Assembly (NCBI GenBank): GCA_019634625.1
Contig: JAHCBA010000037.1
Span: forward strand, 1 to 64,000
Source of the DNA: Verrucomicrobiia bacterium
GTDB lineage: Bacteria > Verrucomicrobiota > Verrucomicrobiia > Limisphaerales > CAIMTB01
DNA: 64,000 nt
Direction of reading: 5' to 3'
The position numbers and the translations under genes were made by a program. Each line of letters starts with the position of its first letter. The stretch's first letter is position 1. Below, one piece after another: positions 1-64,000 of the stretch. A model generated the notes under the pieces. The model was not told the origin of the DNA, searched no databases, and saw only the letters and a program-made list of their open reading frames with translations.

Positions 1-728
1 GCCGTCTCGTTGTCCATGCAGTACAGAACGTGCGGCTCCGGCAGCGTGCGACGCAGCATCTCCTCAACGAACCTCTCCTGGTACCGCAAAACCACCCGGT
101 TGTTCCGCTGTCCCGGCGTGGTGAAAAAGAACGGCTGCCGGTTCTGCCCCGGATGATCCGGATAACTCGCTCCCAGTCCGGATGCCTCGTGCGTATAGTT
201 CACGTTGTTCGCCGGATTGTAGGGGTGCCCGTCCCAGTTCTGCCGCGAATAATCGAAACGATCCCACACCTCGATCTGCACGATGATTCCCCGCTCTCGT
301 GTCCCCCGCAGAAACGCCGCAAACCGACGCCAATACTCACCATTCCATCGCTCCAGATCGTACTTCCCGTCCTCCCGATGATGAAACGGGTACACCTCGA
401 ACCCCCCGTCCCGCCGGTCGCTCATCGTGTTGCGCACATAGTTCGCCCCCGCCCGCGCCATCGCCTCCAGATGCTCCTCCAGGTCCGGTATCTGAAAAAG
501 ATTGTCGTCCTTGCTGCCCCCCAGCAGCAGAACCGTACGCCCCCCGTATTCCCAATATCCGGGATGCTCCCTGGACGGACGAATCCGCTCCGCCGCCGTT
601 CCCGCCGTCATCCCCGGTCCCAGGACCATCGCCAGGCCCAACCCCATGCCCATTCCCCACATCCATACCCGCCGTCCCGCCGGCATTCCCGGCACCCGTC
701 GGCCTCGATTCGCAATCACATTCTTCAT
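1..728 (-). CDS. Secreted glycoside hydrolase-like protein, 5' part (runs off the window)
   Basis: The first 242 codons of a leftward gene that continues past position 1. After a basic N-terminus there is a hydrophobic, Gly/Met-rich stretch ending at Ala residues near residue 40, which suggests a signal peptide. The mature part opens with [16 protein letters not shown] and then a segment with [18 protein letters not shown] and [12 protein letters not shown], which reads like the first strands of a (beta/alpha)8 glycosidase of the cellulase/DUF4038 kind. The catalytic acids would lie in the unseen part, so the substrate cannot be named. The start codon at 726-728 overlaps the stop of the small membrane gene upstream (ATGA), so the two are probably co-translated. 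Family call is moderate. Confidence 0.72.
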
Positions 729-886
729 CGGTCTTGCCTCCATAGGATCAAACCCACCGCCGCCGCCGCAAAAACATCCGCCGCCAGGATCAACCCCCGC
801 AACCGCACATCCAGCGGCAACGCCACAAATGACACCACCCCGGCCGTCACGATGAGCATCGGAATCAGGTACACGCTCAGCTTCAC
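725..886 (-). CDS. Small two-helix membrane protein
   Basis: A 53-residue protein, read from GTG at 884-886 with GGAGG motifs just upstream. It is almost entirely two hydrophobic helices (around residues 6-23 and 29-49) with a charged C-terminus, so an inner-membrane location is likely. Its stop codon overlaps the start of the glycosidase-like gene. No family was recognised. The open frame extends further upstream, but that part is low-complexity Arg/Pro/Gly and looks non-coding. Confidence 0.5.
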
Positions 887-1055
887 TCCCTCCGATCCTC
901 CCCGGAACCGCCCGCCCGCGAAAGACAGAACATCCCTGCCACCCGCCCGGCGGTGCATCCCCAAGTTGTCGGTACCGAGCCAGCGAACCGTTGTTGGCTT
1001 CGCACCCTGGCCTGGGGGCCCGGAGCCCGTCCCTCCGCGTCCGCGCACCGCGGTC

Positions 1056-2705
1056 CTACGGCGTGCGGGGATCGGGCGGCAGCGCGGCCAGGGTCTTGTC
1101 CTCCTGCGCCACGGCGCCCGGAGGTTCGGGTTGCCCGTCGCCTCCAAGGTAGTTGGCGATCCGCCAGGTGTGATAGCCCACGCGGTCGAACCATCGGATG
1201 GCATCGAGGATTTCGAGGGCGGCCGAGGCGCCCCACTGGCCGCCCGCGGTTTCGCTCAGGACCACCGGGCGTTCCTGCCGGCGCAGTTGAGCCAGTGCCA
1301 ATGCATCTCCTTCGACCCGGGCCAGCCAGTCCGTGGCGCCACCTCCGATCAGGCCGCGCTCGGCAGTGTCAAGGATGTCCTGACAAAGGGTAAGGGCGGG
1401 TCGGAATCGATCCTGCGCCTGACGGTGTCGTAATCCCGGTGGCACCTCCCACCGGGCGATCAGTCGGACCAAATGATCCACTGCATGGACCTGCGCCAGG
1501 CGGAACCGGGACAGCGGCGCGTCCTCCACAATGGGGGGAATGCGGGTGAAGAACTCCTGGATCCTTTCAAGGGCCCGCTCGACTTCCCTCCGAGTGGGGT
1601 CGTCCCGCCCCGCCGCAGGCCCTTGGAGTCCGTCGCGCAAGGTGCGAAACACGGTCGCCGCTGACTCGCAGAGCGCCCGCCTCGTCGCCTCCAACGCCAC
1701 CGCCGGGGCGTGCAGCACCGTATCGTCGAGGTGCCGCGTCAGGATGGGGCCCCGCTCCGGCAGGAGACGTTCGATCCAAGCCGAGAACCGATGCACCCAG
1801 GGGAGGAAAATCAGCACTCCGACGGCAATGAACCCGGTGTGAAACGCGGCCAGGCTGGTGGCCCCCGGATCGAGACCAAGATGGTCCTGCGCCCACCGGA
1901 TGCCCCGCAGAAAGAGCGGCAGAGAGACCACCGCCACCAGCCCGGTCGCGAGGTTGAACAGCACATGCGCGATCGCGGTGCGCTTCGCGGATACGCTTCC
2001 GCCGATGGCGGCGAGGGCTCCGGTGACTGTGGTGCCCACCGCGGCTCCGATCACTATCGAGGCCGCCTGGTCGAAGTTGACCGTCCCGCTGTGCAGCGCC
2101 GTAAGGGTGGTCGCGACTGCGGCGCTTGAGGATTGCATGATCACCGTGAGAATCACCCCGAGTCCCATGGCGAGCAGATGCCCGAAGAGTCCGCCTCCGG
2201 GCAACTCCGAGAGCCTGAACCTCCCCGAGGCAGCCTGCATCCCCGTCTGCAGGGTCTCGATGCCCACGAAAATCAGCCCGAACCCCGCCAGGGCCAGGCC
2301 GAGGGCCCGTCCTCGACCCCGCGCCAGCAGCTTGAGAAAGGCCCCGATCCCGACCAGGGGCAGGGCGTAGAACCCAACGCTGATCTTCAGTCCGAGTACT
2401 GATACGATCCACCCGGTGCCGGTGGTCCCCAGGCTGGCGCCAATCACCACTCCCACCGCCTGGGGGAAGGTCAGCAACCCCGCGCTCACAAACCCAATCA
2501 CGGTGACCGTCGTCGCGCTCGAGGACTGGACCAGGGCGGTGGCCAGTGCGCCGGAACCGAACGCCTTGAGGGGAGTGCCTGTGAACCGCACCAGGGCCAC
2601 CCTCAGCGACTCGCCGGCGAATGCCTTCAACCCGTCGGTCAGCAACACCATCCCCATCAGGAACAACCCGATCCCACCCACCAACTGGAACACCATGCTC
2701 GTCAT
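1056..2705 (-). CDS. Na/Pi cotransporter family protein (NptA/PNaS type)
   Basis: About 549 residues. The N-terminal half is a polytopic membrane domain with the two inverted QSSSA signatures that mark sodium/phosphate symporters (LVQSSSATTV near residue 60 and IMQSSSAAVA near residue 190), each followed by a Gly-rich hairpin (IGASLGTT, IGAAVGTT). The C-terminal ~200 residues are soluble and helical, as in PhoU-like tails of this family. It should import phosphate with Na+ across the inner membrane. The start was set at the Met before the first hydrophobic segment; the open frame continues 65 codons upstream without protein-like sequence. It points the same way as the two genes downstream, with a 169-base gap. 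Confidence 0.85.
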   Translation of the reverse strand: MTSMVFQLVGGIGLFLMGMVLLTDGLKAFAGESLRVALVRFTGTPLKAFGSGALATALVQSSSATTVTVIGFVSAGLLTFPQAVGVVIGASLGTTGTGWIVSVLGLKISVGFYALPLVGIGAFLKLLARGRGRALGLALAGFGLIFVGIETLQTGMQAASGRFRLSELPGGGLFGHLLAMGLGVILTVIMQSSSAAVATTLTALHSGTVNFDQAASIVIGAAVGTTVTGALAAIGGSVSAKRTAIAHVLFNLATGLVAVVSLPLFLRGIRWAQDHLGLDPGATSLAAFHTGFIAVGVLIFLPWVHRFSAWIERLLPERGPILTRHLDDTVLHAPAVALEATRRALCESAATVFRTLRDGLQGPAAGRDDPTRREVERALERIQEFFTRIPPIVEDAPLSRFRLAQVHAVDHLVRLIARWEVPPGLRHRQAQDRFRPALTLCQDILDTAERGLIGGGATDWLARVEGDALALAQLRRQERPVVLSETAGGQWGASAALEILDAIRWFDRVGYHTWRIANYLGGDGQPEPPGAVAQEDKTLAALPPDPRTP

Positions 2706-3515
2706 CTCGGCGCGTCCCCGGCAGACGAACACGAACACGCCGCGAATGGCCAAGGAAATCCTGGCCAGCCCACGGGACCCGAATCCTGAGCGATCTTTCT
2801 GGCTCAAGAATGGCCGCGACCTTCCGGGGCCCTGGGCCTGAGGGTTCGAACGGCCGCCGCGGGGAAGTCTCGGTTTGGCCGGGGGCGAGCGGGTTCGCAC
2901 AGACTATCGTGGGGAGGACCGGTCTGCATGCTTCGGGCGGAGCCCAGCCGAAAGGCTATCCAACAATGGGTCAGGCGGACGAACATTGACCGTTTCACCA
3001 AGCATCCTGATGGGCGGCGATCAGCTGGAAGGCTTCAAATATAGTAGGTCAGGCTAAGTACTATTGACCGTTACCGAATCTATAAAAACACCGGCATCTT
3101 CAATGTTGACGACCCGCGACTAGCTCATCCCCAGCGGCCCGAAGTTGGATTTCCCGGATCCAGGACAGCATCGTGCCGTCATCAACTAAACGCCTGCCTT
3201 ACTATAGGAATTCGGTCATCCATTTATCGCCTGACATTTTATCTTGGATCGGGCGATGGAACGGTCAGCCTGGGTTGGGTCTGGGGACGATCCGGCAGAA
3301 CTGGGCAGGGGAGCGACTGCCGCTGGGACCGTTGCTGGGGTGCCGATCCCGCACTTCACCCCGCGCCAACGCCAGTTCGCCAACGAATCCCGGCATTTCA
3401 CCCCGGAGACTTGGTCTTCCCACGCCGGTTCGGGCACAAAACGCCCGCCTTTCCTGCTGCGCCACACTGTGCACGGCAGTCTTGCGTGAATCCATCAGAC
3501 CGGCTTACTCCATTC
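2706..3515. other. Intergenic region between divergent host genes
   Basis: About 800 bases separate the leftward cotransporter from the rightward haloperoxidase. Frames here are short or compositionally poor, so no gene is called. The middle (about 3030-3250) is markedly richer in A/T than the surroundings and probably holds the divergent promoters. It contains the paired inverted-repeat motif listed separately. The haloperoxidase frame is open further upstream to 3411, but that part is not protein-like. Confidence 0.5.
2969..3072. repeat. Two copies of a 26-bp operator-like motif
   Basis: The pattern GGTCAGGC-N8-ATTGACCGTT occurs at 2969-2994 and again at 3047-3072, 78 bp apart. Within each copy GGTCA and TGACC form an inverted repeat with a 13-base centre. 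The 8-base variable part differs completely between copies while the 18 flanking bases are identical, as expected for a dimeric regulator site. The regulator is unknown. Confidence 0.5.
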
Positions 3516-5024
3516 ATGAACTCACGACTCCAAGCCTCCCCGTCCCAGGCCCCGCGCCTCGGGCGCCCGGCCGTCGTCGCCGCACTGTTCCTCACCCTGT
3601 CGGTCTCACTTCCCGCGGCCCGCGCCGATGCGGTGATCGATTGGAACGAAGCCGCTCTGCGAGCCATACGCGACACGCGCGAGAACCCGCCCCGCGCCTC
3701 CCGCGCGCTGGCCATCACCCACCTGGCCATCCACGACGCCGTCAACGGTGTCCTGCGAACCCATCGTCCCTACCATGTCGCTCCTGCCGCTCCGGCCGGC
3801 GCCTCGATCGAGGCCGCCGTCGCCGCCTCGGCCTACACGGCCCTGCACGCACTGTTCACCGTTCCCGACGTGCGCCAGACAAACTTCCTGGCCCTCCACA
3901 CCGCCCAGCTCGCCGCCATTCCGGACGGTCCGGCCAAGTCGGACGGACTCGCCTGGGGCCAGTCGGTGGCCGAGGCGATCCTGGCGTTGCGGGCGAATGA
4001 CGGCTGGAACGTAGCAGCCTCCTACACCCCCTCCGGCGTCCCGGGTCGCTGGCAGCCCACGCCGCCCGCCTTCGCGCCTGCGCTCCTTCCCGGCTGGGGC
4101 CTGGTAACCCCTTTCTCCATGACCCACGGCGCCCAGTTCCGTCCCCAACCCCCGCCCGGCATCGAAACCGTCGCCTACGCCTTCGAGTTCAACCTCGTCA
4201 AGGCCTACGGCAGCGCCACCGGCACGGTACGGAGCGCCGACCAGACCGAGGTCGCCTGGTTCTGGAACGACGGCGCCGGCACGGTCACCCCGCCCGGCCA
4301 CTGGAACCGCATTGCCCAGGCGGTCAGCGCGGCACGGTCCGTCACGCTCGCCGACAACGCGCGCCTCTTCGCGCTCCTGAATCTCGCCAATGCCGACGCC
4401 GCGATCTCCTGCTGGGACGCCAAGTTTGCCTACGACCTATGGCGTCCCCTCACCGCGATCCGCGAAGCGGCCACCGACACCAACGCCAACACCGACCCGG
4501 ATCCGGAATGGCTGTCCCTCATCCCCACCCCGCCGTTCCCGGAATACACCTCCGGGCACAGCACGTTCAGCCGGGGTTCCGCCACGGTCCTGGCAGGGTT
4601 CTTCGGCACCGATACCATCCCCTTTTCCATCGGTTCGGAAGGGACCCCCGGCGTCGAGCGCAGCTTCTCCGGGTTCGACGCGGCGGCGAACGAGGCGGGC
4701 ATCAGCCGCATCTTCGGTGGGATCCATTGGAACTTCGCCAATCAACAGGCCCAGGCAGCCGGCTTCCGGCTCGGCCACCAGATTCTCAGCCACTTCCTCC
4801 AGCCCATGTCGGCGCTGCAGTTCACCCACATCGCCAAGGCCGGCGGCGTCACCCGGATCGAGGCCCAGGTGGAACCGGGACGTTCCTACGCCATCCGCGC
4901 CTCATCCGACTTCAACACCTGGGAAACCCTCGCGATCGCCAGTTCCGAGGATGGCGTCCTCGCCTTCAACGACCCGAACGCGGCACCCGGCCAGCTGCGG
5001 TTCTACGTCCTCGCCGAGCCCTGA
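3516..5024 (+). CDS. Exported vanadium-dependent haloperoxidase-like protein (PAP2 fold)
   Basis: A 502-residue protein starting at ATG 3516, with an Arg-rich start, a hydrophobic stretch and an Ala-x-Ala cleavage-type sequence near residue 34, so it is probably secreted. The vanadate/phosphate pocket motifs are in order: K-x6-R (KFAYDLWR, about residues 303-310), SGHS (about 346-349) and the R...GGIHW block near residue 400. The family oxidises halides with H2O2, or in relatives acts as an acid phosphatase; the substrate cannot be told from sequence. The last ~65 residues form a separate small beta domain ending in a strand-rich FYVLAEP, common on exported proteins of this phylum. No operon partner is evident. 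Confidence 0.87.
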   Translation: MNSRLQASPSQAPRLGRPAVVAALFLTLSVSLPAARADAVIDWNEAALRAIRDTRENPPRASRALAITHLAIHDAVNGVLRTHRPYHVAPAAPAGASIEAAVAASAYTALHALFTVPDVRQTNFLALHTAQLAAIPDGPAKSDGLAWGQSVAEAILALRANDGWNVAASYTPSGVPGRWQPTPPAFAPALLPGWGLVTPFSMTHGAQFRPQPPPGIETVAYAFEFNLVKAYGSATGTVRSADQTEVAWFWNDGAGTVTPPGHWNRIAQAVSAARSVTLADNARLFALLNLANADAAISCWDAKFAYDLWRPLTAIREAATDTNANTDPDPEWLSLIPTPPFPEYTSGHSTFSRGSATVLAGFFGTDTIPFSIGSEGTPGVERSFSGFDAAANEAGISRIFGGIHWNFANQQAQAAGFRLGHQILSHFLQPMSALQFTHIAKAGGVTRIEAQVEPGRSYAIRASSDFNTWETLAIASSEDGVLAFNDPNAAPGQLRFYVLAEP

Positions 5025-5075
5025 TCTTCCCGGGCCTCGAACTCCCTTTCATCAACCCTTGAAGTTGCTACTCCC

Positions 5076-5316
5076 ATGAACCCAACCCACTCCTCCCTGC
5101 GTTCCCTGATCACCGTCATCTCCCCGTCGGTGCTGGCCCTGGCCGTGGCCACTCCGACAGAAGCCCTTGCCCAGGGCTGCGTCGCCATCCGATCGGTCGG
5201 CAGTCCAGCCCTTCCCGGACTGGCGGGTCTGGACGAAGGGATCCCCTGGGTCGCGTCGATCAGCTACCGCTACTTCGAATCCGACCGCTACTTCATGGGC
5301 ACCCAGGAGCTGTCCG
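5076..5316 (+). pseudogene. 5' half of outer-membrane beta-barrel (transporter-like) gene, split by the prophage
   Basis: The first 80 codons of a host gene: an N-terminal signal-like segment (LALAVATPTEALAQG) followed by the first barrel strand (ASISYRYFESDRYF). The frame runs into prophage DNA after TCC G at 5313-5316. The remaining part, in the same reading phase, begins at 44715. Rejoining ...QEL-S with A-MPGMAPG restores one open frame of about 380 codons. The complete protein resembles the MetA/phenol-degradation-type porins annotated as transporters in Verrucomicrobiota; that assignment is from general barrel features. Confidence 0.8.
5313..5316 (+). repeat. Left target-site duplication TCCG
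   Basis: TCCG at 5313-5316 matches TCCG at 44715-44718 and lies in the same codon phase of the interrupted gene. Mu-type elements usually duplicate 5 bp; the flanking fifth base differs on either side (G/A on one side, T/C on the other), so the duplication is 4 bp, or 5 bp with one later change. Confidence 0.72.
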
Positions 5317-5533
5317 TGAGAGACCACAGAAAGTCTGAAACAGACCGAAGAAGGGGCTAAGCGCTTGAACGGAGGCGGCTTGGGCTGGGACGGAAACCCT
5401 TTTCAGACTTTTCCACAACAGGCGCTGTCGGGAGGGGGCATGAAAAGGGTCGTGCCACCCTTTTCGGAGGAGCCTTGGGCGGCGGCAGCGGGAGGGAGGT
5501 GCCAGGCCCTGGGCCCGACCGGTGGGAAGGCGG
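5317..5533. other. Prophage left end with transposase-site-like repeats
   Basis: No gene is seen here. GAAAGTCTGAAAC lies at 5329-5341, 12 bases inside the end, the same distance as GAAAGTTTGAAAA inside the right end. A longer copy in the other orientation (AACCCTTTTCAGACTTTTCC) is at 5395-5414. These are candidate binding sites for the MuA-like transposase. The early operon ends at 5534, pointing toward this end. Confidence 0.6.
5442..5465. repeat. Perfect 9-bp inverted repeat near the left end
   Basis: GAAAAGGGT-CGTGCC-ACCCTTTTC. The arm GAAAAGGGT is also the core of the end repeats (at 5395-5414, 44622-44634 and 44662-44702), so this is more likely a paired transposase site than a simple terminator. 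It also lies just past the stop of the last early gene and could fold in the transcript. Confidence 0.5.
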
Positions 5534-5761
5534 CTATTCGCCCCGGCGGGACCGCCACAGGGCCAGGCAATAGGGCAGGGACGCGGCGGCAAGGCGGATG
5601 CGCCGGCGCCCAGCGTAGATCACGAAGGTCTGGGGGATGTCGCCCTCGGCAATGTACCGGTACACCGATGCGCGGCTGACGCCGACCTTGGCGGCCCATT
5701 CTGCCGGGCTGAGCCATTCGCCTTGCGCGGGCGACGCTGAAGAGGATTCGGGGGAACTCAT
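5534..5761 (-). CDS. Excisionase-like helix-turn-helix protein
   Basis: A 75-residue protein with a MerR/excisionase-type HTH: LSPAEWAAKVGVSRASVYRYIAEGDIP at about residues 17-43, then a short wing (YAGRRRIRL). This is the 'helix_turn_helix_17' architecture common in phage Xis and DNA-binding accessory proteins. It is the last gene of the leftward early operon and its ATG overlaps the stop of the nucleotidyltransferase gene (ATGA). It may bind the nearby left end or regulate early genes; either is inference. Confidence 0.7.
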   Translation of the reverse strand: MSSPESSSASPAQGEWLSPAEWAAKVGVSRASVYRYIAEGDIPQTFVIYAGRRRIRLAAASLPYCLALWRSRRGE

Positions 5762-6309
5762 GGCACGATCGGGCGCACGGAACGGAACGCGGGTTCATCG
5801 CGCTCCAAAATCGGATCCAAAAACGGCAGGCCCAGGGCTCGGTAGATCAGGGCTTCATCTTCCCCGACCACGCGCCCGTCCAGGTAGAGCCCGTGATGGG
5901 GATTCCACTTGCCGCCGAGGTCCAGGGCCCGCATGCACAACCAGACGTTGTGCTCCTTGCTGCCCGTCTTGCAGAGCAACAGGGAGCCCCAGATGGCGGG
6001 GGTCGCAAACCACAGGTCCACCTGGACCCCGCGGGCAATCCACGAGAGGTAGCTGCTTCCATCCTTCGTCAGAGGCCAGCCTTCGGCCTGGCACCAGGAA
6101 CCCACCTCGGCCGCCAGGAGATTCCGCTGGGTCACGACGGTCCCGAGCAGGTCGGGCTCCTGCTCGACCTTTGGGATCGCCACCAGGTCGATGTCCCCGA
6201 CCTCAGCGCGGCGGCGCCGAATCGACCCCACAACCGCCATGCGTTCACTGAATGGCTGCAGCCGCGCCGCCAATCGCTCCACACACCGTTCCGCGAACGC
6301 CAGCGTCAT
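5758..6309 (-). CDS. DNA polymerase X / pol-beta-like nucleotidyltransferase
   Basis: A 183-residue protein, essentially one pol-beta palm-type domain. The signature GS-x9-DID is at residues 28-41 (VGSIRRRRAEVGDIDLVAIP), giving two metal-binding Asp (D39, D41), and a third candidate Asp sits in GVQVDLWF (D98). The N-terminal HhH and 8-kDa domains and the C-terminal PHP domain of bacterial PolX are absent. It could be a gap-filling polymerase for repair at transposition joints, or a nucleotidyltransferase acting on another substrate. It overlaps its upstream neighbour by ATGA, so it belongs to the early operon. Confidence 0.72.
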   Translation of the reverse strand: MTLAFAERCVERLAARLQPFSERMAVVGSIRRRRAEVGDIDLVAIPKVEQEPDLLGTVVTQRNLLAAEVGSWCQAEGWPLTKDGSSYLSWIARGVQVDLWFATPAIWGSLLLCKTGSKEHNVWLCMRALDLGGKWNPHHGLYLDGRVVGEDEALIYRALGLPFLDPILERDEPAFRSVRPIVP

Positions 6310-6533
6310 AGCGGCAGATGCTCCTGCACGGCGCTGACCAGGCGGTAGAAGCTGTGCCGGGGCCGCACCCCGACCACCTTCACCTCGATCTCCAGCCCGG
6401 CCGCCCGCAAGTCCGAGATCCGTGAGTGGACGGCATACGCACCGGAGGCCGCCGCCAGCTCGGGCATCGGCACCCATTGCCCGTGGCGGCGCACCAGTTC
6501 GGCGAGGACGAGTTGGTTTTGAGTCGGGTTCAC
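6306..6533 (-). CDS. Small winged-helix-like phage protein
   Basis: A 75-residue protein read from GTG 6531-6533, which overlaps the upstream stop (GTGA). The sequence TQNQLVLAELVRRHGQWVPMPELAAASGAYAVHSRISDLRAAGLEI has the helix-turn-helix layout of small winged-helix phage proteins that distinguish one recognition helix (AVHSRISDLR) followed by a wing. The frame is open to 6644, but that extra part lies inside the upstream gene. A DNA-binding role is inferred. Confidence 0.55.
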   Translation of the reverse strand: MNPTQNQLVLAELVRRHGQWVPMPELAAASGAYAVHSRISDLRAAGLEIEVKVVGVRPRHSFYRLVSAVQEHLPL

Positions 6534-7123
6534 AGGGTGGTCTGGAGGTTCACCTTGGCGCGGTCGGCCACGGCGCGAGCCACGCTTCTGGCCTTCGCGG
6601 TGATCAAGAGCTGGTACAACTGAGGTCCGGGCAATGACCGCCAATTGCCGGTACCGAACTTGTCGCGACTCAACTCCTCCACGTACTGGGGAGGCAGTTC
6701 GACACGCTCCAGGGAGTACAGGACCCGCTTGCGATCCGCATCGGGCAAGCCACCGACCTGCTGCCGGCGCGCGGCTTCAGCATCTGCCTCCACGCCCACC
6801 AGGACGGCGCCAAGATTCAACCCGGCAAGCCGCCTGAACAACGCCACCACCCGATCGAGCTGCTTGTTGGTCAGCGCCCATGACGACACATCCTTTCCGA
6901 CGGCCAGGATGTGGCAGGCCCGCCGCAGATCGTCGGCCGATAGTCCGCCGCCCCCTTGCCGCAACCGCCGGGCCTGTGCCACACGCACCACGTCATCCCG
7001 CACGGGATCCGCGGGCGCGCGACCTGGACGGACCACCACCTCGCCCCGGCGCACGCCAGACCAGTGGGCGCGAAACGCCTTGCTCCATTCCCTCAGGTAC
7101 CACTTTCGCTGCTTCTCAGTCAT
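6530..7123 (-). CDS. Early phage protein, possibly GemA (Mu gp16, DUF1018)-like
   Basis: A 197-residue protein from ATG 7121-7123, basic at the start (TEKQRKWYLREWSKAFRAHW) and helical throughout. Position in the early operon, length and the middle segment (SADDLRRACHILAV...LTNKQLDRVVALFRRL) suggest GemA-type early regulators of transposable phages, but the resemblance is weak. No catalytic motif is seen. Confidence 0.55.
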   Translation of the reverse strand: MTEKQRKWYLREWSKAFRAHWSGVRRGEVVVRPGRAPADPVRDDVVRVAQARRLRQGGGGLSADDLRRACHILAVGKDVSSWALTNKQLDRVVALFRRLAGLNLGAVLVGVEADAEAARRQQVGGLPDADRKRVLYSLERVELPPQYVEELSRDKFGTGNWRSLPGPQLYQLLITAKARSVARAVADRAKVNLQTTL

Positions 7124-7127
7124 CGGG

Positions 7128-7586
7128 TCATTCAGATCGGTCGAGGCCCGCCAAGTGCCACGCCATCCATCCTCCCACGCGCACTCCCAGGTACATGAGC
7201 CGGCGTCGAGGCTTGCTGACCCCTGACTCACGCAGCAGCCGGGCGAACAGCCTGTCCGATTCATCCCGTGTCCAATGCGTCACCAACGATTCCCAATGCG
7301 AACAGCCCGCCCATCGACGCCCCACCATGACCTCGCCTCGATGACGGTAGAACCAGTCATGCACGAGCGCGGCGGGCCGGTGCAGCCCATCCGGCGTGAT
7401 CCCCGTGATCGTCCACAGCACTCGGGGGACACTGGCGCCGTCCGAAATCGTGCCGCGCGGCACGATGATCCGGAGATCCCGATCGCCCAGGCTCCACTGA
7501 TACGAGTAGGGCTGCACGAGGCTGTACCGCGCGCCACGACCCGGCACCGGGATCATCAGGGGTTGGGGGAGGAGGTGAGGTTGCAT
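7128..7586 (-). CDS. DUF1353 family phage protein
   Basis: A 152-residue protein from ATG 7584-7586, two bases after the upstream stop. The DUF1353 core is clear: IVPRGTISDGASVPRVLW at about residues 40-57, then AALVHDWFYR with the conserved His-Asp, and RDESDRLFARLL. DUF1353 proteins are frequent in phages of many types; their function is unknown, though the conserved acidic and His residues suggest a metal-dependent activity. Confidence 0.75.
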   Translation of the reverse strand: MQPHLLPQPLMIPVPGRGARYSLVQPYSYQWSLGDRDLRIIVPRGTISDGASVPRVLWTITGITPDGLHRPAALVHDWFYRHRGEVMVGRRWAGCSHWESLVTHWTRDESDRLFARLLRESGVSKPRRRLMYLGVRVGGWMAWHLAGLDRSE

Positions 7587-7588
7587 GA

Positions 7589-8077
7589 TCAGGATGGCAG
7601 GTACTCCCACAGCGCCGGCAGGGCGTTTCGGCCCGGGACACCTCGATGCACCAGCCGGACCCACCCCAGGCGCCACGCCTTGCGCACTGCAACACGAGCC
7701 GCTTCGAGGGATCCGTAGTGACAGGCCACATCCAGCACGGTGAACTGCCTCCTCCCTCCCAACGCTGCCCTGGCGATCTTCGCCCGCGCATCCTCCAGCC
7801 TCTGTGGGCTCCGACTCCTGGCCGCCCGCCGCCGCGCATCGACCAACATCTCCCTCGTCACCTCGGCTTTCGGTGGAGCCTCCGCACGAGCCTCCGCACG
7901 GACCTCCCTCGGCTGGAACATCACACTGTGAGTGCCCGACCGCCACTTGCCGGCATCAAACCCGCGCCTCTCCCTCCACCTGGCGAACGCGTTGGCGATG
8001 GCCCTTGCATCGCCCGGCCGAATGGCGGACACACAATGCTCAGGGCAGGGCTCGAAGGCCGGCTCCCGGACTCTCAT
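7589..8077 (-). CDS. Hypothetical early phage protein
   Basis: A 162-residue basic protein from ATG at 8075-8077, overlapping the upstream stop by ATGA. The C-terminal third (FTVLDVACHYGSLEAARVAVRKAWRLGWVRL) has helix-turn-helix spacing. The middle is Arg/Ala-rich and helical. No known family was recognised. Its tight packing marks it as part of the early operon. Confidence 0.6.
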   Translation of the reverse strand: MRVREPAFEPCPEHCVSAIRPGDARAIANAFARWRERRGFDAGKWRSGTHSVMFQPREVRAEARAEAPPKAEVTREMLVDARRRAARSRSPQRLEDARAKIARAALGGRRQFTVLDVACHYGSLEAARVAVRKAWRLGWVRLVHRGVPGRNALPALWEYLPS

Positions 8078-8523
8078 GCCACCACCACCTCCTTGGTCTC
8101 GAACGCGACCTTGGGGGCACTCTCCGACTCCACCGCCCGGATCAGCTTCGGGGCAGCCCTCCCCAGCAACACCACCGCCTCATCCCGGAAATCCGGCACG
8201 GGCTGATACGCCAGCACCGGCCGGAACAACCGCTCGAACGCCGACCCGGCCAGAGTTCGCACCTTCTCGATCGTACGCCCCTCGCCGCTGATCTTGCTCT
8301 TGAGCGCGGGCGCGGGCCACGTCACCCGCGCGATGCACCCATCGCACCCCACCGCCGTCCAGGACGTGCCCCCGCCCTCGGTGGCGGTGTGCTCATCCGG
8401 ACGCCCGGCCCCCTCGCCGATCAACAATGCCTTCACCTCCTTCAACCGGTCCTGCATCTCCGCGATCTTCCGGTCGAGCTGCACCGCCTCCGTCACCAGC
8501 ACTGTCAGTTTCTGCTGCGTCAT
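8074..8523 (-). CDS. Hypothetical early phage protein with N-terminal coiled coil
   Basis: A 149-residue protein from ATG 8521-8523 with a strong ribosome site (GAGGAGG, 5 bases upstream), which sets the start over an in-frame extension to 8616. Residues 8-38 form a short coiled coil (TEAVQLDRKIAEMQDRLKEV); residues 60-75 contain a Cys pair (VGCDGCIARV) and the rest is mixed. This layout (coiled coil plus a DUF-like body) is seen in host-nuclease inhibitor (Gam-like) or DNA-binding phage proteins, but no family was identified. Confidence 0.62.
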   Translation of the reverse strand: MTQQKLTVLVTEAVQLDRKIAEMQDRLKEVKALLIGEGAGRPDEHTATEGGGTSWTAVGCDGCIARVTWPAPALKSKISGEGRTIEKVRTLAGSAFERLFRPVLAYQPVPDFRDEAVVLLGRAAPKLIRAVESESAPKVAFETKEVVVA

Positions 8524-8533
8524 GATGTCCTCC

Positions 8534-8812
8534 TCACGATTCCCGGCGCCGGGTTGCAGAGCGTGTCGCGGCGCCGCGGTCGGCACGCCTGATCTCCTCG
8601 TCCGTCCAGCCTCCATCGCGCTCCGGATCGCCGTTCAACCCGGGGTCGCCCATGGCCATCCAGGCCAGGCATGCCAGGCATGCGACAGGCACCAGCAACA
8701 CCGCCCCCGCCCCCACCAGCAGCGTCACCCACCAAGGGATTGCGGCGAACACGACGGTCCCCACCGCCACCGCGATGGCGATTCCCATCACCAAACCGAT
8801 CAACGTGCGCAT
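8534..8812 (-). CDS. Small two-helix membrane protein of the early operon
   Basis: A 92-residue protein from ATG 8810-8812 with two adjacent hydrophobic helices (about residues 3-24 and 27-50) and a charged tail (DEEIRRADRG). It could be a holin-like or superinfection-type membrane protein; there is no further evidence. Confidence 0.55.
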   Translation of the reverse strand: MRTLIGLVMGIAIAVAVGTVVFAAIPWWVTLLVGAGAVLLVPVACLACLAWMAMGDPGLNGDPERDGGWTDEEIRRADRGAATRSATRRRES

Positions 8813-8820
8813 GGTCGGGT

Positions 8821-9039
8821 TCAGGGGCTGAAGTTCGCGGCCGCCCCGGTCCGGGGCATGAAGTCCCCGCACCAGTCCTGGTGTCCCGTGCTCGGCCACT
8901 TGCTCACCACGCCCGAGCCGTTGGTCATGGACGCCAGCACCGGGCGCGAATGCCGGCACTCGCCGAAGCGCCGCTTCGGGTTCGGCTGCTGGGGCCACTC
9001 GTGCCACCAGCGGCAATGCTCACAGGTGTTCGGCGTCAT
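8821..9039 (-). CDS. Small Cys-rich, probable zinc-binding protein
   Basis: A 72-residue protein from ATG 9037-9039. It has CEHCRWWH, CRHSRP and WCGDF motifs, i.e. Cys/His pairs spaced as in a small zinc-knuckle. Proteins of this look are common in phage early regions. The start overlaps the stop of the upstream gene (ATGA). Confidence 0.6.
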   Translation of the reverse strand: MTPNTCEHCRWWHEWPQQPNPKRRFGECRHSRPVLASMTNGSGVVSKWPSTGHQDWCGDFMPRTGAAANFSP

Positions 9040-9455
9040 ATACGGCCCTCCCCAGACCCCGCCCACTCCACCTCCCCATCCCGCACCACCAGGGCCATCC
9101 GGCCCTCCCTCAAGCGCTGCCTCGACCCAGCCAGCGCCGGGTCGCACAGCACCGCCACCAGCGTGGACACCAACTCCTTCTCCACCGGGTCCAGCCCCGT
9201 CAGCGAGACGTGGACCGTACCCTCCCCCCGCCGATCCGAGGCCGCAGCCCGCACCGCCACCTCCCGGGTCATCACGTCCCGGCGCCACTCGAACCGCCGC
9301 CGGGCCGCCTCATTGGCGGCGCACGCCATGCCCAGCTCGCACCGCCGGATCTCGGCGGACAGCTCCGCCAGGCTCAGCCGCTCCGCCTTCGCCCGCACCA
9401 GCACCTCCTCGGGAGTCGGTGCCAGGGGATCCCTGTCCATCCTGGGCGTGCTCAT
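9036..9455 (-). CDS. Hypothetical early phage protein
   Basis: A 139-residue, helix-rich, Arg/Glu-rich protein from ATG 9453-9455, which overlaps the stop of the MuB-like gene (ATGA). The segment SLAELSAEIRRCELGMACAANEAARRRFEWRRD looks like a long helix, followed by a strand-rich C-terminus. No family was recognised. Confidence 0.58.
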   Translation of the reverse strand: MSTPRMDRDPLAPTPEEVLVRAKAERLSLAELSAEIRRCELGMACAANEAARRRFEWRRDVMTREVAVRAAASDRRGEGTVHVSLTGLDPVEKELVSTLVAVLCDPALAGSRQRLREGRMALVVRDGEVEWAGSGEGRI

Positions 9456-10603
9456 GGCCGCACCTCCCCATCCTCGAGGGTCATCTTCATCGCGAAGCCG
9501 TGCGCCCACACGAAGTCATCCCAGGCGATCGGCCGGCGCCGCTTGTGCGCCCGCTCGCTCGCGTCCTGCAGCAGCATCTTCACCGCCCCGAACCCATTTG
9601 CCTTCGCCTCCTCCAGGAGCACCCGTTCCGCATCCCCCGTCGCCGGCGGCAGTCCGAACGCCTCCGACATCAGGTCCAGATCCTCTCGCGGCGGCGACGA
9701 CGGCAGTTGCAGGATCATCGTCCGCGCCCGCCGGCGGAACTGCTCCAGGTACAGCGAGAACTCCCCCCGCCGGAGCTGGTCCCGCATCACATTCGTCCCC
9801 ACCAGCACCATCCCGCACCGGGTCTGGTCGTGAATGTACCGCAGCGTATCCAGGCACCGCATCACGCTCCCCCTCTGATACGTCGTGAACACCCGGTGAA
9901 TCTCATCGACGATCAACAGCTTCGAGCCGTCCAGCGCCTTGCACACGTTCGCCAGCAACTTGTCGAACCCAGCATGGCTCGGCACCATCAGCGCCTCGGC
10001 GATCGTCCGCAGCATGAGCTGCACCCCGCTCGCCGGAGGCATCTCCGCATACGTCGTCTGCCCGTGGTTGTTCCGGCGCTGCCGCTCGCGCACGCACTCC
10101 GACTTCCCGATCTGCGACGCTCCGAAGATCATCGCGATCTTCTGCCGTACGAATGCCCGCCGACAGATCGCATCCACCCATCGCCAGATCGACGTCTCGA
10201 TGAACCCCGTCTGCGTCACCGCCTGCCTGGCCTCCCACGTCGCCTTGTACCGGGCGATCGCCTGGCATTGATCCGTGACCGGCATCCGCTCCCCGGACCG
10301 CGCCTCACCTTCCGCGTACCGGTACTTGTCGCGGAAGATCCTCGACCAGGTCGTCGAGCTGTACCCGACCGCCGCGACCAGTTGATCCCAGGTCCATCGT
10401 TGTTCCCGGGCGTGATGGTGCAGCCAGCGCACCAGGAGCCGCTGATCCTCCGGCAGATGCTCGGTGGACTCGGTTACCGTGTGACCGCCGATGTTGATTC
10501 CCTCGAACACCTTCGCGCCATCCGGCGCCGGCCTGGGCCGCGGTTCCTCCGGCGGCTCCGCCACGGGCGTTCGGGCGGGGGACAGTACGATTCGATCCGA
10601 CAT
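9452..10603 (-). CDS. MuB-like AAA+ ATPase (transposition target activator)
   Basis: A 383-residue protein starting at ATG 10601-10603 behind AAGGAAA. Residues 55-95 form an N-terminal HTH-type segment (WDQLVAAVGYSSTTWSRIF), as in Mu B. The ATPase follows: Walker A GASQIGKS at 161-168, Walker B LLIVDEIHRV at about 229-238, and a sensor-1-like VLVGTN. MuB family proteins bind target DNA non-specifically and deliver it to the transposase. It lies directly after the transposase gene, as in Mu. The open frame continues far upstream inside the transposase gene, but that part is a shadow. Confidence 0.87.
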   Translation of the reverse strand: MSDRIVLSPARTPVAEPPEEPRPRPAPDGAKVFEGINIGGHTVTESTEHLPEDQRLLVRWLHHHAREQRWTWDQLVAAVGYSSTTWSRIFRDKYRYAEGEARSGERMPVTDQCQAIARYKATWEARQAVTQTGFIETSIWRWVDAICRRAFVRQKIAMIFGASQIGKSECVRERQRRNNHGQTTYAEMPPASGVQLMLRTIAEALMVPSHAGFDKLLANVCKALDGSKLLIVDEIHRVFTTYQRGSVMRCLDTLRYIHDQTRCGMVLVGTNVMRDQLRRGEFSLYLEQFRRRARTMILQLPSSPPREDLDLMSEAFGLPPATGDAERVLLEEAKANGFGAVKMLLQDASERAHKRRRPIAWDDFVWAHGFAMKMTLEDGEVRP

Positions 10604-10626
10604 ACGCTTTCCTTCGGTTGGGGGGT

Positions 10627-12585
10627 TCACATGAGTTCGGCGAGATCCTCCAGGCTCGCCGCGAATCCACCTCCGGCGCACCGCTCCCGCGGCACCGCCG
10701 GCTCGCCGGGATCCAGATCGGCGAGATCCTCCTCCGTCCGGGCCGGCGCCACCGTCCGGCCGGGAGCCGGCCGCGCGGCCGCCGGGCGTGAGCCAGCCTG
10801 CGGCCGGACCACCGCACCGCCCGCCTGGCCACGCTCCACGCGCCCGTGGCTGTCCTGCACCGACGCCGTGCGCAGCGTCGCCCCGATCGCCCGGAAGTTC
10901 CGCACCGCCGCGGCCGACGCCGCCTTGCGCACCGTGAAATCCGCCCGGCCGCTCAGATCCACCTGCGGCACCCACTCCGCCGCCGGCGCCACCAGGATCC
11001 GCTCCCCGCGCTTGAGCCCATCCCGGTTCCGCGGGCCCAGCTCCGCATTGAACACATGGCATCCCTCCTCCGGCCGCCCCGGATGGAAGGCCACCAGCAC
11101 CCGGCACCCATGGTCCAGGTGCGCTCCATCCACCCCGTTCACCACCCACCGGAACGGGCGCGGGTAATGCTTCAGCGTCACCTCCACATGCCCGCCCCGC
11201 ACCGTGGCCACCCGCTTCACCGGGCACAGCCGCCACGCCTCCCCGGGCGGCAGATCCGGCCCCCGCGCCCCGCGCAGCAGATCCACCGGCGCCACCAGCT
11301 CCCGCCCCAGGGCCGCCCGCCGCTTCGGCCGCGCGTTGAACCACTCCGACACCCGTTCCAACCCGTCGCCCGCCTCCGGCAACGTCCAGAACCGCTCGAT
11401 CTCCCCCCGGGTCACCGCCCGCGTCGCCTCCTCGAACTCCCCCCGCACCCGCCCGATCCCCAGCGCCTGGTGCGCCCCCATCGCCTGCACCAGGTTGAAA
11501 GCCCCCTCGATCCCGCCCTTCCCCTTGCTCTGGTGCGTATGCACCACCCGCACCAGCGGCGACAACCCGCCCCACCGCTCCTCCCGCGGCCAGCCCGGCA
11601 CCGCCGGCACGAACCCCTCGAAGAAGGACCCCGCCCAGATCTTCCCCATCTCCAGCCGCAGGATCGCCGGCATCCCGTGCGCCGCGAAGCTGTCCCGCAC
11701 ATGATCCGCCACATCCTCCGTCCGGTACGCATCCCGCGACCGCGCCACCTGCGTGAACCCCAGCAGCGCCGCCGAGTACACATCCTGCGTATAGAGCACC
11801 TGCCTCGTCAGGATCGGCTCGCCCGTGTCCGGATCCACCGAGGCCGCCGGCTCGTTGCAGCTCATGTCATCCATCTCCCACAGCGTGTGCGGCCCCATCG
11901 GCAGCCGGGCGCCCGATTCATCCACCCACTCCAGCGCCCGCCGCTCCGTCTGCTGCGTCGCCAGCGCCGCCTTGCGTCCCCGGAACAGCCCCGCCTCCTG
12001 CCGCGTCGGGTACGCCCCCCGCCGCCAACCCGCCGGCCACCGCGGCGCCCTTCGGCACGCCGCCGCCATGTCCAGCTCCGCCAGGATGAAGGCCCGCGTC
12101 TCCTCCCGGCACGCCGGGTGCCCCGCGAACTGCTCCACCGCCAGGAGGAACCGCGTCTGCCCCGTCCCCGTCCCCGTGCTCTTGGCCAGCACATGCCCGC
12201 GCAGCGCCAGCGCCTCCTCCTCCGTCAGCTCATGCACCGGCGCCCGCCCGCACCGGTCGTACTCGGGCGCCATCTCCACCGCCGAGAGCCCCTCCCGCCC
12301 CGCGCACTGGCGCACCAGGCGCGAGAGCGTGGCCACGCTCGTCCCCACCCGCCCCGCCACCGCCCGCATCGGCACCCCCGCCTCCAGCAGCGGCCTCGCC
12401 GCCAGGAGCAGGCGCATCCGCTCCGCCCCCCGCTCCAGCGCCGCCGAGGAAGCGTGCGGCCCCCATCCCGATGGTGTGCCACCCGGCAGAGTGCCGCATG
12501 CCGGGGGCGACTGGGAAGCTACCGCACCAGGCGCTTGCGCGGCGTGCGCCTCGTGAGGGTGGGGATTGGGGGAGAATCGATCCAT
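10627..12585 (-). CDS. MuA-like DDE transposase
   Basis: A 652-residue protein. An N-terminal HTH (residues 60-92, RVGTSVATLSRLV) is followed by a linker and the RNase-H-like core. The first catalytic Asp is in WEMDDMS (D239/D240), the last Glu in KGGIEGAFN (E360). At the second position the usual D-N-G is replaced by LRLEMGKIW (E312). Downstream is a Mu-type beta-barrel domain (about 430-560) and a Pro/Ala-rich tail that may contact MuB. It should bind the end repeats, join the ends and strand-transfer, both in integration and replication. Spacing from the ParB-like gene is 20 bases. Confidence 0.87.
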   Translation of the reverse strand: MDRFSPNPHPHEAHAAQAPGAVASQSPPACGTLPGGTPSGWGPHASSAALERGAERMRLLLAARPLLEAGVPMRAVAGRVGTSVATLSRLVRQCAGREGLSAVEMAPEYDRCGRAPVHELTEEEALALRGHVLAKSTGTGTGQTRFLLAVEQFAGHPACREETRAFILAELDMAAACRRAPRWPAGWRRGAYPTRQEAGLFRGRKAALATQQTERRALEWVDESGARLPMGPHTLWEMDDMSCNEPAASVDPDTGEPILTRQVLYTQDVYSAALLGFTQVARSRDAYRTEDVADHVRDSFAAHGMPAILRLEMGKIWAGSFFEGFVPAVPGWPREERWGGLSPLVRVVHTHQSKGKGGIEGAFNLVQAMGAHQALGIGRVRGEFEEATRAVTRGEIERFWTLPEAGDGLERVSEWFNARPKRRAALGRELVAPVDLLRGARGPDLPPGEAWRLCPVKRVATVRGGHVEVTLKHYPRPFRWVVNGVDGAHLDHGCRVLVAFHPGRPEEGCHVFNAELGPRNRDGLKRGERILVAPAAEWVPQVDLSGRADFTVRKAASAAAVRNFRAIGATLRTASVQDSHGRVERGQAGGAVVRPQAGSRPAAARPAPGRTVAPARTEEDLADLDPGEPAVPRERCAGGGFAASLEDLAELM

Positions 12586-12605
12586 CGCTCAGGGCCTTCC
12601 ACCGG

Positions 12606-13484
12606 CTACCGCACCTCCACGCCGGGCTGCCTCGCCATCGACCGCTTCTTCCTCTCGTAAGCGATCTTCCGCTCCAGCCCGTACAGGAAATCATCCGGCG
12701 CACCCGCCAGCGCCGGCGCGATCCGCGAGAGCGCCTCCGTGCGGATCTCCGGCGTCCAGTGATTCCAGTACTCGAAGCGCGGCGTCAGCGTCCGCGTGAA
12801 AACCTCCTCGAACAGCTCGAGCTGCCGGTCCAGATCCGCCGGCCGACCCCCCGTGTGCGCGATCCCGTGCTTCGCCTCCCGCTCCTCGCACTTCAACAGC
12901 GACTCCAGCCCCGCGTACACGCCCCCCAGCCCCGCCCGCTCATCCCCCAGGATCGTCGGCTCCACCCGCTCCCGCAGATCCGGCCGCCGCTCGAACAAGG
13001 CGTGGATCTCCGCCGCGTAGTAGAACAGGCGGCGGCAGACACCGAGCTGATCCGCCAGGGCCTGCACACTCGGCGCCGCGCCATTGGGACGGCAGGTGCC
13101 CTGGCGTAGCTCCTCCTCGTGCCGCTGCCGCACGGCCTCGTGCAGGGCGCGCACCGCCGGATACCCCACATAGGCGATCTGGCTCTTGGTGAGGTTGCGG
13201 CGCATCTGGAGGTTGCGCAGCACCACCATCGCCACCTCCTCCTCCGCCACCACCCGGCACGGCACCGCCGCCAGGCCCGCCTCCACCGCCGCCCGCCGGC
13301 GCGTCTCCCCATCCACCACCAACCCGCCCTCCGTGATCCACAACGGCTCCAGCACCCCGTGCTCCCGGATGTCATCCACAAACGCGCACCACTCCTGCCC
13401 CTCCGGATCCCACCGCGGAAATGGCGCGATCAAGGGATGCGGCTTGAGCGTCTCGGGGTATCGGTCGGAGATTGTCTGGGTCAT
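12606..13484 (-). CDS. ParB-like nuclease/CTPase-fold protein
   Basis: A 292-residue protein from ATG 13482-13484. It has a ParB/Srx N-terminal fold: HPLIAPFPRW, then a GVLEPLWI-like box, VVDGETRRRAAVEAGL (equivalent to the DGxxRxxA box), and NLQMRRNLTKSQIA, followed by an HTH-like helical part. It is the first gene before the transposase and so sits where Mu has ner. Stand-alone ParB-domain proteins in phages may act as DNA-binding regulators or partition/segregation-like factors; no ParA is present. Confidence 0.8.
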   Translation of the reverse strand: MTQTISDRYPETLKPHPLIAPFPRWDPEGQEWCAFVDDIREHGVLEPLWITEGGLVVDGETRRRAAVEAGLAAVPCRVVAEEEVAMVVLRNLQMRRNLTKSQIAYVGYPAVRALHEAVRQRHEEELRQGTCRPNGAAPSVQALADQLGVCRRLFYYAAEIHALFERRPDLRERVEPTILGDERAGLGGVYAGLESLLKCEEREAKHGIAHTGGRPADLDRQLELFEEVFTRTLTPRFEYWNHWTPEIRTEALSRIAPALAGAPDDFLYGLERKIAYERKKRSMARQPGVEVR

Positions 13485-13587
13485 GAGTGTGTGGATGCAG
13501 GTAGTGGATTGGTGTGTGGCGGCAGACCGGGCTGCTCCGGTTGTGTGGCCGTCCGAATTGCCGCCCCCCGCAGATCCTGAGTTCTGG

Positions 13588-13902
13588 ATGGACGCAGCGA
13601 GAATCGAGATGACCACTCGAGAAACGCTTTCCGCACGGCTGCGCCAGGCGCTAGACAGCGGGGAACTTCCTTCCATGAACCCGATCGAGACGTGGTGCTT
13701 TCGGAAGCGCCTCGAGTGGGCAGCGCAACTGGCCCTCGCGAAGGTCCTGGAAGATGTGGAGCCGGAAGCTTCGCTGACGGAAGTGCTCGTCTGGTGCCTC
13801 GTGGACTCGTGGCACACAGATGGATGTGTAGCCTTCTGGAATAACGCCGAGCGAGGTGGGAAACCGCACCCAGAAAATCCCGATGGGCTGCATCCGATCT
13901 AA
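13588..13902 (+). CDS. Hypothetical protein, first rightward gene of the accessory zone
   Basis: A 104-residue acidic, helical protein, read here from ATG 13588; ATG 13483 and ATG 13609 are in-frame alternatives, none with a good ribosome site. The 13483 start would overlap the ParB-like start codon back-to-back. The body (TLSARLRQALDSGE...FRKRLEWAAQLALAKVLE) is clearly protein-like. Function not recognised. Confidence 0.5.
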   Translation: MDAARIEMTTRETLSARLRQALDSGELPSMNPIETWCFRKRLEWAAQLALAKVLEDVEPEASLTEVLVWCLVDSWHTDGCVAFWNNAERGGKPHPENPDGLHPI

Positions 13903-13986
13903 AGAAGCAGGCGCCCATCCCATCACCCCCCCTCATCGCCCGATCTCCCGGGTTGAGGACGCCGCGGAATCCGCCACCATCCCGCC

Positions 13987-14421
13987 ATGTTCGCCGATGC
14001 CGAGTTGAACGCCCTTTACGTGCGCGTCCTGGACCGGATGGTCGCCACTGGATGGATCCACCGGTACACCTTCACCGAGGGCAAGGGGTTTCACATCACC
14101 TGGACTCTCCCCGTGGGCGTGCAGCGGGCCCGCGGGCTTAAGCAGATCATCCAGGCCTTCGGTCTGGATGCAGACGATCGTGGCCTTCTGGCGCTCAGCA
14201 TACTGTCGCGCCGCCTCCGTCTTCCGGAGGGCTGGGTCCTCGAAGCGGATTGCCGGGACCTCACAGATCCCGCGCTGCTGGATCTGGTGAATCACTTGTT
14301 CGAAGAGCTGGGTATTCATGACGATGAGGACGGGTTGTTGGTACTCGGTATGATTGTCACTGGCTGGGCGCCGGATCGGGACACTCAGATTATTCTCGGG
14401 CCTCCCCGGAGGGGGTCGTAG
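13987..14421 (+). CDS. Hypothetical protein of the accessory zone
   Basis: A 144-residue protein from ATG 13987. The N-terminal part has an alternating strand/helix pattern (LYVRVLDRMVATGWIHRYTF) that suggests a winged helix; the C-terminus is acidic (EELGIHDDEDGLL). Third-position G/C favours this strand over the antisense frame. No family recognised. A variant of the repeated SD/ATGA motif lies just upstream (13933-13949). Confidence 0.62.
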   Translation: MFADAELNALYVRVLDRMVATGWIHRYTFTEGKGFHITWTLPVGVQRARGLKQIIQAFGLDADDRGLLALSILSRRLRLPEGWVLEADCRDLTDPALLDLVNHLFEELGIHDDEDGLLVLGMIVTGWAPDRDTQIILGPPRRGS

Positions 14422-14506
14422 CAGGCGCCGAATCCACCTCCCGGATTGACGTCACCCGATGGCGGGGGATGCTCCACGTCAACGTCCCCCTGACCATGAG
14501 CCCCAT
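14390..14506 (-). CDS. Possible small protein on the opposite strand
   Basis: 38 codons from ATG 14504-14506 (second Met at 14497) with strong third-position G/C (MVRGTLTWSIPRHRVTSIREV...), filling the gap between two rightward genes and overlapping the end of the upstream one. It may be a remnant of the leftward early operon. Tentative. Confidence 0.28.
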   Translation of the reverse strand: MGLMVRGTLTWSIPRHRVTSIREVDSAPATTPSGEARE

Positions 14507-14548
14507 CGAACCGATCGACGCGGAACTCGATGAGTGACAGGAGAGTCT

Positions 14549-14665
14549 TCATCGCCAACGCCTCCCGTCGTCCTTAAAAGGCACCTTCAATTGCGCATCC
14601 AACACGCGCATCGCAACCCAATGGCCAATGACCAGGCCAAGCATTGCTGAGAATAGGGAGACCAC
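14549..14665 (-). CDS. Possible small membrane peptide (IGxWxA type)
   Basis: 38 codons from GTG 14663-14665: a hydrophobic helix FSAMLGLVIGHWVAMRVL and a basic tail that ends in the repeated motif (variant GGGAGGCGTTGGCGATGA). Its helix resembles that of the peptide at 15873-16010 (IG-[HK]-W-[VL]-A). It starts divergently from the rightward membrane gene at 14681. Tentative because of its size. Confidence 0.35.
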   Translation of the reverse strand: MVSLFSAMLGLVIGHWVAMRVLDAQLKVPFKDDGRRWR

Positions 14666-14680
14666 CGACCCGACCCACTT

Positions 14681-15064
14681 ATGAGCGAGACCATCATGCA
14701 TGCCATCGTCAGCGCCGCTTCGGGTCTGATCGGTGCGGTCATCGGATTCTGGGGGTCTCTCGTGGCTGCCAGGCGCGCCGCCAAAGCGGAGGAGATCCGG
14801 CACCGCCGCGCTCTTGGAATCGAGATCGGCAAGGCAAAGTTCGAGCAGAGCGAGGCCCTTGCACAGAACATAGCGAGCGCTACCGGGCAAGTGGTTCCCT
14901 TCCCGTCCTACGAGTCGCATTTGATCCACGGATTGCGCCTCATGGAGATCATATCTGATACGAGTTTGAGCGCCGAAGAGGTTGGCCGACGCATTGCGCA
15001 GTCCGTTGATTTCACCAAGGACGTTGCTACCGCAGTGGCAAAGGAGAAGAACCCCTACGGCTAG
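14681..15064 (+). CDS. Membrane-anchored hypothetical protein
   Basis: A 127-residue protein. One N-terminal transmembrane helix (AIVSAASGLIGAVIGFWGSLVAARRAA, about residues 7-33) is followed by a cytoplasmic helical domain (EEIRHRRALGIEIGKAKFEQS, then SLSAEEVGRRIAQSV). It shares this one-helix-plus-cytoplasmic-domain layout with the next two rightward genes. Possibly an exclusion or immunity-type membrane protein; no family match. Confidence 0.62.
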   Translation: MSETIMHAIVSAASGLIGAVIGFWGSLVAARRAAKAEEIRHRRALGIEIGKAKFEQSEALAQNIASATGQVVPFPSYESHLIHGLRLMEIISDTSLSAEEVGRRIAQSVDFTKDVATAVAKEKNPYG

Positions 15065-15084
15065 TCGGGCGGAGATGGGCCGGC

Positions 15085-15876
15085 TCATCGCCCACCTCCG
15101 GAGTTGCTGCCCCTATCCCGGATCGAATACTCCGCGGCATGGACGCCACCACCTGGAGCATCGCCCTCAACGGAGTCCTTACTATCTGCGCCCTCGCCAC
15201 CTTGATCCTGTACTGGCGCGAGCGAGGACGCGCGATGGCCGCGGAGCGCCGCGCGGCGGAACGAGACGCCCAACTCGTCGAGATCGAGCACCGGGGCGAT
15301 GCCCCCGCCTACGTCCTCTCCGACGGACGCTTCACCACCCTCGTCAGCCGCCGCGAGCGCCCCAAGACGATCATCAATGCCTCCTACCCGCGTGTACTCA
15401 GCGCTTACCGGAACGAGGTCGATCCGAAGGTGGAGGACTCGCGGCCGGTCAGCCTCGTCGTGGAGAATTGTCGCCCGGAGGCAATCTTTCTGCGCCTCGA
15501 ACTCGATGGAGAACCAGTGTCCATCCACAAAGGCAGCGATGCCGGCACCCGCGCGGACTTTCAGTGGATCGAATATCCCTACGATCCGGCGAAGCACGGA
15601 TCGGAGCAGACCCTTGTCCTCACCTTCGAGACTCGGAGCGGGCGCCAGGGGAAACACCGCTATCTCACCCGCCACGGCATCCGCACCCTGGTGAGGATCG
15701 ATCCCGGCCAGCCCTAGCGCCGCGGCCATCACATCCCGAACCTGGTCAAAGCTCGGCACCACCCATCCGCCCATCCGCCAGCGCGCGCACGGCCAGTGAC
15801 ACAGGGCCCAGCCCGCCAGCACCTCCACCAGCCATTCCCCATCGCACCCCGCCGCGGGCAACCGCGCACGCTTCAT
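15085..15876 (-). CDS. Leftward open frame, probably only the first ~52 codons were coding
   Basis: The open frame starts at ATG 15874-15876 right behind GGAGGTGGGCG, a near-ideal ribosome site. The first ~52 codons (KRARLPAAGCDGEWLVEVLAG...) have coding-type third positions and lie in DNA with no gene on the other strand; past 15717 it runs antisense to the clearly coding rightward gene and looks like a shadow. Possibly an early-operon gene truncated when the rightward gene arrived. Tentative. Confidence 0.28.
   Translation of the reverse strand: MKRARLPAAGCDGEWLVEVLAGWALCHWPCARWRMGGWVVPSFDQVRDVMAAALGLAGIDPHQGADAVAGEIAVFPLAPAPSLEGEDKGLLRSVLRRIVGIFDPLKVRAGAGIAAFVDGHWFSIEFEAQKDCLRATILHDEADRPRVLHLRIDLVPVSAEYTRVGGIDDRLGALAAADEGGEASVGEDVGGGIAPVLDLDELGVSFRRAALRGHRASSLAPVQDQGGEGADSKDSVEGDAPGGGVHAAEYSIRDRGSNSGGGR
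15139..15717 (+). CDS. Membrane-anchored hypothetical protein
   Basis: A 192-residue protein with one N-terminal transmembrane helix (ALNGVLTICALATLILYW) and a charged coiled-coil neck (RERGRAMAAERRAAERDAQLVEIE), then a beta-rich cytoplasmic domain. The repeated SD/ATGA motif flanks it on both sides (15085, 15873). Function unknown; its layout parallels the neighbours at 14681 and 16011. Confidence 0.65.
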   Translation: MDATTWSIALNGVLTICALATLILYWRERGRAMAAERRAAERDAQLVEIEHRGDAPAYVLSDGRFTTLVSRRERPKTIINASYPRVLSAYRNEVDPKVEDSRPVSLVVENCRPEAIFLRLELDGEPVSIHKGSDAGTRADFQWIEYPYDPAKHGSEQTLVLTFETRSGRQGKHRYLTRHGIRTLVRIDPGQP

Positions 15877-16010
15877 CGCCCACCTCCGCGCTTGACGACC
15901 CGCCATTCAAACAGACGCTCAGCCCAGGCACCCCACATCCCCGAGCAGTGGATGGCGAGCCACTTCCCGATCGGATAACCCACCAGCACCCCACCCAAAG
16001 CGAGCAGCAC
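15873..16010 (-). CDS. Possible small membrane peptide (IGxWxA type)
   Basis: 45 codons from GTG 16008-16010: a hydrophobic helix LLALGGVLVGYPIGKWLAIH, an amphipathic WGAWAERLFEWRV segment, and a basic GGGR end coded by the repeated motif. It begins immediately next to, and divergent from, the rightward gene at 16011. Similar in layout to the peptide at 14549-14665. Holin-like or small toxin-like; function is a guess. Confidence 0.4.
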   Translation of the reverse strand: MLLALGGVLVGYPIGKWLAIHCSGMWGAWAERLFEWRVVKRGGGR

Positions 16011-16445
16011 ATGGAAGGCTACCGATCCGAAGCGATCTCCCTCCTCATCGGACTCGGTGCCGGCTTCATCCTCGGCTACTGGACCCACGCCCTCACCATC
16101 GTGCGCGAGGCTGCCGACAGGCGGCGCCTGTTCCGCACCCGTATCCAGGAATGGAAGACGCTCATCGAGGACGCGACCTACCTCAACCTCCACACCCGCC
16201 ACATGGACTCCCTGCCCGATCTGCGGACGCAGTGCCGGGTCATCGAGGAGGATGTGCGATGGTGGCGCCGAAGCCGCTTCAGGGCTGCCTGCCAGACCTA
16301 TGCCGCGATCCCCAGGACCGAGATCGAGCCCCCACCCAGATCCTCCCATTCCGACGAGGAGACCCAGAAACGCAGGCAGCATCACCAGGCCGCGAAGGCC
16401 CGCTTGCTGGCCCTGCTCGACCGACTTGCTCGACTCACGGCGTAA
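16011..16445 (+). CDS. Membrane-anchored hypothetical protein
   Basis: A 144-residue protein: one N-terminal transmembrane helix (AISLLIGLGAGFILGYWTHALTI), then a cytoplasmic, basic helical domain (RTRIQEWKTLIEDATYLNLHTRHMDSLPDL) that contains long charged helices to the end. Third-position G/C is high in this frame. The same layout as the two rightward genes before it suggests a family of related modules. Function unknown. Confidence 0.65.
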   Translation: MEGYRSEAISLLIGLGAGFILGYWTHALTIVREAADRRRLFRTRIQEWKTLIEDATYLNLHTRHMDSLPDLRTQCRVIEEDVRWWRRSRFRAACQTYAAIPRTEIEPPPRSSHSDEETQKRRQHHQAAKARLLALLDRLARLTA

Positions 16446-16456
16446 TGGGCGGTCAT

Positions 16457-16756
16457 TCATCGCCCACCTCCCGCCCCGGGGGGACAAACTGATATCAGTG
16501 CCGCATGCTCCCGGAGGAAGGCGATGGAGCCGGGCCGCATCCAGTTCACCTTGCAGGCATCCCAGTTCGCATCGCTCGTCCCCACTCCGTACACGGCATC
16601 CCGCAGCGCCCGCACTTCCGATTCCGTCATCAGGCGCGGCTCGTCCTCGCACTCGCCGCATCGCTCTGCGCGCGCCAGAACCCCGCATTCAGGGCACACC
16701 CCCCATCCAGGTTCCACCCGCGCCGACTCTCGCGATCCTTCCCTCGGCGTGCTCAT
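16457..16756 (-). CDS. Small zinc-ribbon protein
   Basis: A 99-residue protein from ATG 16754-16756, overlapping the stop of the RHH gene by ATGA. A four-Cys zinc ribbon (CPECG-x8-CGEC, residues 21-36) is followed by a helical part (TESEVRALRDAVYG). It ends in GGGR coded by one copy of the repeated motif, directly before another ATGA. It probably shares the promoter upstream of the RHH gene. Confidence 0.65.
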   Translation of the reverse strand: MSTPREGSRESARVEPGWGVCPECGVLARAERCGECEDEPRLMTESEVRALRDAVYGVGTSDANWDACKVNWMRPGSIAFLREHAALISVCPPGAGGGR

Positions 16757-16941
16757 GCGGCCTCCTTGAGGTGTGGCGATGCGGCCAGCCCTAGTTTCTC
16801 CTTGATGGCGGCCCTGACGACCTTCGATCGATCCAAGTCCTGCTGGTCCACATAGGCATCCAGCGCGCTCAGAATCTCATCCGGCAACCAGAGCGCGATC
16901 ACTGTCCGGCGAGTCTTCGATGTAACGGCACCGCGCTTCAC
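16753..16941 (-). CDS. Ribbon-helix-helix (CopG/Arc-type) regulator
   Basis: A 62-residue protein. The ribbon strand TVIALWLP is followed by helices DEILSALDAYVDQQDL and DRSKVVRAAIKEKLG, the RHH layout. GTG 16939-16941 is the only start that keeps the ribbon strand, and it lies only ~8 bases past the -10 of the promoter found here, so the message may be leaderless. It faces a second RHH gene at 17021; such divergent small regulators in transposable phages usually set early versus repressed state (Ner/c-like). That role is inferred. Confidence 0.68.
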   Translation of the reverse strand: MKRGAVTSKTRRTVIALWLPDEILSALDAYVDQQDLDRSKVVRAAIKEKLGLAASPHLKEAA

Positions 16942-16948
16942 GCGAAGG

Positions 16949-16977
16949 TGTATAATTGAATCATGCACCAACGTCAA
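16949..16977 (-). promoter_or_regulatory. Sigma-70-like promoter for the leftward RHH gene
   Basis: On the minus strand TTGACG (16972-16977) is followed after exactly 17 bases by TATACA (16949-16954), a near-consensus -35/-10 pair. It reads toward the RHH gene and the early operon. It is in the gap between the two divergent RHH genes and could be their shared control region. Confidence 0.6.
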
Positions 16978-17020
16978 GCCCAAGCTCGACCTTAGGAGCG
17001 GGCAGGTGTAATACACGGCG

Positions 17021-17551
17021 GTGCCTGGACAGCGCGCATCTGGCCAAACAGTGATCGCCCTCGCCATCGACCGCGGATTGCTGGGCGAGGTGGACGCCGC
17101 TAGCGCCGCAGATGGGCGCGACAGGTCCACGTTTATCCGCTTGGCGTTGGTGGATTACCTCAAGGGAAAGGGCTTCCAAGTCGATGCGCATGCAGCCTAT
17201 CCACCGGGCCGCACGAAATCGAAAAAGCCCAATAAATCGACCATAGTGCATGGAATGCACTATGGTCCCCAAAAGGGTTCAATCAGTTCTGGGAATGCGG
17301 GGGAGGGAAGTCCCATGGGGGTGGAGGAGAGCGAAGAGGAGATTGCCGCCCGGGAGGTGGCGGAGTGGCATGCGAAGGAGATGAAGGCGGCGATGCGGGA
17401 GGCGCGCAGATTAGAGCGCAGCGGAGGAGGCGGAGGGCCAGGAGGAGGAGGCGCAGGGCGTAAAGGCCCAGGGCCCGGGGAGACCGGCCGCGCCAAGGAC
17501 GCGGCAGCCGGCAGTGCAGACACCGCCCCCGACGAAACGGGTGGGACATAA
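17021..17551 (+). CDS. RHH-domain protein with long low-complexity tail
   Basis: A 176-residue protein from GTG 17021. Residues 9-50 form a ribbon-helix-helix unit (TVIALAIDRGLLGEVDAAS, then DRSTFIRLALVDYLKGKGF). A basic linker, a charged helix (EEEIAAREVAEWHAKEMKAAMREARRLE) and a Gly/Pro-rich tail follow. A 29-base perfect palindrome lies inside the gene at the end of the linker. It faces the leftward RHH gene, so it is a candidate lysogeny repressor. Confidence 0.6.
   Translation: MPGQRASGQTVIALAIDRGLLGEVDAASAADGRDRSTFIRLALVDYLKGKGFQVDAHAAYPPGRTKSKKPNKSTIVHGMHYGPQKGSISSGNAGEGSPMGVEESEEEIAAREVAEWHAKEMKAAMREARRLERSGGGGGPGGGGAGRKGPGPGETGRAKDAAAGSADTAPDETGGT
17239..17267. repeat. Perfect 13-bp inverted repeat inside the RHH gene
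   Basis: GACCATAGTGCAT-GGA-ATGCACTATGGTC, perfect over both 13-base arms with a 3-base centre, in a locally A/T-rich stretch. It is read as protein in the RHH gene (STIVHGMHYGPQ). It may be an operator, a site for the RHH protein, or a boundary of a recombined segment. Confidence 0.6.
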
Positions 17552-17648
17552 CCCACTTCCCGGCACCCCGACCCACCCCCTCAATACCCCGAAGGGGGGC
17601 TTGCAGATCGGGAGACGGGAATAGGAATCTCTCCTTGTTCCCCACCCA

Positions 17649-18515
17649 ATGAAGAAGAAGATCCGCTTCGACTTTTTCCTGCTTGTTGAGGCCAGTTCAG
17701 GCCCCGTTCGAACGGTTGGAATCGCGGAACGATTGGATCGACGGATCGAACAGACACGGGAGGCTCGGACGATCATCCACAAAGGGGTTGGATCCCGTCT
17801 GGCCAGGCTTAAGAAACTGGGGAACCTCCGGATCGGCGACTTCATTCGGTTCAACCTTGATCAGCCGGCCATGGTGGCCGGTAAACACATCGACGAGCGG
17901 GCGGTGACCACCCGGGAAGATGAGGGCATGGCAATCCCTGCGGCTTTCCTTTATGACGCAGGCAGCAACGTGCTGGTCTATCAGAGGGCGAAGGGCGCCA
18001 TCTCCACAACGGATGCATTCCGCCACCTTTTCATTGGCTGCGAGTCGAACCTTCCGTTGTTCGACCCGATCCTGAAACCAGACGTGGAGAACACCCTCAA
18101 GAAGATGGAGCGGCCGAGGAAGCTGGAGATTCGTGCCCACGTCTTGGGCATGAATCCCCAGGACGCCCAAGCCGCGTCCACCAGGAAGTTCATCGAAGCG
18201 GCACGGGACGCGGGCACCCGATGGCTCACCATCGAACTATCAGTCGGGCGCAAGCGCCACTCCACCCTCGATTCTACGGGCGTGCTGGCGATGGCCAAAG
18301 ACTGGATGTTTCAGCGCCGCGAAGGGCGCCTTGTAGATCGGCTCAAACTGCATGCGGATTTCCCGCCGGAGGACAAGATCAACACCTTGGATTTGCTCGA
18401 CGCCAGCCTCGTCTCCGACCAGTATATCGAGCCGACTCGCGACGTGGAGGAGTACTACCACCGACGTGCCGAAGCGGCTCACAAGGCGTGGGATGAACAC
18501 CGCCACCGTTTCTAA
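17649..18515 (+). CDS. DUF6731-like protein, cargo candidate
   Basis: A 288-residue soluble protein. The start (MKKKIRFDFFLLVEAS) and the middle (GMAIPAAFLYDAGSNVLVYQRAKGAIS) match what I recall of DUF6731 proteins: a short N-terminal strand, then an LYD-x3-NVL-x2-Q box. Base composition is visibly lower in G/C than the flanking phage genes, and its codon endings are less biased, which suggests separate transfer. The membrane gene at 18493 overlaps its end by 23 bases, so the pair is probably co-expressed. A role in defence or superinfection exclusion is inference. Confidence 0.62.
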   Translation: MKKKIRFDFFLLVEASSGPVRTVGIAERLDRRIEQTREARTIIHKGVGSRLARLKKLGNLRIGDFIRFNLDQPAMVAGKHIDERAVTTREDEGMAIPAAFLYDAGSNVLVYQRAKGAISTTDAFRHLFIGCESNLPLFDPILKPDVENTLKKMERPRKLEIRAHVLGMNPQDAQAASTRKFIEAARDAGTRWLTIELSVGRKRHSTLDSTGVLAMAKDWMFQRREGRLVDRLKLHADFPPEDKINTLDLLDASLVSDQYIEPTRDVEEYYHRRAEAAHKAWDEHRHRF

Positions 18516-18972
18516 GGATGTGGAACACCGGCGTCCAGGCGTGACATGGAGCAGGATTGCCGAGGATACGGCCCCTTGGGTCATGGCTGCGGGCACCTTC
18601 TGCTGGAAGTTGGTATTCGCCCCCGATCTCATGCCCGCACGGCTGACGGATCTGATGGCCACATCCGCCACGGTAGCCGGGGTGGCCGTCGGATTCCTCG
18701 CGACGGGCCAGGCGCTTCTATGTTCGCTGTCCAGTAATGCGGTGGTGGAGTCCCTCAAGCGGTTCGGCCACTTCGATCGGATGCTCAAGTTCTTCACGGC
18801 GGCCATTCTCTGGAATCTCGTGCTCCTTGTCAGCACCACTCTGAGCTACTGGATCGACATGGCGGATGCCCCGGGGTGGTTCGCGGTCTGGACTGGGCTG
18901 TGGGTGGGCTCCCTGGTGGCAACGTGGAGGGTCTTGGATCTCTTCAGGCGGACGTTGCACGGCGTCGGGTGA
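18493..18972 (+). CDS. Multi-pass membrane protein paired with the DUF6731-like gene
   Basis: A 159-residue protein from ATG 18493, inside the end of the previous gene. There are about four hydrophobic helices (IAEDTAPWVMAAGTFCW, LMATSATVAGVAVGFLA, FFTAAILWNLVLLVSTTL, WFAVWTGLWVGSLVATW). Soluble sensor plus small membrane effector is the layout of RexA/RexB and several abortive-infection pairs, but no sequence relation to them is claimed. Confidence 0.62.
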   Translation: MNTATVSKDVEHRRPGVTWSRIAEDTAPWVMAAGTFCWKLVFAPDLMPARLTDLMATSATVAGVAVGFLATGQALLCSLSSNAVVESLKRFGHFDRMLKFFTAAILWNLVLLVSTTLSYWIDMADAPGWFAVWTGLWVGSLVATWRVLDLFRRTLHGVG

Positions 18973-18982
18973 CGCCCCAACC

Positions 18983-19023
18983 GAAAGACCCCCCAGCGCG
19001 CCAACGCTGAGGGGCCAACTTTC
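18983..19023. terminator. Candidate terminator hairpin after the cargo pair
   Basis: Arms GAAAG...CTTTC enclose CCCCAGCG (18991-18998) and CGCTGAGGGG (19005-19014), with a 6-base loop. It lies between the cargo cassette and the late promoter-like motif, where a transcription break is expected. There is no long T tract, so it may be weak or bidirectional. Confidence 0.45.
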
Positions 19024-19126
19024 CACTTCCACGGCTGCGCAGAGCAGGCCAACGGAAGCGCCGGATTCGCCGGAGACATCGCCCTCAGAATGGGCCTTGC
19101 GGCGGCGGCGGTCAACGGCGCGACGT

Positions 19127-19170
19127 TCCTCACAATCGTTGGACCGGGAGGGCGGGCAGGGGGCTACCCT
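19127..19170 (+). promoter_or_regulatory. Candidate late promoter, copy 1
   Basis: TCCTCACAATCGTTGGAC (19127-19144), 20 bases, then TACCCTGCGGGCCG. The same layout, TCCTCACA-R-TCGTTGGAC-N20-TAnnCTGCGnnCCG, recurs at 26182-26225 before the capsid gene. Both precede late blocks. The 20-base spacing is longer than for sigma-70, so an activator (Mor/C-like) site overlapping a poor -35 is likely. Confidence 0.55.
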
Positions 19171-19201
19171 GCGGGCCGAACGCCGCAGAGTGCCCGATCC
19201 G

Positions 19202-19615
19202 ATGCCCGATCCCTCGATCCCCCAAGGCTGGCTGCTGATGCAGCTCCTCACGTTATTCCTGCTGCTGGGCAACGTGATCTTCACCTGGCGCCGCCTGTCC
19301 GGCCGGCCTGAGACCACCCGCATCGACCCGCAGCCCCTCGAGGTGGCGCTGAAGGCCACCTACGCCACCCGGCAGGAACTTCTCGAATCCACGCAGCGCA
19401 TCGAGGTCCGCATGGACGCACTGGAGCGCAGCATCGGTGGGCTGCGCTCCGCGAGGGAAACCGACCACGCCGCCTTCGTTGAGGCGGTGGATGAAATCCG
19501 CACGGAGTGGAACCGCGGCCTTCGCGAGGTCCATGCCCGCATGGACGATCTGCCCTCCCAGATCATCACCATCCTCAAGAACACCGGAGCCCTGGACCGG
19601 GACCGCCCCCGATGA
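19202..19615 (+). CDS. DUF2730-like phage protein (membrane plus coiled coil)
   Basis: A 137-residue protein; GTG 19190 is an alternative start. One N-terminal transmembrane helix (LLMQLLTLFLLLGNVIFTW) is followed by a coiled coil (QELLESTQRIEVRMDALERSIGGL). It is the first gene after the late promoter motif and precedes the small winged-helix and DUF3486 genes, the order seen in B3-type transposable phages (gp25-like). Confidence 0.68.
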   Translation: MPDPSIPQGWLLMQLLTLFLLLGNVIFTWRRLSGRPETTRIDPQPLEVALKATYATRQELLESTQRIEVRMDALERSIGGLRSARETDHAAFVEAVDEIRTEWNRGLREVHARMDDLPSQIITILKNTGALDRDRPR

Positions 19616-19887
19616 TGACGCCCGAGATCCGCCAGCAAGTTCGCATCGGCCTGCTCCGGTACCTGGAGGCCGCCAAGCCCCGGGCGCTGTCAGGATCCCT
19701 GCTGCACTCCTTCCTCCGGGCCGAGGGGATGCCGGTCGAGCCGGAGGGACTCCGCGCCGAGCTGGCCTACCTGGCGGACAAGGGAATGGCCGCCCGGTCC
19801 TCCTCCCCGATGTCCCCGGAACTGGCCGGCTGGCGCATCACGGCGGCCGGGCGCGACTGGCTGGCGGAGGAGGGGATCACGCCGTGA
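19612..19887 (+). CDS. VpaChn25_0724-type phage protein (Mu gp26-like)
   Basis: A 91-residue winged-helix-like protein: PEIRQQVRIGLLRYLEAA, then SGSLLHSFLRAEGMPVEPEGLRAELAYLADKGM and a wing (WRITAAGRDWLAEEG). This is the pattern of the small phage family that sits between DUF2730 and DUF3486 in transposable phages. The ATG 19612 overlaps the upstream stop. Confidence 0.7.
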   Translation: MMTPEIRQQVRIGLLRYLEAAKPRALSGSLLHSFLRAEGMPVEPEGLRAELAYLADKGMAARSSSPMSPELAGWRITAAGRDWLAEEGITP

Positions 19888-20498
19888 ACCCTGCGGATCG
19901 GGCCACCATCGTCCAGACCCTCGATGGCAGCCTCCGCGCCGACGCCCGGTGGCACGCCCTGCCCGAGGAGGCGCGGCCCTGGCTGGTCGAGGCGCTCGCC
20001 GGCGGACGCGGGTACCGCGAGATCCAGGAGGAGCTGCAGCGCCGGTGGAAGGTCAAGGTGGCCACCGCCACGCTCTCCGAACTGAGCGCCACCGTGCTCC
20101 GCCTGGCGCGGACGCTGGACGAGACCCGCCAGACCCGGGAGGCCCTGCTCAACCGCCTCACCGCTGCCGGCCGCGCGGCCGACGAGATGGAGCGGATCGC
20201 TGGCGGGGCCCTCCTCGGCCTCACCCGCGGTGCCGCCGCCGCCCTCGGCGAGCACACCCTCCAGATCCTCGCCGCCCCCACGGTCGATCCCGAGGCCCTC
20301 ACTCCGCTGTTGCGCAGCTTCGTGGTGGCGCTGGGCGAGGCCCGCAAGCGCGACGCCCTCGACCTCCAGCGCGAGAAGTTCGAGCACCTCAAGGCCCAGG
20401 CCGAGCGCGCCGCCCAGACCGAGAACGTGCTCGACGATGCCGCCCTCTCCACCGAGGACCGCGCCCGGCGGATCGCCGAGATCTACGGGCGCACCTGA
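19884..20498 (+). CDS. DUF3486 family protein (Mu gp27-like, small terminase candidate)
   Basis: A 204-residue helical protein from GTG 19884, which overlaps the upstream stop (GTGA). The N-terminal part (LPEEARPWLVEALAGGRGYREIQEEL) gives a DNA-binding-type HTH, and a long coiled region follows (RKRDALDLQREKFEHLKAQAER). This family directly precedes the large terminase in Mu-like phages and is thought to be the DNA-recognition subunit. Confidence 0.78.
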   Translation: MNPADRATIVQTLDGSLRADARWHALPEEARPWLVEALAGGRGYREIQEELQRRWKVKVATATLSELSATVLRLARTLDETRQTREALLNRLTAAGRAADEMERIAGGALLGLTRGAAAALGEHTLQILAAPTVDPEALTPLLRSFVVALGEARKRDALDLQREKFEHLKAQAERAAQTENVLDDAALSTEDRARRIAEIYGRT

Positions 20499-20511
20499 TG
20501 CGCCACGCGCC

Positions 20512-21912
20512 ATGCCACGCCGTCGCACCCCATCGGACCCGGCCCCAGCGGCCAGCCCCATGGGCATGCTGCTGCCGTACCAGCGCCGGTGGGTCAACGA
20601 CGCCGCGCGCTTCAAGATCGGCCTGATGGCCAGGCAGACCGGCAAGAGCTGGATCAACGGGCTGGAGGCCGTGCGCGACTGCCTGGAGCGCAAAACGAAC
20701 TGGGTGTGCCTCTCCGCGGGCGAGCGCCAGGCCCTGGAGTGGATGCTCAAGGCGCGCGAGCATGCCGAGGCCTTCCAGGTCGCCCTCGCCGGGTACGAGG
20801 AGGACCGGGGCGGCAAGGGAAGCGAAGCCCTGCTCAAAGCCGCCGAGATCCGCTGGCCCAATGGATCCCGTCTCCTCGCCATCCCCGCCAATCCCGACAC
20901 CGCCCGCGGTTACAGCGCCAACCTCCTCCTCGACGAGTTCGCCTTCCATGAGGATCCCGACCGGATCTGGAGGGCCATCTACCCCTCGATCAGCAACCCG
21001 CTCAAAGGCGTGTACCGGCTCCGGGTGGTCAGCACTCCCAATGGCCAGGGCAACAAGTTCAGCGACCTCTGGCACAAGGCCGAAGGCTGGTCGCGCCACA
21101 AGGTCACCATCCACGACGCCGTGGCCCAGGGGCTCCCGCTCGACATCGAGGAACTGCGCCGCGGCCTCGACGACCCGGAAGGCTGGGCGCAGGAGTACGA
21201 ATGCGAGTTCATCGATGGCGCGGCGATCCTCCTGCCCTATGAACTCATCGCCCGGTGCGAGAGCCCGGAGGCGGCCCTGACGCAGCCTTCGGAGTTCTGG
21301 GACGGGCCGTCCCGCGAGATCTACCTCGGCATCGACTTCGGCCGGAAGCGCGACATCACCGTCTGCTGGACCCTCGAACGACTGGGCGACGTGTTCCACA
21401 CCCGCGAAGTGCTCGAACTGCGCGGGGTGGACACCCCGACGCAGGTGGAGGTCCTGTCACCCCGCATCCGACAGGCCCGCCGGGTCTGCCTCGACTACAC
21501 GGGTCCAGGCGTCGGGTTGGGCGACTACCTGGCGAAGGAGTTCGGAGCCTACGATCCGAAGGCGCACCTCTTCGGCCGCGTCGAACTCCTCACCTTCACC
21601 AACCCCTCGAAGGTCGAGACGTTCAGCAAGCTCCGGATGGCCTTCGAAGGGCTGAAGCTGCGGGTGCCGGTCTCGCGCGAGGTGCGGGAAGACCTGCACT
21701 CCGTGCATCGCGTGGCCATGAAGGGCGGAGGCGTGACCTACCGGGCTCCGCACACGGCCGATGGCCACGCCGACCGGGCCACCGCCCTGGCCCTGGCCCT
21801 GCGCGCGGCCGGCACCGGCGGGGCCGGAGCCATCACGCCCGAAACCCTCGCCGCCATCGCCGTGCCGCATCCGCGCCTGGCCCGGGACATCCTGCCAGCC
21901 CACGCCCTATGA
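20512..21912 (+). CDS. Terminase large subunit (Mu gp28-like)
   Basis: A 466-residue packaging motor. Walker A-type MARQTGKSW at residues 39-47, Walker B LLLDEFAFHED at about 138-148, a coupling-motif-like VVSTPNGQGNKF, and the nuclease start LGIDFGRKRDITV near residue 272 with further acidic residues around VCLDYTGPG and DGHADRATALALAL. It cuts and packages DNA into the prohead. It begins 13 bases after the DUF3486 gene. The frame is open far upstream, but ATG 20512 is the first start outside the preceding gene. Confidence 0.9.
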   Translation: MPRRRTPSDPAPAASPMGMLLPYQRRWVNDAARFKIGLMARQTGKSWINGLEAVRDCLERKTNWVCLSAGERQALEWMLKAREHAEAFQVALAGYEEDRGGKGSEALLKAAEIRWPNGSRLLAIPANPDTARGYSANLLLDEFAFHEDPDRIWRAIYPSISNPLKGVYRLRVVSTPNGQGNKFSDLWHKAEGWSRHKVTIHDAVAQGLPLDIEELRRGLDDPEGWAQEYECEFIDGAAILLPYELIARCESPEAALTQPSEFWDGPSREIYLGIDFGRKRDITVCWTLERLGDVFHTREVLELRGVDTPTQVEVLSPRIRQARRVCLDYTGPGVGLGDYLAKEFGAYDPKAHLFGRVELLTFTNPSKVETFSKLRMAFEGLKLRVPVSREVREDLHSVHRVAMKGGGVTYRAPHTADGHADRATALALALRAAGTGGAGAITPETLAAIAVPHPRLARDILPAHAL

Positions 21913-23597
21913 ACATCCTTCGCCTCTTCCGACGCTCCGCCCCGCGCTCCGAGCCCCTGCGTGCCGCCGCCAAAGGTGCGGAACTGGGGACCGACCGCCT
22001 CACTCCCTCGGAACCGCAGCGGTGGGGCACCATGGTGCCCGCCAAGCCCACCCCGCTCTACATCCGCAGCATCCTCGACCAGGCGCTCGCGGGCGATCTG
22101 GGGCTCCAGGGCGAACTGTTCGCGGTGATGCAGGACACCTGGCCGCGCCTCCGCAAAAACCTCCACGAACTGCGCAGCGGCGCCGCCCGGGCCCGGTACA
22201 ACGTCGCCCCGGCCACCCCGGCGCACGGCACCGATCCCACCCCAGGCGCCACCGACCGTGCCGAACTCGTCCGCACCACACTCTGCCAGTGGAGCCCGGA
22301 ACCGGGCACCGACGAGACCGGGTTCGAAGACACCCTGTACGACCTCTGCGAGGCCCTTGGTTCGGGCATCAGCGTGATTGAGTTGCTCTGGGAGCGCGGC
22401 TCGATCGGGCCAGGGCGCACCGCCATCCGGCCGCGGGCAGGCGTTTGGGTGCCTCCCCGGCACCTGCTCTGGACGCCGGCGGGGCGCCTGGCCATGCGCC
22501 CTGTGGAAGATCGGGCCCCGGCAGTGCCCCTGGCGGACGACAAGTGGCTGGTCGGCATCCACAAGTCCGGCAGCGGCCAGGCCGCCGGCTACGGGCTTCT
22601 GCGGCCGCTCGCCTGGTGGTGGGGTGCGGCTCAGTGGGGGCGGGAATGGCTGCTCAACTACGCCCAGATCTTCGGCCAGCCCTTCCGGTGGGCGACTTAT
22701 GTCCCGGGCATGCCCGGGCACGATCTCCAGACCCTCAATGAGATGCTGGACCGGATGGGAGCCTCATCCCGGGCCGCCTTCCCCGAGGGAGTCACGCTCA
22801 GCTTCCTCGAGGCCAAAGGCACCGCTGCCGACAATCCCCAGCGGGTGCTCATCGAGTTGGCCGACAAGGCCTGCGACGTGCTGCTCCTCGGCCAGACCCT
22901 CACCACCGATGTGGCCGACTCCGGATCCCGGGCCTTGGGGGATGTCCATGAGGGCGTGCGGCGGGAGCGGGTCCAGCAACTGGCACAGTGGGTGGCCGAC
23001 GTGCTCAACTACCAGCTCGTCCCGGCCATCTGCCGCCACAACTACGGCGACACCGACGAGTGCCCCACCGTCGCACCGGACTTCACCGAGACGCCCGATC
23101 CGGACAAGCTCGCCGGCCGCATGGAAGTGATGACCCGGATCGGGCTACGCATCCCGGTCGCCTGGGCGCACGACATCCTCGGAGTCCCAATGCCCGAGGG
23201 GGATGAACCCGTGCTGCCCGGCCCGCCCGCGGCCGCCCCGCCGCCGATGCCCGGCGGGCAGGCGGCGGAGCCCCTGCCGGAGGACGGCATCGAGGCCCGC
23301 GCGGCGGCACCGGCACGCCGCACCCATCCCGAGGCGCTGGACGCCATCATCCCCGCCGCCATTGCCCGCGTCACCGACGCCAGGGCGCGATGGCTCGAAC
23401 CCCTGGGCGAAACGATGGACGAACTGATCGCCGCCGCACGCGATGAACGCCTGGACGACCAGGCGCTCGACCGCTTCCTCCGCGAGGCCGCCAGCAACCT
23501 GCCCGATCTCTTCGCCCAACTCGATCACGACGCCCTCGCCGGGGCGCTCGAAGATGCCCTTGGCGCCGCCGCTCTGGCGGGTGTAAAGCGAAAGTAA
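21909..23597 (+). CDS. DUF935 portal protein (Mu gp29-like)
   Basis: A 562-residue protein from ATG 21909, overlapping the terminase stop (ATGA). It has the DUF935 markers: PSxPQRWG-like start, RSILDQALAGDLGLQGELFAVM, FEDTLYDLCEALGSGISVIELLW, YGLLRPLAWWWGAAQWGREWL...FGQPFRWATY, LLLGQTLTTDVADSGSRALGDVH and QLVPAICRHNYGD. The C-terminal ~150 residues are a helical extension. It forms the portal ring through which DNA enters. Confidence 0.9.
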   Translation: MNILRLFRRSAPRSEPLRAAAKGAELGTDRLTPSEPQRWGTMVPAKPTPLYIRSILDQALAGDLGLQGELFAVMQDTWPRLRKNLHELRSGAARARYNVAPATPAHGTDPTPGATDRAELVRTTLCQWSPEPGTDETGFEDTLYDLCEALGSGISVIELLWERGSIGPGRTAIRPRAGVWVPPRHLLWTPAGRLAMRPVEDRAPAVPLADDKWLVGIHKSGSGQAAGYGLLRPLAWWWGAAQWGREWLLNYAQIFGQPFRWATYVPGMPGHDLQTLNEMLDRMGASSRAAFPEGVTLSFLEAKGTAADNPQRVLIELADKACDVLLLGQTLTTDVADSGSRALGDVHEGVRRERVQQLAQWVADVLNYQLVPAICRHNYGDTDECPTVAPDFTETPDPDKLAGRMEVMTRIGLRIPVAWAHDILGVPMPEGDEPVLPGPPAAAPPPMPGGQAAEPLPEDGIEARAAAPARRTHPEALDAIIPAAIARVTDARARWLEPLGETMDELIAAARDERLDDQALDRFLREAASNLPDLFAQLDHDALAGALEDALGAAALAGVKRK

Positions 23598-23622
23598 TCC
23601 GCCTCCACGGCGGCCCCGCCTG

Positions 23623-25023
23623 ATGCCTGTCACCCTCGAACCCCTGGCTGAGGCCATCGCGCATCACAGCGCGAAGACGCCGGTCGGCAGCATTCTGCGC
23701 ACCCGTCAGTGGGCGCAAATGCCGCTGGCCCTGCGGGTGCGCGGCCAGTTCAGCGCCGGCGTCGAGAGCGCCCGCATCCTCCAGCGCGTGCAGGACGGCA
23801 TTCTGCGCATCCTCGACCACTCTCGCACCCCCGATGGCGTCTTCGAATCCCGAGCCCGCCTGCGCCGCGACCTGATGAGCCTGGCGCGTGAGGAAGGTCT
23901 CACCGGCCCGGGGCCCGACAGCGGGCGCATCACCGACATCGGGAGCGCCGCCCGCACCGATCTCATCGTCCGCACCCAGACCCAGCAGGCCTACGGGCAC
24001 GCGGAATGGAAGAGCGGGCAGGATCCCGATGCGCTCGACGCCGCCCCGGCCTGGGAACTCTTCCGGCTCCAGGACCGCGAACGGCCTCGCGACTGGATGA
24101 GGCGCTGGCGCGAGGCCGGAGGGCGGTTCCATGGGTCCGAGCGGATGATCGCCCTCAAGACCGACACCATCTGGGCGCGCCTTAGCCGATTCGGAACCCC
24201 ATGGCCACCCTTCGACTTCAATTCCGGCATGTGGGTGAGCGATGTGTCCCGGGCGGAGGCCGAGGAACTCGGCGTGCTGCCCGTTGGCCAGGAGGTGCAG
24301 CCCGTCGAGGCGGACTTCAACCGCGACATGGAGGCCAGCGTGCGCGGGATCGGGCCGGAGCTGCGGCAGAACCTCCAGAACCTCTTTGGCCCCCAGATCG
24401 AGGTGGACGGCGACCGGTTGCGGTGGAAGCCTGCGGCTCGGGACTATGAGCAGGCCGCCGCTACTGCAAGGACGCAGGCTCGATCCTTCTTCGCCCGAAG
24501 CGAAGCGGATCAACGAGCAGATCGACTGGGACACCTGCATCCTCCGGAATCGCAAGCCGCTCTACGATCTGCTCTCGAAGAGGCGCGAGTTGAAATCGCC
24601 GCCGTCGCCGCCGGACGAAAGCCCCTCTTCCACGAGCAGCTAGCCATGGCGGGAGGGCAGGCGCCGCTGGCCCGCCTGGCCCGGGATTGGCAGCGCCTGC
24701 TTCCCGCCGGGATCCGCATCAAGGCCGATGGCGACCACCTGTACGCATGGAACCCCGCCCTGGTCGGGCGGCTGGCCGCGCCGGGGCGTCCGCTCTGGGA
24801 CCAGGTGCGGGAGCACGCCGCGAACGGTCGCTGGCTCGGGTACGGCATCCACATGTTCGAACCCGGAGCCAAGAGCCGGGTGACGATTCATGCCCCCGAC
24901 GGCAGGCTGGTGGCCGGCTTTATCGCTCCGCGTGCGCACGATGAACTCTATGCCGCCGCGCGCGCCCGCGACTGGACCGAGGCCACCGGCATCCTCCACA
25001 CCTACGAGATCCAGAGCCTGTGA
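23623..25023 (+). CDS. Head morphogenesis protein (Mu gp30/F-like) with a frame conflict
   Basis: Read as 466 codons. Residues 1-280 are a minor head protein of the Mu F type (VGSILRTRQWAQMPLALR, DLIVRTQTQQAYGHAEW, PPFDFNSGMWVSDVSRAEAEELGV). From about 24450 to 24645 this frame loses coding character, while the +1 frame (24446-24643) has it. From ATG 24646 the first frame is coding again (AGGQAPLARLARDWQRLLPAG... to LHTYEIQSL), a ~125-residue domain. The most likely true layout is three adjacent genes, with the first having lost its stop or suffered a small indel. The sequence alone cannot decide. Confidence 0.8.
   Translation: MPVTLEPLAEAIAHHSAKTPVGSILRTRQWAQMPLALRVRGQFSAGVESARILQRVQDGILRILDHSRTPDGVFESRARLRRDLMSLAREEGLTGPGPDSGRITDIGSAARTDLIVRTQTQQAYGHAEWKSGQDPDALDAAPAWELFRLQDRERPRDWMRRWREAGGRFHGSERMIALKTDTIWARLSRFGTPWPPFDFNSGMWVSDVSRAEAEELGVLPVGQEVQPVEADFNRDMEASVRGIGPELRQNLQNLFGPQIEVDGDRLRWKPAARDYEQAAATARTQARSFFARSEADQRADRLGHLHPPESQAALRSALEEARVEIAAVAAGRKPLFHEQLAMAGGQAPLARLARDWQRLLPAGIRIKADGDHLYAWNPALVGRLAAPGRPLWDQVREHAANGRWLGYGIHMFEPGAKSRVTIHAPDGRLVAGFIAPRAHDELYAAARARDWTEATGILHTYEIQSL
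24446..24643 (+). CDS. Overlapping 65-codon frame in the head gene
   Basis: ATG 24446 to TAG 24641-24643 in the +1 frame: SRPPLLQGRRLDPSSPEAKR, INEQIDWDTCILRNRKPLYD, LLSKRREL, then a Ser/Pro tail. Nearly every codon ends in G or C, unlike the overlapping longer frame. Its start lies in tATGAg and its stop is 2 bases before ATG 24646, the packing seen between true genes of this phage. Confidence 0.45.
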   Translation: MSRPPLLQGRRLDPSSPEAKRINEQIDWDTCILRNRKPLYDLLSKRRELKSPPSPPDESPSSTSS

Positions 25024-25421
25024 ATCGCCTCGACTGCTTCAACCTGGTCGCCGCCACGATTCTTCAGCGGCTGTTGGAGTCCTTCCCCCAGCCCGTCCTC
25101 CTCGATACCCGGGCCGTGCTGGAGGAACTCGCCGCCCAACACCCGGACTGCGCCCTCGGCGCCGGGCCCGGGACACCGGGAAACCTCGCCGCATGGACGC
25201 TCCGCTTCCTGGTGGATGAAGGCTTCGTGCGCGCAGGCGACACCCGGGGGCCGGCCATTCCCGGTTGCACACTCACCGCGAAGGGCCTCTCCACTCTCCA
25301 GCAACGATTCGCCGCGCTCGACCCCTCGCCCACCCTCGCCGGCCGCCTGATCGAGGCAGGGCGCCTCCTCGCGCCCGATGTCGCCGCCGCCATCGTCACC
25401 CGGTTCCTGGCCAGCCCATGA
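25020..25421 (+). CDS. Hypothetical head-region protein, winged-helix-like
   Basis: A 133-residue protein from GTG 25020, overlapping the upstream stop (GTGA). The layout (FNLVAATILQRLLESFPQPVLLDTRAVLEELA...WTLRFLVDEGFVR...CTLTAKGLSTLQQ) is that of a small winged helix, similar in style to the protein at 19612. Not recognised beyond that. Confidence 0.62.
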   Translation: MNRLDCFNLVAATILQRLLESFPQPVLLDTRAVLEELAAQHPDCALGAGPGTPGNLAAWTLRFLVDEGFVRAGDTRGPAIPGCTLTAKGLSTLQQRFAALDPSPTLAGRLIEAGRLLAPDVAAAIVTRFLASP

Positions 25422-26026
25422 TCACGATCCACGTCGAATCCGCCCAGATGAACCGCCGCCTGGGCGAACTCCAGCGACTCACCCAACGGCCGCGCTCCCT
25501 CATGCAGGCCGCCGCCCGGGCCGTGCGCTCCGATCTCCTCCAGCACTTCCGCGTCCGCGACCGCACTCCCAATGCCCTCGGGGGCGAACGCACTCACTTC
25601 TGGGCCGAAGTGGCCCGGTCCACCCAGATCGGCAGGGTCGAACCCAACTGGGCCTCCGTGGTCATCGGCGACCGACGCTTCGCCCTGCGCGTTTTCGGGG
25701 GCACCGTGGTGCCCAAGGCACGCAAGGCACTCACCATCCCGGTGCATCCGGAGGCGCACGGCAAGACGGCTGGCGAGGTGGAGATGGCTGGCGGCAGGAA
25801 GCTGTTTGTGTGGCGTCCCAAGGGCCGGCTCGGCGCCTTCCTCGCGCGCTCCCTCGGGGACCAACTGCAAGTCCTCTACGCCCTCAAGCAGTCCGCTCAG
25901 CATCCCCCCGATCCCGCAGCGATGCCGCCACGGGGGCAACTCGAGGCCTCCGCCATCCGGGCCGCGGAACGACAGCTCGAATCCGAGATCCGGAGGCAGA
26001 GTCTGGGACCAGCACCCCTCGCGTGA
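25418..26026 (+). CDS. Virion morphogenesis protein (Mu gpG/gp31-like)
   Basis: A 202-residue protein from ATG 25418 (ATGA overlap). The N-terminal part IHVESAQMNRRLGELQRLTQRPRSLMQAAARAVRSDLLQHF and NALGGERTHFWAEVARST match the phage virion morphogenesis family start; a strand-rich middle (RRFALRVFGGTVVPK) and a helical tail follow. The family acts in tail/head assembly. It is the last gene before the second late promoter motif. Confidence 0.68.
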   Translation: MITIHVESAQMNRRLGELQRLTQRPRSLMQAAARAVRSDLLQHFRVRDRTPNALGGERTHFWAEVARSTQIGRVEPNWASVVIGDRRFALRVFGGTVVPKARKALTIPVHPEAHGKTAGEVEMAGGRKLFVWRPKGRLGAFLARSLGDQLQVLYALKQSAQHPPDPAAMPPRGQLEASAIRAAERQLESEIRRQSLGPAPLA

Positions 26027-26240
26027 CGACGGCCGAATTGGAGCGCCCCCCGGCAAGGGTGTGCCGTCGCGCGCCGTTCACGCCTGCGGGGCCGGTCAGC
26101 CCAACCCGATAGGAGACAGCGGGCCGGATCCCGTGGCGCCTCTGGAGGGCTTCTGGCGGCGCGGCGCCCGCCGACTTGGAATCCTCACAGTCGTTGGACG
26201 CTCGCCCCCTGGCTGCCGCTAGGCTGCGCACCGTAACCGG
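26027..26240. other. Non-coding gap before the capsid gene
   Basis: 214 bases without a gene, a rare break in an otherwise overlapping late block. It ends with the second copy of the late promoter-like motif; no clear terminator was found for the genes before it. Confidence 0.5.
26182..26225 (+). promoter_or_regulatory. Candidate late promoter, copy 2
   Basis: TCCTCACAGTCGTTGGAC (26182-26199), 20 bases, TAGGCTGCG (26220-26228). It matches copy 1 at 19127-19170 in sequence and spacing while the 20-base centre differs. The capsid gene begins at 26241, only 15 bases after the -10-like element, so its leader would be very short. Confidence 0.55.
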
Positions 26241-28304
26241 ATGCCAGCCGAGAGCCGCCCCCAGTCCGCCCTGCCGATCCATGCCAAGAGCATGGCCACG
26301 GCACTGCCTGACCGCCCGCCCGAGAGCATCATGTGGATGCCCGGAGGCGTGCATCAGATCGTGGCGATGCGTGGTGGGCGGCCCCTGAAAGTCCGCGTGG
26401 CGGTCACACCCGACACCGCCATCATCGCCCAGCGCGCCCTCGACCAGTACCTCTCCGCAGGACGTCAGCGCCCCTACTTCGACTTCGACCACGAGGGCGG
26501 CAAGGCATGCGCGTGGCCAACCTCCTTCCAATGGAGGAACACTCCGGAACCCGGCGTGTATGCGAGCGTGTCCTGGTCCAAGGACGGTGCCGAAGCCATC
26601 ACCGGCCGATCCTACCGGGCCTTCAGCCCGGCCTTCTTCGTCGATGACGCCCGTCCCGCCCGCGTCACCGGCGCCCCACTCAACATGGGCGGCCTCGTCA
26701 ACGATCCGGCCTTCCGCGCCATTCAACCGCTCTGGGCCAAGTCTCCCCAACCCCACATGGACAAGACCAAGCAACTGCTCGCCGTGCTATCGGCGATCAA
26801 GACCCTCCAGGCCGAACGCGGCGCCATCGCTGCCAAGGCCGACCCCAACGACGCCGCGGCCCTCCAGGCCAGGGATGCCGAGATCCAGGCCCGGTTTGCC
26901 GAAGCCGCCCGGATCGAGGCCGAGATCCAGGCCGCCTCCACCGATCCCGGCGATGAGGACGAAGCATCCCTGCACGTCCACGACGCCACCCAGGCCCTCA
27001 AGGCCAAGGACGCCGAGATCGCCGCCCTCAAGGCGGCTCGCGACCAGGCCGAAGCCGAACTCAAGATCCGCCGCAGGAGCGAGGCGGAGGCCGCCGTTCA
27101 GGCCGCCGTCGCCCGGGGCGCCCTGCCGCCCCAGGCGAAGGAGCTCCACGCGAAGTGGCAGGAATCCATCGAGCGCGATCCCGGCAACGCCGCGCTCCTG
27201 GCCGGACTCCAGGCTGCGAACCCCGTGCTGGCCGGCCGCATGACCCCGCGCGATCCCGGCACCGGCCAGATCCAGGCCGTCACCGAGGACATCGCCCATG
27301 CGGTCAAAGCGTACCACGCCGCCTCCACGCCGACCCAACGGGGCATCCTCTTCAACCGGGACATCAATGACCGCTTCGACCGCGAGTACGAGCGCGTGAT
27401 CACCGCCGCCAACGCGCTGGGCACGCTTGCGGGCGACCTGGTCGTCCAGCGCTCGCTCGTGCTGCTCAAGCTGACCTTCCCGGTCCTCACGCGCATCTCG
27501 ACCGACTTCTCTTCGGAAAACGCGGACTTCAACCAGACCGTCAAGACCCGCATCCGCGTGGTGCCCGCGGTGACCGACTACAACACCACCACCGGCTACG
27601 CACCCAGCGATGCCACCACCACGGACGTCCCGGTCACCATCACCGCGCACAAGGCGGTGCAGATCGGATTCAATGCGAACGAGCTGGCCAGCACCCGGCG
27701 GGCATTGTTCGACGAGCAGGTGGAACCTATCCACTACGCGCTCGGCAAGAACCTCTGCGACGCGCTCTTCGGCCTCATCCTCGCCGCCAACTACACCAAC
27801 GCCACCACCAAGGCGCTGGCGTCCTTCGCCCGCGCGGATGTCACCGCCATGGCCAAGGCCCTCTATGATCGCGGCGTGCCGGACATGGGGCGGACCCTCC
27901 TGCTCAACAGCGCCTACTTCGAAAAGCTCCAGCAGGACGCCACCATCGTGAACCTCGCCGCCTACCAGCGGCCCGAGGTCATCACCCGCTACACCCTGCC
28001 GCCCATCGCCGGGTTCGATGTCTTCCAGGCGGTCAACCTGATCACCACCGGCAATCTCACCGGCTTTGGCTTCACCCCGGACGCCATGGCCATGGCCACC
28101 CGCGTGCCCAACGACTACACCCAGGCCCTGCCGGGCGCCTCGCACGGCTCGGTCGGCGTGGTCACCAATCCCGACACCGGGATGACCGTCTCCGTCGTCC
28201 AGTACGTGGACCACAAGCTGGGCGCCAGCTTCCTGCGCATGGCCCTCATGTACGGCGTCGCCGTCGGCCAGGCCCCCAGCGGCCAGCGCCTCATCAGCGC
28301 CTGA
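26241..28304 (+). CDS. Fused prohead protease, scaffold and major capsid protein
   Basis: A 687-residue protein. Residues ~30-170 match the Mu I protease domain (PYFDFDHEGGKACAW, VYASVSWSKDGAEAITGRSYRAFSPAFF, NDPAFRAIQPLWA), with His in FDHEG and Ser in SYRAFSP as candidate active residues. Residues ~173-310 are a coiled-coil scaffold (LQARDAEIQARFAEAARIEAEIQ). Residues ~345-687 are the major head subunit (Mu T-like: FNRDINDRFDREYERVI, LLKLTFPVLTRISTDFS, VQIGFNANELASTRRALF). In Mu these are separate genes. Proteolysis would release the capsid. Confidence 0.86.
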   Translation: MPAESRPQSALPIHAKSMATALPDRPPESIMWMPGGVHQIVAMRGGRPLKVRVAVTPDTAIIAQRALDQYLSAGRQRPYFDFDHEGGKACAWPTSFQWRNTPEPGVYASVSWSKDGAEAITGRSYRAFSPAFFVDDARPARVTGAPLNMGGLVNDPAFRAIQPLWAKSPQPHMDKTKQLLAVLSAIKTLQAERGAIAAKADPNDAAALQARDAEIQARFAEAARIEAEIQAASTDPGDEDEASLHVHDATQALKAKDAEIAALKAARDQAEAELKIRRRSEAEAAVQAAVARGALPPQAKELHAKWQESIERDPGNAALLAGLQAANPVLAGRMTPRDPGTGQIQAVTEDIAHAVKAYHAASTPTQRGILFNRDINDRFDREYERVITAANALGTLAGDLVVQRSLVLLKLTFPVLTRISTDFSSENADFNQTVKTRIRVVPAVTDYNTTTGYAPSDATTTDVPVTITAHKAVQIGFNANELASTRRALFDEQVEPIHYALGKNLCDALFGLILAANYTNATTKALASFARADVTAMAKALYDRGVPDMGRTLLLNSAYFEKLQQDATIVNLAAYQRPEVITRYTLPPIAGFDVFQAVNLITTGNLTGFGFTPDAMAMATRVPNDYTQALPGASHGSVGVVTNPDTGMTVSVVQYVDHKLGASFLRMALMYGVAVGQAPSGQRLISA

Positions 28305-28317
28305 TCCTCGCGCCCCC

Positions 28318-28707
28318 ATGACGGCCGACGATCTCCTCCTCCCCACGGCCGAGCTGGCCCAGCTCGTGGCCGCCCTGGCCAACACCGGGGTGCCCGACCC
28401 GGTCAGCCGCGCCCTGGCGGAGGCGGAGGCGTTGGTGGCCCAGTACACCGGCGGGTACGAACTGCCCGAGGCATGGCGTCAGCGCCTCGCCAGGCCCCTG
28501 GCCATCCAGCAGCTCTACGGCCTGCTCGGCCGTGTCCCGGAATCCCACCGGACCGCCGCCGAAACGGCCCGGCGCGAACTCGAAGCCATCCGGGACGGGA
28601 AGTTCCGCGAACTCGTGCCCGCCGATCCCAGGCCGTCACCCACCCATCCCGCCTACTGGGGCAGCGAGCCGAACATCCTCCGGATCGAGCCGCCCCCGGC
28701 TCCGTGA
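28318..28707 (+). CDS. DUF1320 head-tail protein (Mu gp36-like)
   Basis: A 129-residue protein beginning MTADDLLLPTAELAQLVAAL, then VSRALAEAEALVAQYTGGYELP, and a helical stretch (LARPLAIQQLYGLLGRVPE). This is the DUF1320 layout; the family is a head-completion/adaptor protein next to the capsid gene in Mu-like phages. Confidence 0.8.
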   Translation: MTADDLLLPTAELAQLVAALANTGVPDPVSRALAEAEALVAQYTGGYELPEAWRQRLARPLAIQQLYGLLGRVPESHRTAAETARRELEAIRDGKFRELVPADPRPSPTHPAYWGSEPNILRIEPPPAP

Positions 28708-29243
28708 CGATGCGGCCCACCTCCGAAATCCTCGCCGCCCTGGTCTCCCGCCTGGAGGCTGTCCAGTGGAACGCTTCGCCCGCCTTCCACGCCGTCCACC
28801 GGTACGATTCCAACCGGCTCTCCGAAGCGTTCCAGGAACTCATCCTTGCCCCCCACCCCCGCCTCGCCCTGGTGGTCTGGACCGGCGAACGCTGGGAAAT
28901 CGACCCCGCCAGCACCCTCCGCCGGGCTCGCCGGGCCACCCTCGTCACCCTGGTCCTTTCCGACCGCGTGCTCGGCTCCCGCGAGGATGCGGCCACCTGG
29001 GGCGATGCGACCACCCCAGGCGTCATCCGCCTCAAGGACCTGGTCATCCCCGCCGTCACCGGGCGCATCCTGGCCAACCCGAACGGCATCGACTGCTTCC
29101 CCGGCGCCATTGAACCCCTGCCCATCCTGACCGAGGGCGCTGAAACCGGCTCCGCCGCCATGGGCCGGGTCGCCCTCACCATCGACCTCGAATGCCACGG
29201 CGGCGCCATCGACCCCACACCATCCCCCGGACCCGTCCGCTGA
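28704..29243 (+). CDS. Mu gp37-like / DUF1834 protein
   Basis: A 179-residue protein from GTG 28704, overlapping the upstream stop (GTGA); ATG 28710 is the alternative. The start (PTSEILAALVSRLEAVQW), a middle with LILAPHPRLALVVWTGERWE and the strand-rich end (GRVALTIDLECHG) fit the tail-terminator-like gp37/DUF1834 group by position and fold pattern. Confidence 0.65.
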   Translation: MTMRPTSEILAALVSRLEAVQWNASPAFHAVHRYDSNRLSEAFQELILAPHPRLALVVWTGERWEIDPASTLRRARRATLVTLVLSDRVLGSREDAATWGDATTPGVIRLKDLVIPAVTGRILANPNGIDCFPGAIEPLPILTEGAETGSAAMGRVALTIDLECHGGAIDPTPSPGPVR

Positions 29244-29247
29244 CCCC

Positions 29248-29799
29248 ATGATCACCGAGCCCCGCGCCCTTGGCGCCCACCTGCTGTTCTTCCGCAACGG
29301 GAAGCCCTTCACCGTGCCCAGCGCCGGCACCTGCTCCAAGACCGCCAAACCCGGCGCCGCCGATCTGGGCTGGGTCAACCTCGGCACCCTCGAGGACGTG
29401 CAGGTCGAGAAGAAGGCCACCACCATCGAGATCTTCGGCCCCACTCCGGGCCAGCTCCGGCGCACCAAGGTCATCGAAACCAAGAAGACCCTCGACATCA
29501 CCTTCACCTGCCAGGACACCAGCGACCTGGCGGTCGAGGCCATGTTCGGCACCCAGGCGCTCGAACCCGCCGACCAGCAGTGGAACCCGCTGGCCGGTGC
29601 CGAGATCGAAGGCTGGCTCAAGGGCCAGATCTACGATCATCGCGACCAGCTCTGGGTCGTCATCGACATGTGGGTGAACCTCCGCGCCGAGGGTGCCGTC
29701 GCCATCAACAGCGCCGACGGGCAGCTCAACAAGGTGCGCCTCATCGCCTACGGGCTCCACAGCCCGCTCAACACCGGCACCAAACCCGCCTCCGCCTGA
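29248..29799 (+). CDS. Major tail tube protein
   Basis: A 183-residue beta-rich protein (LGWVNLGTLEDVQVEKKATTIEIFGP, KKTLDITFTCQDTSDLAVEAMFG) with the conserved 'NLG.. EDV.. .KK' start of siphophage tube proteins. No sheath gene follows, so the tail is non-contractile. Located between the head-tail adaptor genes and the fibre/tape-measure genes. Confidence 0.7.
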   Translation: MITEPRALGAHLLFFRNGKPFTVPSAGTCSKTAKPGAADLGWVNLGTLEDVQVEKKATTIEIFGPTPGQLRRTKVIETKKTLDITFTCQDTSDLAVEAMFGTQALEPADQQWNPLAGAEIEGWLKGQIYDHRDQLWVVIDMWVNLRAEGAVAINSADGQLNKVRLIAYGLHSPLNTGTKPASA

Positions 29800-29818
29800 C
29801 CCCGCTCCCCTTGTCGCC

Positions 29819-30199
29819 ATGCCATTCTCCGGTCCACCAGCCTCGGCCTTCGGCATCGATCACATCGCCCAGGCCGATCCCCCACTGGAATGGGAGGTCA
29901 ACGGCGCCCATGTGCGCTGTGTCTTCACCGCTCCCTGGGATGGCTGGGTGCTCGCGCGGCCCGAGGCCCACGCCGACATCAATGCCTACGGCACCCACAA
30001 CAAAGCCGCACTCCTCTCCGGACTGGCCATCGTCGGCGGAGCCTCCGTCACCCTCAACATCCCCGATGGCGTCGCCCTCGAACTCGATGGCACTCCGGTG
30101 ACCGACCACTGCCGCTATGTCCCACGGGCAGCCCCGGCCCCCATCCCGACAGTGGCGTGGGATTCTGCGCCGGCTTACCCGGCGCCACTGAGCGCATGA
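29819..30199 (+). CDS. Hypothetical tail-associated protein
   Basis: A 126-residue beta-rich protein from ATG 29819 (FGIDHIAQADPPLEWEVNGAHVRCVF, NKAALLSGLAIVGGASVTLNIPDG, VTDHCRYVPR), probably a small virion component. No family was recognised. Confidence 0.55.
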   Translation: MPFSGPPASAFGIDHIAQADPPLEWEVNGAHVRCVFTAPWDGWVLARPEAHADINAYGTHNKAALLSGLAIVGGASVTLNIPDGVALELDGTPVTDHCRYVPRAAPAPIPTVAWDSAPAYPAPLSA

Positions 30200-30209
30200 G
30201 GACCGCCTC

Positions 30210-30518
30210 ATGCCAATCCTTCATCGCAATGTCACGGGTGATCTCACCGTCCACGGGCAGGCCCGGCATCGCGACGGGCGTCGCTACCTGCTCGAGGGGG
30301 ATGAGGGCGCCGGCGGCGGCGCCATTCTCTACACCCACGAGCAAGGCACCCCGGCCGCCGTCTGGGACATCAACCACGGCCTCGGGACTTACCCCGCGGT
30401 CACCGTCGTTGATTCCGCCGGCACTGTCGGCATTCCGGACGTCGATTACCTCTCGAACAACGAGGTGCGCGTCACCCTCGGAGCACCCGTCTCCGGCAAG
30501 GCCTACCTGATCGGCTGA
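30210..30518 (+). CDS. Small tail-fibre-associated protein
   Basis: A 102-residue protein. Its C-terminal half (VWDINHGLGTYPAVTVVDSAG...VRVTLGAPVSGKAYLIG) has the same strand pattern as the last 55 residues of the fibre at 30525 (VVVTHNLNTRDVLVGLRQTG...VKFATAPSAGAYRCIVVGF), a fold common at the ends of phage fibres. It lies 6 bases before the fibre gene. Confidence 0.55.
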   Translation: MPILHRNVTGDLTVHGQARHRDGRRYLLEGDEGAGGGAILYTHEQGTPAAVWDINHGLGTYPAVTVVDSAGTVGIPDVDYLSNNEVRVTLGAPVSGKAYLIG

Positions 30519-30524
30519 CCCCCC

Positions 30525-32768
30525 ATGCCCAAGTTCCTCCACAACTCGGATTTCGGCGGCTACGAACTCCTCAATCCCCGCCTGCAGCACCTCGCCGCCG
30601 ACCCGGGCTCCGGCAACGTCTCCGGCCGCCTCTACTACCACTCGGGCAACAACCGCCCGATGTGGCACGATGGCACCCAGTACCACGCCATCCACCCGTC
30701 CAGCCAGGCCGCCACCGCCAACCTGGTCGCCCGCCGTGATGGCGACGGACGGCTGGCGGGCGACATCCTTGGCAATGCCGCCACTGCCACCAAGTGGATT
30801 ACCGCCCGCACCATCACCCTGGGCACCGATCTCACGGGCAACACCAGCATCGATGGATCGGCCAACGTCACCCTCAACGCCACCATCGCCAACGGGGCCG
30901 TGACTTTGGCCAAGATGGCCAACATCGCCACCGCCCGGCTCCTCGGCCGCGTCAGCGCCGGCTCCGGCGTAGTCGAAGAACTGACCGCCGCCCAGGTCAA
31001 GACCCTCCTGGCCATCGGCATCGCCGACGTCTCCAGCCTCCAGACCGCCCTGGACGGCAAGGCTTCGGTCAGCCACACGCACGCGGCTGGGGACGTCGTC
31101 AGCGGGGTGTTTGATGCCGCCCGAATCCCCACTCTCTACGTCCTCAAGACTGGAGACACGATGACGGGCACCCTCCAGGGCACCGACATCACTCTGACCG
31201 GCACGCTGTCGGCGGGGTTCGCCGGTGCGGTGGGTGGCATCGCAGGATTCGGCGGCTCGGGATCGGGCACCACATCCCAACCTCGTCGCCTGTTCAGTGG
31301 CGCGAACAATACCAGTGGAGAGGCGGGAACCGACGCCTCATGGAGCCTCGTCCAAGGGCTCGTAGCCGGCACCGGCCCCTTCGAGGGAGGGGCCGGCGCG
31401 ATCCTCGGACCCTTCGCCGCCAACATGCTCGCCTGTTGGGAGCGGCGCGGTGGCGTCGTCTCCATAGACGCGGATGGCACGACGATTGCCGATGAGGGGT
31501 GGGTGGTACCATCCGGCTGCTACAACCTGCCACCCGGCGAGTGGAAGATGGGGCGCCGGCTCCACACCCAGATTGCCAACGGCCTTGGCGAGCCGCGCAG
31601 CCCCTCGTACACGTTCACCGACCCTCTGGAGACCTACAGCTTCTCCTCGAGCATCATTACCGGGAAGACCACCTATCACGCGCTGTCTCCCTACATCGTA
31701 TTCCGAACAGCGGCCTTCCCGACGAATGTCAAAGTGGAGATCCGGGCCGGAGCCACGCTTGGAGGATCGTCCTGGGAGACGATCTTCGACGCATCTCCGA
31801 CCGTCTCCAAGGGGATATGGCGTGGTCCCCTGTACCGATTCAGTTCGGGCAGCCATGCCGTCTTCGGCGTGCGCTGGACATTCACGATCGCAGCCGGGGT
31901 GACTGTGAACCTCATGGAGATCGGGCTGGCCAGCAACATGGCAGTCCAGGGAGCCCACATCTACGCGTCGCCATGGAGGGAGAACAGCTTCACGGAGCCT
32001 CAGAGGTTTCCGGGCGGTATCGCCGGCAATCTCACCATTGAGGGGAATCTCACCGTCAATGGCACGACCACCACGGTCAACTCGACCACCGTCACCATCG
32101 ACGACCCCATCTTCACGCTTGGTGGGGACACGCCGCCTGGGACCGATGACGGCAAGGATCGAGGCATCGAGTTCCGCTGGCACAACGGATCCACAGCCAA
32201 GGTCGGATTCTTCGGCTTCGATCGATCGACGGGCAAGTTCACCTTCATCCCGGACGGCACGAATACCGCTGAGGTCTTCGGCGGCACCAAGGGCACGCTG
32301 GATGCCAACATCGAGTGGGCTGACGTCCTCTCCAAGCCATCACCCACAGTCACCGTCAATCTGACCGGCGATGTGACCGGATCCGGAAACGGCACGCTGA
32401 CCAGCCTGGGCAACGCCACCATCAACATCGCCACCACCGCGGGCGCGCCCACGATCGCGGACAACTCGCTCAGTCTGGCGAAGCTGGCACAAATCGCCGG
32501 CAAGCGCGTTCTCGGCAACGCATCCGCTTCCACGGCCAATGTGGCGGCGGTTAAACTGACCCATGCCGAGGACATCGGTGGCGCCACATCAGTGGTGGTA
32601 ACTCACAACCTGAACACACGCGATGTCCTGGTCGGCCTGCGTCAGACGGGGTCTCCTTACGAGGTGGTCATCGCCGACGTCGAGATCACCTCGGTCAATA
32701 CCGTGACCGTCAAGTTCGCCACCGCACCGTCCGCCGGCGCCTACCGCTGCATCGTCGTCGGCTTCTAA
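30525..32768 (+). CDS. Tail fibre protein A
   Basis: A 747-residue fibre. An N-terminal attachment part (LHNSDFGGYELLNPRLQHLA) is followed by repetitive beta sequence with ITLGTDLTGNTSIDGSANVTLN and GIADVSSLQTALDGKA, a central globular domain (residues ~250-480, ILGPFAANMLACWERRGGVV...), more repeats, and a C-terminal beta domain. A 262-bp stretch (30801-31062) is shared nearly identically with fibre B. Probably trimeric and involved in host recognition. Confidence 0.75.
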   Translation: MPKFLHNSDFGGYELLNPRLQHLAADPGSGNVSGRLYYHSGNNRPMWHDGTQYHAIHPSSQAATANLVARRDGDGRLAGDILGNAATATKWITARTITLGTDLTGNTSIDGSANVTLNATIANGAVTLAKMANIATARLLGRVSAGSGVVEELTAAQVKTLLAIGIADVSSLQTALDGKASVSHTHAAGDVVSGVFDAARIPTLYVLKTGDTMTGTLQGTDITLTGTLSAGFAGAVGGIAGFGGSGSGTTSQPRRLFSGANNTSGEAGTDASWSLVQGLVAGTGPFEGGAGAILGPFAANMLACWERRGGVVSIDADGTTIADEGWVVPSGCYNLPPGEWKMGRRLHTQIANGLGEPRSPSYTFTDPLETYSFSSSIITGKTTYHALSPYIVFRTAAFPTNVKVEIRAGATLGGSSWETIFDASPTVSKGIWRGPLYRFSSGSHAVFGVRWTFTIAAGVTVNLMEIGLASNMAVQGAHIYASPWRENSFTEPQRFPGGIAGNLTIEGNLTVNGTTTTVNSTTVTIDDPIFTLGGDTPPGTDDGKDRGIEFRWHNGSTAKVGFFGFDRSTGKFTFIPDGTNTAEVFGGTKGTLDANIEWADVLSKPSPTVTVNLTGDVTGSGNGTLTSLGNATINIATTAGAPTIADNSLSLAKLAQIAGKRVLGNASASTANVAAVKLTHAEDIGGATSVVVTHNLNTRDVLVGLRQTGSPYEVVIADVEITSVNTVTVKFATAPSAGAYRCIVVGF
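30801..31062 (+). repeat. Fibre-gene direct repeat, copy 1
   Basis: 262 bases that match 34261-34522 with three substitutions (at 30971, 31035 and 31052). It encodes the same fibre shaft segment in both genes and could serve for recombination between them, deleting or swapping the 3.4 kb in between. Confidence 0.85.
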
Positions 32769-32789
32769 CCTCCAGCCTGATAGCGACTC

Positions 32790-33116
32790 ATGTCAGACAC
32801 CCCGCGCAGATCCGAGACCATCATCTCCGAACGTACCGGCCAGGTGCGTGTATCCCGGGAGATAAGCCAGATCATCATCACCATGCCTGGGGAGGAAAGC
32901 CCCACCATGGAATTGATCGCCCGATTTCGACGCCGCGTCAGTTCGGGCGACGACACCGCGTGGGCCGATGATGGGTGGGTCCGGATGGGAGAGGCCCAGT
33001 TGCAGGCGCTGCCAGTGTACAAGACGGCGCACACTCAATTGAGCGCTGCACTCCACGCGGCGCGGGAGGCGATGGAAGATTCGAGCGCACCGTCCGTGCC
33101 TGAGCGCGTCAGCTAA
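32790..33116 (+). CDS. Small hypothetical protein between the fibre genes (fibre chaperone candidate)
   Basis: A 108-residue protein with a strand-rich start (TGQVRVSREISQIIITMPG) and helical end (LSAALHAAREAME). Small genes after fibre genes are often fibre-assembly chaperones; that is only by position. The stop is 4 bases before the next fibre gene. Confidence 0.55.
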   Translation: MSDTPRRSETIISERTGQVRVSREISQIIITMPGEESPTMELIARFRRRVSSGDDTAWADDGWVRMGEAQLQALPVYKTAHTQLSAALHAAREAMEDSSAPSVPERVS

Positions 33117-33120
33117 GGCC

Positions 33121-35400
33121 ATGCCGCTGGTGCTTTCCAGAGTGCGAGGCGATGCCGCCGGGCACAGCTTGGGCCGCGCGTCTGCATTGGGTGCGTCAGG
33201 GTCCGGGTCCACCCTCAATCCGGGCCACATCGCCGCGATCGCCACCACGGTGGATGGGCGATTGGGCACCGGGGAAGCAGCGTCCGCATGGACTCATGCC
33301 CAGGCGCTGGTCACAGGCATGGGCTACCAGGAGGGGCCCGCCTCAATTCTCGGGCCGTTCGTCTGCAACCTGCTGGCATTTTGGACCGCGAGGGGTGGAG
33401 TGGTCACCTACACGGCTGATGGCACATCGGGCGGCAGCGCCCTTGTCCATTCCCCGTTGGAAACATGGTGGCGCATGGGCCGGCGCAACGAGGTGTTGAT
33501 CACCAATGCCAGCGGCTCTGCCAAGGCTCCCTCCTACGAGTTCACAGACCCTCTCACGACCGCCAGCGCGACCGCGTCCCTGATCTACGGCCAGACCGTC
33601 TATCACACCATCACGCCCTACGTGGTGTTCCGGAGTTCGGCGCCCCAGATCCCGTCCAACATCAAGGTCGAGATCAAGGCCGGGGCAACCGAAGGCACGT
33701 CATCGTGGACCACTCTGTTCGACGCAGCCCCAACGGTCTGGAAGGGGATCTGGAGGGGGCCTGTCTGGCGGTTTGGCAGCGGGGCACACGCGGTCTTCGG
33801 CCTGCGCTACACGTTCACTCTGCCGGACTCGGCCAATGCCTATGAGTTCCTCGAAGTGGGGCTGGCCTCCAACCTCGGCGTGCCCGGCGCGTTGCTCTAC
33901 GCCTCGCCATGGCGCGCCAACAACTGGAACTTCACTCAGGCATTCCTTGCCGCCACGCCGTTCACTGTGAGCGCGACCGCGCTCATCGCCAACCTCAATG
34001 CAGATCTCCTGGACGGGCTCCACGCCAGCGATTTCGTCGCGGTCACGGGCAATCAGACCATCGGGGGCACCAAGACTTTCTCCTCCGACATCCTGGTCAA
34101 CAGCTCGGGCACTCAGACGGTCTATCACACCGGCAATCTCCCGCAGAACCGTCTGGTGCCACCTGGAGGCACCACCGGTCAGGCGCTGACCAAGTCAAGC
34201 TCCAGCGACTACGCCGTCGCATGGAGCAGCGTCGCCGCCGAAACCGCCAATCGATGGGCCACCGCCCGCACCATCACCCTGGGCACCGATCTCACGGGCA
34301 ACACCAGCATCGATGGATCGGCCAACGTCACCCTCAACGCCACCATCGCCAACGGGGCCGTGACTTTGGCCAAGATGGCCAACATCGCCACCGCCCGGCT
34401 CCTCGGCCGCGTCAGCGCCGGCTCCGGCGTGGTCGAAGAACTGACCGCCGCCCAGGTCAAGACCCTCCTGGCCATCGGCATCGCCGACGTCTCCGGCCTC
34501 CAGACCGCCCTCGACGGCAAGGCGGCCGTCAGCCACACACACTCCGCAGCCGACATCACCAGCGGCACCCTGGCCTCCGCCCGCCTCTCCGGCTCCTACA
34601 CCGGCATCACCGCTGTCGGCTCTCTCTCGTCCCTCACCGTCGGCGGAACCACATCCCTCACAGGCGCCGTCAGCGCATCCAACCTCGGCACGGACCTCTC
34701 CTCCGGAGCCGGCTACAAGCTGCTCATGCGGGCCGACAGCGGCTACGGCATCCGAGCCATCACCCTCAGTGGAGTCAAAGGGTACCTCGACTTCCAGATC
34801 GCCGACATTCCCGGCCTCCAGACCGCCCTGGATGCCAAGGCTCCGACCAGCCGTAGCATCGCCACGCAGCACAGCCTCCAGGGTGGAGGCAACCTCACCG
34901 CAGACCGGACCCTCAGCCTGGTGGGCGACAGCGCCAGCCCGGGCAACTCGAAGTACTACGGCACGAACAGTGGCGGCACCCGGGGCTACCACGACCTGCC
35001 CACCGGCCAGAATGTCATCGCCGCAGCCCGCTTCCAAATCCACACCCCTGACGACGACTCCGTCTCACTCGTCCAAAGCGGCGACAGTGGTTCCAACCGC
35101 TTCGATCCAACGACCGGGTCGGGCCAGCTCTACTTCACCCGGGGCGGCGTGGTGCGGGATCCGGTCGTGTACGAGTACCACTTCAGCAACCCCGGATCCG
35201 CCGCGTGGTACGCCGTCATCACACCCTCCCGCGAATCCTACACCGGCGGCACCTACAACGCCCCCACCAATGCCCTCGCCCCGGCCGTCCTTCGCGACAG
35301 CTCCTCCAACACTGAGTGCCACTTCTCGCTTGGCAGCCCGTTCGATGGCGAATGGGACTACGTCCCCAAGTGGATCGACATCGTGATTCTCAAGGCATGA
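33121..35400 (+). CDS. Tail fibre protein B
   Basis: A 759-residue fibre, paralogous in part to fibre A. Its globular domain (ILGPFVCNLLAFWTARGGVV, YHTITPYVVFRSSAPQIPSNIKVEIKAGA) aligns with that of fibre A but near the N-terminus instead of the middle; the shaft repeat (34261-34522) follows, then SLSSLTVGGTTSLTGAVSA-type repeats and a C-terminal tip (YNAPTNALAPAVLRDSSS). It overlaps the next gene by ATGA. Likely a second receptor-binding protein. Confidence 0.75.
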   Translation: MPLVLSRVRGDAAGHSLGRASALGASGSGSTLNPGHIAAIATTVDGRLGTGEAASAWTHAQALVTGMGYQEGPASILGPFVCNLLAFWTARGGVVTYTADGTSGGSALVHSPLETWWRMGRRNEVLITNASGSAKAPSYEFTDPLTTASATASLIYGQTVYHTITPYVVFRSSAPQIPSNIKVEIKAGATEGTSSWTTLFDAAPTVWKGIWRGPVWRFGSGAHAVFGLRYTFTLPDSANAYEFLEVGLASNLGVPGALLYASPWRANNWNFTQAFLAATPFTVSATALIANLNADLLDGLHASDFVAVTGNQTIGGTKTFSSDILVNSSGTQTVYHTGNLPQNRLVPPGGTTGQALTKSSSSDYAVAWSSVAAETANRWATARTITLGTDLTGNTSIDGSANVTLNATIANGAVTLAKMANIATARLLGRVSAGSGVVEELTAAQVKTLLAIGIADVSGLQTALDGKAAVSHTHSAADITSGTLASARLSGSYTGITAVGSLSSLTVGGTTSLTGAVSASNLGTDLSSGAGYKLLMRADSGYGIRAITLSGVKGYLDFQIADIPGLQTALDAKAPTSRSIATQHSLQGGGNLTADRTLSLVGDSASPGNSKYYGTNSGGTRGYHDLPTGQNVIAAARFQIHTPDDDSVSLVQSGDSGSNRFDPTTGSGQLYFTRGGVVRDPVVYEYHFSNPGSAAWYAVITPSRESYTGGTYNAPTNALAPAVLRDSSSNTECHFSLGSPFDGEWDYVPKWIDIVILKA
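34261..34522 (+). repeat. Fibre-gene direct repeat, copy 2
   Basis: Near-identical to 30801-31062 (three mismatches in 262 bases), offset 3,460 bp, in the same orientation and reading frame. The flanking DNA of the two fibre genes is much less similar, so the repeat marks recent exchange or duplication. Confidence 0.85.
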
Positions 35401-35600
35401 CCCCAATGAAAGACACACTGGAACAACTCAAGTCCGAGTTCTCGGCTGACATCGAGACCCTCGAGAAGCAACTCGCCGAAGCCCGATCCCAGGTGGCCCG
35501 CGGCGAACAACAGATCCTCCTCCATCGCGGTGCCGTGCTCGGCCTCGAACGGGCGCTGCAACGCATCCCTACGGAGGAGGCCAAAGACCAACCCGAATGA
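35397..35600 (+). CDS. Small coiled-coil protein
   Basis: 67 codons from ATG 35397 (ATGA overlap with fibre B; ATG 35406 is the alternative). The whole protein is one heptad-patterned coil (KDTLEQLKSEFSADIETLEK, QLAEARSQVARGEQQIL). It sits immediately before the lipoprotein gene; a spanin or lysis accessory role is possible but it lacks a clear membrane helix. Confidence 0.55.
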   Translation: MTPMKDTLEQLKSEFSADIETLEKQLAEARSQVARGEQQILLHRGAVLGLERALQRIPTEEAKDQPE

Positions 35601-35884
35601 AAAAACTGATCCAAACCATCGTGCTGGCTTGCGCCAGCGTCACACTGCTCACCGGCTGCGCCCTGTTCCGCGACGGCGAGACGAAGACAACCACCTGCAC
35701 GACTGCCGCCGCCGCATTGGCGGCCTACCAGGCGGTCGTCGCAGCCGGTCAGTCTCCCAGCCCGGCTCAGATCCAGGCCGCGGCAGGGGCCGCCGCCTTC
35801 CTCACCGCCTGGTGCGGATGGTCCGACACCCGCGGGATCGATCCCAACGGAGTCCCCATCATCCTCCCGCCAGCCGCCCAGTGA
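35597..35884 (+). CDS. Small lipoprotein (spanin-type candidate)
   Basis: A 95-residue protein with a classical lipoprotein signal: basic start MKKLIQT, hydrophobic core and lipobox LTGC (Cys 20). The mature part is Ala/Pro-rich with a Cys pair. Position after a coiled-coil gene in the late region recalls outer-membrane spanin subunits, but it could also be a surface-exclusion lipoprotein. It overlaps its neighbours at both ends. Confidence 0.62.
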   Translation: MKKLIQTIVLACASVTLLTGCALFRDGETKTTTCTTAAAALAAYQAVVAAGQSPSPAQIQAAAGAAAFLTAWCGWSDTRGIDPNGVPIILPPAAQ

Positions 35885-36690
35885 AGAGGCAGCCCCAGGG
35901 CATCTCACTCCACGTCGGCCTCAACCGGGTCGATCCGGAACACTACGCCGGTTGGTCCGGCGAGCTGCGCGGCTGCCACGCTGATGCGGGGGCCATGGCC
36001 GCCATTGCCAAGGTGCGCGGGTACGACCCGCACCGGCTGCTCCTGGACGACCAGGCCACGGTGGAGGCCGTGCGGACCCTGTTCCGCACGGCCTCCTCCT
36101 TGCTCGAGAAGGGCGACACGCTGCTCTTCACCTTCGCCGGCCACGGCGGGCAGGTGCCGGATCTCGACGGCGACGAGTCCGATGCCATGGATGAAACGCT
36201 CTGCCTGTGGGACCGCCAGTGGGTGGACGACGAGATCCATGCCGAGATCGCCCGATTCCGGCCCGGCGTCCGCATCCTGATCATCGCCGACAGTTGTCAC
36301 TCAGGCACAGTGGCACGTTCCGCGCGCGATGAGGGCGAGAAGGGATACCGGCTGCTCCCGCCGGGGCGATCACGCGCCTGCTATCGCCAGCACCGGGCCA
36401 CCTACGATGCCATCCAGCGCGGCACTCCTGGGGTCGATGCATCCCGAGTGCGAGCCACGGCAATCCTCCTGGCTGCGTGCCAGGACAACCAGCTCGCCGC
36501 CGACGGCCCTGACGGCGGGCTTTTTACGGCCACCCTCCGCCAAGTGTGGAGGGGCGGGCGCTGGAAGGGGGCAACCTGGCGCTTTCGCGATGCCATCGCG
36601 CAGCGCATGCCTCCCTGGCAGACCCCTCACTACTACGTCGTCGGCCACGGCGACCCGAAGTTCGAAGCCCAGCCTCCATTCACGATATGA
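35881..36690 (+). CDS. Caspase-like (metacaspase, peptidase C14) protein
   Basis: A 269-residue protein from GTG 35881, overlapping the lipoprotein stop (GTGA). The caspase p20 features are complete: N-terminal strand ISLHVGLN, LRGCHADAGAMAAIAK, catalytic His in LLFTFAGHGGQ (H88), and catalytic Cys in ILIIADSCHSGT (C139). An acidic loop (DLDGDESDAMDETL) sits between them, as in type I metacaspases that bind calcium. No pro-domain or partner domain is seen and no signal peptide, so it acts in the cytoplasm or in the virion. It could function in lysis timing, virion maturation or host killing. Confidence 0.8.
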   Translation: MKRQPQGISLHVGLNRVDPEHYAGWSGELRGCHADAGAMAAIAKVRGYDPHRLLLDDQATVEAVRTLFRTASSLLEKGDTLLFTFAGHGGQVPDLDGDESDAMDETLCLWDRQWVDDEIHAEIARFRPGVRILIIADSCHSGTVARSARDEGEKGYRLLPPGRSRACYRQHRATYDAIQRGTPGVDASRVRATAILLAACQDNQLAADGPDGGLFTATLRQVWRGGRWKGATWRFRDAIAQRMPPWQTPHYYVVGHGDPKFEAQPPFTI

Positions 36691-37079
36691 TCACCCCGCG
36701 GAAGGTCCATCGGATCAACAACCCAGTCTTCCTCATTGGCCTGGCGAGCCTCATTGCCGCCGCGCAGTTCCCCCCTCCCGTGCCTGTGGACCCCATCCCG
36801 ATCCGGCTCGGATGGGACTACCCCACCAACGAACTCAGCACCAATCTCTGGTTCCATCTCTACAGCCACACCAACCCTGCGGCCCCCTTGTCTCAATGGA
36901 CCATCGAGACATCTGTCGTGGGCACATCCACCACGGTTCGGATCGCTCCAACACCCGGCCACCGCTTCTACGTCGTCACCGCCAGCAACCTCTGGGGTGA
37001 ATCCCGCCCTTCGGAGCCCTACGCGACGCCATTCCCTCCTCGCGTGGGGCGCCACCTGACCGCCGCGAGGGAAGACTGA
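36687..37079 (+). CDS. Membrane-anchored or exported FN3-like protein
   Basis: A 130-residue protein from ATG 36687 (ATGA overlap). A hydrophobic N-terminal segment (NPVFLIGLASLIAAAQF) is followed by a fibronectin-III-like pattern: IRLGWDYP, LWFHLYSHTN, WTIETSVVGTSTTVRI and the typical final strand YVVTASNLWGESRPSEP. It may be a virion decoration or surface protein. Confidence 0.6.
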   Translation: MITPRKVHRINNPVFLIGLASLIAAAQFPPPVPVDPIPIRLGWDYPTNELSTNLWFHLYSHTNPAAPLSQWTIETSVVGTSTTVRIAPTPGHRFYVVTASNLWGESRPSEPYATPFPPRVGRHLTAARED

Positions 37080-37085
37080 CTAGCC

Positions 37086-37514
37086 ATGAACCCGATTGAA
37101 CCCAGCCCATCCGGCCCCACATCCCAGGAAATCCTGGATGGGGGTATCAACATCCATCTTGCCCCCGACCAGGCGGTCTTCGTGCGTCTGGTGCCCGTCC
37201 GTCTCTACACGGACATGCTCGGCGCCCTTGGTGACGAAGCGCGCCTCATCGCCATCTACACTGATCTGCCGGAGGATCGGATCGGCAACCTCACCCCTCC
37301 CCAGTGGGAGCGCATCGTCGAGGAAGGCGACCGGCTGAACCGGGATTTTTTCGCGCGCTGGGTGGCCCGCCGCATCGCCCGGCAGGAACGCGTCATGCCG
37401 GGCATCGGCGAGCAGATCCGGACGGCTGTCTCGCTCGCTGTCTCGCAGGCGTCTGCCTCGCCACCGGATGGACCCGTGGCCAATGCCTCGACGAATCCCT
37501 CGCCTGGCTCCTGA
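37086..37514 (+). CDS. Tail assembly chaperone (Mu gp41-like position)
   Basis: A 142-residue protein just before the tape measure. The N-terminal half (INIHLAPDQAVFVRLVPVRLYTDMLGAL) is strand-rich and the rest helical (PPQWERIVEEGDRLNRDFFARWVARRIARQERVMPG). Its last ~30 codons lose coding character while the -1 frame gains it, as in lambda G/GT-type chaperones made by frameshifting. A TTTTTTC slip site is at 37346-37352. Confidence 0.62.
   Translation: MNPIEPSPSGPTSQEILDGGINIHLAPDQAVFVRLVPVRLYTDMLGALGDEARLIAIYTDLPEDRIGNLTPPQWERIVEEGDRLNRDFFARWVARRIARQERVMPGIGEQIRTAVSLAVSQASASPPDGPVANASTNPSPGS
37346..37352 (+). promoter_or_regulatory. Candidate -1 frameshift site T TTT TTC
   Basis: Codons GAT TTT TTC of the chaperone gene give the canonical X XXY YYZ heptamer. 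A -1 slip here would enter the open frame that runs to 37669. The coding bias, however, changes frame only about 80 bases later, so the real shift point may be elsewhere. Confidence 0.35.
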
Positions 37515-37669
37515 TGGTCCTGAGCGAACACCGTCGCGCCACGGCCTGGGCCGCTCTCCTGAGGGGCGGCGTCCACCACGTGGCCACCGCCGCCACCGTG
37601 AGTGTCGAAGGCGGGCGCGCATGGCAGCGGCTCGCTGACCGGCTCCGGCGACAATCCGAGGAACTGTGA
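37514..37669 (+). CDS. Second chaperone frame (GT-like)
   Basis: 51 codons from ATG 37514, overlapping the previous stop by one base (VLSEHRRATAWAALLRGG..., RAWQRLADRLRRQSEEL). The same frame is open back to 37304 and shows coding-type third positions from about 37432, so it may be translated mainly as a frameshift extension of the upstream protein. It overlaps the tape-measure start (GTGA). Confidence 0.5.
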   Translation: MVLSEHRRATAWAALLRGGVHHVATAATVSVEGGRAWQRLADRLRRQSEEL

Positions 37670-39417
37670 GCACCCCGGTCGAGATCCGAATCCGAGCCGA
37701 TGCGGCCCAGGCCAACGCGGCGCTCGGCACCGTTCGGGGTTCCCTCACCTCCCTGGGCCGCACTGCCGCCGTGGCCGCGGCCGCCATCGGCGCCGCCACC
37801 GTGGCCATGGGAGCCGCTCTCACTGCCGGACTCCAGGCAGGAGTCCGCGCCTCCCTGGCATACGCAGACGCCATGGCCAAGGTGTCCCAGCGCACCGGCA
37901 TTGCGACCGAGGACCTCAGCGGCCTCGGGCATGCAGCCAAGCTGGCCGGCGTCTCCATGGAGCAGCTCGGGGTCTCCCTGCGCGGCATGACCCGATGGAT
38001 GGAGCAGACCGGCCAGCTCGGTCGGCCAGTCATCGAAGTCCTCGAGGAACAGGCGGAACTCTTCGCCCGCATGCCCGATGGCGCCGAGAAGGTGGCCCTG
38101 GCCATGGAGCGCTTCGGCCGGGCCGGCGAATCCCTCATCCCTCTACTCAACCAGGGATCCGCCGGAATCCGCATGGCGACCCGCGAGGCGCAGCAGCTTG
38201 GACTGATCGTCAGGAACGATACCGCCAAGGCCGCCGAACTCTTCAACGACAACCTCACCCGCCTGCGTGGCGCGGCAACGGGATTCGCCCTGCGCATCAC
38301 CGAGCATCTCCTGCCATCCCTCACCACGCTCTCCCAATCCCTCCTCGCCTTCGCCACCACGCAGGAAACTTCCAGCCGGATCTGGAAGGCCCTCGAACTC
38401 GGCATCGGTCTCGTCGTCGCCCGCATCGAGTCGTTCATCGCCGGACTCCGATGGATTTCCACGTTCACCGCCACGTTCGTGGACTCCATGGTCGAGACCG
38501 GGCAGATCACCAACTCGACATCGAAAGCCTTCGATGAAGCGGGCAAGGCCGTCGATCGCTACAGGCAGGCGCTGGTCGATTTGATCAAACAGCAGGGGCA
38601 GCGTCCCCCGGTCCCCTCGCCACTTGGTGCCGGCGGCGACGATCCAAAGGACCTGACCGTCACCGCCAGGTTCCCACCCTCTTACATCCTGGCAGTCCGG
38701 GATGCGCACGAACTCTTCCGAGATTCCTACGACCACACCGCGACACTGGGCGAAGCGGCCATGGCGGGCTGGCAGGAATCCATGATCCAGCTCGGCACCA
38801 TCGCCGAGAACGTCGGGCGCACCATCTCGAACACCATCGGCACCGCGATCTCATCGATCTCCTCCGGCATCACCGGCCTCGTCACGGGGACGCTCACCTG
38901 GGGGCAGGCCCTGCGCCAGATCGGCACCAGCATTCTCAACCAGGTCATCGATGGCGTGGTGAGGATGTTCTTCGCCTGGATGACCCAGCGCAAAGCCGCC
39001 GCAGCCGTCGAGGTGTCCGCCAGCGCCACCGAGACCGCCGCGAAGGCGCCGAGCGCGCTCCTGACATCCATCAAGACCCTCGGCATCGCCGCGGCCGTCG
39101 GCGCTGCCGCCTTCCTCGCCGCCATGGCCATCACCGGAGGCTTCCAGGCCGGCGGTTACACCGGTGACGGCCCACCGGGTCAGGTTGCGGGTGTGGTCCA
39201 TCGGGGCGAATTCGTTGTGCCCGCCCCGGCCGTCGAGAGGATTGGCATCGATTCCCTCCACGCAATGGTCGCCGGCAACCACCAGCCCGCCTCCGGACCA
39301 TCCGGCCCCGCGTCGTCCCCCAGGCTGTTCCTCTTTCTGGACCGGCACGAACTGGCCGCCGCCCTCCAGGACGACATCGAGGCACAGGTCATCCAGGTCC
39401 TCCGGAGGCACGCGTGA
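37666..39417 (+). CDS. Tail tape measure protein
   Basis: A 583-residue protein from GTG 37666. A short N-terminal domain (STPVEIRIRADAAQANAALGTV) is followed by alternating hydrophobic Ala/Gly helices and coils (TAAVAAAAIGAATVAMGAALTAGLQ; YADAMAKVSQRTGIATEDLSGLGHAAKLAG) and a C-terminal membrane-active part (TLGIAAAVGAAAFLAAMAITGGFQAGGYTGDGPPGQVAGVVHRGEFVVPA). The VHRGEFVVPAPAVERIG end is a hallmark. It sets tail length (short, about 80-90 nm by the usual residue-length relation) and probably helps DNA entry. Confidence 0.85.
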   Translation: MSTPVEIRIRADAAQANAALGTVRGSLTSLGRTAAVAAAAIGAATVAMGAALTAGLQAGVRASLAYADAMAKVSQRTGIATEDLSGLGHAAKLAGVSMEQLGVSLRGMTRWMEQTGQLGRPVIEVLEEQAELFARMPDGAEKVALAMERFGRAGESLIPLLNQGSAGIRMATREAQQLGLIVRNDTAKAAELFNDNLTRLRGAATGFALRITEHLLPSLTTLSQSLLAFATTQETSSRIWKALELGIGLVVARIESFIAGLRWISTFTATFVDSMVETGQITNSTSKAFDEAGKAVDRYRQALVDLIKQQGQRPPVPSPLGAGGDDPKDLTVTARFPPSYILAVRDAHELFRDSYDHTATLGEAAMAGWQESMIQLGTIAENVGRTISNTIGTAISSISSGITGLVTGTLTWGQALRQIGTSILNQVIDGVVRMFFAWMTQRKAAAAVEVSASATETAAKAPSALLTSIKTLGIAAAVGAAAFLAAMAITGGFQAGGYTGDGPPGQVAGVVHRGEFVVPAPAVERIGIDSLHAMVAGNHQPASGPSGPASSPRLFLFLDRHELAAALQDDIEAQVIQVLRRHA

Positions 39418-41450
39418 TCCCAGTCCACCACGCCGGGCTGGATGCCTTCCTAGTCACCACGGGGCCATCATGGCAGTCGCCCGTGATCACCCGTGTCGCG
39501 GTGCCGACACGCCGCCACCGTTCCCTCATGGGCAGGGAATCCCGCAGGGCAAGAGGTCAAAGTCTCCGGTTCCAGATCCGCTGGCAGGCCACCCTCCAGG
39601 GGCGCGACGCCATCCACGCGCTCACCGAGGCCATCCGCACCGTCCACGATGAACCGCTCCTGGTCCCGTGCTGGCCCATGGCGATGCAAGGCCCAAGCTG
39701 GCACCTGGCGCCGTGGACTGCCGCCACGCTCGTCGCATGGAGCGACGACTGGCAGAACTACACCCTCTCCTCCCACCCCATCGCCGATCCGTCCGCATGG
39801 GACTGGGTGGCCCCGGTCCTGCGCTGCCGCCTGGGCCGTCACGAAATCCATCTCCTCACTCCCGATCTCGCGGAAATCGACTTCGAGGTGGAGGAGGACA
39901 GCACCGCGGCCGATGCCATCCTCCTCGCCGATGCCGACTGGACCGACGGGCCCACACTGCCCGATGACCACGTACCGAAAGTCTTCCCGTTCGCTGTGGA
40001 CTGGTCCGAACGGGTCCGCGCTGGCGCCGCCGCCCCTGAAGCCCAACGCATCCCGCTCGGCGACGGCCGACTCTCGGCATCGATCGTGTATCCCCAGACA
40101 GGGGAACGGATCGTCGAGGGCTCCATTACCGTGACCAGCGTCCTGGGCGCATGGGAACTCCTGCGGTGGTGGGCCGACCAGTCTGCGGAGGCCCATTTCC
40201 TCGCCTCGATCGCCGAAAGGGCCCGACTGGCGGCCGACGCCGAGGAAGGTGGGGACACGCTCCAGCTCGCCGCCCCCTGGGCAGGCGCTGCCCCTCAGTG
40301 GATTGCCCTGATTGATCCCGATGGACACGAAATCGCCGCCGTCGATTCCGTCGATGGCGCCACTTTCCACCTGACCGCGCCGCTCTCCCGAGGCTGGGAC
40401 CGCGCCAGCGCTTTCATCGGCGTGGCACTGCTCGCCCGGCACGCCGCCGATTCACTCGAGATCTCCTGGATCGAGCCCCGTGTTGCCCGGGCCGAAGTGC
40501 GCTGGCGCGAAGTGCCTCCCGAGTACGATCCGCCTTCTGGCGAAGCCCGCGGCGTGACCCTCGGACGCGTCGCCTCCCGGGCATGGCTCTACGAAGTGGA
40601 GGTCGATTGGCATGGGGCCGGCGAAATCCATCGATGGACGAGCTGGGAAGGCGACGTCACCGCAGGCGGGCACACCTGGGCTGCCATCCCGATCGAACAC
40701 GGAGAGATCCGCCAAACCCTCAGCCTCGATCGCGATGAACTGACCCTGCGAACCCGATGGGACCCTTCGGGGCCATGGCGCCTGTGGCTGCCGGGCACCC
40801 TCGATGCCCGGGTCTCCCTGCGCATCCTCCACTCCGAGGTGGAGGGCGGCATCGGCTCGACACCGGACCAGGTGTGGGGCGGGGAAATCACCGGCGTGGC
40901 TTTCGACGGCCCCATGGTCAGCGCGAAGGCCGCCGGAGCCAACGCCCTGTTCGGCCGCAAGACCCCGCGCATCCTGATGCAGCCCGGCTGCAATCATGCC
41001 CTGTTCGATCCCCTCTGTGGGCTCGACCGCTCGGCATGGCAGTTCAGCGCCGAGGTCGTGGAGTCCGATGGACATCAAGTGACCCTCGATTCGTTCTCGC
41101 GCACGGGAGGACTCCCGGATCCGTGGGGTGGCGAAGGATACTTCGCCCTGGGCATCTTCGAACGTACCGCAGTCGGGCGTCCCGAGCGGGCATCGATCTG
41201 GGCCAGCAGCTCCAAACTGGACCCGGGCGGCGGCAACTACCGGATCACCCTCACGCTCGGTCGCATCCCCCCCACACCCATGCCTCCGGGCACCTCCGTC
41301 CTGGTGTGGCCTGGATGCGATGGCCTCAGGGATACCTGCGTCAGCAAGTTTTCCAACTTCCAGCGGTTCGGCGGCTTCCCATTCATCCCGGACCGCCTGC
41401 CCCAATTCACCCCCGAACGGCGATCCAACTCCAACATCGGCAAGAAATGA
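39414..41450 (+). CDS. Distal tail protein with BR0599/DUF2163-type C-terminus
   Basis: A 678-residue protein from ATG 39414. The N-terminal ~230 residues are beta-rich (Dit-like); the C-terminal ~280 residues carry the BR0599/DUF2163 features (EVDWHGAGEIHRWTSWEGDVTAGGHTWAAIPIEHGEI, MQPGCNHALFDPLCGLDRSAW, VWPGCDGLRDTCVSKFSNFQRFGGFPFIPD). In gene transfer agents and related siphophages these parts are separate genes 12/13; here they seem fused. They connect tail tube and tip. Confidence 0.78.
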   Translation: MIPVHHAGLDAFLVTTGPSWQSPVITRVAVPTRRHRSLMGRESRRARGQSLRFQIRWQATLQGRDAIHALTEAIRTVHDEPLLVPCWPMAMQGPSWHLAPWTAATLVAWSDDWQNYTLSSHPIADPSAWDWVAPVLRCRLGRHEIHLLTPDLAEIDFEVEEDSTAADAILLADADWTDGPTLPDDHVPKVFPFAVDWSERVRAGAAAPEAQRIPLGDGRLSASIVYPQTGERIVEGSITVTSVLGAWELLRWWADQSAEAHFLASIAERARLAADAEEGGDTLQLAAPWAGAAPQWIALIDPDGHEIAAVDSVDGATFHLTAPLSRGWDRASAFIGVALLARHAADSLEISWIEPRVARAEVRWREVPPEYDPPSGEARGVTLGRVASRAWLYEVEVDWHGAGEIHRWTSWEGDVTAGGHTWAAIPIEHGEIRQTLSLDRDELTLRTRWDPSGPWRLWLPGTLDARVSLRILHSEVEGGIGSTPDQVWGGEITGVAFDGPMVSAKAAGANALFGRKTPRILMQPGCNHALFDPLCGLDRSAWQFSAEVVESDGHQVTLDSFSRTGGLPDPWGGEGYFALGIFERTAVGRPERASIWASSSKLDPGGGNYRITLTLGRIPPTPMPPGTSVLVWPGCDGLRDTCVSKFSNFQRFGGFPFIPDRLPQFTPERRSNSNIGKK

Positions 41451-41902
41451 GATCGCCCACACAGACTGATCTCGCCGCACTGCGTTCCGCCGCCGAGGCA
41501 TGGCTGGGCACTCCCTTCGCCGATAATTCCGCTGTCCGGGGAGCCGGTGTCTGCTGCCACCTTCTGCCAGTGGCCATCTATCGGGATGCCGGCTGGCTGC
41601 CGTACATCGCCGCCGTTCCACATGGACCGGCCGGATGGGCCGCCGCCCACGGGCGTGGGATCATGGAGCCGTGGCTGGACCATGGACCAGGGGCCCGTTG
41701 GTTCGCCCCCGTCCCCTGCGCGCAGCCAGGCGATCTGCTCGGCTTTCGGGTGGGCCGATGCGTTCATCATCTCGCCGTCATGATGCCCGATGGCGGCATC
41801 TGCCACGCCGTCGCCCAACTCGGTGTCGTCATCGCCCCGGACATCCCTGTCATCTGGCGGCGCCGCATGCTGCGCATCTGGCGCCCGCGCCTCGGAGAGT
41901 AA
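41447..41902 (+). CDS. NlpC/P60-type tail peptidase (GTA gp14-like)
   Basis: A 151-residue protein from ATG 41447 (ATGA overlap). Start helix ALRSAAEAWLGTPFADNSAV, catalytic Cys in GAGVCCHLL (C36), a PGDLLGFRVG strand and catalytic His in CVHHLAVMM (H107/H108), as in GTA gene 14. It probably cleaves peptidoglycan peptide cross-links during DNA injection. Confidence 0.8.
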   Translation: MRSPTQTDLAALRSAAEAWLGTPFADNSAVRGAGVCCHLLPVAIYRDAGWLPYIAAVPHGPAGWAAAHGRGIMEPWLDHGPGARWFAPVPCAQPGDLLGFRVGRCVHHLAVMMPDGGICHAVAQLGVVIAPDIPVIWRRRMLRIWRPRLGE

Positions 41903-41904
41903 CC

Positions 41905-42096
41905 ATGGGATCGAAGAACATCCGCACCCCGGATCCGGACGACTCCCCCATCGGAGACGAGGAACTTGCCACGCACCGGGAAGCCCAACCCGTCCCATGG
42001 ATGGCGGGAACCCGTCGAATCGCCCTCCGATGGCTCGACGACGCCCTCGACATCAAGGCTGTCCAGGCCCCAAACGATCGACCTGGGAAGAAATGA
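41905..42096 (+). CDS. Small hypothetical protein between tail genes
   Basis: 63 codons from ATG 41905 with GGAGAG six bases upstream. Acidic N-terminal half, basic end (NDRPGKK). Probably a small tail assembly or connector protein, by position only. It ends 3 bases before the tip gene. Confidence 0.55.
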   Translation: MGSKNIRTPDPDDSPIGDEELATHREAQPVPWMAGTRRIALRWLDDALDIKAVQAPNDRPGKK

Positions 42097-42099
42097 CCT

Positions 42100-44625
42100 A
42101 TGGGAGGCAGCAAAGGAGGCCAGTCGGCCCACAGCTACAACTACCACTCGACCCTCGCCGGCGCGATCGCCTGGGGGCCAATCTCGGCCATTCACGCCGT
42201 CATCATCGACGGCAAGAGCGTGTGGGAAGGTGTCATCCAGCCTCCCGCCGAGCCCACGCCGCCCCCCGGCGGCAAGGCGGCCGGCGCCCTGCCGCTCGTC
42301 AATTCCGAGTACGCCGAGATCACCGGAAGCATCGACCCCAAGTGGTTTCTCAAGGGCGGCTACCTGCGCATCTACTGGGGAAGCCCTGATCAAACCGCCG
42401 ATCCCGCCCTCGAGGAGCATCCTCCCTACCGTCATGTCGCCTACCTCGTGGCTCGGCACCTCCTGCTCGGACGCGAGCGCAGCACCGCCCCGAACATCGA
42501 GGTGATCGTCAGCCGCCTCCCATCCGCCCCCACGGACCTGGTGGAAGCCGCCCACAACACGATCGAAGACGGCCAGATCAACCCTGTCGCAGCCCTCGCC
42601 GACTTGATCACCGGACAGCACGGCCTCGCGATGGAAGGGTCACGCTGCGATGGCACGGCTTGGCGCACTGCCGCAGCCTGGTGTGCGCACACGGCTTGGC
42701 GGAAATCGATCACCTGGTGTTCCCCCCTCTTTTCGGATCGCGCCGAGGCCCGCCGCGCCATCACCGAACTGCTCGACATGTTCCAAGGCGCCTTGGTGTG
42801 GACTCATGAGGGGCGACTCGGCATCCGCGTCCTTGATTGGGGCGCCACCGACGCCCCAGTCGGGGCCATCATCGATGCTCGCACCCTCACCCGCTCACCC
42901 CGATGGCAGAGTGGCGGATGGGAGGACATTCCATCCGGTGCCATCATTCGATACTACGACCACGAGCGGAAGGCTAAGGAGGCCGACGAGAAGGTGGACA
43001 ACCTCGTCGCGCTCCGGATCTACGGGGAAGACCGGCGAATCATGGTGGACCGTCCACATGTCACCGGCAGTGCCCAAGCCCGCCGCATCGGGATCGAGCT
43101 CCTGCGCCGCATGGCGGCACCCCAGGTCACCCTCGACATTGAATGCCGAGGCGAAGGCATCACCGCACGGGTGGGGGAAAAGGTCGCCATCGACACGGAC
43201 CCCGAGCCTGGTGGCACCGGGCTCGCCCAGATTGCCGTCGTCGAGGAACGTCGTGATGACCCAGGCGGCCTCCTCCGGTTGACATGTCGGGCGGATACGC
43301 TGGTGCCGGCCTCACCCTACGTCCTCGACCCTACCAGCGGCGGCCCTTTACCCCCCACCGTGGACCCAATCCTCCATGCACTGGCCATACCGCTCCCGCC
43401 ACAGGGTTCATGGCCGTTGGGCTCCTTTGGCCTCCTCGCCTCCCGACCCCAGGCTGATGTCGTTGGAATGCGGGTATTTGTATCCGCCGATGGCGTCCAC
43501 TTCGCCAACCTGGGTGCTCAGGCTGGATTCGCCGTCCGCGCCGCCCTGGAGACCGCCGTCGAGATCGGCGACACCACCGCCCGCCTGTCCCTCACCGATG
43601 GCCCCGATGGATTGGATGCCTACCTGATAGAACTCGTGGGGCCGGCGGGCAACGAGGCCGACGCACGCTCAGGGTCCCTGGTGGCCGTCTTCGCCGCACT
43701 CGATGAAGACGGGACCGTGGAGATCGACATCGAGGGTTGGCCCGTAATGGAGTTCGCCTTCATCATCTCCCGCGAAGCCATCGCGCCAGCGATCCACGAC
43801 TACGCGATCATCCGAGGCCGGCATGGTCTTGCCGCCCGTGCATGGGGTGCAGGCGCATCGGTATGGATCATCCCGGGTCTGAGCATCGAACCATGGGAGC
43901 ACCCCGACATCCGCGGACTGCTGGAAGTGGGCGAACCGTTTGACGTCAGATTGACCGCCTACTCCCCATGGGCAGAGGACACAGACCCTACCCCGCCGGA
44001 GCGCAAGGTGCGGATCCCGCCCGCCTACGACACCGCACCGCGCGTGCAATGGATCAACCCCTCGGGATCTGTGGGAAGCTCTGATGGAGTGGGCGACTTC
44101 GTCTTGGAACTCGCCATCCACGACAGCAACGGCGACATCACGGGCGTCAGAGTAACGACCCAAGGGCCATCAGGAGACCTCACCGAATGGGAGGACATCC
44201 GCATAGCCCCAACCGCGATGCAATCCCTGGCGATCGACCTGTTCGGTCTGGCCCCTGGACCGCACAAGGTGATCGTCCATGTGGTGGACGCGAGGGGGTT
44301 TTCCGTCACCGACACATCCCGCACCATCCTCGGGCCGGCGGGCGGAAGCACGCTGCCACTCCCCACATTGGACCCTGCCGAACGCCCGTACGGGTACACC
44401 GTGCTTGTGCGCATCGAGACGGCATCGCCAGCCGACCGCATCCAGTGGGGAGTGACCGCTGTCGGGGTCACGACCCCGCCGATGGACACGGCCACCACCC
44501 CATCCGGCACCACGATCCAGGACGTTCCGCTCAATGCCCCACGGCGACTCTGGGCCAGATCCGGCGATGGCACCGATTGGTCTGGTTGGGTCTGGCAGGA
44601 TTACCTCCACTGGCCTGGATACTGA
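42100..44625 (+). CDS. Tail tip / host-specificity protein
   Basis: An 841-residue protein. It begins with the Gly-rich GGSKGGQSAHSYNYHSTLAGAI typical of phage tip attachment proteins, then a baseplate-hub-like region (SEYAEITGSIDPKWFLKGGYLRIYWG, TELLDMFQGALVWTHEGRLGIRVLDW) and C-terminal Ig-like or FN3-like domains (HKVIVHVVDARGFSVTDTSRTI; WARSGDGTDWSGW). It should be the receptor-facing central tip, functionally like lambda J. It is the last gene before the right end. Confidence 0.78.
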   Translation: MGGSKGGQSAHSYNYHSTLAGAIAWGPISAIHAVIIDGKSVWEGVIQPPAEPTPPPGGKAAGALPLVNSEYAEITGSIDPKWFLKGGYLRIYWGSPDQTADPALEEHPPYRHVAYLVARHLLLGRERSTAPNIEVIVSRLPSAPTDLVEAAHNTIEDGQINPVAALADLITGQHGLAMEGSRCDGTAWRTAAAWCAHTAWRKSITWCSPLFSDRAEARRAITELLDMFQGALVWTHEGRLGIRVLDWGATDAPVGAIIDARTLTRSPRWQSGGWEDIPSGAIIRYYDHERKAKEADEKVDNLVALRIYGEDRRIMVDRPHVTGSAQARRIGIELLRRMAAPQVTLDIECRGEGITARVGEKVAIDTDPEPGGTGLAQIAVVEERRDDPGGLLRLTCRADTLVPASPYVLDPTSGGPLPPTVDPILHALAIPLPPQGSWPLGSFGLLASRPQADVVGMRVFVSADGVHFANLGAQAGFAVRAALETAVEIGDTTARLSLTDGPDGLDAYLIELVGPAGNEADARSGSLVAVFAALDEDGTVEIDIEGWPVMEFAFIISREAIAPAIHDYAIIRGRHGLAARAWGAGASVWIIPGLSIEPWEHPDIRGLLEVGEPFDVRLTAYSPWAEDTDPTPPERKVRIPPAYDTAPRVQWINPSGSVGSSDGVGDFVLELAIHDSNGDITGVRVTTQGPSGDLTEWEDIRIAPTAMQSLAIDLFGLAPGPHKVIVHVVDARGFSVTDTSRTILGPAGGSTLPLPTLDPAERPYGYTVLVRIETASPADRIQWGVTAVGVTTPPMDTATTPSGTTIQDVPLNAPRRLWARSGDGTDWSGWVWQDYLHWPGY

Positions 44626-44714
44626 AAAGGGTTGCGGTCGGTCGCAGTGGGCCAGCGGCTTCAACCCTTTTCAAACTTTCTTCCAACCCTTTTCAAACTT
44701 TCGGCGCGCTTACA
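44626..44714. other. Prophage right end with tandem transposase-site-like repeats
   Basis: Two direct copies of CAACCCTTTTCAAACTTTC lie at 44662-44680 and 44684-44702, spaced by 22 bp, about two helical turns. A third partial copy in the other orientation (CTGAAAAGGGTTGC) overlaps the stop of the tip gene at 44622-44635. The element ends TTACA at 44714. Reading inward from the end, GAAAGTTTGAAAAGGG begins 12 bases in, as at the left end. Confidence 0.7.
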
Positions 44715-44718
44715 TCCG
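44715..44718 (+). repeat. Right target-site duplication TCCG
   Basis: Matches TCCG at 5313-5316 directly outside the element's CA end and sits in the same codon phase (TCC as a codon) of the interrupted host gene. Confidence 0.72.
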
Positions 44719-45623
44719 CGATGCCGGGCATGGCCCCGGGCGAACAGGTGATCAACGAGATTCACACCCTCGACCTGGCCATCGGTTACGCCGTCACGGA
44801 ACGCCTCGGCATCACCCTTGACCTGCCCCTGGTCTTCGGCCGCCGCACCACCCGTGAGGAACACATGGGCATGATGGACTTCTCCCAGCCGCAGTACACG
44901 ACCCGCGCCCACGGGATCGGGGACCTGCGGCTCACCGGCGACTACTGGCTCTGGAATCCCTCCGAGCATCCCCATGGCAATGTCTCCGTCGGGCTCGGAC
45001 TCAAACTCCCCACCGGCGCCGACGACAAACGGGACAACTTCACCACCCCGGGCGGGATCGTCGATCGGCCCGTCGATCCTTCCATCCAGCCGGGCGACGG
45101 CGGCGTCGGGTTCATCGTCCAGGTCCAGGGTTTCCGGCAGCTCATCGGCCACCTCAGCCTCTACGGCAACGCGATGTACATGCTGAACCCGCGCGAGGAC
45201 AACGGAGTGCGCAGCTTCTCCATGAAACCCCTCGACGCCAACGGCGAGGCCGTCCATCGCGACCACGTGAACTCGGTGACCGACCAGTATCTCGCGCGTC
45301 TCGGGCTCAACTATGTCCTCTGGCCGCAAGCCGGCCTCTCCCTCAGCCTGGGTGGCCGGATCGAGGGAATCCCGGTCCGGGACCTGGCCGGCGGGGACGG
45401 CGGATTCCGACGCCCCGGCTACACCATCTCGATCGAGCCCGGCGTCAGTTGGGTCCAGGGCCGTCACCAACTCGCGGTCACCGCCCCGGTGGCGGTCGAA
45501 CGGAACCGCCAGCGCAGCCTCGCCGAGCGTGCCTACCGGGATGACCCGAACGAGATGCTCCGCATCTATCCGGCGTCCTTCGCCGACTGGAATCTGTTCG
45601 CAAGCTATTCCTACCGGTTCTGA
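44715..45623 (+). pseudogene. 3' part of outer-membrane beta-barrel (transporter-like) gene, split by the prophage
   Basis: About 300 codons: EQVINEIHTLDLAIGYAVTERLGITLDLPLVFGRR, then successive amphipathic strands (GLGLKLPTGADDKRDNFTTPGG, LGLNYVLWPQAGLSLSLGGRIEG) and a terminal barrel strand ending YSYRF, with the C-terminal aromatic residue needed for outer-membrane insertion. It lacks its own start; translation would have to begin inside the prophage end. Together with 5076-5316 it makes one full-length gene. The end overlaps the convergent HAD gene by 13 bases. Confidence 0.8.
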
Positions 45624-46393
45624 CCCCCGCCGTTGAGCCAGCGCCGGAGACCTTCCTCCACGCCGCCGCCGTTGAGCCGTGCGCTGATGTGGCCCCCGGC
45701 TTCGCGCACCTGGCGTTGCACGGGGGCAATGGCATTGGCCGGTGCGACCAGCCAGCGGGCCCGGACCGGGTCGAGCATCGGCAGATCGTTGTAGTGATCC
45801 CCGGCGGCCACCGTCTCCCCGGGCCCGATCCCCAGGCGCCGGCCCAGTTCCGTCAGGGCGGTGCCTTTGTTGTACCCCCCGTGGGCGAAACGGATGTACA
45901 CGTCGTTCCGCACCACGGTGAGGTCCGGGACGGTCGCCGCGTAGGCATCGAGTTCGGCCTGCACCGCGTCCGCCGCCCTCGTCGTCTCGGCCAGCACGCA
46001 GAGCGGGGAAAAGGCGTCCTCGTAAAACGTCGCCGGATGCGCCGCTCCCAGGCGCGCCAGCAATGGCGGCAATCCCGGCGCCACCCTCCGGAAGAGCACC
46101 CGGTGATCCTCCGTGCAGGCGTCGTTCCAGGGCTGCACCGGGACATACCGCGCGTCCTGCCGCACATAGATCTCCCGCTCGACCAGGATCAGGGCGTCCG
46201 GATGCACCCGCGGCTCGGCCCGGGCCAGGGTCTCGAGCAGGCTTCCCAGGTCCCGGCCCGTGTTGATCACCCAGGTCACCCCCTGCCGTTGCTGTTCGGC
46301 CAGCAGGTGCAGCAGGGACGGCGGGATCGGCGGGTTCTCGAACTCGGCGAAGAGGGTTCCATCAAAATCTGTCGAGATGAGTCGGATCGGCAT
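45611..46393 (-). CDS. Cof-type HAD-family phosphatase
   Basis: A 260-residue protein from ATG 46391-46393. HAD motif I is STDFDGTLF (catalytic Asp pair), motif II lies in VINTGRD, and the C-terminal motif IV is GDHYNDLPML; a lysine in YNKGTAL serves as motif III. The central cap (about residues 80-170) is of the Cof C2 type. Such enzymes remove phosphate from sugar phosphates or cofactors; the substrate is unknown. The start was chosen at the Met right before the first strand (PIRLISTDFDG). Confidence 0.8.
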   Translation of the reverse strand: MPIRLISTDFDGTLFAEFENPPIPPSLLHLLAEQQRQGVTWVINTGRDLGSLLETLARAEPRVHPDALILVEREIYVRQDARYVPVQPWNDACTEDHRVLFRRVAPGLPPLLARLGAAHPATFYEDAFSPLCVLAETTRAADAVQAELDAYAATVPDLTVVRNDVYIRFAHGGYNKGTALTELGRRLGIGPGETVAAGDHYNDLPMLDPVRARWLVAPANAIAPVQRQVREAGGHISARLNGGGVEEGLRRWLNGGGQNR

Positions 46394-46556
46394 GGGACGG
46401 CTCCCGGACGCGACCATCCTGACCCCGCCCGGACAGGCACTCTCCGGGCCTGGCCCCGACTTCGTCAATGCAGGCCATCCCCTCCCCCCGATCGGGGGGG
46501 TGGCAGATTGGGGCGAGGGTTCGGCAGGCTAATGATTCGCATACCCAAAACGATCC

Positions 46557-49500
46557 ATGGCCGCCCCATCTCCATTCCCGGTCCGCCCACGCGGAAGCAC
46601 CCCTGCCTCCTGGCTCCCGATCGTGGTGCTGGCCCTGGCCCCGGCGGTTCCGTCCCTCGCCCAAAGCGCCCGGGTCGTCCTCGAACCGGCTCCCGGTTAC
46701 ACCCTGGCCTGGGATGGCAACAACGGCGGCTACAGCTCCCTCGAACCGGGCGCCCTGGCCCCCGAGAACGACGCCCTCGCCGGCACCGGCACCGCCGCCT
46801 TCGCCAGCAGCTCGTTCCAGCCGGGCGGCATCCACGACTTCCCCAACGTCAATGACGGCTACTACGGAAACAGCTCGAGCTGGATCGCCGATTTCACCGC
46901 CGACCCGCCCGACCTCCAGCCCTTCATCGGCCTCGCCTTCCACCGGACTGTCGCCATCGCCAGCATCGCCTGGGGACGCGACAACGGCGACGGCTCGGAA
47001 CCGTCCTGCGGGGGAACCTGCACCGACCGGGCGATCGGCCTCTACACCCTTCAGTTCACCCGCGTCACCCTCCCCGACGAGTTCACCCCCGACACCGGCA
47101 ATGCCGCCACCGGCTGGGAAACGCTCGGCACGGTCGAGTACCTGCCCGGCCCCGACACCCCCGCCTTTTCGGCCTACCTGCGGCATCGCTTCGACGTCGC
47201 CCAAGACGGCGCCCCAATCCCTGCCACCGGGCTTCGCATCCTCGTCCCCAACACCGGCACCGCCATTGACGAAATCGAGGTCAATCCCCCGGCCGACCCC
47301 GTCCCGCCCCTGTCCTCCTTCATCACCTGGACCAACGCGCCCGGCTTCACGATCTCCTGGGACCTGAATGACGGTGCCCTGTACGACCCGTCGTCGCCGG
47401 CCCCCGCGCCGCTCAACGACGCCAGCCCCTCCCGGGGAACCGTCGCCTTCGGCAGTTCGGAACTCGGCCTGGGCACCCACCTCATCGCCCACGTCAACGA
47501 CGGGCTCTATGGCAATGCCCGTTCCTGGATCCCCGACGCCGCCGATGCGGCCCCCTTCATCGGCCTCGACTTCGGACGCCTTGTCCCGATCCGCCACGTC
47601 GCCTGGAGCCGCGACAACGGCGATGACGGAGACTGCTGCGGCGGCGAACTCACGGACCGCGCCCTCGGGATCTACACGCTCCAGGTCACCCGCGTCGCCA
47701 ACCCCGCCGCCGCCACCGCCGAGACCGGCGATCCCGCCACCGGCTGGGCCGAGGTCGGCTCCATCCATTACCGCGCCCCCGGGCCAGTCTTCACGCCCCA
47801 CCGACGGCATCGCTTCGATCTGTCCACCGCCAGCGGCCTGCCCATCCCCGCGACCGGGCTCCGCATCAAAGTCTCCAACCCCGGCACCGCCATCGACGAG
47901 ATCGAGGTCAACACCTACCCGGCCCTCGAACGGGACCTCTCCGGCAACCTCGAGATCCTCGCGGAATCCGGGTACTCGATCACCTGGGATGGCAACGACG
48001 GCGAATTCCACAGCCCCGAGGCCGGGGCCCGTTCCCCCGCCCACGACGGCCTCGCCTCGAATGGCGGACGCGCCTTCGGCAGCAGCGAACTCGGCTTCGG
48101 CATTCACTTCATCGCCAAAATCAACGACGGCCTCTACGGCAACAGCAGCAGTTGGATCTCCGCCAACGGCCTGGGTGGCTTCGACGACCCGGACCCCTTC
48201 GTCGGCATCGCCTTCCCGGAAATCCTCGACATCTCGACCGTGGCCTGGGGACGCGACAACGGCGACGTGACCGAAGGCGGCTGTGGCGGCACCTGCCTCG
48301 ACCGTTCCATCGGCCTCTACACGCTCCAGATCACCCGCGTCCCCGATCCCGGCCTCGACACCCCGGAAACCGGCGCCGCCGATTCCGGCTGGGAGACGGT
48401 CGGCACCGTGGAATACCTCGAGGCCGCCGCCCCCGCCTTCAATCCCTCCCTCCGGCACGCCTTCAACCTCTCGCGCGACGGCCAGCCCATTCCCGCCACC
48501 GGCTTCCGCATCAAGGTCTCCGATGGCTCCATCGCCATCGACGAGCTCGAAATCAATCCGCGGTCCGGCATCGTCGTCCCGCCCTTGTCCGACCTCCTCG
48601 TCCTCGAACCCGCCCCAGGCTTCGGCATCGCCTGGGACCGCAATGAGGGCGAATTCTCCACACCCGATTCCCCTGCCCCAGCCCGCGACAACGCCGCCCT
48701 CGCCTCCCGTGGCGCCACCGCCTTCGGATCGGGCGAACTCGACCTCGGGGTCCACTTCATCCGCAACGTCAACGACGGCCTCTACGGCAACACCCAGAGC
48801 TGGATCCCGGCCCCGTCCTCCAGCCCCTTCATCGGCATCCGCCTCCCCGCCCCCGCCTGGATCCGCAGCGTCGCCTGGGGACGCGACAACGGCGATGCCA
48901 CCGACTGCTGCGGCGGCACCCTGACCGACCGCGCCCTCGGGCTCTACACCCTCCAGATCACCCGCGTCTCAACCCCCGGGTCCGACACCCCGGAAACCGG
49001 CGACCCCTCCACCGGCTGGGTCACCGTCGCCACCCTCGACTACAAGGCCGCCGCCCCCAACGTCTTCACCCCCCACCTGCGTCATCGCTACGAAGTCACC
49101 GAACGCGACGCCCCCATCCTCGCCACCGGTCTCCGCCTCAAGGTCCCCAACGACCAGACCGCCATCGACGAACTCGAGATCAATCCACGGCCCTCCCCCG
49201 ACCAGAACGTCCTGCTCCTCGCCCCTCATGAGGGCTTCACCCTCGACTGGGATGGCAACAACGGCGACTACGGCACCCCCGATTCCCCGGCCCCAGCCCC
49301 CGACAACGCCGCCCTCGCCGCGCGCGGGGCCACCGCCTTCGGAAGTTCCGAAGCCGACCTCGGCACGCACCTGATCGCCAAGGTCAATGACGGGTTCTAC
49401 GGCAACCACAGCAGTTGGATCGCCGACTTCATCAACGGCGACCCCGAACCCTGGATCGGCGTCCGGTTCGCCTCCTCCGTGGCCGTTTCTTCCGTCGCCT

Positions 49501-50018
49501 GGGGACGCGACAACGGCGATGTCGCCGGCGACTGCTGCGGCGGCACCCTCACCGATCGCGCCGCCGGGACCTACCACCTCGACTACACCCAGGTGCCCGA
49601 TCCCACCGCAGACCTCGTCCTCACCGAGGATCCCGCCTCGGGCTGGGCCGGCATTGGCCGCATCGAGTATCGCGGTGCCGGGACGCCCGCCTTCCGGCAT
49701 CATCTCCGCCACGAGTTCGAGGTGGCCCTGGACGGCGCCCCCATCCAGGCCACCGCCATCCGCCTCCGCGTCCCGCACAACGGCATCGCCGTGGACGAAC
49801 TCGAGGTGAATCCGGTGCCCGCCCTGCCTCCGCCCGACGAGCGCCCCACCCTCACGGTCGCCCGCGGCGCCGAAGGCATCACCCTCGCCTGGCCCGGCGG
49901 CGGCACCCTGCAATCCGCCGAAACGATTCCCGTCGGTCCCTGGACCAACCTGGAGGGTGCCAGTCCGATCACCCTTCCCTTCTCCGGCGCCGCCCGGTAC
50001 TTCCGCGTGCGGCGTTGA
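46557..50018 (+). CDS. Exported protein with five discoidin-like repeats
   Basis: A 1153-residue protein with a signal peptide (LPIVVLALAPAVPSLAQS). Five ~200-residue repeats follow, each with GYxLxWDGNNG, an FGSSELGLGxHxIAxVNDGxYGNxxSWI box, VAWGRDNGD-x-CCGGTLTDRAxGxYTLQxTRV and ending in TGLRIKVxNxxTAIDEIEVNP. The repeat resembles a discoidin (F5/8 C) domain: the exported protein at 50971 has a related box ([21 protein letters not shown]) within an F5/8C-like domain. A small C-terminal beta domain ends the chain. It may bind polysaccharide at the cell surface. Confidence 0.75.
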   Translation: MAAPSPFPVRPRGSTPASWLPIVVLALAPAVPSLAQSARVVLEPAPGYTLAWDGNNGGYSSLEPGALAPENDALAGTGTAAFASSSFQPGGIHDFPNVNDGYYGNSSSWIADFTADPPDLQPFIGLAFHRTVAIASIAWGRDNGDGSEPSCGGTCTDRAIGLYTLQFTRVTLPDEFTPDTGNAATGWETLGTVEYLPGPDTPAFSAYLRHRFDVAQDGAPIPATGLRILVPNTGTAIDEIEVNPPADPVPPLSSFITWTNAPGFTISWDLNDGALYDPSSPAPAPLNDASPSRGTVAFGSSELGLGTHLIAHVNDGLYGNARSWIPDAADAAPFIGLDFGRLVPIRHVAWSRDNGDDGDCCGGELTDRALGIYTLQVTRVANPAAATAETGDPATGWAEVGSIHYRAPGPVFTPHRRHRFDLSTASGLPIPATGLRIKVSNPGTAIDEIEVNTYPALERDLSGNLEILAESGYSITWDGNDGEFHSPEAGARSPAHDGLASNGGRAFGSSELGFGIHFIAKINDGLYGNSSSWISANGLGGFDDPDPFVGIAFPEILDISTVAWGRDNGDVTEGGCGGTCLDRSIGLYTLQITRVPDPGLDTPETGAADSGWETVGTVEYLEAAAPAFNPSLRHAFNLSRDGQPIPATGFRIKVSDGSIAIDELEINPRSGIVVPPLSDLLVLEPAPGFGIAWDRNEGEFSTPDSPAPARDNAALASRGATAFGSGELDLGVHFIRNVNDGLYGNTQSWIPAPSSSPFIGIRLPAPAWIRSVAWGRDNGDATDCCGGTLTDRALGLYTLQITRVSTPGSDTPETGDPSTGWVTVATLDYKAAAPNVFTPHLRHRYEVTERDAPILATGLRLKVPNDQTAIDELEINPRPSPDQNVLLLAPHEGFTLDWDGNNGDYGTPDSPAPAPDNAALAARGATAFGSSEADLGTHLIAKVNDGFYGNHSSWIADFINGDPEPWIGVRFASSVAVSSVAWGRDNGDVAGDCCGGTLTDRAAGTYHLDYTQVPDPTADLVLTEDPASGWAGIGRIEYRGAGTPAFRHHLRHEFEVALDGAPIQATAIRLRVPHNGIAVDELEVNPVPALPPPDERPTLTVARGAEGITLAWPGGGTLQSAETIPVGPWTNLEGASPITLPFSGAARYFRVRR

Positions 50019-50119
50019 AGTCACGCATGGCCATGCGCTGAGACTGCCCCACGATCCATGGAACCAACCCGCCGCATCCCACCCGATCGCGCCCATCACC
50101 CTTCCATCCTGAGCCCACC

Positions 50120-50974
50120 ATGATGCCCTTCCCCCCACCGCCAGCTCTCCGTCCGGCCGCCCGTCGTCGCGCCATCGCGGCGTTCACGCTGATCGAGCTG
50201 CTGGTGGTCATCGCCATCATCGCGATCCTCGCCAGCATGCTCCTGCCAGCCCTCGGCAAGGCCAAGGCCAAGGCCCACGGCATCCAGTGCATGAGCAATC
50301 AGAAACAGCTCACCCTCGCCTGGCTCCTGTACGCCGACGACCACGCGGACAACCTCGTCTGGAACGATCTCACGGCCGACGGCTCGGGCTGGGTCCGCGG
50401 TATCCTCGACTACAACCCAGCCAATCCCCACAACACCAACCTCGCCAATCTCCGCGACCCCAATTACGCCAGGCTCGCCCCGTACACCCAGGCGGTGGGG
50501 ATCTACAAATGCCCCGCCGACCAGAGCTACGTCACCGCCGGCGGCCGCCGCGTCCCGCGGGTCCGCAGCCTGTCCCTCAGCCAGGCCATGAACTCCCGCA
50601 ACGACTGGCTCAGCTTCCTCACCGGCAAGGAGTACGTCGTCTTCCGGAAGCTCTCCGACATCAACCGCATGGGCCATTCCAAAGCCTACGTGTTCATCGA
50701 TGAACACCCCGACAGCATCAACTTCGGCGATTTCGCCGTGGCCATGAACGACGGCCTGCCTCCCACCCGCACCTACATCATCGATTACCCGGCCAGCCAC
50801 CATAACCGCGCCGCCGGACTCAGTTTCGCCGATGGCCATGTCGAGATCCGCAAATGGCTCGATCCCCGCACCGTCAAGCCCGTCACCATGAAGGTCCTTC
50901 AACTGGTCGTCCCGTCGCCCCACAATCGGGACATGACCTACCTCTCCGAACACACCTCCGTCCGCGCCGAATGA
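50120..50974 (+). CDS. Type II secretion pseudopilin-like protein (prepilin N-terminal motif)
   Basis: A 284-residue protein with the prepilin cleavage/methylation motif [25 protein letters not shown] at about residues 22-46 (cut before Phe, Glu at +5). The C-terminal part has the 'YKCPAD', '[15 protein letters not shown]' features of the short verrucomicrobial/planctomycete pseudopilins (H-x9-DG type). Many paralogues exist per genome; they are usually next to exported catabolic genes, as here. It overlaps the next gene by ATGA. Confidence 0.85.
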
Positions 50975-53943
50975 TCTCCCTCCAATTCGTCCCCAACCCC
51001 CGCCACATCCGGCCCATCCCGGCGGCCTCCCGGACCGGCCGTGCCGTGGGATTCGCCGTGGGATTCGCCCTGGCCCTTCCGGTGCTGACGGTCCCCACCG
51101 CCTTCGCAGCCCGTCCCGAACTCGACCTCGCCTCGCTCCCGCCCCCCGCCTCGCATGCGGTCGATTTCCGGCGCGACATCGAACCGATCTTCTCCGCCCA
51201 CTGCCTCGATTGCCATGGACCCGACCGGCAACGGGGCGGGTTCCGGCTCGACCGCCGGGCCGACGCGCTGAGGGGCGGCGACTTCCATGCCCCGGACATC
51301 ATTCCCGGCGACAGCGCCGCCAGTCCCCTCATCCATCTCGTCGGGGGACTCATCCCCGACGAGTTCATGCCGGTGCGCGGTGATCCGCTGACCCCGGAAC
51401 AGATCGGGCTTCTCCGTGCCTGGATCGACCAGGGCGCACCCTGGCCCGACGACGGCTCGGCTTCCCAACCGGACCCGACGGAAACCCACTGGGCCTTCCA
51501 ACCCGTGGTCCGCCCCGCCGTTCCCGACGCGCCCACGGCATCCGACCCCGGGTGGGGCCACCACGCCATCGACCGGTTCATCGCCGACCGCCTCGCCCGT
51601 GAAGGCCTCCACCCCGCCGCCCCCGCCGACCGCCACACCCTCATCCGCCGGCTCTCATTCGATCTGATCGGACTGCCACCGTCGCCCGAGGAGGTCGAGG
51701 CGTTTGTCCAGGACCCCGATCCCGACGCCTACGACCGCCTGGTCGAACGGCTTCTCGCCTCCCCCCGCTTCGGCGAACGCTGGGCCCGGCACTGGCTCGA
51801 TGTCGTCCGCTTCGCGGAAACGCACGGGTTCGAGATGAACAATCCCCGTCCCAACGCCTGGCACTACCGCGACTACGTCATCCGTGCCTTCAACAGCGAC
51901 CTCCCCTACGACCAGTTCATCCTCGAACAGATCGCCGGCGACGCCCTCGGGGTCGAGGAAGCCACCGGGTTCCTCGTCGCGGGACCCTGGGACCAGGTCA
52001 AGAGCCCCGACGAAGTTCTCACCCGGAACCAGCGCGCCGACGAACTCCACGACATTCTCAACACCACCGGCACCGCCTTCCTCGGTCTCACTGTCGGCTG
52101 CGCCCGCTGCCATGACCACAAGTTCGATCCCATCACCCAGCTCGATTACTTCTCCCTCAAGGCGTTGCTCGCCGGCACCGAACACGGCGAGCGTCCCCTT
52201 GCGGCCCCCGGTGACCGCACCGCCACCGCGCAACGCCTTGAAGCCCTGACCGCCGAACGCCTCGACCTCGACCGCCGCCTCGAAGCCCTCGAACCCGTCG
52301 CCCTCGTGGCCGCCGCGGACGAAGACGTCCCGGCGATCCCCCCGCGTCGCGACCCCGTCCACACCGGACGCAACATCGACCGCTTCGAACCCGTCCACGC
52401 CCGGTTCCTGCGCTTCACCATCCTGGCCACCTCCGGCGGGGAACCGTGCATCGACGAGTTCGAGGTCTTCACCGCCGGCCCCGGCCCCGTCAACGTGGCC
52501 CGCGCCACCCATGGCACCCGGGTCGAAGCCTCCGGCACGTACCCGAACTCCGCAATCCACCGCCTCGAACACATCCACGACGGAAAGTACGGCAATGACC
52601 GGAGCTGGATTTCGAACGAGGCCGGCCGCGGCTGGTTGCGCTTCCAGTTCCCACGCATCGAACGCATCGACCGCGTCGTCTGGAGCCGCGACCGTTCCCC
52701 AAAACCCGTCTATGCGGATCGTCTCGTCACCCGCTACCGCCTCGAAGTGTCTCTCGATGGCGAATCCTGGACCCTGCTGGCCACCGACGCCGATCGCCTG
52801 GAACGGGGTGCCCGACCCGACTCCTCCCTCCTCGCCGCCGACCCCGCCGAATCCGAACGGGACCGGCTCCGCCAACGCCGCGCCGTCATCACGACCGAAA
52901 TGGCCGAACTCGATCGCCGGCCCATGGTCTATGCCGGCGTTTTCAAGGAACCCGAACCCACCCGCCGGTTCCACCGCGGCGACCCCATGCAGCCGCGCGA
53001 AACCGTCGATCCCGGCGTCCTCCAGTTCACCGCCTTCCGGCCCGACCTCGCGGACATCCCCGCCGAACGGCCCGAACGCGAGCGTCGCCTCGCCCTCGCC
53101 CGCTGGATCGCCTCCCCCGACCACCCCCTCACCGCCCGCGTCATCGTCAATCGCCTCTGGCATTACCACTTCGGCGAGGGCCTCGTCCCCACCCCCAGCG
53201 ATTTCGGGCTCAACGGCGCCCCGCCCAGCCACCCGGAACTCCTCGACTGGCTGGCCTCGGAACTCCTCGAGCCCACGGCCGGCGCCGCGTCCCCCTGGTC
53301 CCTCAAACACCTTCATCGCCTGATGGTCACCAGCGCCGCCTACCGCCAATCCTCCCGCGCCACCGACGCCTCGCCCCTTGCGGCCGACCGCGACGCCGGC
53401 AACCGCTGGCTCTGGAAGTTCCCCTCGCGCCGTCTCGATGCTGAACCCCTCCGGGACGCCTTCCTCAGCGTCGCCGGCCGGCTCGACCTGCGGATGGGCG
53501 GACCCGGCTGGTCCCCCTTCGAACCCAACGACAACTACGTCCGCGTGTACGTGCCCAAACAGACCTTCGGTCCCGACGACTTCCGCCGCATGGTGTACGC
53601 CACCGTGGTGCGCCAGCGGCCCGATGGGGTGTTCGGCGCCTTCGACTGCCCCGACGGCGGCCAGATCGCCCCCAAACGCAGCCGCAGCATCACCCCGCTC
53701 CAGGCCCTCAACCTCCTCAACAGCGGGTTCGCCCTCCAGACCGCCGGATTCTTCGCCGACCGGCTCCAGCGCGAACTCGGAGACGATGCCGAAGCCCAGG
53801 TCCACCGCGCCTTCGCCCTCGCCTTCCAGCGCCCGCCCGACCCCGAGGAACTCTCAGCCTCCCTCCGCCTCATTGAGTCCCACGGACTCCCCCTCTTCTG
53901 CCGGGCCCTCCTCAACGCCAACGAGTTCGTCTTCGTGTTCTGA
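50971..53943 (+). CDS. PSCyt1-DUF1549-DUF1553 protein with an embedded discoidin domain
   Basis: A 990-residue exported protein. After a signal peptide ([17 protein letters not shown]) comes a cytochrome-c-like segment with a heme motif CLDCH (near residue 77), then DUF1549 ([53 protein letters not shown]), an inserted F5/8C-like domain (about 470-610) and DUF1553 ([62 protein letters not shown]). Such proteins occur in Planctomycetes and Verrucomicrobia, often with a DUF1501 partner, which is missing here. They are linked to polysaccharide or sulfated-sugar catabolism by context. Confidence 0.88.
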
Positions 53944-54322
53944 GCCACCCACCCGGGCCACCCCGGGCCACCCGCCCCCCCACCCCATCCCCATCCCAGG
54001 GTCCCGCCCACTGCGGAGTCAACAAGTCAACAAACCAGACTCTTCATTGAGCCAGACTCTTAGTCATTGCCCATCAGTTTAATCAGCCGGTCATTTTATT
54101 GTTGCCTCAATCCCACAATGAAACCCAGCAGTGCGTTACTTGACTTTGTCAAATAATGGACCCGGCATCTTTCTTGATGACCGGAGTCGGGCTGGACTGG
54201 CGACGGGAACCTGACCGGCATTCCGGTCGTCCTACCAAGGGGATAGGCACCTCTCCTCTTGCCCTCCAACCCAGCTCCAACCGGCGCTTCCAATTCCTTG
54301 CCCCGTGCCCCACAACCGGTCC
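53944..54322. other. Intergenic A/T-rich region with short repeats
   Basis: No gene is seen. CCAGACTCTT occurs twice (54035-54044 and 54052-54061, spacing 17) and TTGACTTTGTCAA (54140-54152) is a perfect 5-bp-arm palindrome. The stretch 54010-54170 is much richer in A/T than the flanks and may hold the promoter for the downstream hopanoid genes. Confidence 0.45.
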
Positions 54323-54544
54323 GTGACCGACAATCAACAGACACTCCTTGATGCCCTTCGAGAATTGCGTGACACCGCATCCCGCGCCCGGACGGAATCG
54401 CCCAAACCCAGCCTCCTTCCCCTCCTCCAGCGTCTCGATCAACTCACCGCGGCGCTCCCTCCCGAGACCCATCCGCAGTTGCGCCACTACCTCGAACGGA
54501 AGAGCTACGAGAAGGCCATCGACTTCCTCGAAAACGGCTCCTGA
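54323..54544 (+). CDS. Small hypothetical protein before the squalene-hopene cyclase
   Basis: 73 codons from GTG 54323 (GTG 54305 is also possible). The protein is helical (NQQTLLDALRELRDTASRAR...LPLLQRLDQLTAALPPET) and ends with LRHYLERKSYEKAIDFLENG, a compact, conserved-looking tail. It lies 66 bases before the cyclase gene in the same direction. No function is known. Confidence 0.6.
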   Translation: MTDNQQTLLDALRELRDTASRARTESPKPSLLPLLQRLDQLTAALPPETHPQLRHYLERKSYEKAIDFLENGS

Positions 54545-54610
54545 TCCCGCGTCAGGCACCCGAGGAAACGCTTTACATCAATTCGTCACGCCACCCATTT
54601 TACCCCGGCG

Positions 54611-56674
54611 ATGTCCGACCTTCCGTTGGCGCAGGACCGCCGTCAGGCTCGTCCCGCTTCCCGCACGCAGCCCCAGGTCGCCGAACCCAGATCGCTCGAG
54701 TCCGCGCTGGCCCGTTCCCAGGATTATCTCCTTGGGATCCAGGGCCCGGAAGGCTTCTGGGTCGGCGAACTCATGGTCGATTCCACCCTGGTGTCCGACA
54801 TGGTGGCCTACCATCACTGGGATCGCAGCGTGGATCCGGAGTGGGAACGCAAGGCCATCCGCCACCTGCTCGGCAAGCAACTGCCCGACGGGGGATGGAA
54901 CATCTACGAAGGCGGCCCGGCCGAAGTCAACGCCACCATCAAGGCCTACCTGGCTCTCAAACTGGCAGGCGTGCCGATCACCGATCCGCGCATGCTCCGG
55001 GCCCGCGAGGTTGCGCTGCGCCTCGGGGGCGTCCCCCGGATGAACACGTTCTCGAAGCTCTACCTCGCCCTGCTCGGCCTGGTCGAATGGCGCCATGTCC
55101 CCTCGATCCCCTGCGAAATCCTGCTCATCGGAAAATGGTTCCACGTGAACTTCTGGGACATGAGCAACTGGTCGCGCGGCATGCTCGTGCCCCTGGCAAT
55201 CATCAACCACTTCCGACCCACCCGCCCGGTGACGGTCAACCTCGACGAACTGTACCCCAACGGGAAGTGGGAACTCGACCAGGCCCTCCGCCCCCGCTAC
55301 TTCGACTTCAGCCTGCGGAACATGTTCCTCTGGCTGGACCGCCTGCATAAGCTCGCGGAATGGGTTCAGCGCCAGGGCCTGCACCCCTTCCGACGGCAGG
55401 CCCTCCGCCGCTGCGAGGCCTGGATGCTGGAACGGTTCGAGGGTAGCGACGGCCTCGCCGCCATCTTCCCAGCCATGCTCAACGCCCTCATCGCCCTCAA
55501 GGCCCTGGGCTATCCCGCCGACCATCCCCAGGTCGTTCGAGCCTGGCGCGAACTCAAGCGCCTCCAACATGAGGAACCCGATTCCGTCCGCATCGAACCC
55601 TGCTTCTCCCCCGTCTGGGACACCGCCATCGCCTGCATCTGCCTCCGTGAATCCGGCGTCCCCGAAAACCACCCGGCCCTCGAAAAGGCCGCCCACTGGC
55701 TCATGGATCGCGAAATCCGCTTTCGCGGCGACTGGTACCACAAGAACCCTGCCCCTGTGGAACCCTCAGGCTGGGTCTTCGAATACAATAACAAGTGGAA
55801 CCCGGACGTGGACGACACCGCCATGGTCCTCCTCGCCCTCCGCCTCATTCCCACCTCGGACCGCGCCCGCCGCGATGCCTGCTTCCGGCGTGGCTACGAG
55901 TGGATGCTGACGTTCCAATGCCGCGACGGCGGCTGGGCTGCCTTCGACAAGGACTGCACCAAGAGCATCCTCGAAAAGGTCCCCTTCGCCGATCACAACG
56001 CCATGCTCGATCCGGAATGCGTGGACATCACGGCACGCATCCTCGAGGTCATGGGACTGGAGGGCGTCGGACTCGATCATCCCCAGGTCCAGCGCGCCCT
56101 CGACTTCATCCGCCAGTCCCAGGAGCCCGACGGCTCCTTCTTTGGCCGCTGGGGCGTCAATTACATCTACGGCACCTGGCAGGTCCTGCGGGGCCTTCAC
56201 GCCCTCCGTTATCCCATGGACGAGCCATGGCTCCAGCGCGCCGGCGCCTGGCTCGAGAGTGTCCAGCATGCCGATGGCGGTTGGGGCGAGCGCTGCAATA
56301 CCTACGACGATCCAGTCTTCAAGGGCCAGGGGCCCAGCACCGCCTCCCAGACCGCCTGGGCGGTCATGGGTCTTTGTACCCTCGGCGACCCCGGCCGCCC
56401 CAGCCTCCAGCGTGGCATCGAATACCTCGTCCAGTCCCAGAACCCCGACGGTTCCTGGACTGAAAACGAAATCACGGGGACCGGCTTTCCCCGCGTGTTC
56501 TACCTGAAGTACGACATCTACCGGAATACCTGGCCGCTCCTCGCCCTGGCCACCTATCGCAGGCTCCGCGCGGCCACCGTCTCCGGCAACGGACATCATG
56601 GCCCCGGCATGGACGCCGCCGCCGCCGAGGCCCGATCGCGCGACGCTCTCATCCCCCGCGCCTTCGCGGATTGA
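54611..56674 (+). CDS. shc: Squalene-hopene cyclase
   Basis: A 687-residue protein. The catalytic D-x-D-D motif is NPDVDDTAM (about residues 399-402), and several QW repeats are visible (DGGWNIYEGG, DGGWAAFDKD, DGSFFGRWGVNYIYGTWQVL, DGGWGERCNTY, DGSWTENEITGTGFP). The N-terminal membrane-contact and alpha/alpha-barrel segments are in the usual order, and the length is typical (~650-720). It cyclises squalene to hopene/hopanol at the inner membrane. The TTG start of the hpnG-like gene overlaps its stop, so the two form an operon. Confidence 0.93.
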   Translation: MSDLPLAQDRRQARPASRTQPQVAEPRSLESALARSQDYLLGIQGPEGFWVGELMVDSTLVSDMVAYHHWDRSVDPEWERKAIRHLLGKQLPDGGWNIYEGGPAEVNATIKAYLALKLAGVPITDPRMLRAREVALRLGGVPRMNTFSKLYLALLGLVEWRHVPSIPCEILLIGKWFHVNFWDMSNWSRGMLVPLAIINHFRPTRPVTVNLDELYPNGKWELDQALRPRYFDFSLRNMFLWLDRLHKLAEWVQRQGLHPFRRQALRRCEAWMLERFEGSDGLAAIFPAMLNALIALKALGYPADHPQVVRAWRELKRLQHEEPDSVRIEPCFSPVWDTAIACICLRESGVPENHPALEKAAHWLMDREIRFRGDWYHKNPAPVEPSGWVFEYNNKWNPDVDDTAMVLLALRLIPTSDRARRDACFRRGYEWMLTFQCRDGGWAAFDKDCTKSILEKVPFADHNAMLDPECVDITARILEVMGLEGVGLDHPQVQRALDFIRQSQEPDGSFFGRWGVNYIYGTWQVLRGLHALRYPMDEPWLQRAGAWLESVQHADGGWGERCNTYDDPVFKGQGPSTASQTAWAVMGLCTLGDPGRPSLQRGIEYLVQSQNPDGSWTENEITGTGFPRVFYLKYDIYRNTWPLLALATYRRLRAATVSGNGHHGPGMDAAAAEARSRDALIPRAFAD

Positions 56675-57306
56675 ACCCGCCCGGCCCATCCACCCTGGTC
56701 TGCTTTGCCGTCCGCGAAGAGGCGGCCCCGTTCCGCGCCGTCGCACCCGCCGACACCCGCGTGCTGGTCACTGGCATGGGCGCCGCCAATGCCGCCCTCC
56801 GCCTCCGGCGCCACCTCGTGACCCACCTCCCGCGCCGCGTCGTGACGGCGGGCTACGCGGGCGGCCTCAACCCCGACCTCCCCGCCGGGACAGTCCTCTT
56901 CAGCACGGAACGCGATCCCGAACTGACAAGCCGTCTTCCGGAGGCCGGGGCTGTCCCCGGGACCTTCCACTGCGCCAGCCGCGTCGCCGTCACCACCGCC
57001 GAAAAGCGGAACCTCCGCGAGGCCACCGGTGCCGACGCTGTCGAAATGGAGTCGGGCATCATCGCGGACGTGTGTCGTGAACATCTCCTCCCCGTGGCCA
57101 CGGTGCGCGTGATTCTCGACCCCGCGGACGCCGATCTGCCCCTCGACTTCAACGCCCTCATGACCCCCCGCCACACGGTCTGCCTCGGGCGCTTGATCGG
57201 GCACCTCCTGCTCCATCCAGGCGCGGTTCCCCGGCTCCTCCGGTTCCGTCGCGAGTGCGCCCGCGCCGCCCAGCGCCTCGCCAAGGTCCTCCGCGCCGCC
57301 CTCTAG
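56671..57306 (+). CDS. hpnG: Hopanoid-associated phosphorylase (HpnG-like)
   Basis: A 211-residue protein from TTG 56671, overlapping the shc stop. It has the nucleoside-phosphorylase fold pattern: VCFAVREEAAPFRAV, VLVTGMGAANAAL, VVTAGYAGGLNPDLPAGTVLFS and the purine-site AVEMESGIIADVC. HpnG removes adenine from adenosylhopane to give phosphoribohopane/ribosylhopane in extended hopanoid synthesis. No hpnH is next to it in this window. A different start (ATG) does not exist upstream of the conserved first strand. Confidence 0.82.
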   Translation: MNPPGPSTLVCFAVREEAAPFRAVAPADTRVLVTGMGAANAALRLRRHLVTHLPRRVVTAGYAGGLNPDLPAGTVLFSTERDPELTSRLPEAGAVPGTFHCASRVAVTTAEKRNLREATGADAVEMESGIIADVCREHLLPVATVRVILDPADADLPLDFNALMTPRHTVCLGRLIGHLLLHPGAVPRLLRFRRECARAAQRLAKVLRAAL

Positions 57307-57323
57307 CCGCGTACCCTTGCCGC

Positions 57324-59735
57324 CTACCGCCTCGGCCAGTCCAGGTGCCGGTGCAGAAACTCATAGGTCCCCACGCCGTGGATTCGGTGGGGTCCCACGA
57401 ACCATTCGATCTCGCAGTGGCCCGGCGGCAGCCCCAGCCGCGCCGCGTACAGGTGCCGCACCTTCGCAAACTCGTACGCCACCGTCTCGTCCGGAGCCAC
57501 GCCGTCGAAGTGACCCCGTTCGACCATGAACGGACGCGGGGCGATCAGCGCCGCCATCTCCGCGTAATTGAACGTGCTCCCAAGGTCGAACTCGAAGATC
57601 TCGTACTCGCCCGTCCACACGTAGCTGTACGGACTCCGTGTGGATGCGTTCTTCCACACCCACTCGTTGAAATCGGCTGAGCAGATCGAAAGACAGTAAT
57701 TGCCCACCAGGGGCGGAATCCGCATCGCCGACTTCCCCCCGTAGCTCAGCCCGTAAAATGCGATCCGTTCCGGATCGACATAGGGCTGCGTCTTCAGCCA
57801 CTCGGTGATCTGCTGATGCTGGGGCACCATGATGGAAAACAGCGTCTTCCCCAGCGGATACGCCTTTCGCTGCAACGTCCGGAACCGGTCACCGAAGATG
57901 TACAGATTCTGCGGGGCGAAAGTGATGAAGCCCCGTTCCGCCAACCGGGCCGAGAAGGCCGCGTAGTACTCGAACCCAGCCTCCCCGATGGTGTCCTGCG
58001 GCCGGCCCTCCAACCCGTGCTGACAAACCACCACCGGCCGTCGCTCCCCCGCCCGAAGATCGTTCGGCAACAGCAACAGTCCATACGCGATCACGTCCGG
58101 AAATACGTCCAGCACCACCTCGTATCCCGTCCACGCCTCCTTCTCGTACACTTTCCGCGTCCGTGCCCGGAACGGTTCCAGCCGCCGGTCGAACCTCCCG
58201 ATCACCTCGGTCGCGAAATACTCCCGGTACCCGCCCACGGTTCGCCGGAACCCCTCCATCGAGGTCGTGTCCAGTCCCTTCATGAACTCCGCCCGCACAT
58301 ACGGACTCTCCACCAGCAACCGTTGCGTGTGCCCCTCGATCTGCCGCATCTGTCGCACCTGCCGCATCGCCGCATCCGGCAGGGGAGCGATCACCCTCGG
58401 CGCCGCATGGGGCGCTTCCCAGTCCATCCCTGGCACCAGGTCCAGCAGATACGAACGCAACGCCCCCTCCGTGACCCCGGCGGCGTCCGGATCGCCCACG
58501 TCCACCATGCGGACGGAAGCCTCCGAACCCTCGCTCCCGGACAGTCGTTGCGCCCGTCGCACCTCGCGAATCACTTCCTCCAGGCCCGGCGTCGTCACCT
58601 CCGCCGGTGCCCCGCCACCCTGCCCGGAATACTGCGCCTCGGGGGCTCGGGCCGGATCCACCCACAAACGGCGCGGATGGATCAGGACGGCCAGTTCCGC
58701 GTCCCCGAAGCGCTCCAGTAATCCGAACACGCTGCGGTCAATCGGCTGCCGCCACACCTCGCGCCGGTCGCCGAAATAGCCGCTCACCAGCGCCGCATGG
58801 ATCCGGGTGTCGACCGCTGCCGCGTACAGGGCCAGCATCCCCCCATCGCCCCAGCCCACCACCCCAACCCGGCCGTTGCCCTCCGTCTCCCTCGCCATCC
58901 AATCCACCGCCGCGAGGATCTTCTGCACCTCGTACCCGATCAGGTGCCGGCCCAGTTCGAAGGCCGGTCGATGCAGAAACTCCCGAGCCGTCATCCGTGC
59001 GCGTCCGGCGTGCGGCCCCATGCCTCGATCGACCACAGTCGGTACCAGCACCCGGCAACCGTGCTCCGCCAGGCGCCGCGCCGTCTGCCGTTCCACCCGG
59101 ACTCCCGGCACAATACCCGCCAACTCCTCCGGCGTCTGGGTGGCATCCGGCACCACCACCACCTGCGCCCTTGCCACACCTCCCAGCGGTGCCAGCAGCA
59201 ATCCCTCGCCATCAACCCCGTCCACCGACGGCCAGCGCACCGTCCATACGGCGTACCCCGGGCCCTCCGCCACCCGCGCAGGTCGTGTCAGCGTCGCCAC
59301 CCATTCCGGCGCCTCGAACGGCACCCTCGGATCGCGGACCCCAATCAACCGCGCCAAACGCGCCCGGTTGGTGGTGACCGCTTCGGCGAAGGCCTCGGAG
59401 GAACCCGGACCCCGAGGCCAATGCCGCCCCCGCAACGCCTCCGACGCAGAGAGTTCCTCCAGGAGGAATCGGTCCACACCCTCGACCAGGTGTGAGGCGA
59501 TGTCCCCCTCCTGCGTCAGTTCCATCGTGCCAGGCAGCACCGCCTGTCGCTCCCAAACAACCCCATGGGCCGCAATCCTTCCTTCCAGAAGGCCCCAAAC
59601 CGCCAACCCCATGATCGTCCACCGTCGCCACCATGGTCCCGCAAGCGCGAGCCGGCAGCCACAGGTTCCGACAGCCGTGCAATTCGCGACGCCCCCCCTC
59701 CAACGGCGATTCTCTGCCTCTGCCTTCATGCCCAT
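57324..59735 (-). CDS. Large exported alpha/beta-hydrolase (two tandem hydrolase-like domains)
   Basis: An 803-residue protein; Met 42 (59612) is an alternative start just before a signal-like hydrophobic segment (MGLAVWGLLEGRIAAHG). The C-terminal domain has the nucleophile elbow GLSYGGKS and a late His (PHRIHG), as in dienelactone-hydrolase/acetyl-xylan-esterase families. The N-terminal domain has an elbow-like GWGDGG, in which Asp takes the place of Ser, so it is either a degenerate copy or uses Asp. Convergent with hpnG (17-base gap). Substrate unknown; likely an ester of a plant or algal polymer. Confidence 0.78.
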   Translation of the reverse strand: MGMKAEAENRRWRGGVANCTAVGTCGCRLALAGPWWRRWTIMGLAVWGLLEGRIAAHGVVWERQAVLPGTMELTQEGDIASHLVEGVDRFLLEELSASEALRGRHWPRGPGSSEAFAEAVTTNRARLARLIGVRDPRVPFEAPEWVATLTRPARVAEGPGYAVWTVRWPSVDGVDGEGLLLAPLGGVARAQVVVVPDATQTPEELAGIVPGVRVERQTARRLAEHGCRVLVPTVVDRGMGPHAGRARMTAREFLHRPAFELGRHLIGYEVQKILAAVDWMARETEGNGRVGVVGWGDGGMLALYAAAVDTRIHAALVSGYFGDRREVWRQPIDRSVFGLLERFGDAELAVLIHPRRLWVDPARAPEAQYSGQGGGAPAEVTTPGLEEVIREVRRAQRLSGSEGSEASVRMVDVGDPDAAGVTEGALRSYLLDLVPGMDWEAPHAAPRVIAPLPDAAMRQVRQMRQIEGHTQRLLVESPYVRAEFMKGLDTTSMEGFRRTVGGYREYFATEVIGRFDRRLEPFRARTRKVYEKEAWTGYEVVLDVFPDVIAYGLLLLPNDLRAGERRPVVVCQHGLEGRPQDTIGEAGFEYYAAFSARLAERGFITFAPQNLYIFGDRFRTLQRKAYPLGKTLFSIMVPQHQQITEWLKTQPYVDPERIAFYGLSYGGKSAMRIPPLVGNYCLSICSADFNEWVWKNASTRSPYSYVWTGEYEIFEFDLGSTFNYAEMAALIAPRPFMVERGHFDGVAPDETVAYEFAKVRHLYAARLGLPPGHCEIEWFVGPHRIHGVGTYEFLHRHLDWPRR

Positions 59736-60069
59736 GCCTCCATCCGGTCAACCGCCTGCCGTCGTTCATTCATGGACTCTCGCTTCATGAGGTGCTGGCG
59801 GTTCCATTCCATGATCTCCCTGTCCGTTCAAGCTCTGTGTCCGTAAACGCCCTGCGAAGCCCTCCCTCCTCCAGCGAACGGTTGTTTTCGGGACCAGCCA
59901 AGACGGAGCGACCTTGGCCCTCACTCAGCCATACAGCTTATAAAGCCAGGCTATATAAACATTACATCTCACTTTCATTAAGCCAGGCCTTTTAAATTGA
60001 CATCCTGCTATCACCAACCACTCTTCCCCAAGGCACGAAGCATCAACCCACACACACTGCCACTCCCAC
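59736..60069. other. Intergenic A/T-rich region before the RAYT gene
   Basis: About 330 bases between divergent genes. AAGCCAGGC occurs at 59943-59951 and 59980-59988, each followed by a TATATAAA or TTTTAAA-type stretch; the segment 59930-60030 is unusually A/T-rich. It probably holds the transposase promoter or its recognition repeats. Confidence 0.45.
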
Positions 60070-61050
60070 ATGAGAACCCCACGCATCACGGCCGACCCCT
60101 CCCTCCCGGCGACGTATCACTGCATGTCCCGCGTCGCCGGCCGCCTTCCCCTCCTCGACGACTCCGCCAAGCTCAAGCTCCTCAACATCCTCCACCACCT
60201 CGCCCGGTTCTGCGACATCGACATCATCACCTTCTGCATGATGTCCAACCACTTCCATCTCCTCATCCGCGTCCCACCCAAACCCCTCGAGGACTCCATC
60301 CCGGACGACGTCATCCTCGCCAAACTCGAGGACTTCTACGGGCCCAAGGCCACCCTCCCCACCCTCGCCCGCGACGCAGTCAACAAGGGCCAACCCATCC
60401 CCGACGACATCCGCCAGGCCGTCCTCTCCCGCATCGCCGACCTCTCCATCTTCCTTCAGGAGTTCAAACAACGTTTCTCCCGCTGGTACAACCGCCGTCA
60501 CGACCGCACCGGCTACCTCTGGGGCGAACGCTTCCGCAGCGTCCTGGTGGAGGACTGTCCCAGCACCCTCCGCGCCATCGCCGCCTACATCGACCTCAAC
60601 CCCGTCCGCGCCGGGCTGGTCAACGATCCCAAGGATTACCGCTTCTGCGGCTACGCCGCCGCCCTCACCGGCGACAAGGTCATCCGCCGCGGAATCATGG
60701 GCTTTCTGGGGACCTCCGACTGGAGCGCGGCGTCAGCAGAATATCGCCTGGCGCTTTATGTAATTGGCGGGACGTCGGGACGGAGCGACAAGCGGGTGCT
60801 GGATCCGGAGGCCATCCGGGCGGAACTGGCGCGGGGCGGCGAACTGCCGCTTGGCCAGATCCTACGGCTACGGATCCGGCACATGACCGACGGGGTGTTC
60901 CTGGGATCGAAGGAGTTTGTGGACCAGATGTGGGAACGGCATCGGGACAAGTTCGGCAAGCGACGCAAGAGCGGCGCGCGGATCATTCGAGGCGCCCCGA
61001 TCCCGGGGCTGACCGTGCTGCGGGATCTCCGCGTCGATGCGGTGGGGTAA
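60070..61050 (+). CDS. RAYT-type Y1/HUH transposase (REP-associated tyrosine transposase)
   Basis: A 326-residue protein from ATG 60070. The HUH pair is in MMSNHFHLLI (H61, H63), with the catalytic Tyr in FSRWYNRRH (Y140) followed by TGYLWGERFRSVLVE and a DLNPVRAGLV block, which together define the IS200-related RAYT group. A ~100-residue C-terminal extension (SGRSDKRVLDPEAIRAELARG...) is typical of the verrucomicrobial form. No terminal IS hairpins were recognised, so it may be a domesticated single-copy gene acting on nearby short repeats. Confidence 0.85.
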   Translation: MRTPRITADPSLPATYHCMSRVAGRLPLLDDSAKLKLLNILHHLARFCDIDIITFCMMSNHFHLLIRVPPKPLEDSIPDDVILAKLEDFYGPKATLPTLARDAVNKGQPIPDDIRQAVLSRIADLSIFLQEFKQRFSRWYNRRHDRTGYLWGERFRSVLVEDCPSTLRAIAAYIDLNPVRAGLVNDPKDYRFCGYAAALTGDKVIRRGIMGFLGTSDWSAASAEYRLALYVIGGTSGRSDKRVLDPEAIRAELARGGELPLGQILRLRIRHMTDGVFLGSKEFVDQMWERHRDKFGKRRKSGARIIRGAPIPGLTVLRDLRVDAVG

Positions 61051-61175
61051 GGCGCGGGCCGGTGACGTGGACTCGGCCGTCCCTCCGACTGACTACCTCC
61101 TTACCGACAACTGAGGGATATGCTTCCCGTCTTCCGCCTTCCGTCTCCGCACCCACCGCCTCATGCTCCGCGTCC

Positions 61176-61550
61176 ATGAAGTGTTGGCGATCTGGCTTCC
61201 TGTCGATCGTACTCCCCGTCCTCCTCGTCCTCACCGTGTCCGCTTGCGCCACCCGGCGTATCGACTGGAACGGACGGGTGGGCACCTACACCTACGATGA
61301 CGCCATCCGCGAGTTCGGACCTCCGGACCGTTCGGCTCAGTTGTCCGATGGCGCCACGGTCGCGGACTGGGTCACCTCGCGCGGGATGCGCACCGCGACA
61401 ACCTACGGGGGCGCCTGGCACCCGTACGGCCCCTACGGATCCATCGGCCCTTCGTATGTGGTCGTGGATCCCGGCACCCCCGACCGGGTGCTGCGCCTCA
61501 TGTTTGATGCCAACGGAAGGCTGGCATCCTGGCAGCGGACCTATAAATAA
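61176..61550 (+). CDS. Small exported lipoprotein
   Basis: A 124-residue protein from ATG 61176. Hydrophobic signal (LSIVLPVLLVLTVSACAT) with the Cys of a VSAC lipobox. The mature part (YTYDDAIREFGPPDRSAQLSDGATVADWV) resembles the small BamE-like 'alpha-beta-beta' lipoproteins that handle GxPD motifs. It sits 6 bases before the FtsB-like gene. Function unknown. Confidence 0.65.
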   Translation: MKCWRSGFLSIVLPVLLVLTVSACATRRIDWNGRVGTYTYDDAIREFGPPDRSAQLSDGATVADWVTSRGMRTATTYGGAWHPYGPYGSIGPSYVVVDPGTPDRVLRLMFDANGRLASWQRTYK

Positions 61551-61556
61551 TTCCCG

Positions 61557-61874
61557 GTGCCTCGGTTCCTTGCGCTCCTGCTCTCGGTCCTCATTCTGGG
61601 CGTTGGCGTCGTCACTTGGATTCCGCTCATTCACCAGAAGGCCGTCCGCAAGCGGGACGTGCTGGAACTCCAGGAACAGATCCACGGCAAGCGGGCCACC
61701 ATCCGGGAAATCGAATCGCGCATCCACGCCGTGCGCCATGATCCGGCCTTTGTCGAACGCCTCGCTCGCGAGAAGTTCGGCCTCGCCCGCCCCGGCGAAA
61801 CGGTCTTCAAGTTTCGCAACGATCCCCCGACCGGGGTACCCCAGGCGACGTCCCCGGACCGCACAACGCCTTAG
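61557..61874 (+). CDS. FtsB/DivIC-like septum formation protein
   Basis: A 105-residue protein from GTG 61557. One N-terminal transmembrane helix (LALLLSVLILGVGVVTWIPLI) is followed by a coiled coil (RDVLELQEQIHGKRATIREIESRIHAV) and the family's DPAFVERLAREKFGLARPGETVFKF end. In the family it bridges FtsL and FtsQ at the division site. The short spacing suggests co-transcription with the lipoprotein gene. Confidence 0.8.
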   Translation: MPRFLALLLSVLILGVGVVTWIPLIHQKAVRKRDVLELQEQIHGKRATIREIESRIHAVRHDPAFVERLAREKFGLARPGETVFKFRNDPPTGVPQATSPDRTTP

Positions 61875-62153
61875 CCGCAGCCATGCAATAAGATCGGGCG
61901 CTCTGGCTGGATCTTTTCGGGCAAGAGCTTCGTCGTTCGTTCTACGTATCCCGGTTCCGATACGCGCCTCGCTCACTCCTCGTCTCGCCCGAAAACCTGC
62001 GGCGCCATCGCTTTCCTCCTTACTGCATGGATACGGCTTGGTTTCTGGACCTTGGCCACGGATCCCGCCCGGTGAAAATGCGAAGAGCGGGCGCCGGCCA
62101 CTGCCGACACCCGCTCCAGGGAAGGATAGTTCGATCGATTCCGATCGGCTCCG
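61875..62153. other. Convergent intergenic region with a hairpin
   Basis: No gene is seen. GAGCGGG (62085-62091) and CCCGCTC (62110-62116) are arms of a G/C-rich hairpin with an 18-base loop, suited to end both convergent genes, but no T run follows. Confidence 0.4.
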
Positions 62154-62813
62154 TCACCGCCCGCCGCTGAGCGCTTCGAAGGCTGCCTGGTCCGACTTGA
62201 ACGCCTTGGCCTTCTCGCCCACCCGCACGATGGTCACCTTGGTCATCTTATCGCCCTGCCGGATGGCATTGACGACATCCTGACCCTCGACCACCAGGCC
62301 AAACACCGCATGCTTCCCGTCCAGGTGTGGCGTCGGAACATGGGTGATGAAGAACTGGCTTCCGTTGGTCGCCGGTCCCGCGTTGGCCATCGACAGGACC
62401 CCCGGCCGGTCGTGCTTAAGCTCAGGGTGGATTTCGTCCCGGAACCGATACCCCGGTCCGCCCCTTCCGGTGCCGGTCGGATCCCCGCCTTGGATCATGA
62501 ACTGGCCGATCACCCGATGAAAGGTCAGCCCGTCGTAGAACGGCTTGCCGTCCTGCGGCTTGGGCGCCGATCCGTCCGTCGAGTAGTTCTTGGTCCCCTC
62601 CGCCAGCCCGACAAAGCTCGCCACCGTCAGTGGGGCCTTCTCGTACTCGAGCCGGATTACGATCCGGCCCTTGGAGGTGTCCATCTGGGCGTACAGCCCG
62701 TCCTTCAGTTCCGCAGCATCAGACATCCCGGCCACGCTAAGAAACGCCGCGGCCCCCAGCAAAGGCAAAAGCCCGCCCGACACACTTCGAAGACTTGAAA
62801 TCGAGGTGAACAT
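62154..62813 (-). CDS. Exported cyclophilin-type peptidyl-prolyl isomerase
   Basis: A 219-residue protein read from ATG 62811-62813; an upstream in-frame ATG at 62867 is less likely because the signal peptide ([22 protein letters not shown]) begins soon after the chosen start. The cyclophilin core is complete: [32 protein letters not shown] (catalytic Arg in FHRV), [21 protein letters not shown] and [13 protein letters not shown]. It should assist folding in the periplasm. It is 75 bases after leuS in the same direction. Confidence 0.9.
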
Positions 62814-62888
62814 GACCGGCGAACGTTGAGGAATTCCCAGCCGTTGAAAAGCCCGATCTGGACGCACCGAATCGCACTTCCAAACCGT

Positions 62889-64000
62889 TCACCCCACCAC
62901 CAGATTCACCATCTTGCGCGGCACCACGATGACTTTGCGAAGGGTCCTTCCCTCGATGAACGGCCGGACCTTTTCCGCCTCCCTGGCCGCCGCCTCCAAT
63001 TCCTCCCCCGAAGCCGTCGCCGCCACCCGGATTACGTCCCTCAGTTTCCCGTTCACCTGCACCGGAATCTCGATGATGTCCTCCACCAGACGGGCCGCGT
63101 CGTAGGCGGGCCACGGCGCGTACGAAAGGCTCGGAACCTCACCGACCCACTGCCGGTGCACCCGCTCCCAGAGCTCCTCCGACAGATGCGGCGCGAACGG
63201 TGCGAGAAGCTGAAGGAACGGCCGCAGCACCTGGACCGGACGGACCGCCCACCCGGTGGCCTCGTTGACGAAAACCATCATCGCCGAAATGGCAGTGTTG
63301 AACCTCAACCCATCGAGATCCTCGGTGACTTTCCTAATGCACGCATGCAGCGCCCGCCATTGCTCCGGTGTCGGTTCCTCGTCCCTTACCGCGGAATGCA
63401 GCCGCCCGGCCCCATCCATCGCCGCCTCGTCGGTATCGTCTTCGCTCTCCTCGATGAACACGCGCCAGACGCGCCCCAGAAACCGGTACACCCCCTCGAC
63501 GCCCTGGGTGCTCCACGGCTTGGTGTCCTGCAACGGCCCGAGAAACATCTCATACAACCGGAAGGCGTCGGCGCCGTACTCCTTCAGGATGTCGTCCGGG
63601 TTCACGACGTTCCCGAGACTCTTGGACATCTTCTGGCCGTCCTCGCCGAGGATCAGTCCCTGGTTGACCAGCCGATGGAACGGCTCGTGCGTCGAAACGT
63701 GGCCCAGATCGAAGAGAACCTTGTGCCAGAACCGCGCGTAGAGCAGGTGCAGCACCGCGTGTTCCGTCCCGCCCACGTACAGGTCCACCCCGGGTGTCGC
63801 CATTCCGGATCCAGCGCCGTCCGTCCCCATCCAGTACCGCTCCGCCTCGGACCCCACAAAGGCATCCGCACGCCGGGCGTCCAGGTACCGCAGGTAATAC
63901 CAGCAACTCCCCGCCCACTGCGGCATGGTGTTGACTTCGCGTCGTGCCCCGTCCGGCATCGACACCCAGTCCTCCGCCCGGGCCAGCGGTGGGCGGCCAT
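62889..64000 (-). CDS. leuS: Leucyl-tRNA synthetase, C-terminal part (runs off the window)
   Basis: About 370 codons of the 3' part. The class-I signature KMSKS is present in GEDGQKMSKSLGNVVNPDDI, preceded by the typical EHAVLHLLYARFWHKVLFDLG segment, with a WYYLRYLD block before it. The anticodon-binding helical domain (FNTAISAMMVFVNE, LLAPFAPHLSEELWERVH) and the C-terminal domain (IPVQVNGKLRDVIRV, KVIVVPRKMVNLVVG) follow. The HIGH motif and editing domain lie beyond 64000. The enzyme charges tRNA-Leu in the cytoplasm. Confidence 0.95.
   Translation of the reverse strand, partial: GRPPLARAEDWVSMPDGARREVNTMPQWAGSCWYYLRYLDARRADAFVGSEAERYWMGTDGAGSGMATPGVDLYVGGTEHAVLHLLYARFWHKVLFDLGHVSTHEPFHRLVNQGLILGEDGQKMSKSLGNVVNPDDILKEYGADAFRLYEMFLGPLQDTKPWSTQGVEGVYRFLGRVWRVFIEESEDDTDEAAMDGAGRLHSAVRDEEPTPEQWRALHACIRKVTEDLDGLRFNTAISAMMVFVNEATGWAVRPVQVLRPFLQLLAPFAPHLSEELWERVHRQWVGEVPSLSYAPWPAYDAARLVEDIIEIPVQVNGKLRDVIRVAATASGEELEAAAREAEKVRPFIEGRTLRKVIVVPRKMVNLVVG

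Follow-up and report, generated by a model that had tools for sequence, protein, structure and literature searches.

Caspase-like proteases of bacteria have been studied as enzymes of cell death and immunity. Among described systems, the closest relative of known structure of the protein analysed here is GSU0716 of Geobacter sulfurreducens (PDB entry 3bij), a bacterial protein on whose function or activity the literature searched gave no data; the only paper found to name it deals with a wheat metacaspase. Other points of comparison are the type I metacaspases, such as yeast Yca1 and T. brucei MCA2 (TbMCA2), the latter with published S1-pocket and Ca2+-site residues (PMC4357240), and the cyanobacterial orthocaspases (MaOC1), which are prokaryotic C14 peptidases too and are described as p10-less and calcium-independent (PMC5756287). 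Virus-encoded proteins of the C14 fold include the metacaspases of the giant viruses Fadolivirus, Clandestinovirus and Medusavirus, all of them viruses of eukaryotes.

The protein discussed below is encoded in a 64,000-nucleotide stretch of a contig from a Verrucomicrobiia bacterium (JAHCBA010000037.1, positions 1 to 64,000), which we call the window, and its gene belongs to the late operon of a Mu-like prophage. The enzyme type is already known from a structure; what is new is its presence in phages, which is nearly unrecorded. No published description of a phage caspase of the GSU0716 type was found in the literature searched, which excluded subscription papers and preprints.

Identity and predicted catalytic properties

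The gene is an intact open reading frame at 35881..36690 on the forward strand, with a GTG start and a product of 269 aa. The frame is open further 5', with an alternative GTG at 35530; homologue alignments start at residues 4-6 counted from the GTG at 35881. A preliminary description of this DNA had read the product as a caspase-like peptidase with a complete His/Cys dyad, and this identification stands. The protein carries both FAGHGGQ and ADSCHSG and matches Pfam PF00656 (Peptidase_C14) with an E-value of 2.3e-19 and 70.5 bits (cut-off 21.4). A sequence search of the PDB returned 3bij over residues 5-269 (E 1e-75), far ahead of the yeast and plant metacaspases. An AlphaFold2 model built from 19 sequences (pLDDT 90.8, pTM 0.90) has a single disordered stretch, at 143-152, immediately past the catalytic cysteine; in Foldseek it matches 3bij with a TM of 0.91 and metacaspases with TM values of about 0.6-0.75, and caspases and MALT1 are also matched. 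The window protein thus has both C14 profile membership and the caspase fold, and the agreement of profile, full-length homology and fold rules out a chance motif match. A PHROG search with the protein gave no match, and the NCBIfam family 'caspase, EACC1-associated' scored 26.5 bits, below its curated cut-off of 140 bits.

The catalytic dyad is His88/Cys139, aligned with Yca1 and 3bij. Loss of the dyad in relatives had been named beforehand as a potential refutation; both residues are kept in 18 of the 19 aligned sequences, the copy in another Mu-like prophage included. The exception is a GSU0716-type copy on the chromosome of another genome (G050, L027:9532-10341), where the cysteine is lost and ADTGSN stands in place of ADSCHSG; by its sequence this copy is probably a pseudo-enzyme.

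The protein shares with GSU0716 collinear full-length homology (46% identity in the structural alignment), a stand-alone p20+p10-like architecture, the dyad, the CQDNQ motif and an acidic loop, the last also noted in the preliminary description. With the tree, in which GSU0716-type proteins form one clade (support 100/99), this places it in the GSU0716 type, as a metacaspase-like C14 peptidase. It differs from GSU0716 in a post-Cys loop that is about 12 residues shorter, and in its setting in a phage late operon.

Residues were mapped by a phmmer alignment with Yca1 and the published TbMCA2 sites (PMC4357240). In the S1 pocket, Asp35 and Asp137 do not vary and correspond to Yca1 positions equivalent to those of the S1 site in TbMCA2; Cys32 is also kept, and a serine is replaced by Ala86. 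At the metacaspase Ca2+ site, Asp104, Asp116 and Asp117 match three of the four ligands, while the fourth position is Arg146, which is basic in nearly all of the family, so that the four-Asp site of type I-like metacaspases is incomplete. Past the p20 part lies a p10-like half with the motif CQDNQLAADG (residues 200-209), nearly invariant in the alignment and of the DNQ/SAD type expected of type I-like metacaspases. The likeness to Yca1 and MCA2 extends to the fold (Foldseek TM 0.58-0.63), but the window protein has no N-terminal prodomain and only about 18% identity with them. A p10-less orthocaspase of the MaOC1 kind is ruled out, since the p10-like half is present in both sequence and model.

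Because the dyad, the two S1 aspartates and three of the four Ca2+-site aspartates are present, the window caspase is predicted, by what is established for metacaspases, to cleave after Arg/Lys, in keeping with its acidic S1 pocket. The same pocket speaks against an Asp-specific true caspase, and Asp-directed cleavage, which the preliminary description had allowed for, is unlikely. Control by calcium is plausible but uncertain, because of Arg146 at the fourth ligand position and because p10-less orthocaspases are calcium-independent. Identity and catalytic competence are well supported by these features, from which we infer peptidase activity itself.

The prophage and its late operon

The element that carries the gene is a prophage of about 39.3 kb with the hallmarks of Mu-like transposable phages. 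It encodes a MuB-like ATPase and a transposase on the reverse strand (9452-10603 and 10627-12417, together 9452..12417) and, on the forward strand, a terminase large subunit (20560..21912) and, of the Mu-type head genes, a head-maturation protease fused to the major head protein (26241..28304); a portal protein is encoded as well. A 17-bp repeat in three exact copies (5395, 44663 and 44685) bounds the prophage; chance would give 0.02 copies when up to three mismatches are allowed. The left-edge copy (5395..5411, forward strand), AACCCTTTTCAGACTTT, is a probable transposase-binding end, and the right edge (44663..44701, forward strand) holds two copies of AACCCTTTTCAAACTTT. No clean target-site duplication was found; the only candidate, GCGGCT at 5381/44654, would leave the right repeats outside the element. 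Chromosomal genes flank the element, among them prepilin-type ORFs that appear to be of Verrucomicrobia-like kind.

The caspase gene lies among tail genes, all on the forward strand. A tail-fibre-like gene (33142..35400) is followed by a gene for a 67-aa predicted coiled-coil protein (35397..35600), which had no confident family match in Pfam or PHROG scans and overlaps its neighbours on both sides by 4 bp; by the 95-aa lipoprotein gene (35597..35884), whose product has a signal sequence and the lipobox LLTGC; by the caspase gene; and by a gene for a 130-aa exported FN3-like protein (36687..37079). Downstream lie a tail assembly chaperone-like gene (37086..37514) and the genes for the tape-measure protein (37666..39417) and the baseplate hub protein (39414..41450; PF09931, PF09356). 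The overlaps reported earlier at the two ends of the caspase gene, GTGA (35881-35884) and ATGA (36687-36690), are real and 4 bp each, and the four small genes are coupled by 4-bp overlaps to one another and to the tail-fibre gene. The upstream lipoprotein is likewise borne out; the downstream protein has a hydrophobic segment at its N-terminus, and for its FN3-like character the support comes from short exported relatives and not from Pfam.

No promoter-like site was seen in the caspase region, and no terminator-like site on its coding strand. For this reason, and because of the coupling by 4-bp overlaps, late expression of the caspase together with the tail genes is the natural reading of the arrangement. 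The structural and transposition genes around it and the 17-bp end repeats substantiate the late-phage location first proposed, and the late operon and end repeats rule out a chromosomal gene outside the phage. The stretch 35397-37079 is an accessory insert, because in a sister phage (L233) the chaperone gene directly follows the fibre gene and the module is absent there. Next to the caspase lies a lipoprotein gene, but neither an endolysin nor a holin was recognised among the phage genes scanned, a set without about twenty of the small genes.

The lipoprotein that adjoins the caspase has a relative (38% identical) in a virus-like contig that is otherwise unrelated (L115, G086:C276), where it adjoins a transmembrane/coiled-coil gene. 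This contig encodes many small membrane proteins and a P-loop ATPase and looks like a tailless provirus, in which the relative takes a spanin-like position. Searches for the lipoprotein in phages and IMG/VR yielded nothing useful. In another viral contig (L215:6881-7650), a caspase gene likewise lies beside genes for exported FN3-like proteins and is preceded by a large fibre-like gene, an arrangement like that of the window.

Distribution and capture by phages

Of 50,697 annotated phage records, a single one, that of an uncultured 485-kb phage, holds a caspase homologue. Structural matches in BFVD at E <= 0.001 came exclusively from viruses of eukaryotes and never from phage; the giant-virus metacaspases are among them (best E 5e-15), with 10-26% identity to the window protein. 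Alignment-based scans of IMG/VR added about 35 viral contigs with a caspase; a scan with the window caspase as a single protein was unproductive.

The host genome has no second C14 match. A strong caspase match occurs in 20 of the 320 genomes of the same order that were searched, the window's own included, and most of these copies are chromosomal and 46-54% identical to the window caspase; the copies of the same genus (G002, G003) adjoin a MoxR-type operon. Further bacterial copies were found in Streptomyces, Novosphingobium, Chitinophaga and others. In three loci of Chitinophagales (L019-L021) the caspase is the N-terminal domain of proteins of about 870 aa with a second caspase protein adjacent, an arrangement that suggests a two-caspase system.

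Phage members stand at several places in the tree, with eight changes of the phage label, of which at least three are forced. The nearest neighbours of the window copy are chromosomal copies from its own order, a placement that lacks firm support; three viral copies (L119, L206 and L207) form a phage-only clade (support 100/98). Capture by phages is recurrent, and the window gene was probably taken by a Mu-like phage from bacterial chromosomes.

Lysis context, proposed role and rival explanations

By eye, the caspase gene of several viral relatives stands in a lysis cassette, and family checks then identified its neighbours. It directly follows an M15_4 peptidase gene (L207), an NlpC-like lysozyme gene (L119) or a gene for an NlpC/P60 protein with a peptidoglycan-binding domain (L232); it is overlapped by a PGRP-type amidase gene (L221); and a GH24 lysozyme gene lies less than 400 bp upstream of it, with an SNase gene between (L206). 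When four endolysin families were sought in 35 viral caspase records, 11 records had a detection (8 above the curated cut-off). An endolysin lay within 600 bp of the caspase in four of the 11, against 0.44 expected (P 0.0006), with P-values of 0.002 at 1 kb and 0.012 at 2 kb; in the remaining seven, the majority, the distance was 7-327 kb. The adjacency had been noticed by eye beforehand, which makes the test partly post hoc; in addition, a single clade (L119/L206/L207) supplies three of the four adjacent cases, and counting it once gives P 0.09. Endolysin adjacency of viral caspases thus exceeds chance (4 of 11 records against 0.6 expected) at P of about 0.002, or 0.09 when the clade is collapsed. 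The family tally over all viral caspases shows mixed neighbours (ParB-like, RusA, methyltransferase, SSB, portal), and the idea of a lysis role is tempered for this reason.

A second line of evidence comes from related Mu-like prophages and contigs found by terminase-based searches. One of these, a sister prophage (G021:C336, L029; terminase 82% identical), has a divergent caspase gene flanked by a membrane/lipoprotein gene and a small transmembrane coiled-coil gene preceding the terminase genes. This caspase keeps the dyad but is only 32% identical to the window protein and has neither the Ca2+-site aspartates nor the CQDNQ motif. In L164 that slot is occupied by an Amidase_3 endolysin, in L140 and L143 by a protein called NlpC-like by eye, for which a PDB search gave no clear answer, and in about ten other Mu-like relatives by a class-3 lipase (Lipase_3), three of them Pfam-confirmed. 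Because an amidase, NlpC-like proteins, lipases and one caspase alternate there, the pre-terminase slot is probably a lysis position with exchangeable hydrolases. The window caspase lies outside it, between tail fibre and chaperone. Mu-like prophages of the window's order often have a lipase in the slot; such loci include L092:18124-18894, L109:13647-14516, L096:2935-3690 and similar ones.

We propose that the caspase is a competent metacaspase-like protease, made late, that aids lysis and the dismantling of the host cell, and give this reading a probability of roughly 40%. A cytoplasmic GSU0716-type peptidase, captured from bacterial chromosomes into the late operon of a Mu-like phage, would be synthesised late in infection together with the tail proteins and would stay largely inactive while cytoplasmic calcium is low. 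Breach of the membrane at lysis would let calcium enter and switch the enzyme on, perhaps aided by self-cleavage at basic residues of the disordered loop past Cys139, and the active caspase would then cut host proteins after Arg/Lys and speed the dismantling of the cell. The preliminary description had offered control of lysis, processing of virion proteins and countering of host defence as possible roles, and these are supported only in part; it had recognised neither the GSU0716 type of the enzyme, nor the Mu-like nature of the phage, nor the rarity of phage copies. For lysis the support is circumstantial, from phage relatives beside endolysins, and the window phage has no recognised endolysin adjacent. 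More tentative is the generalisation that GSU0716-type metacaspases have been enlisted by phages time and again as lysis effectors, which are released by calcium and trade places in one slot with endolysins and lipases.

The coiled-coil, lipoprotein, caspase and FN3-like genes could instead be a cargo (moron) module that benefits the lysogen or the phage apart from lysis, for example in handling damaged proteins or excluding other phages. This possible but doubtful account agrees with the absence of the module from the fibre-chaperone junction of the sister phage, with the varied neighbours of viral caspases and with the differing position of the gene in the window phage and G021; the lack of a recognisable promoter of its own and the translational coupling to tail genes, however, argue for late rather than lysogenic expression. 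It is less probable still, though the chromosomal copies of the same order are 47-54% identical and the window branch lies near them (unsupported) in the tree, that the gene is a passive hitch-hiker, recently captured and without phage function: at about 50% divergence every catalytic residue is still in place, both ends of the gene overlap its neighbours within a compact operon, and at least three phage-label changes are forced by the tree.

Anti-defence genes are unusual at a late position, and this, with the absence of an adjacent defence gene in the window, makes it unlikely that the protein is a late protease that destroys a host immune protein, or a decoy related to bacterial caspase effectors. 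A PADLOC caspase model does match part of the protein (E 1e-10), and beside a different viral caspase lies a gene whose product matches the Acb2/Tad1 hairpin family; the similarity to defence caspases is weak and incomplete, covering 18-156 of the 453 positions of profile PDLC02987, and the neighbours are tail genes and not the partners of that system. The gene's translational coupling and its place between the tail-fibre and chaperone genes would also suit a virion protein or virion-processing protease, carried in or acting on tail or fibre. Yet the phage has its own head-maturation protease, sister phages do without the caspase, among them one with the same tail genes, and homologues occur in many non-tail contexts and on bacterial chromosomes, so a virion role is quite improbable.

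If the proposed lysis role is true, phage lysis would include regulated host proteolysis beyond membrane holes and wall cutting, and the phage enzyme would be an 'executioner' caspase, opposite in purpose to the caspases that bacteria use in immunity. A bacterial metacaspase role would then be testable in the simple setting of an induced prophage. The occurrence of lipases and patatins within or close to phage lysis slots points to a larger toolkit of lysis-associated hydrolases.

Patatin-like phospholipase genes lie next to or near the caspase gene in three viral contigs (L210:2880-4815, L225:6908-8795, L218:5520-8663), in the last of which the caspase itself has a lipoprotein-type signal. 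Among the neighbours of viral caspases (alignment A4), the match to the Acb2/Tad1 hairpin family is to an anti-CBASS family, and another neighbour matches an ADP-ribosyltransferase exoenzyme family. A DUF1353 protein, for which the PHROG label 'tail chaperone' is doubtful, is encoded in the window at 7128-7610, near a caspase in another contig (L117:6959-7594) and, judged by eye, within L125 in its lysis slot.
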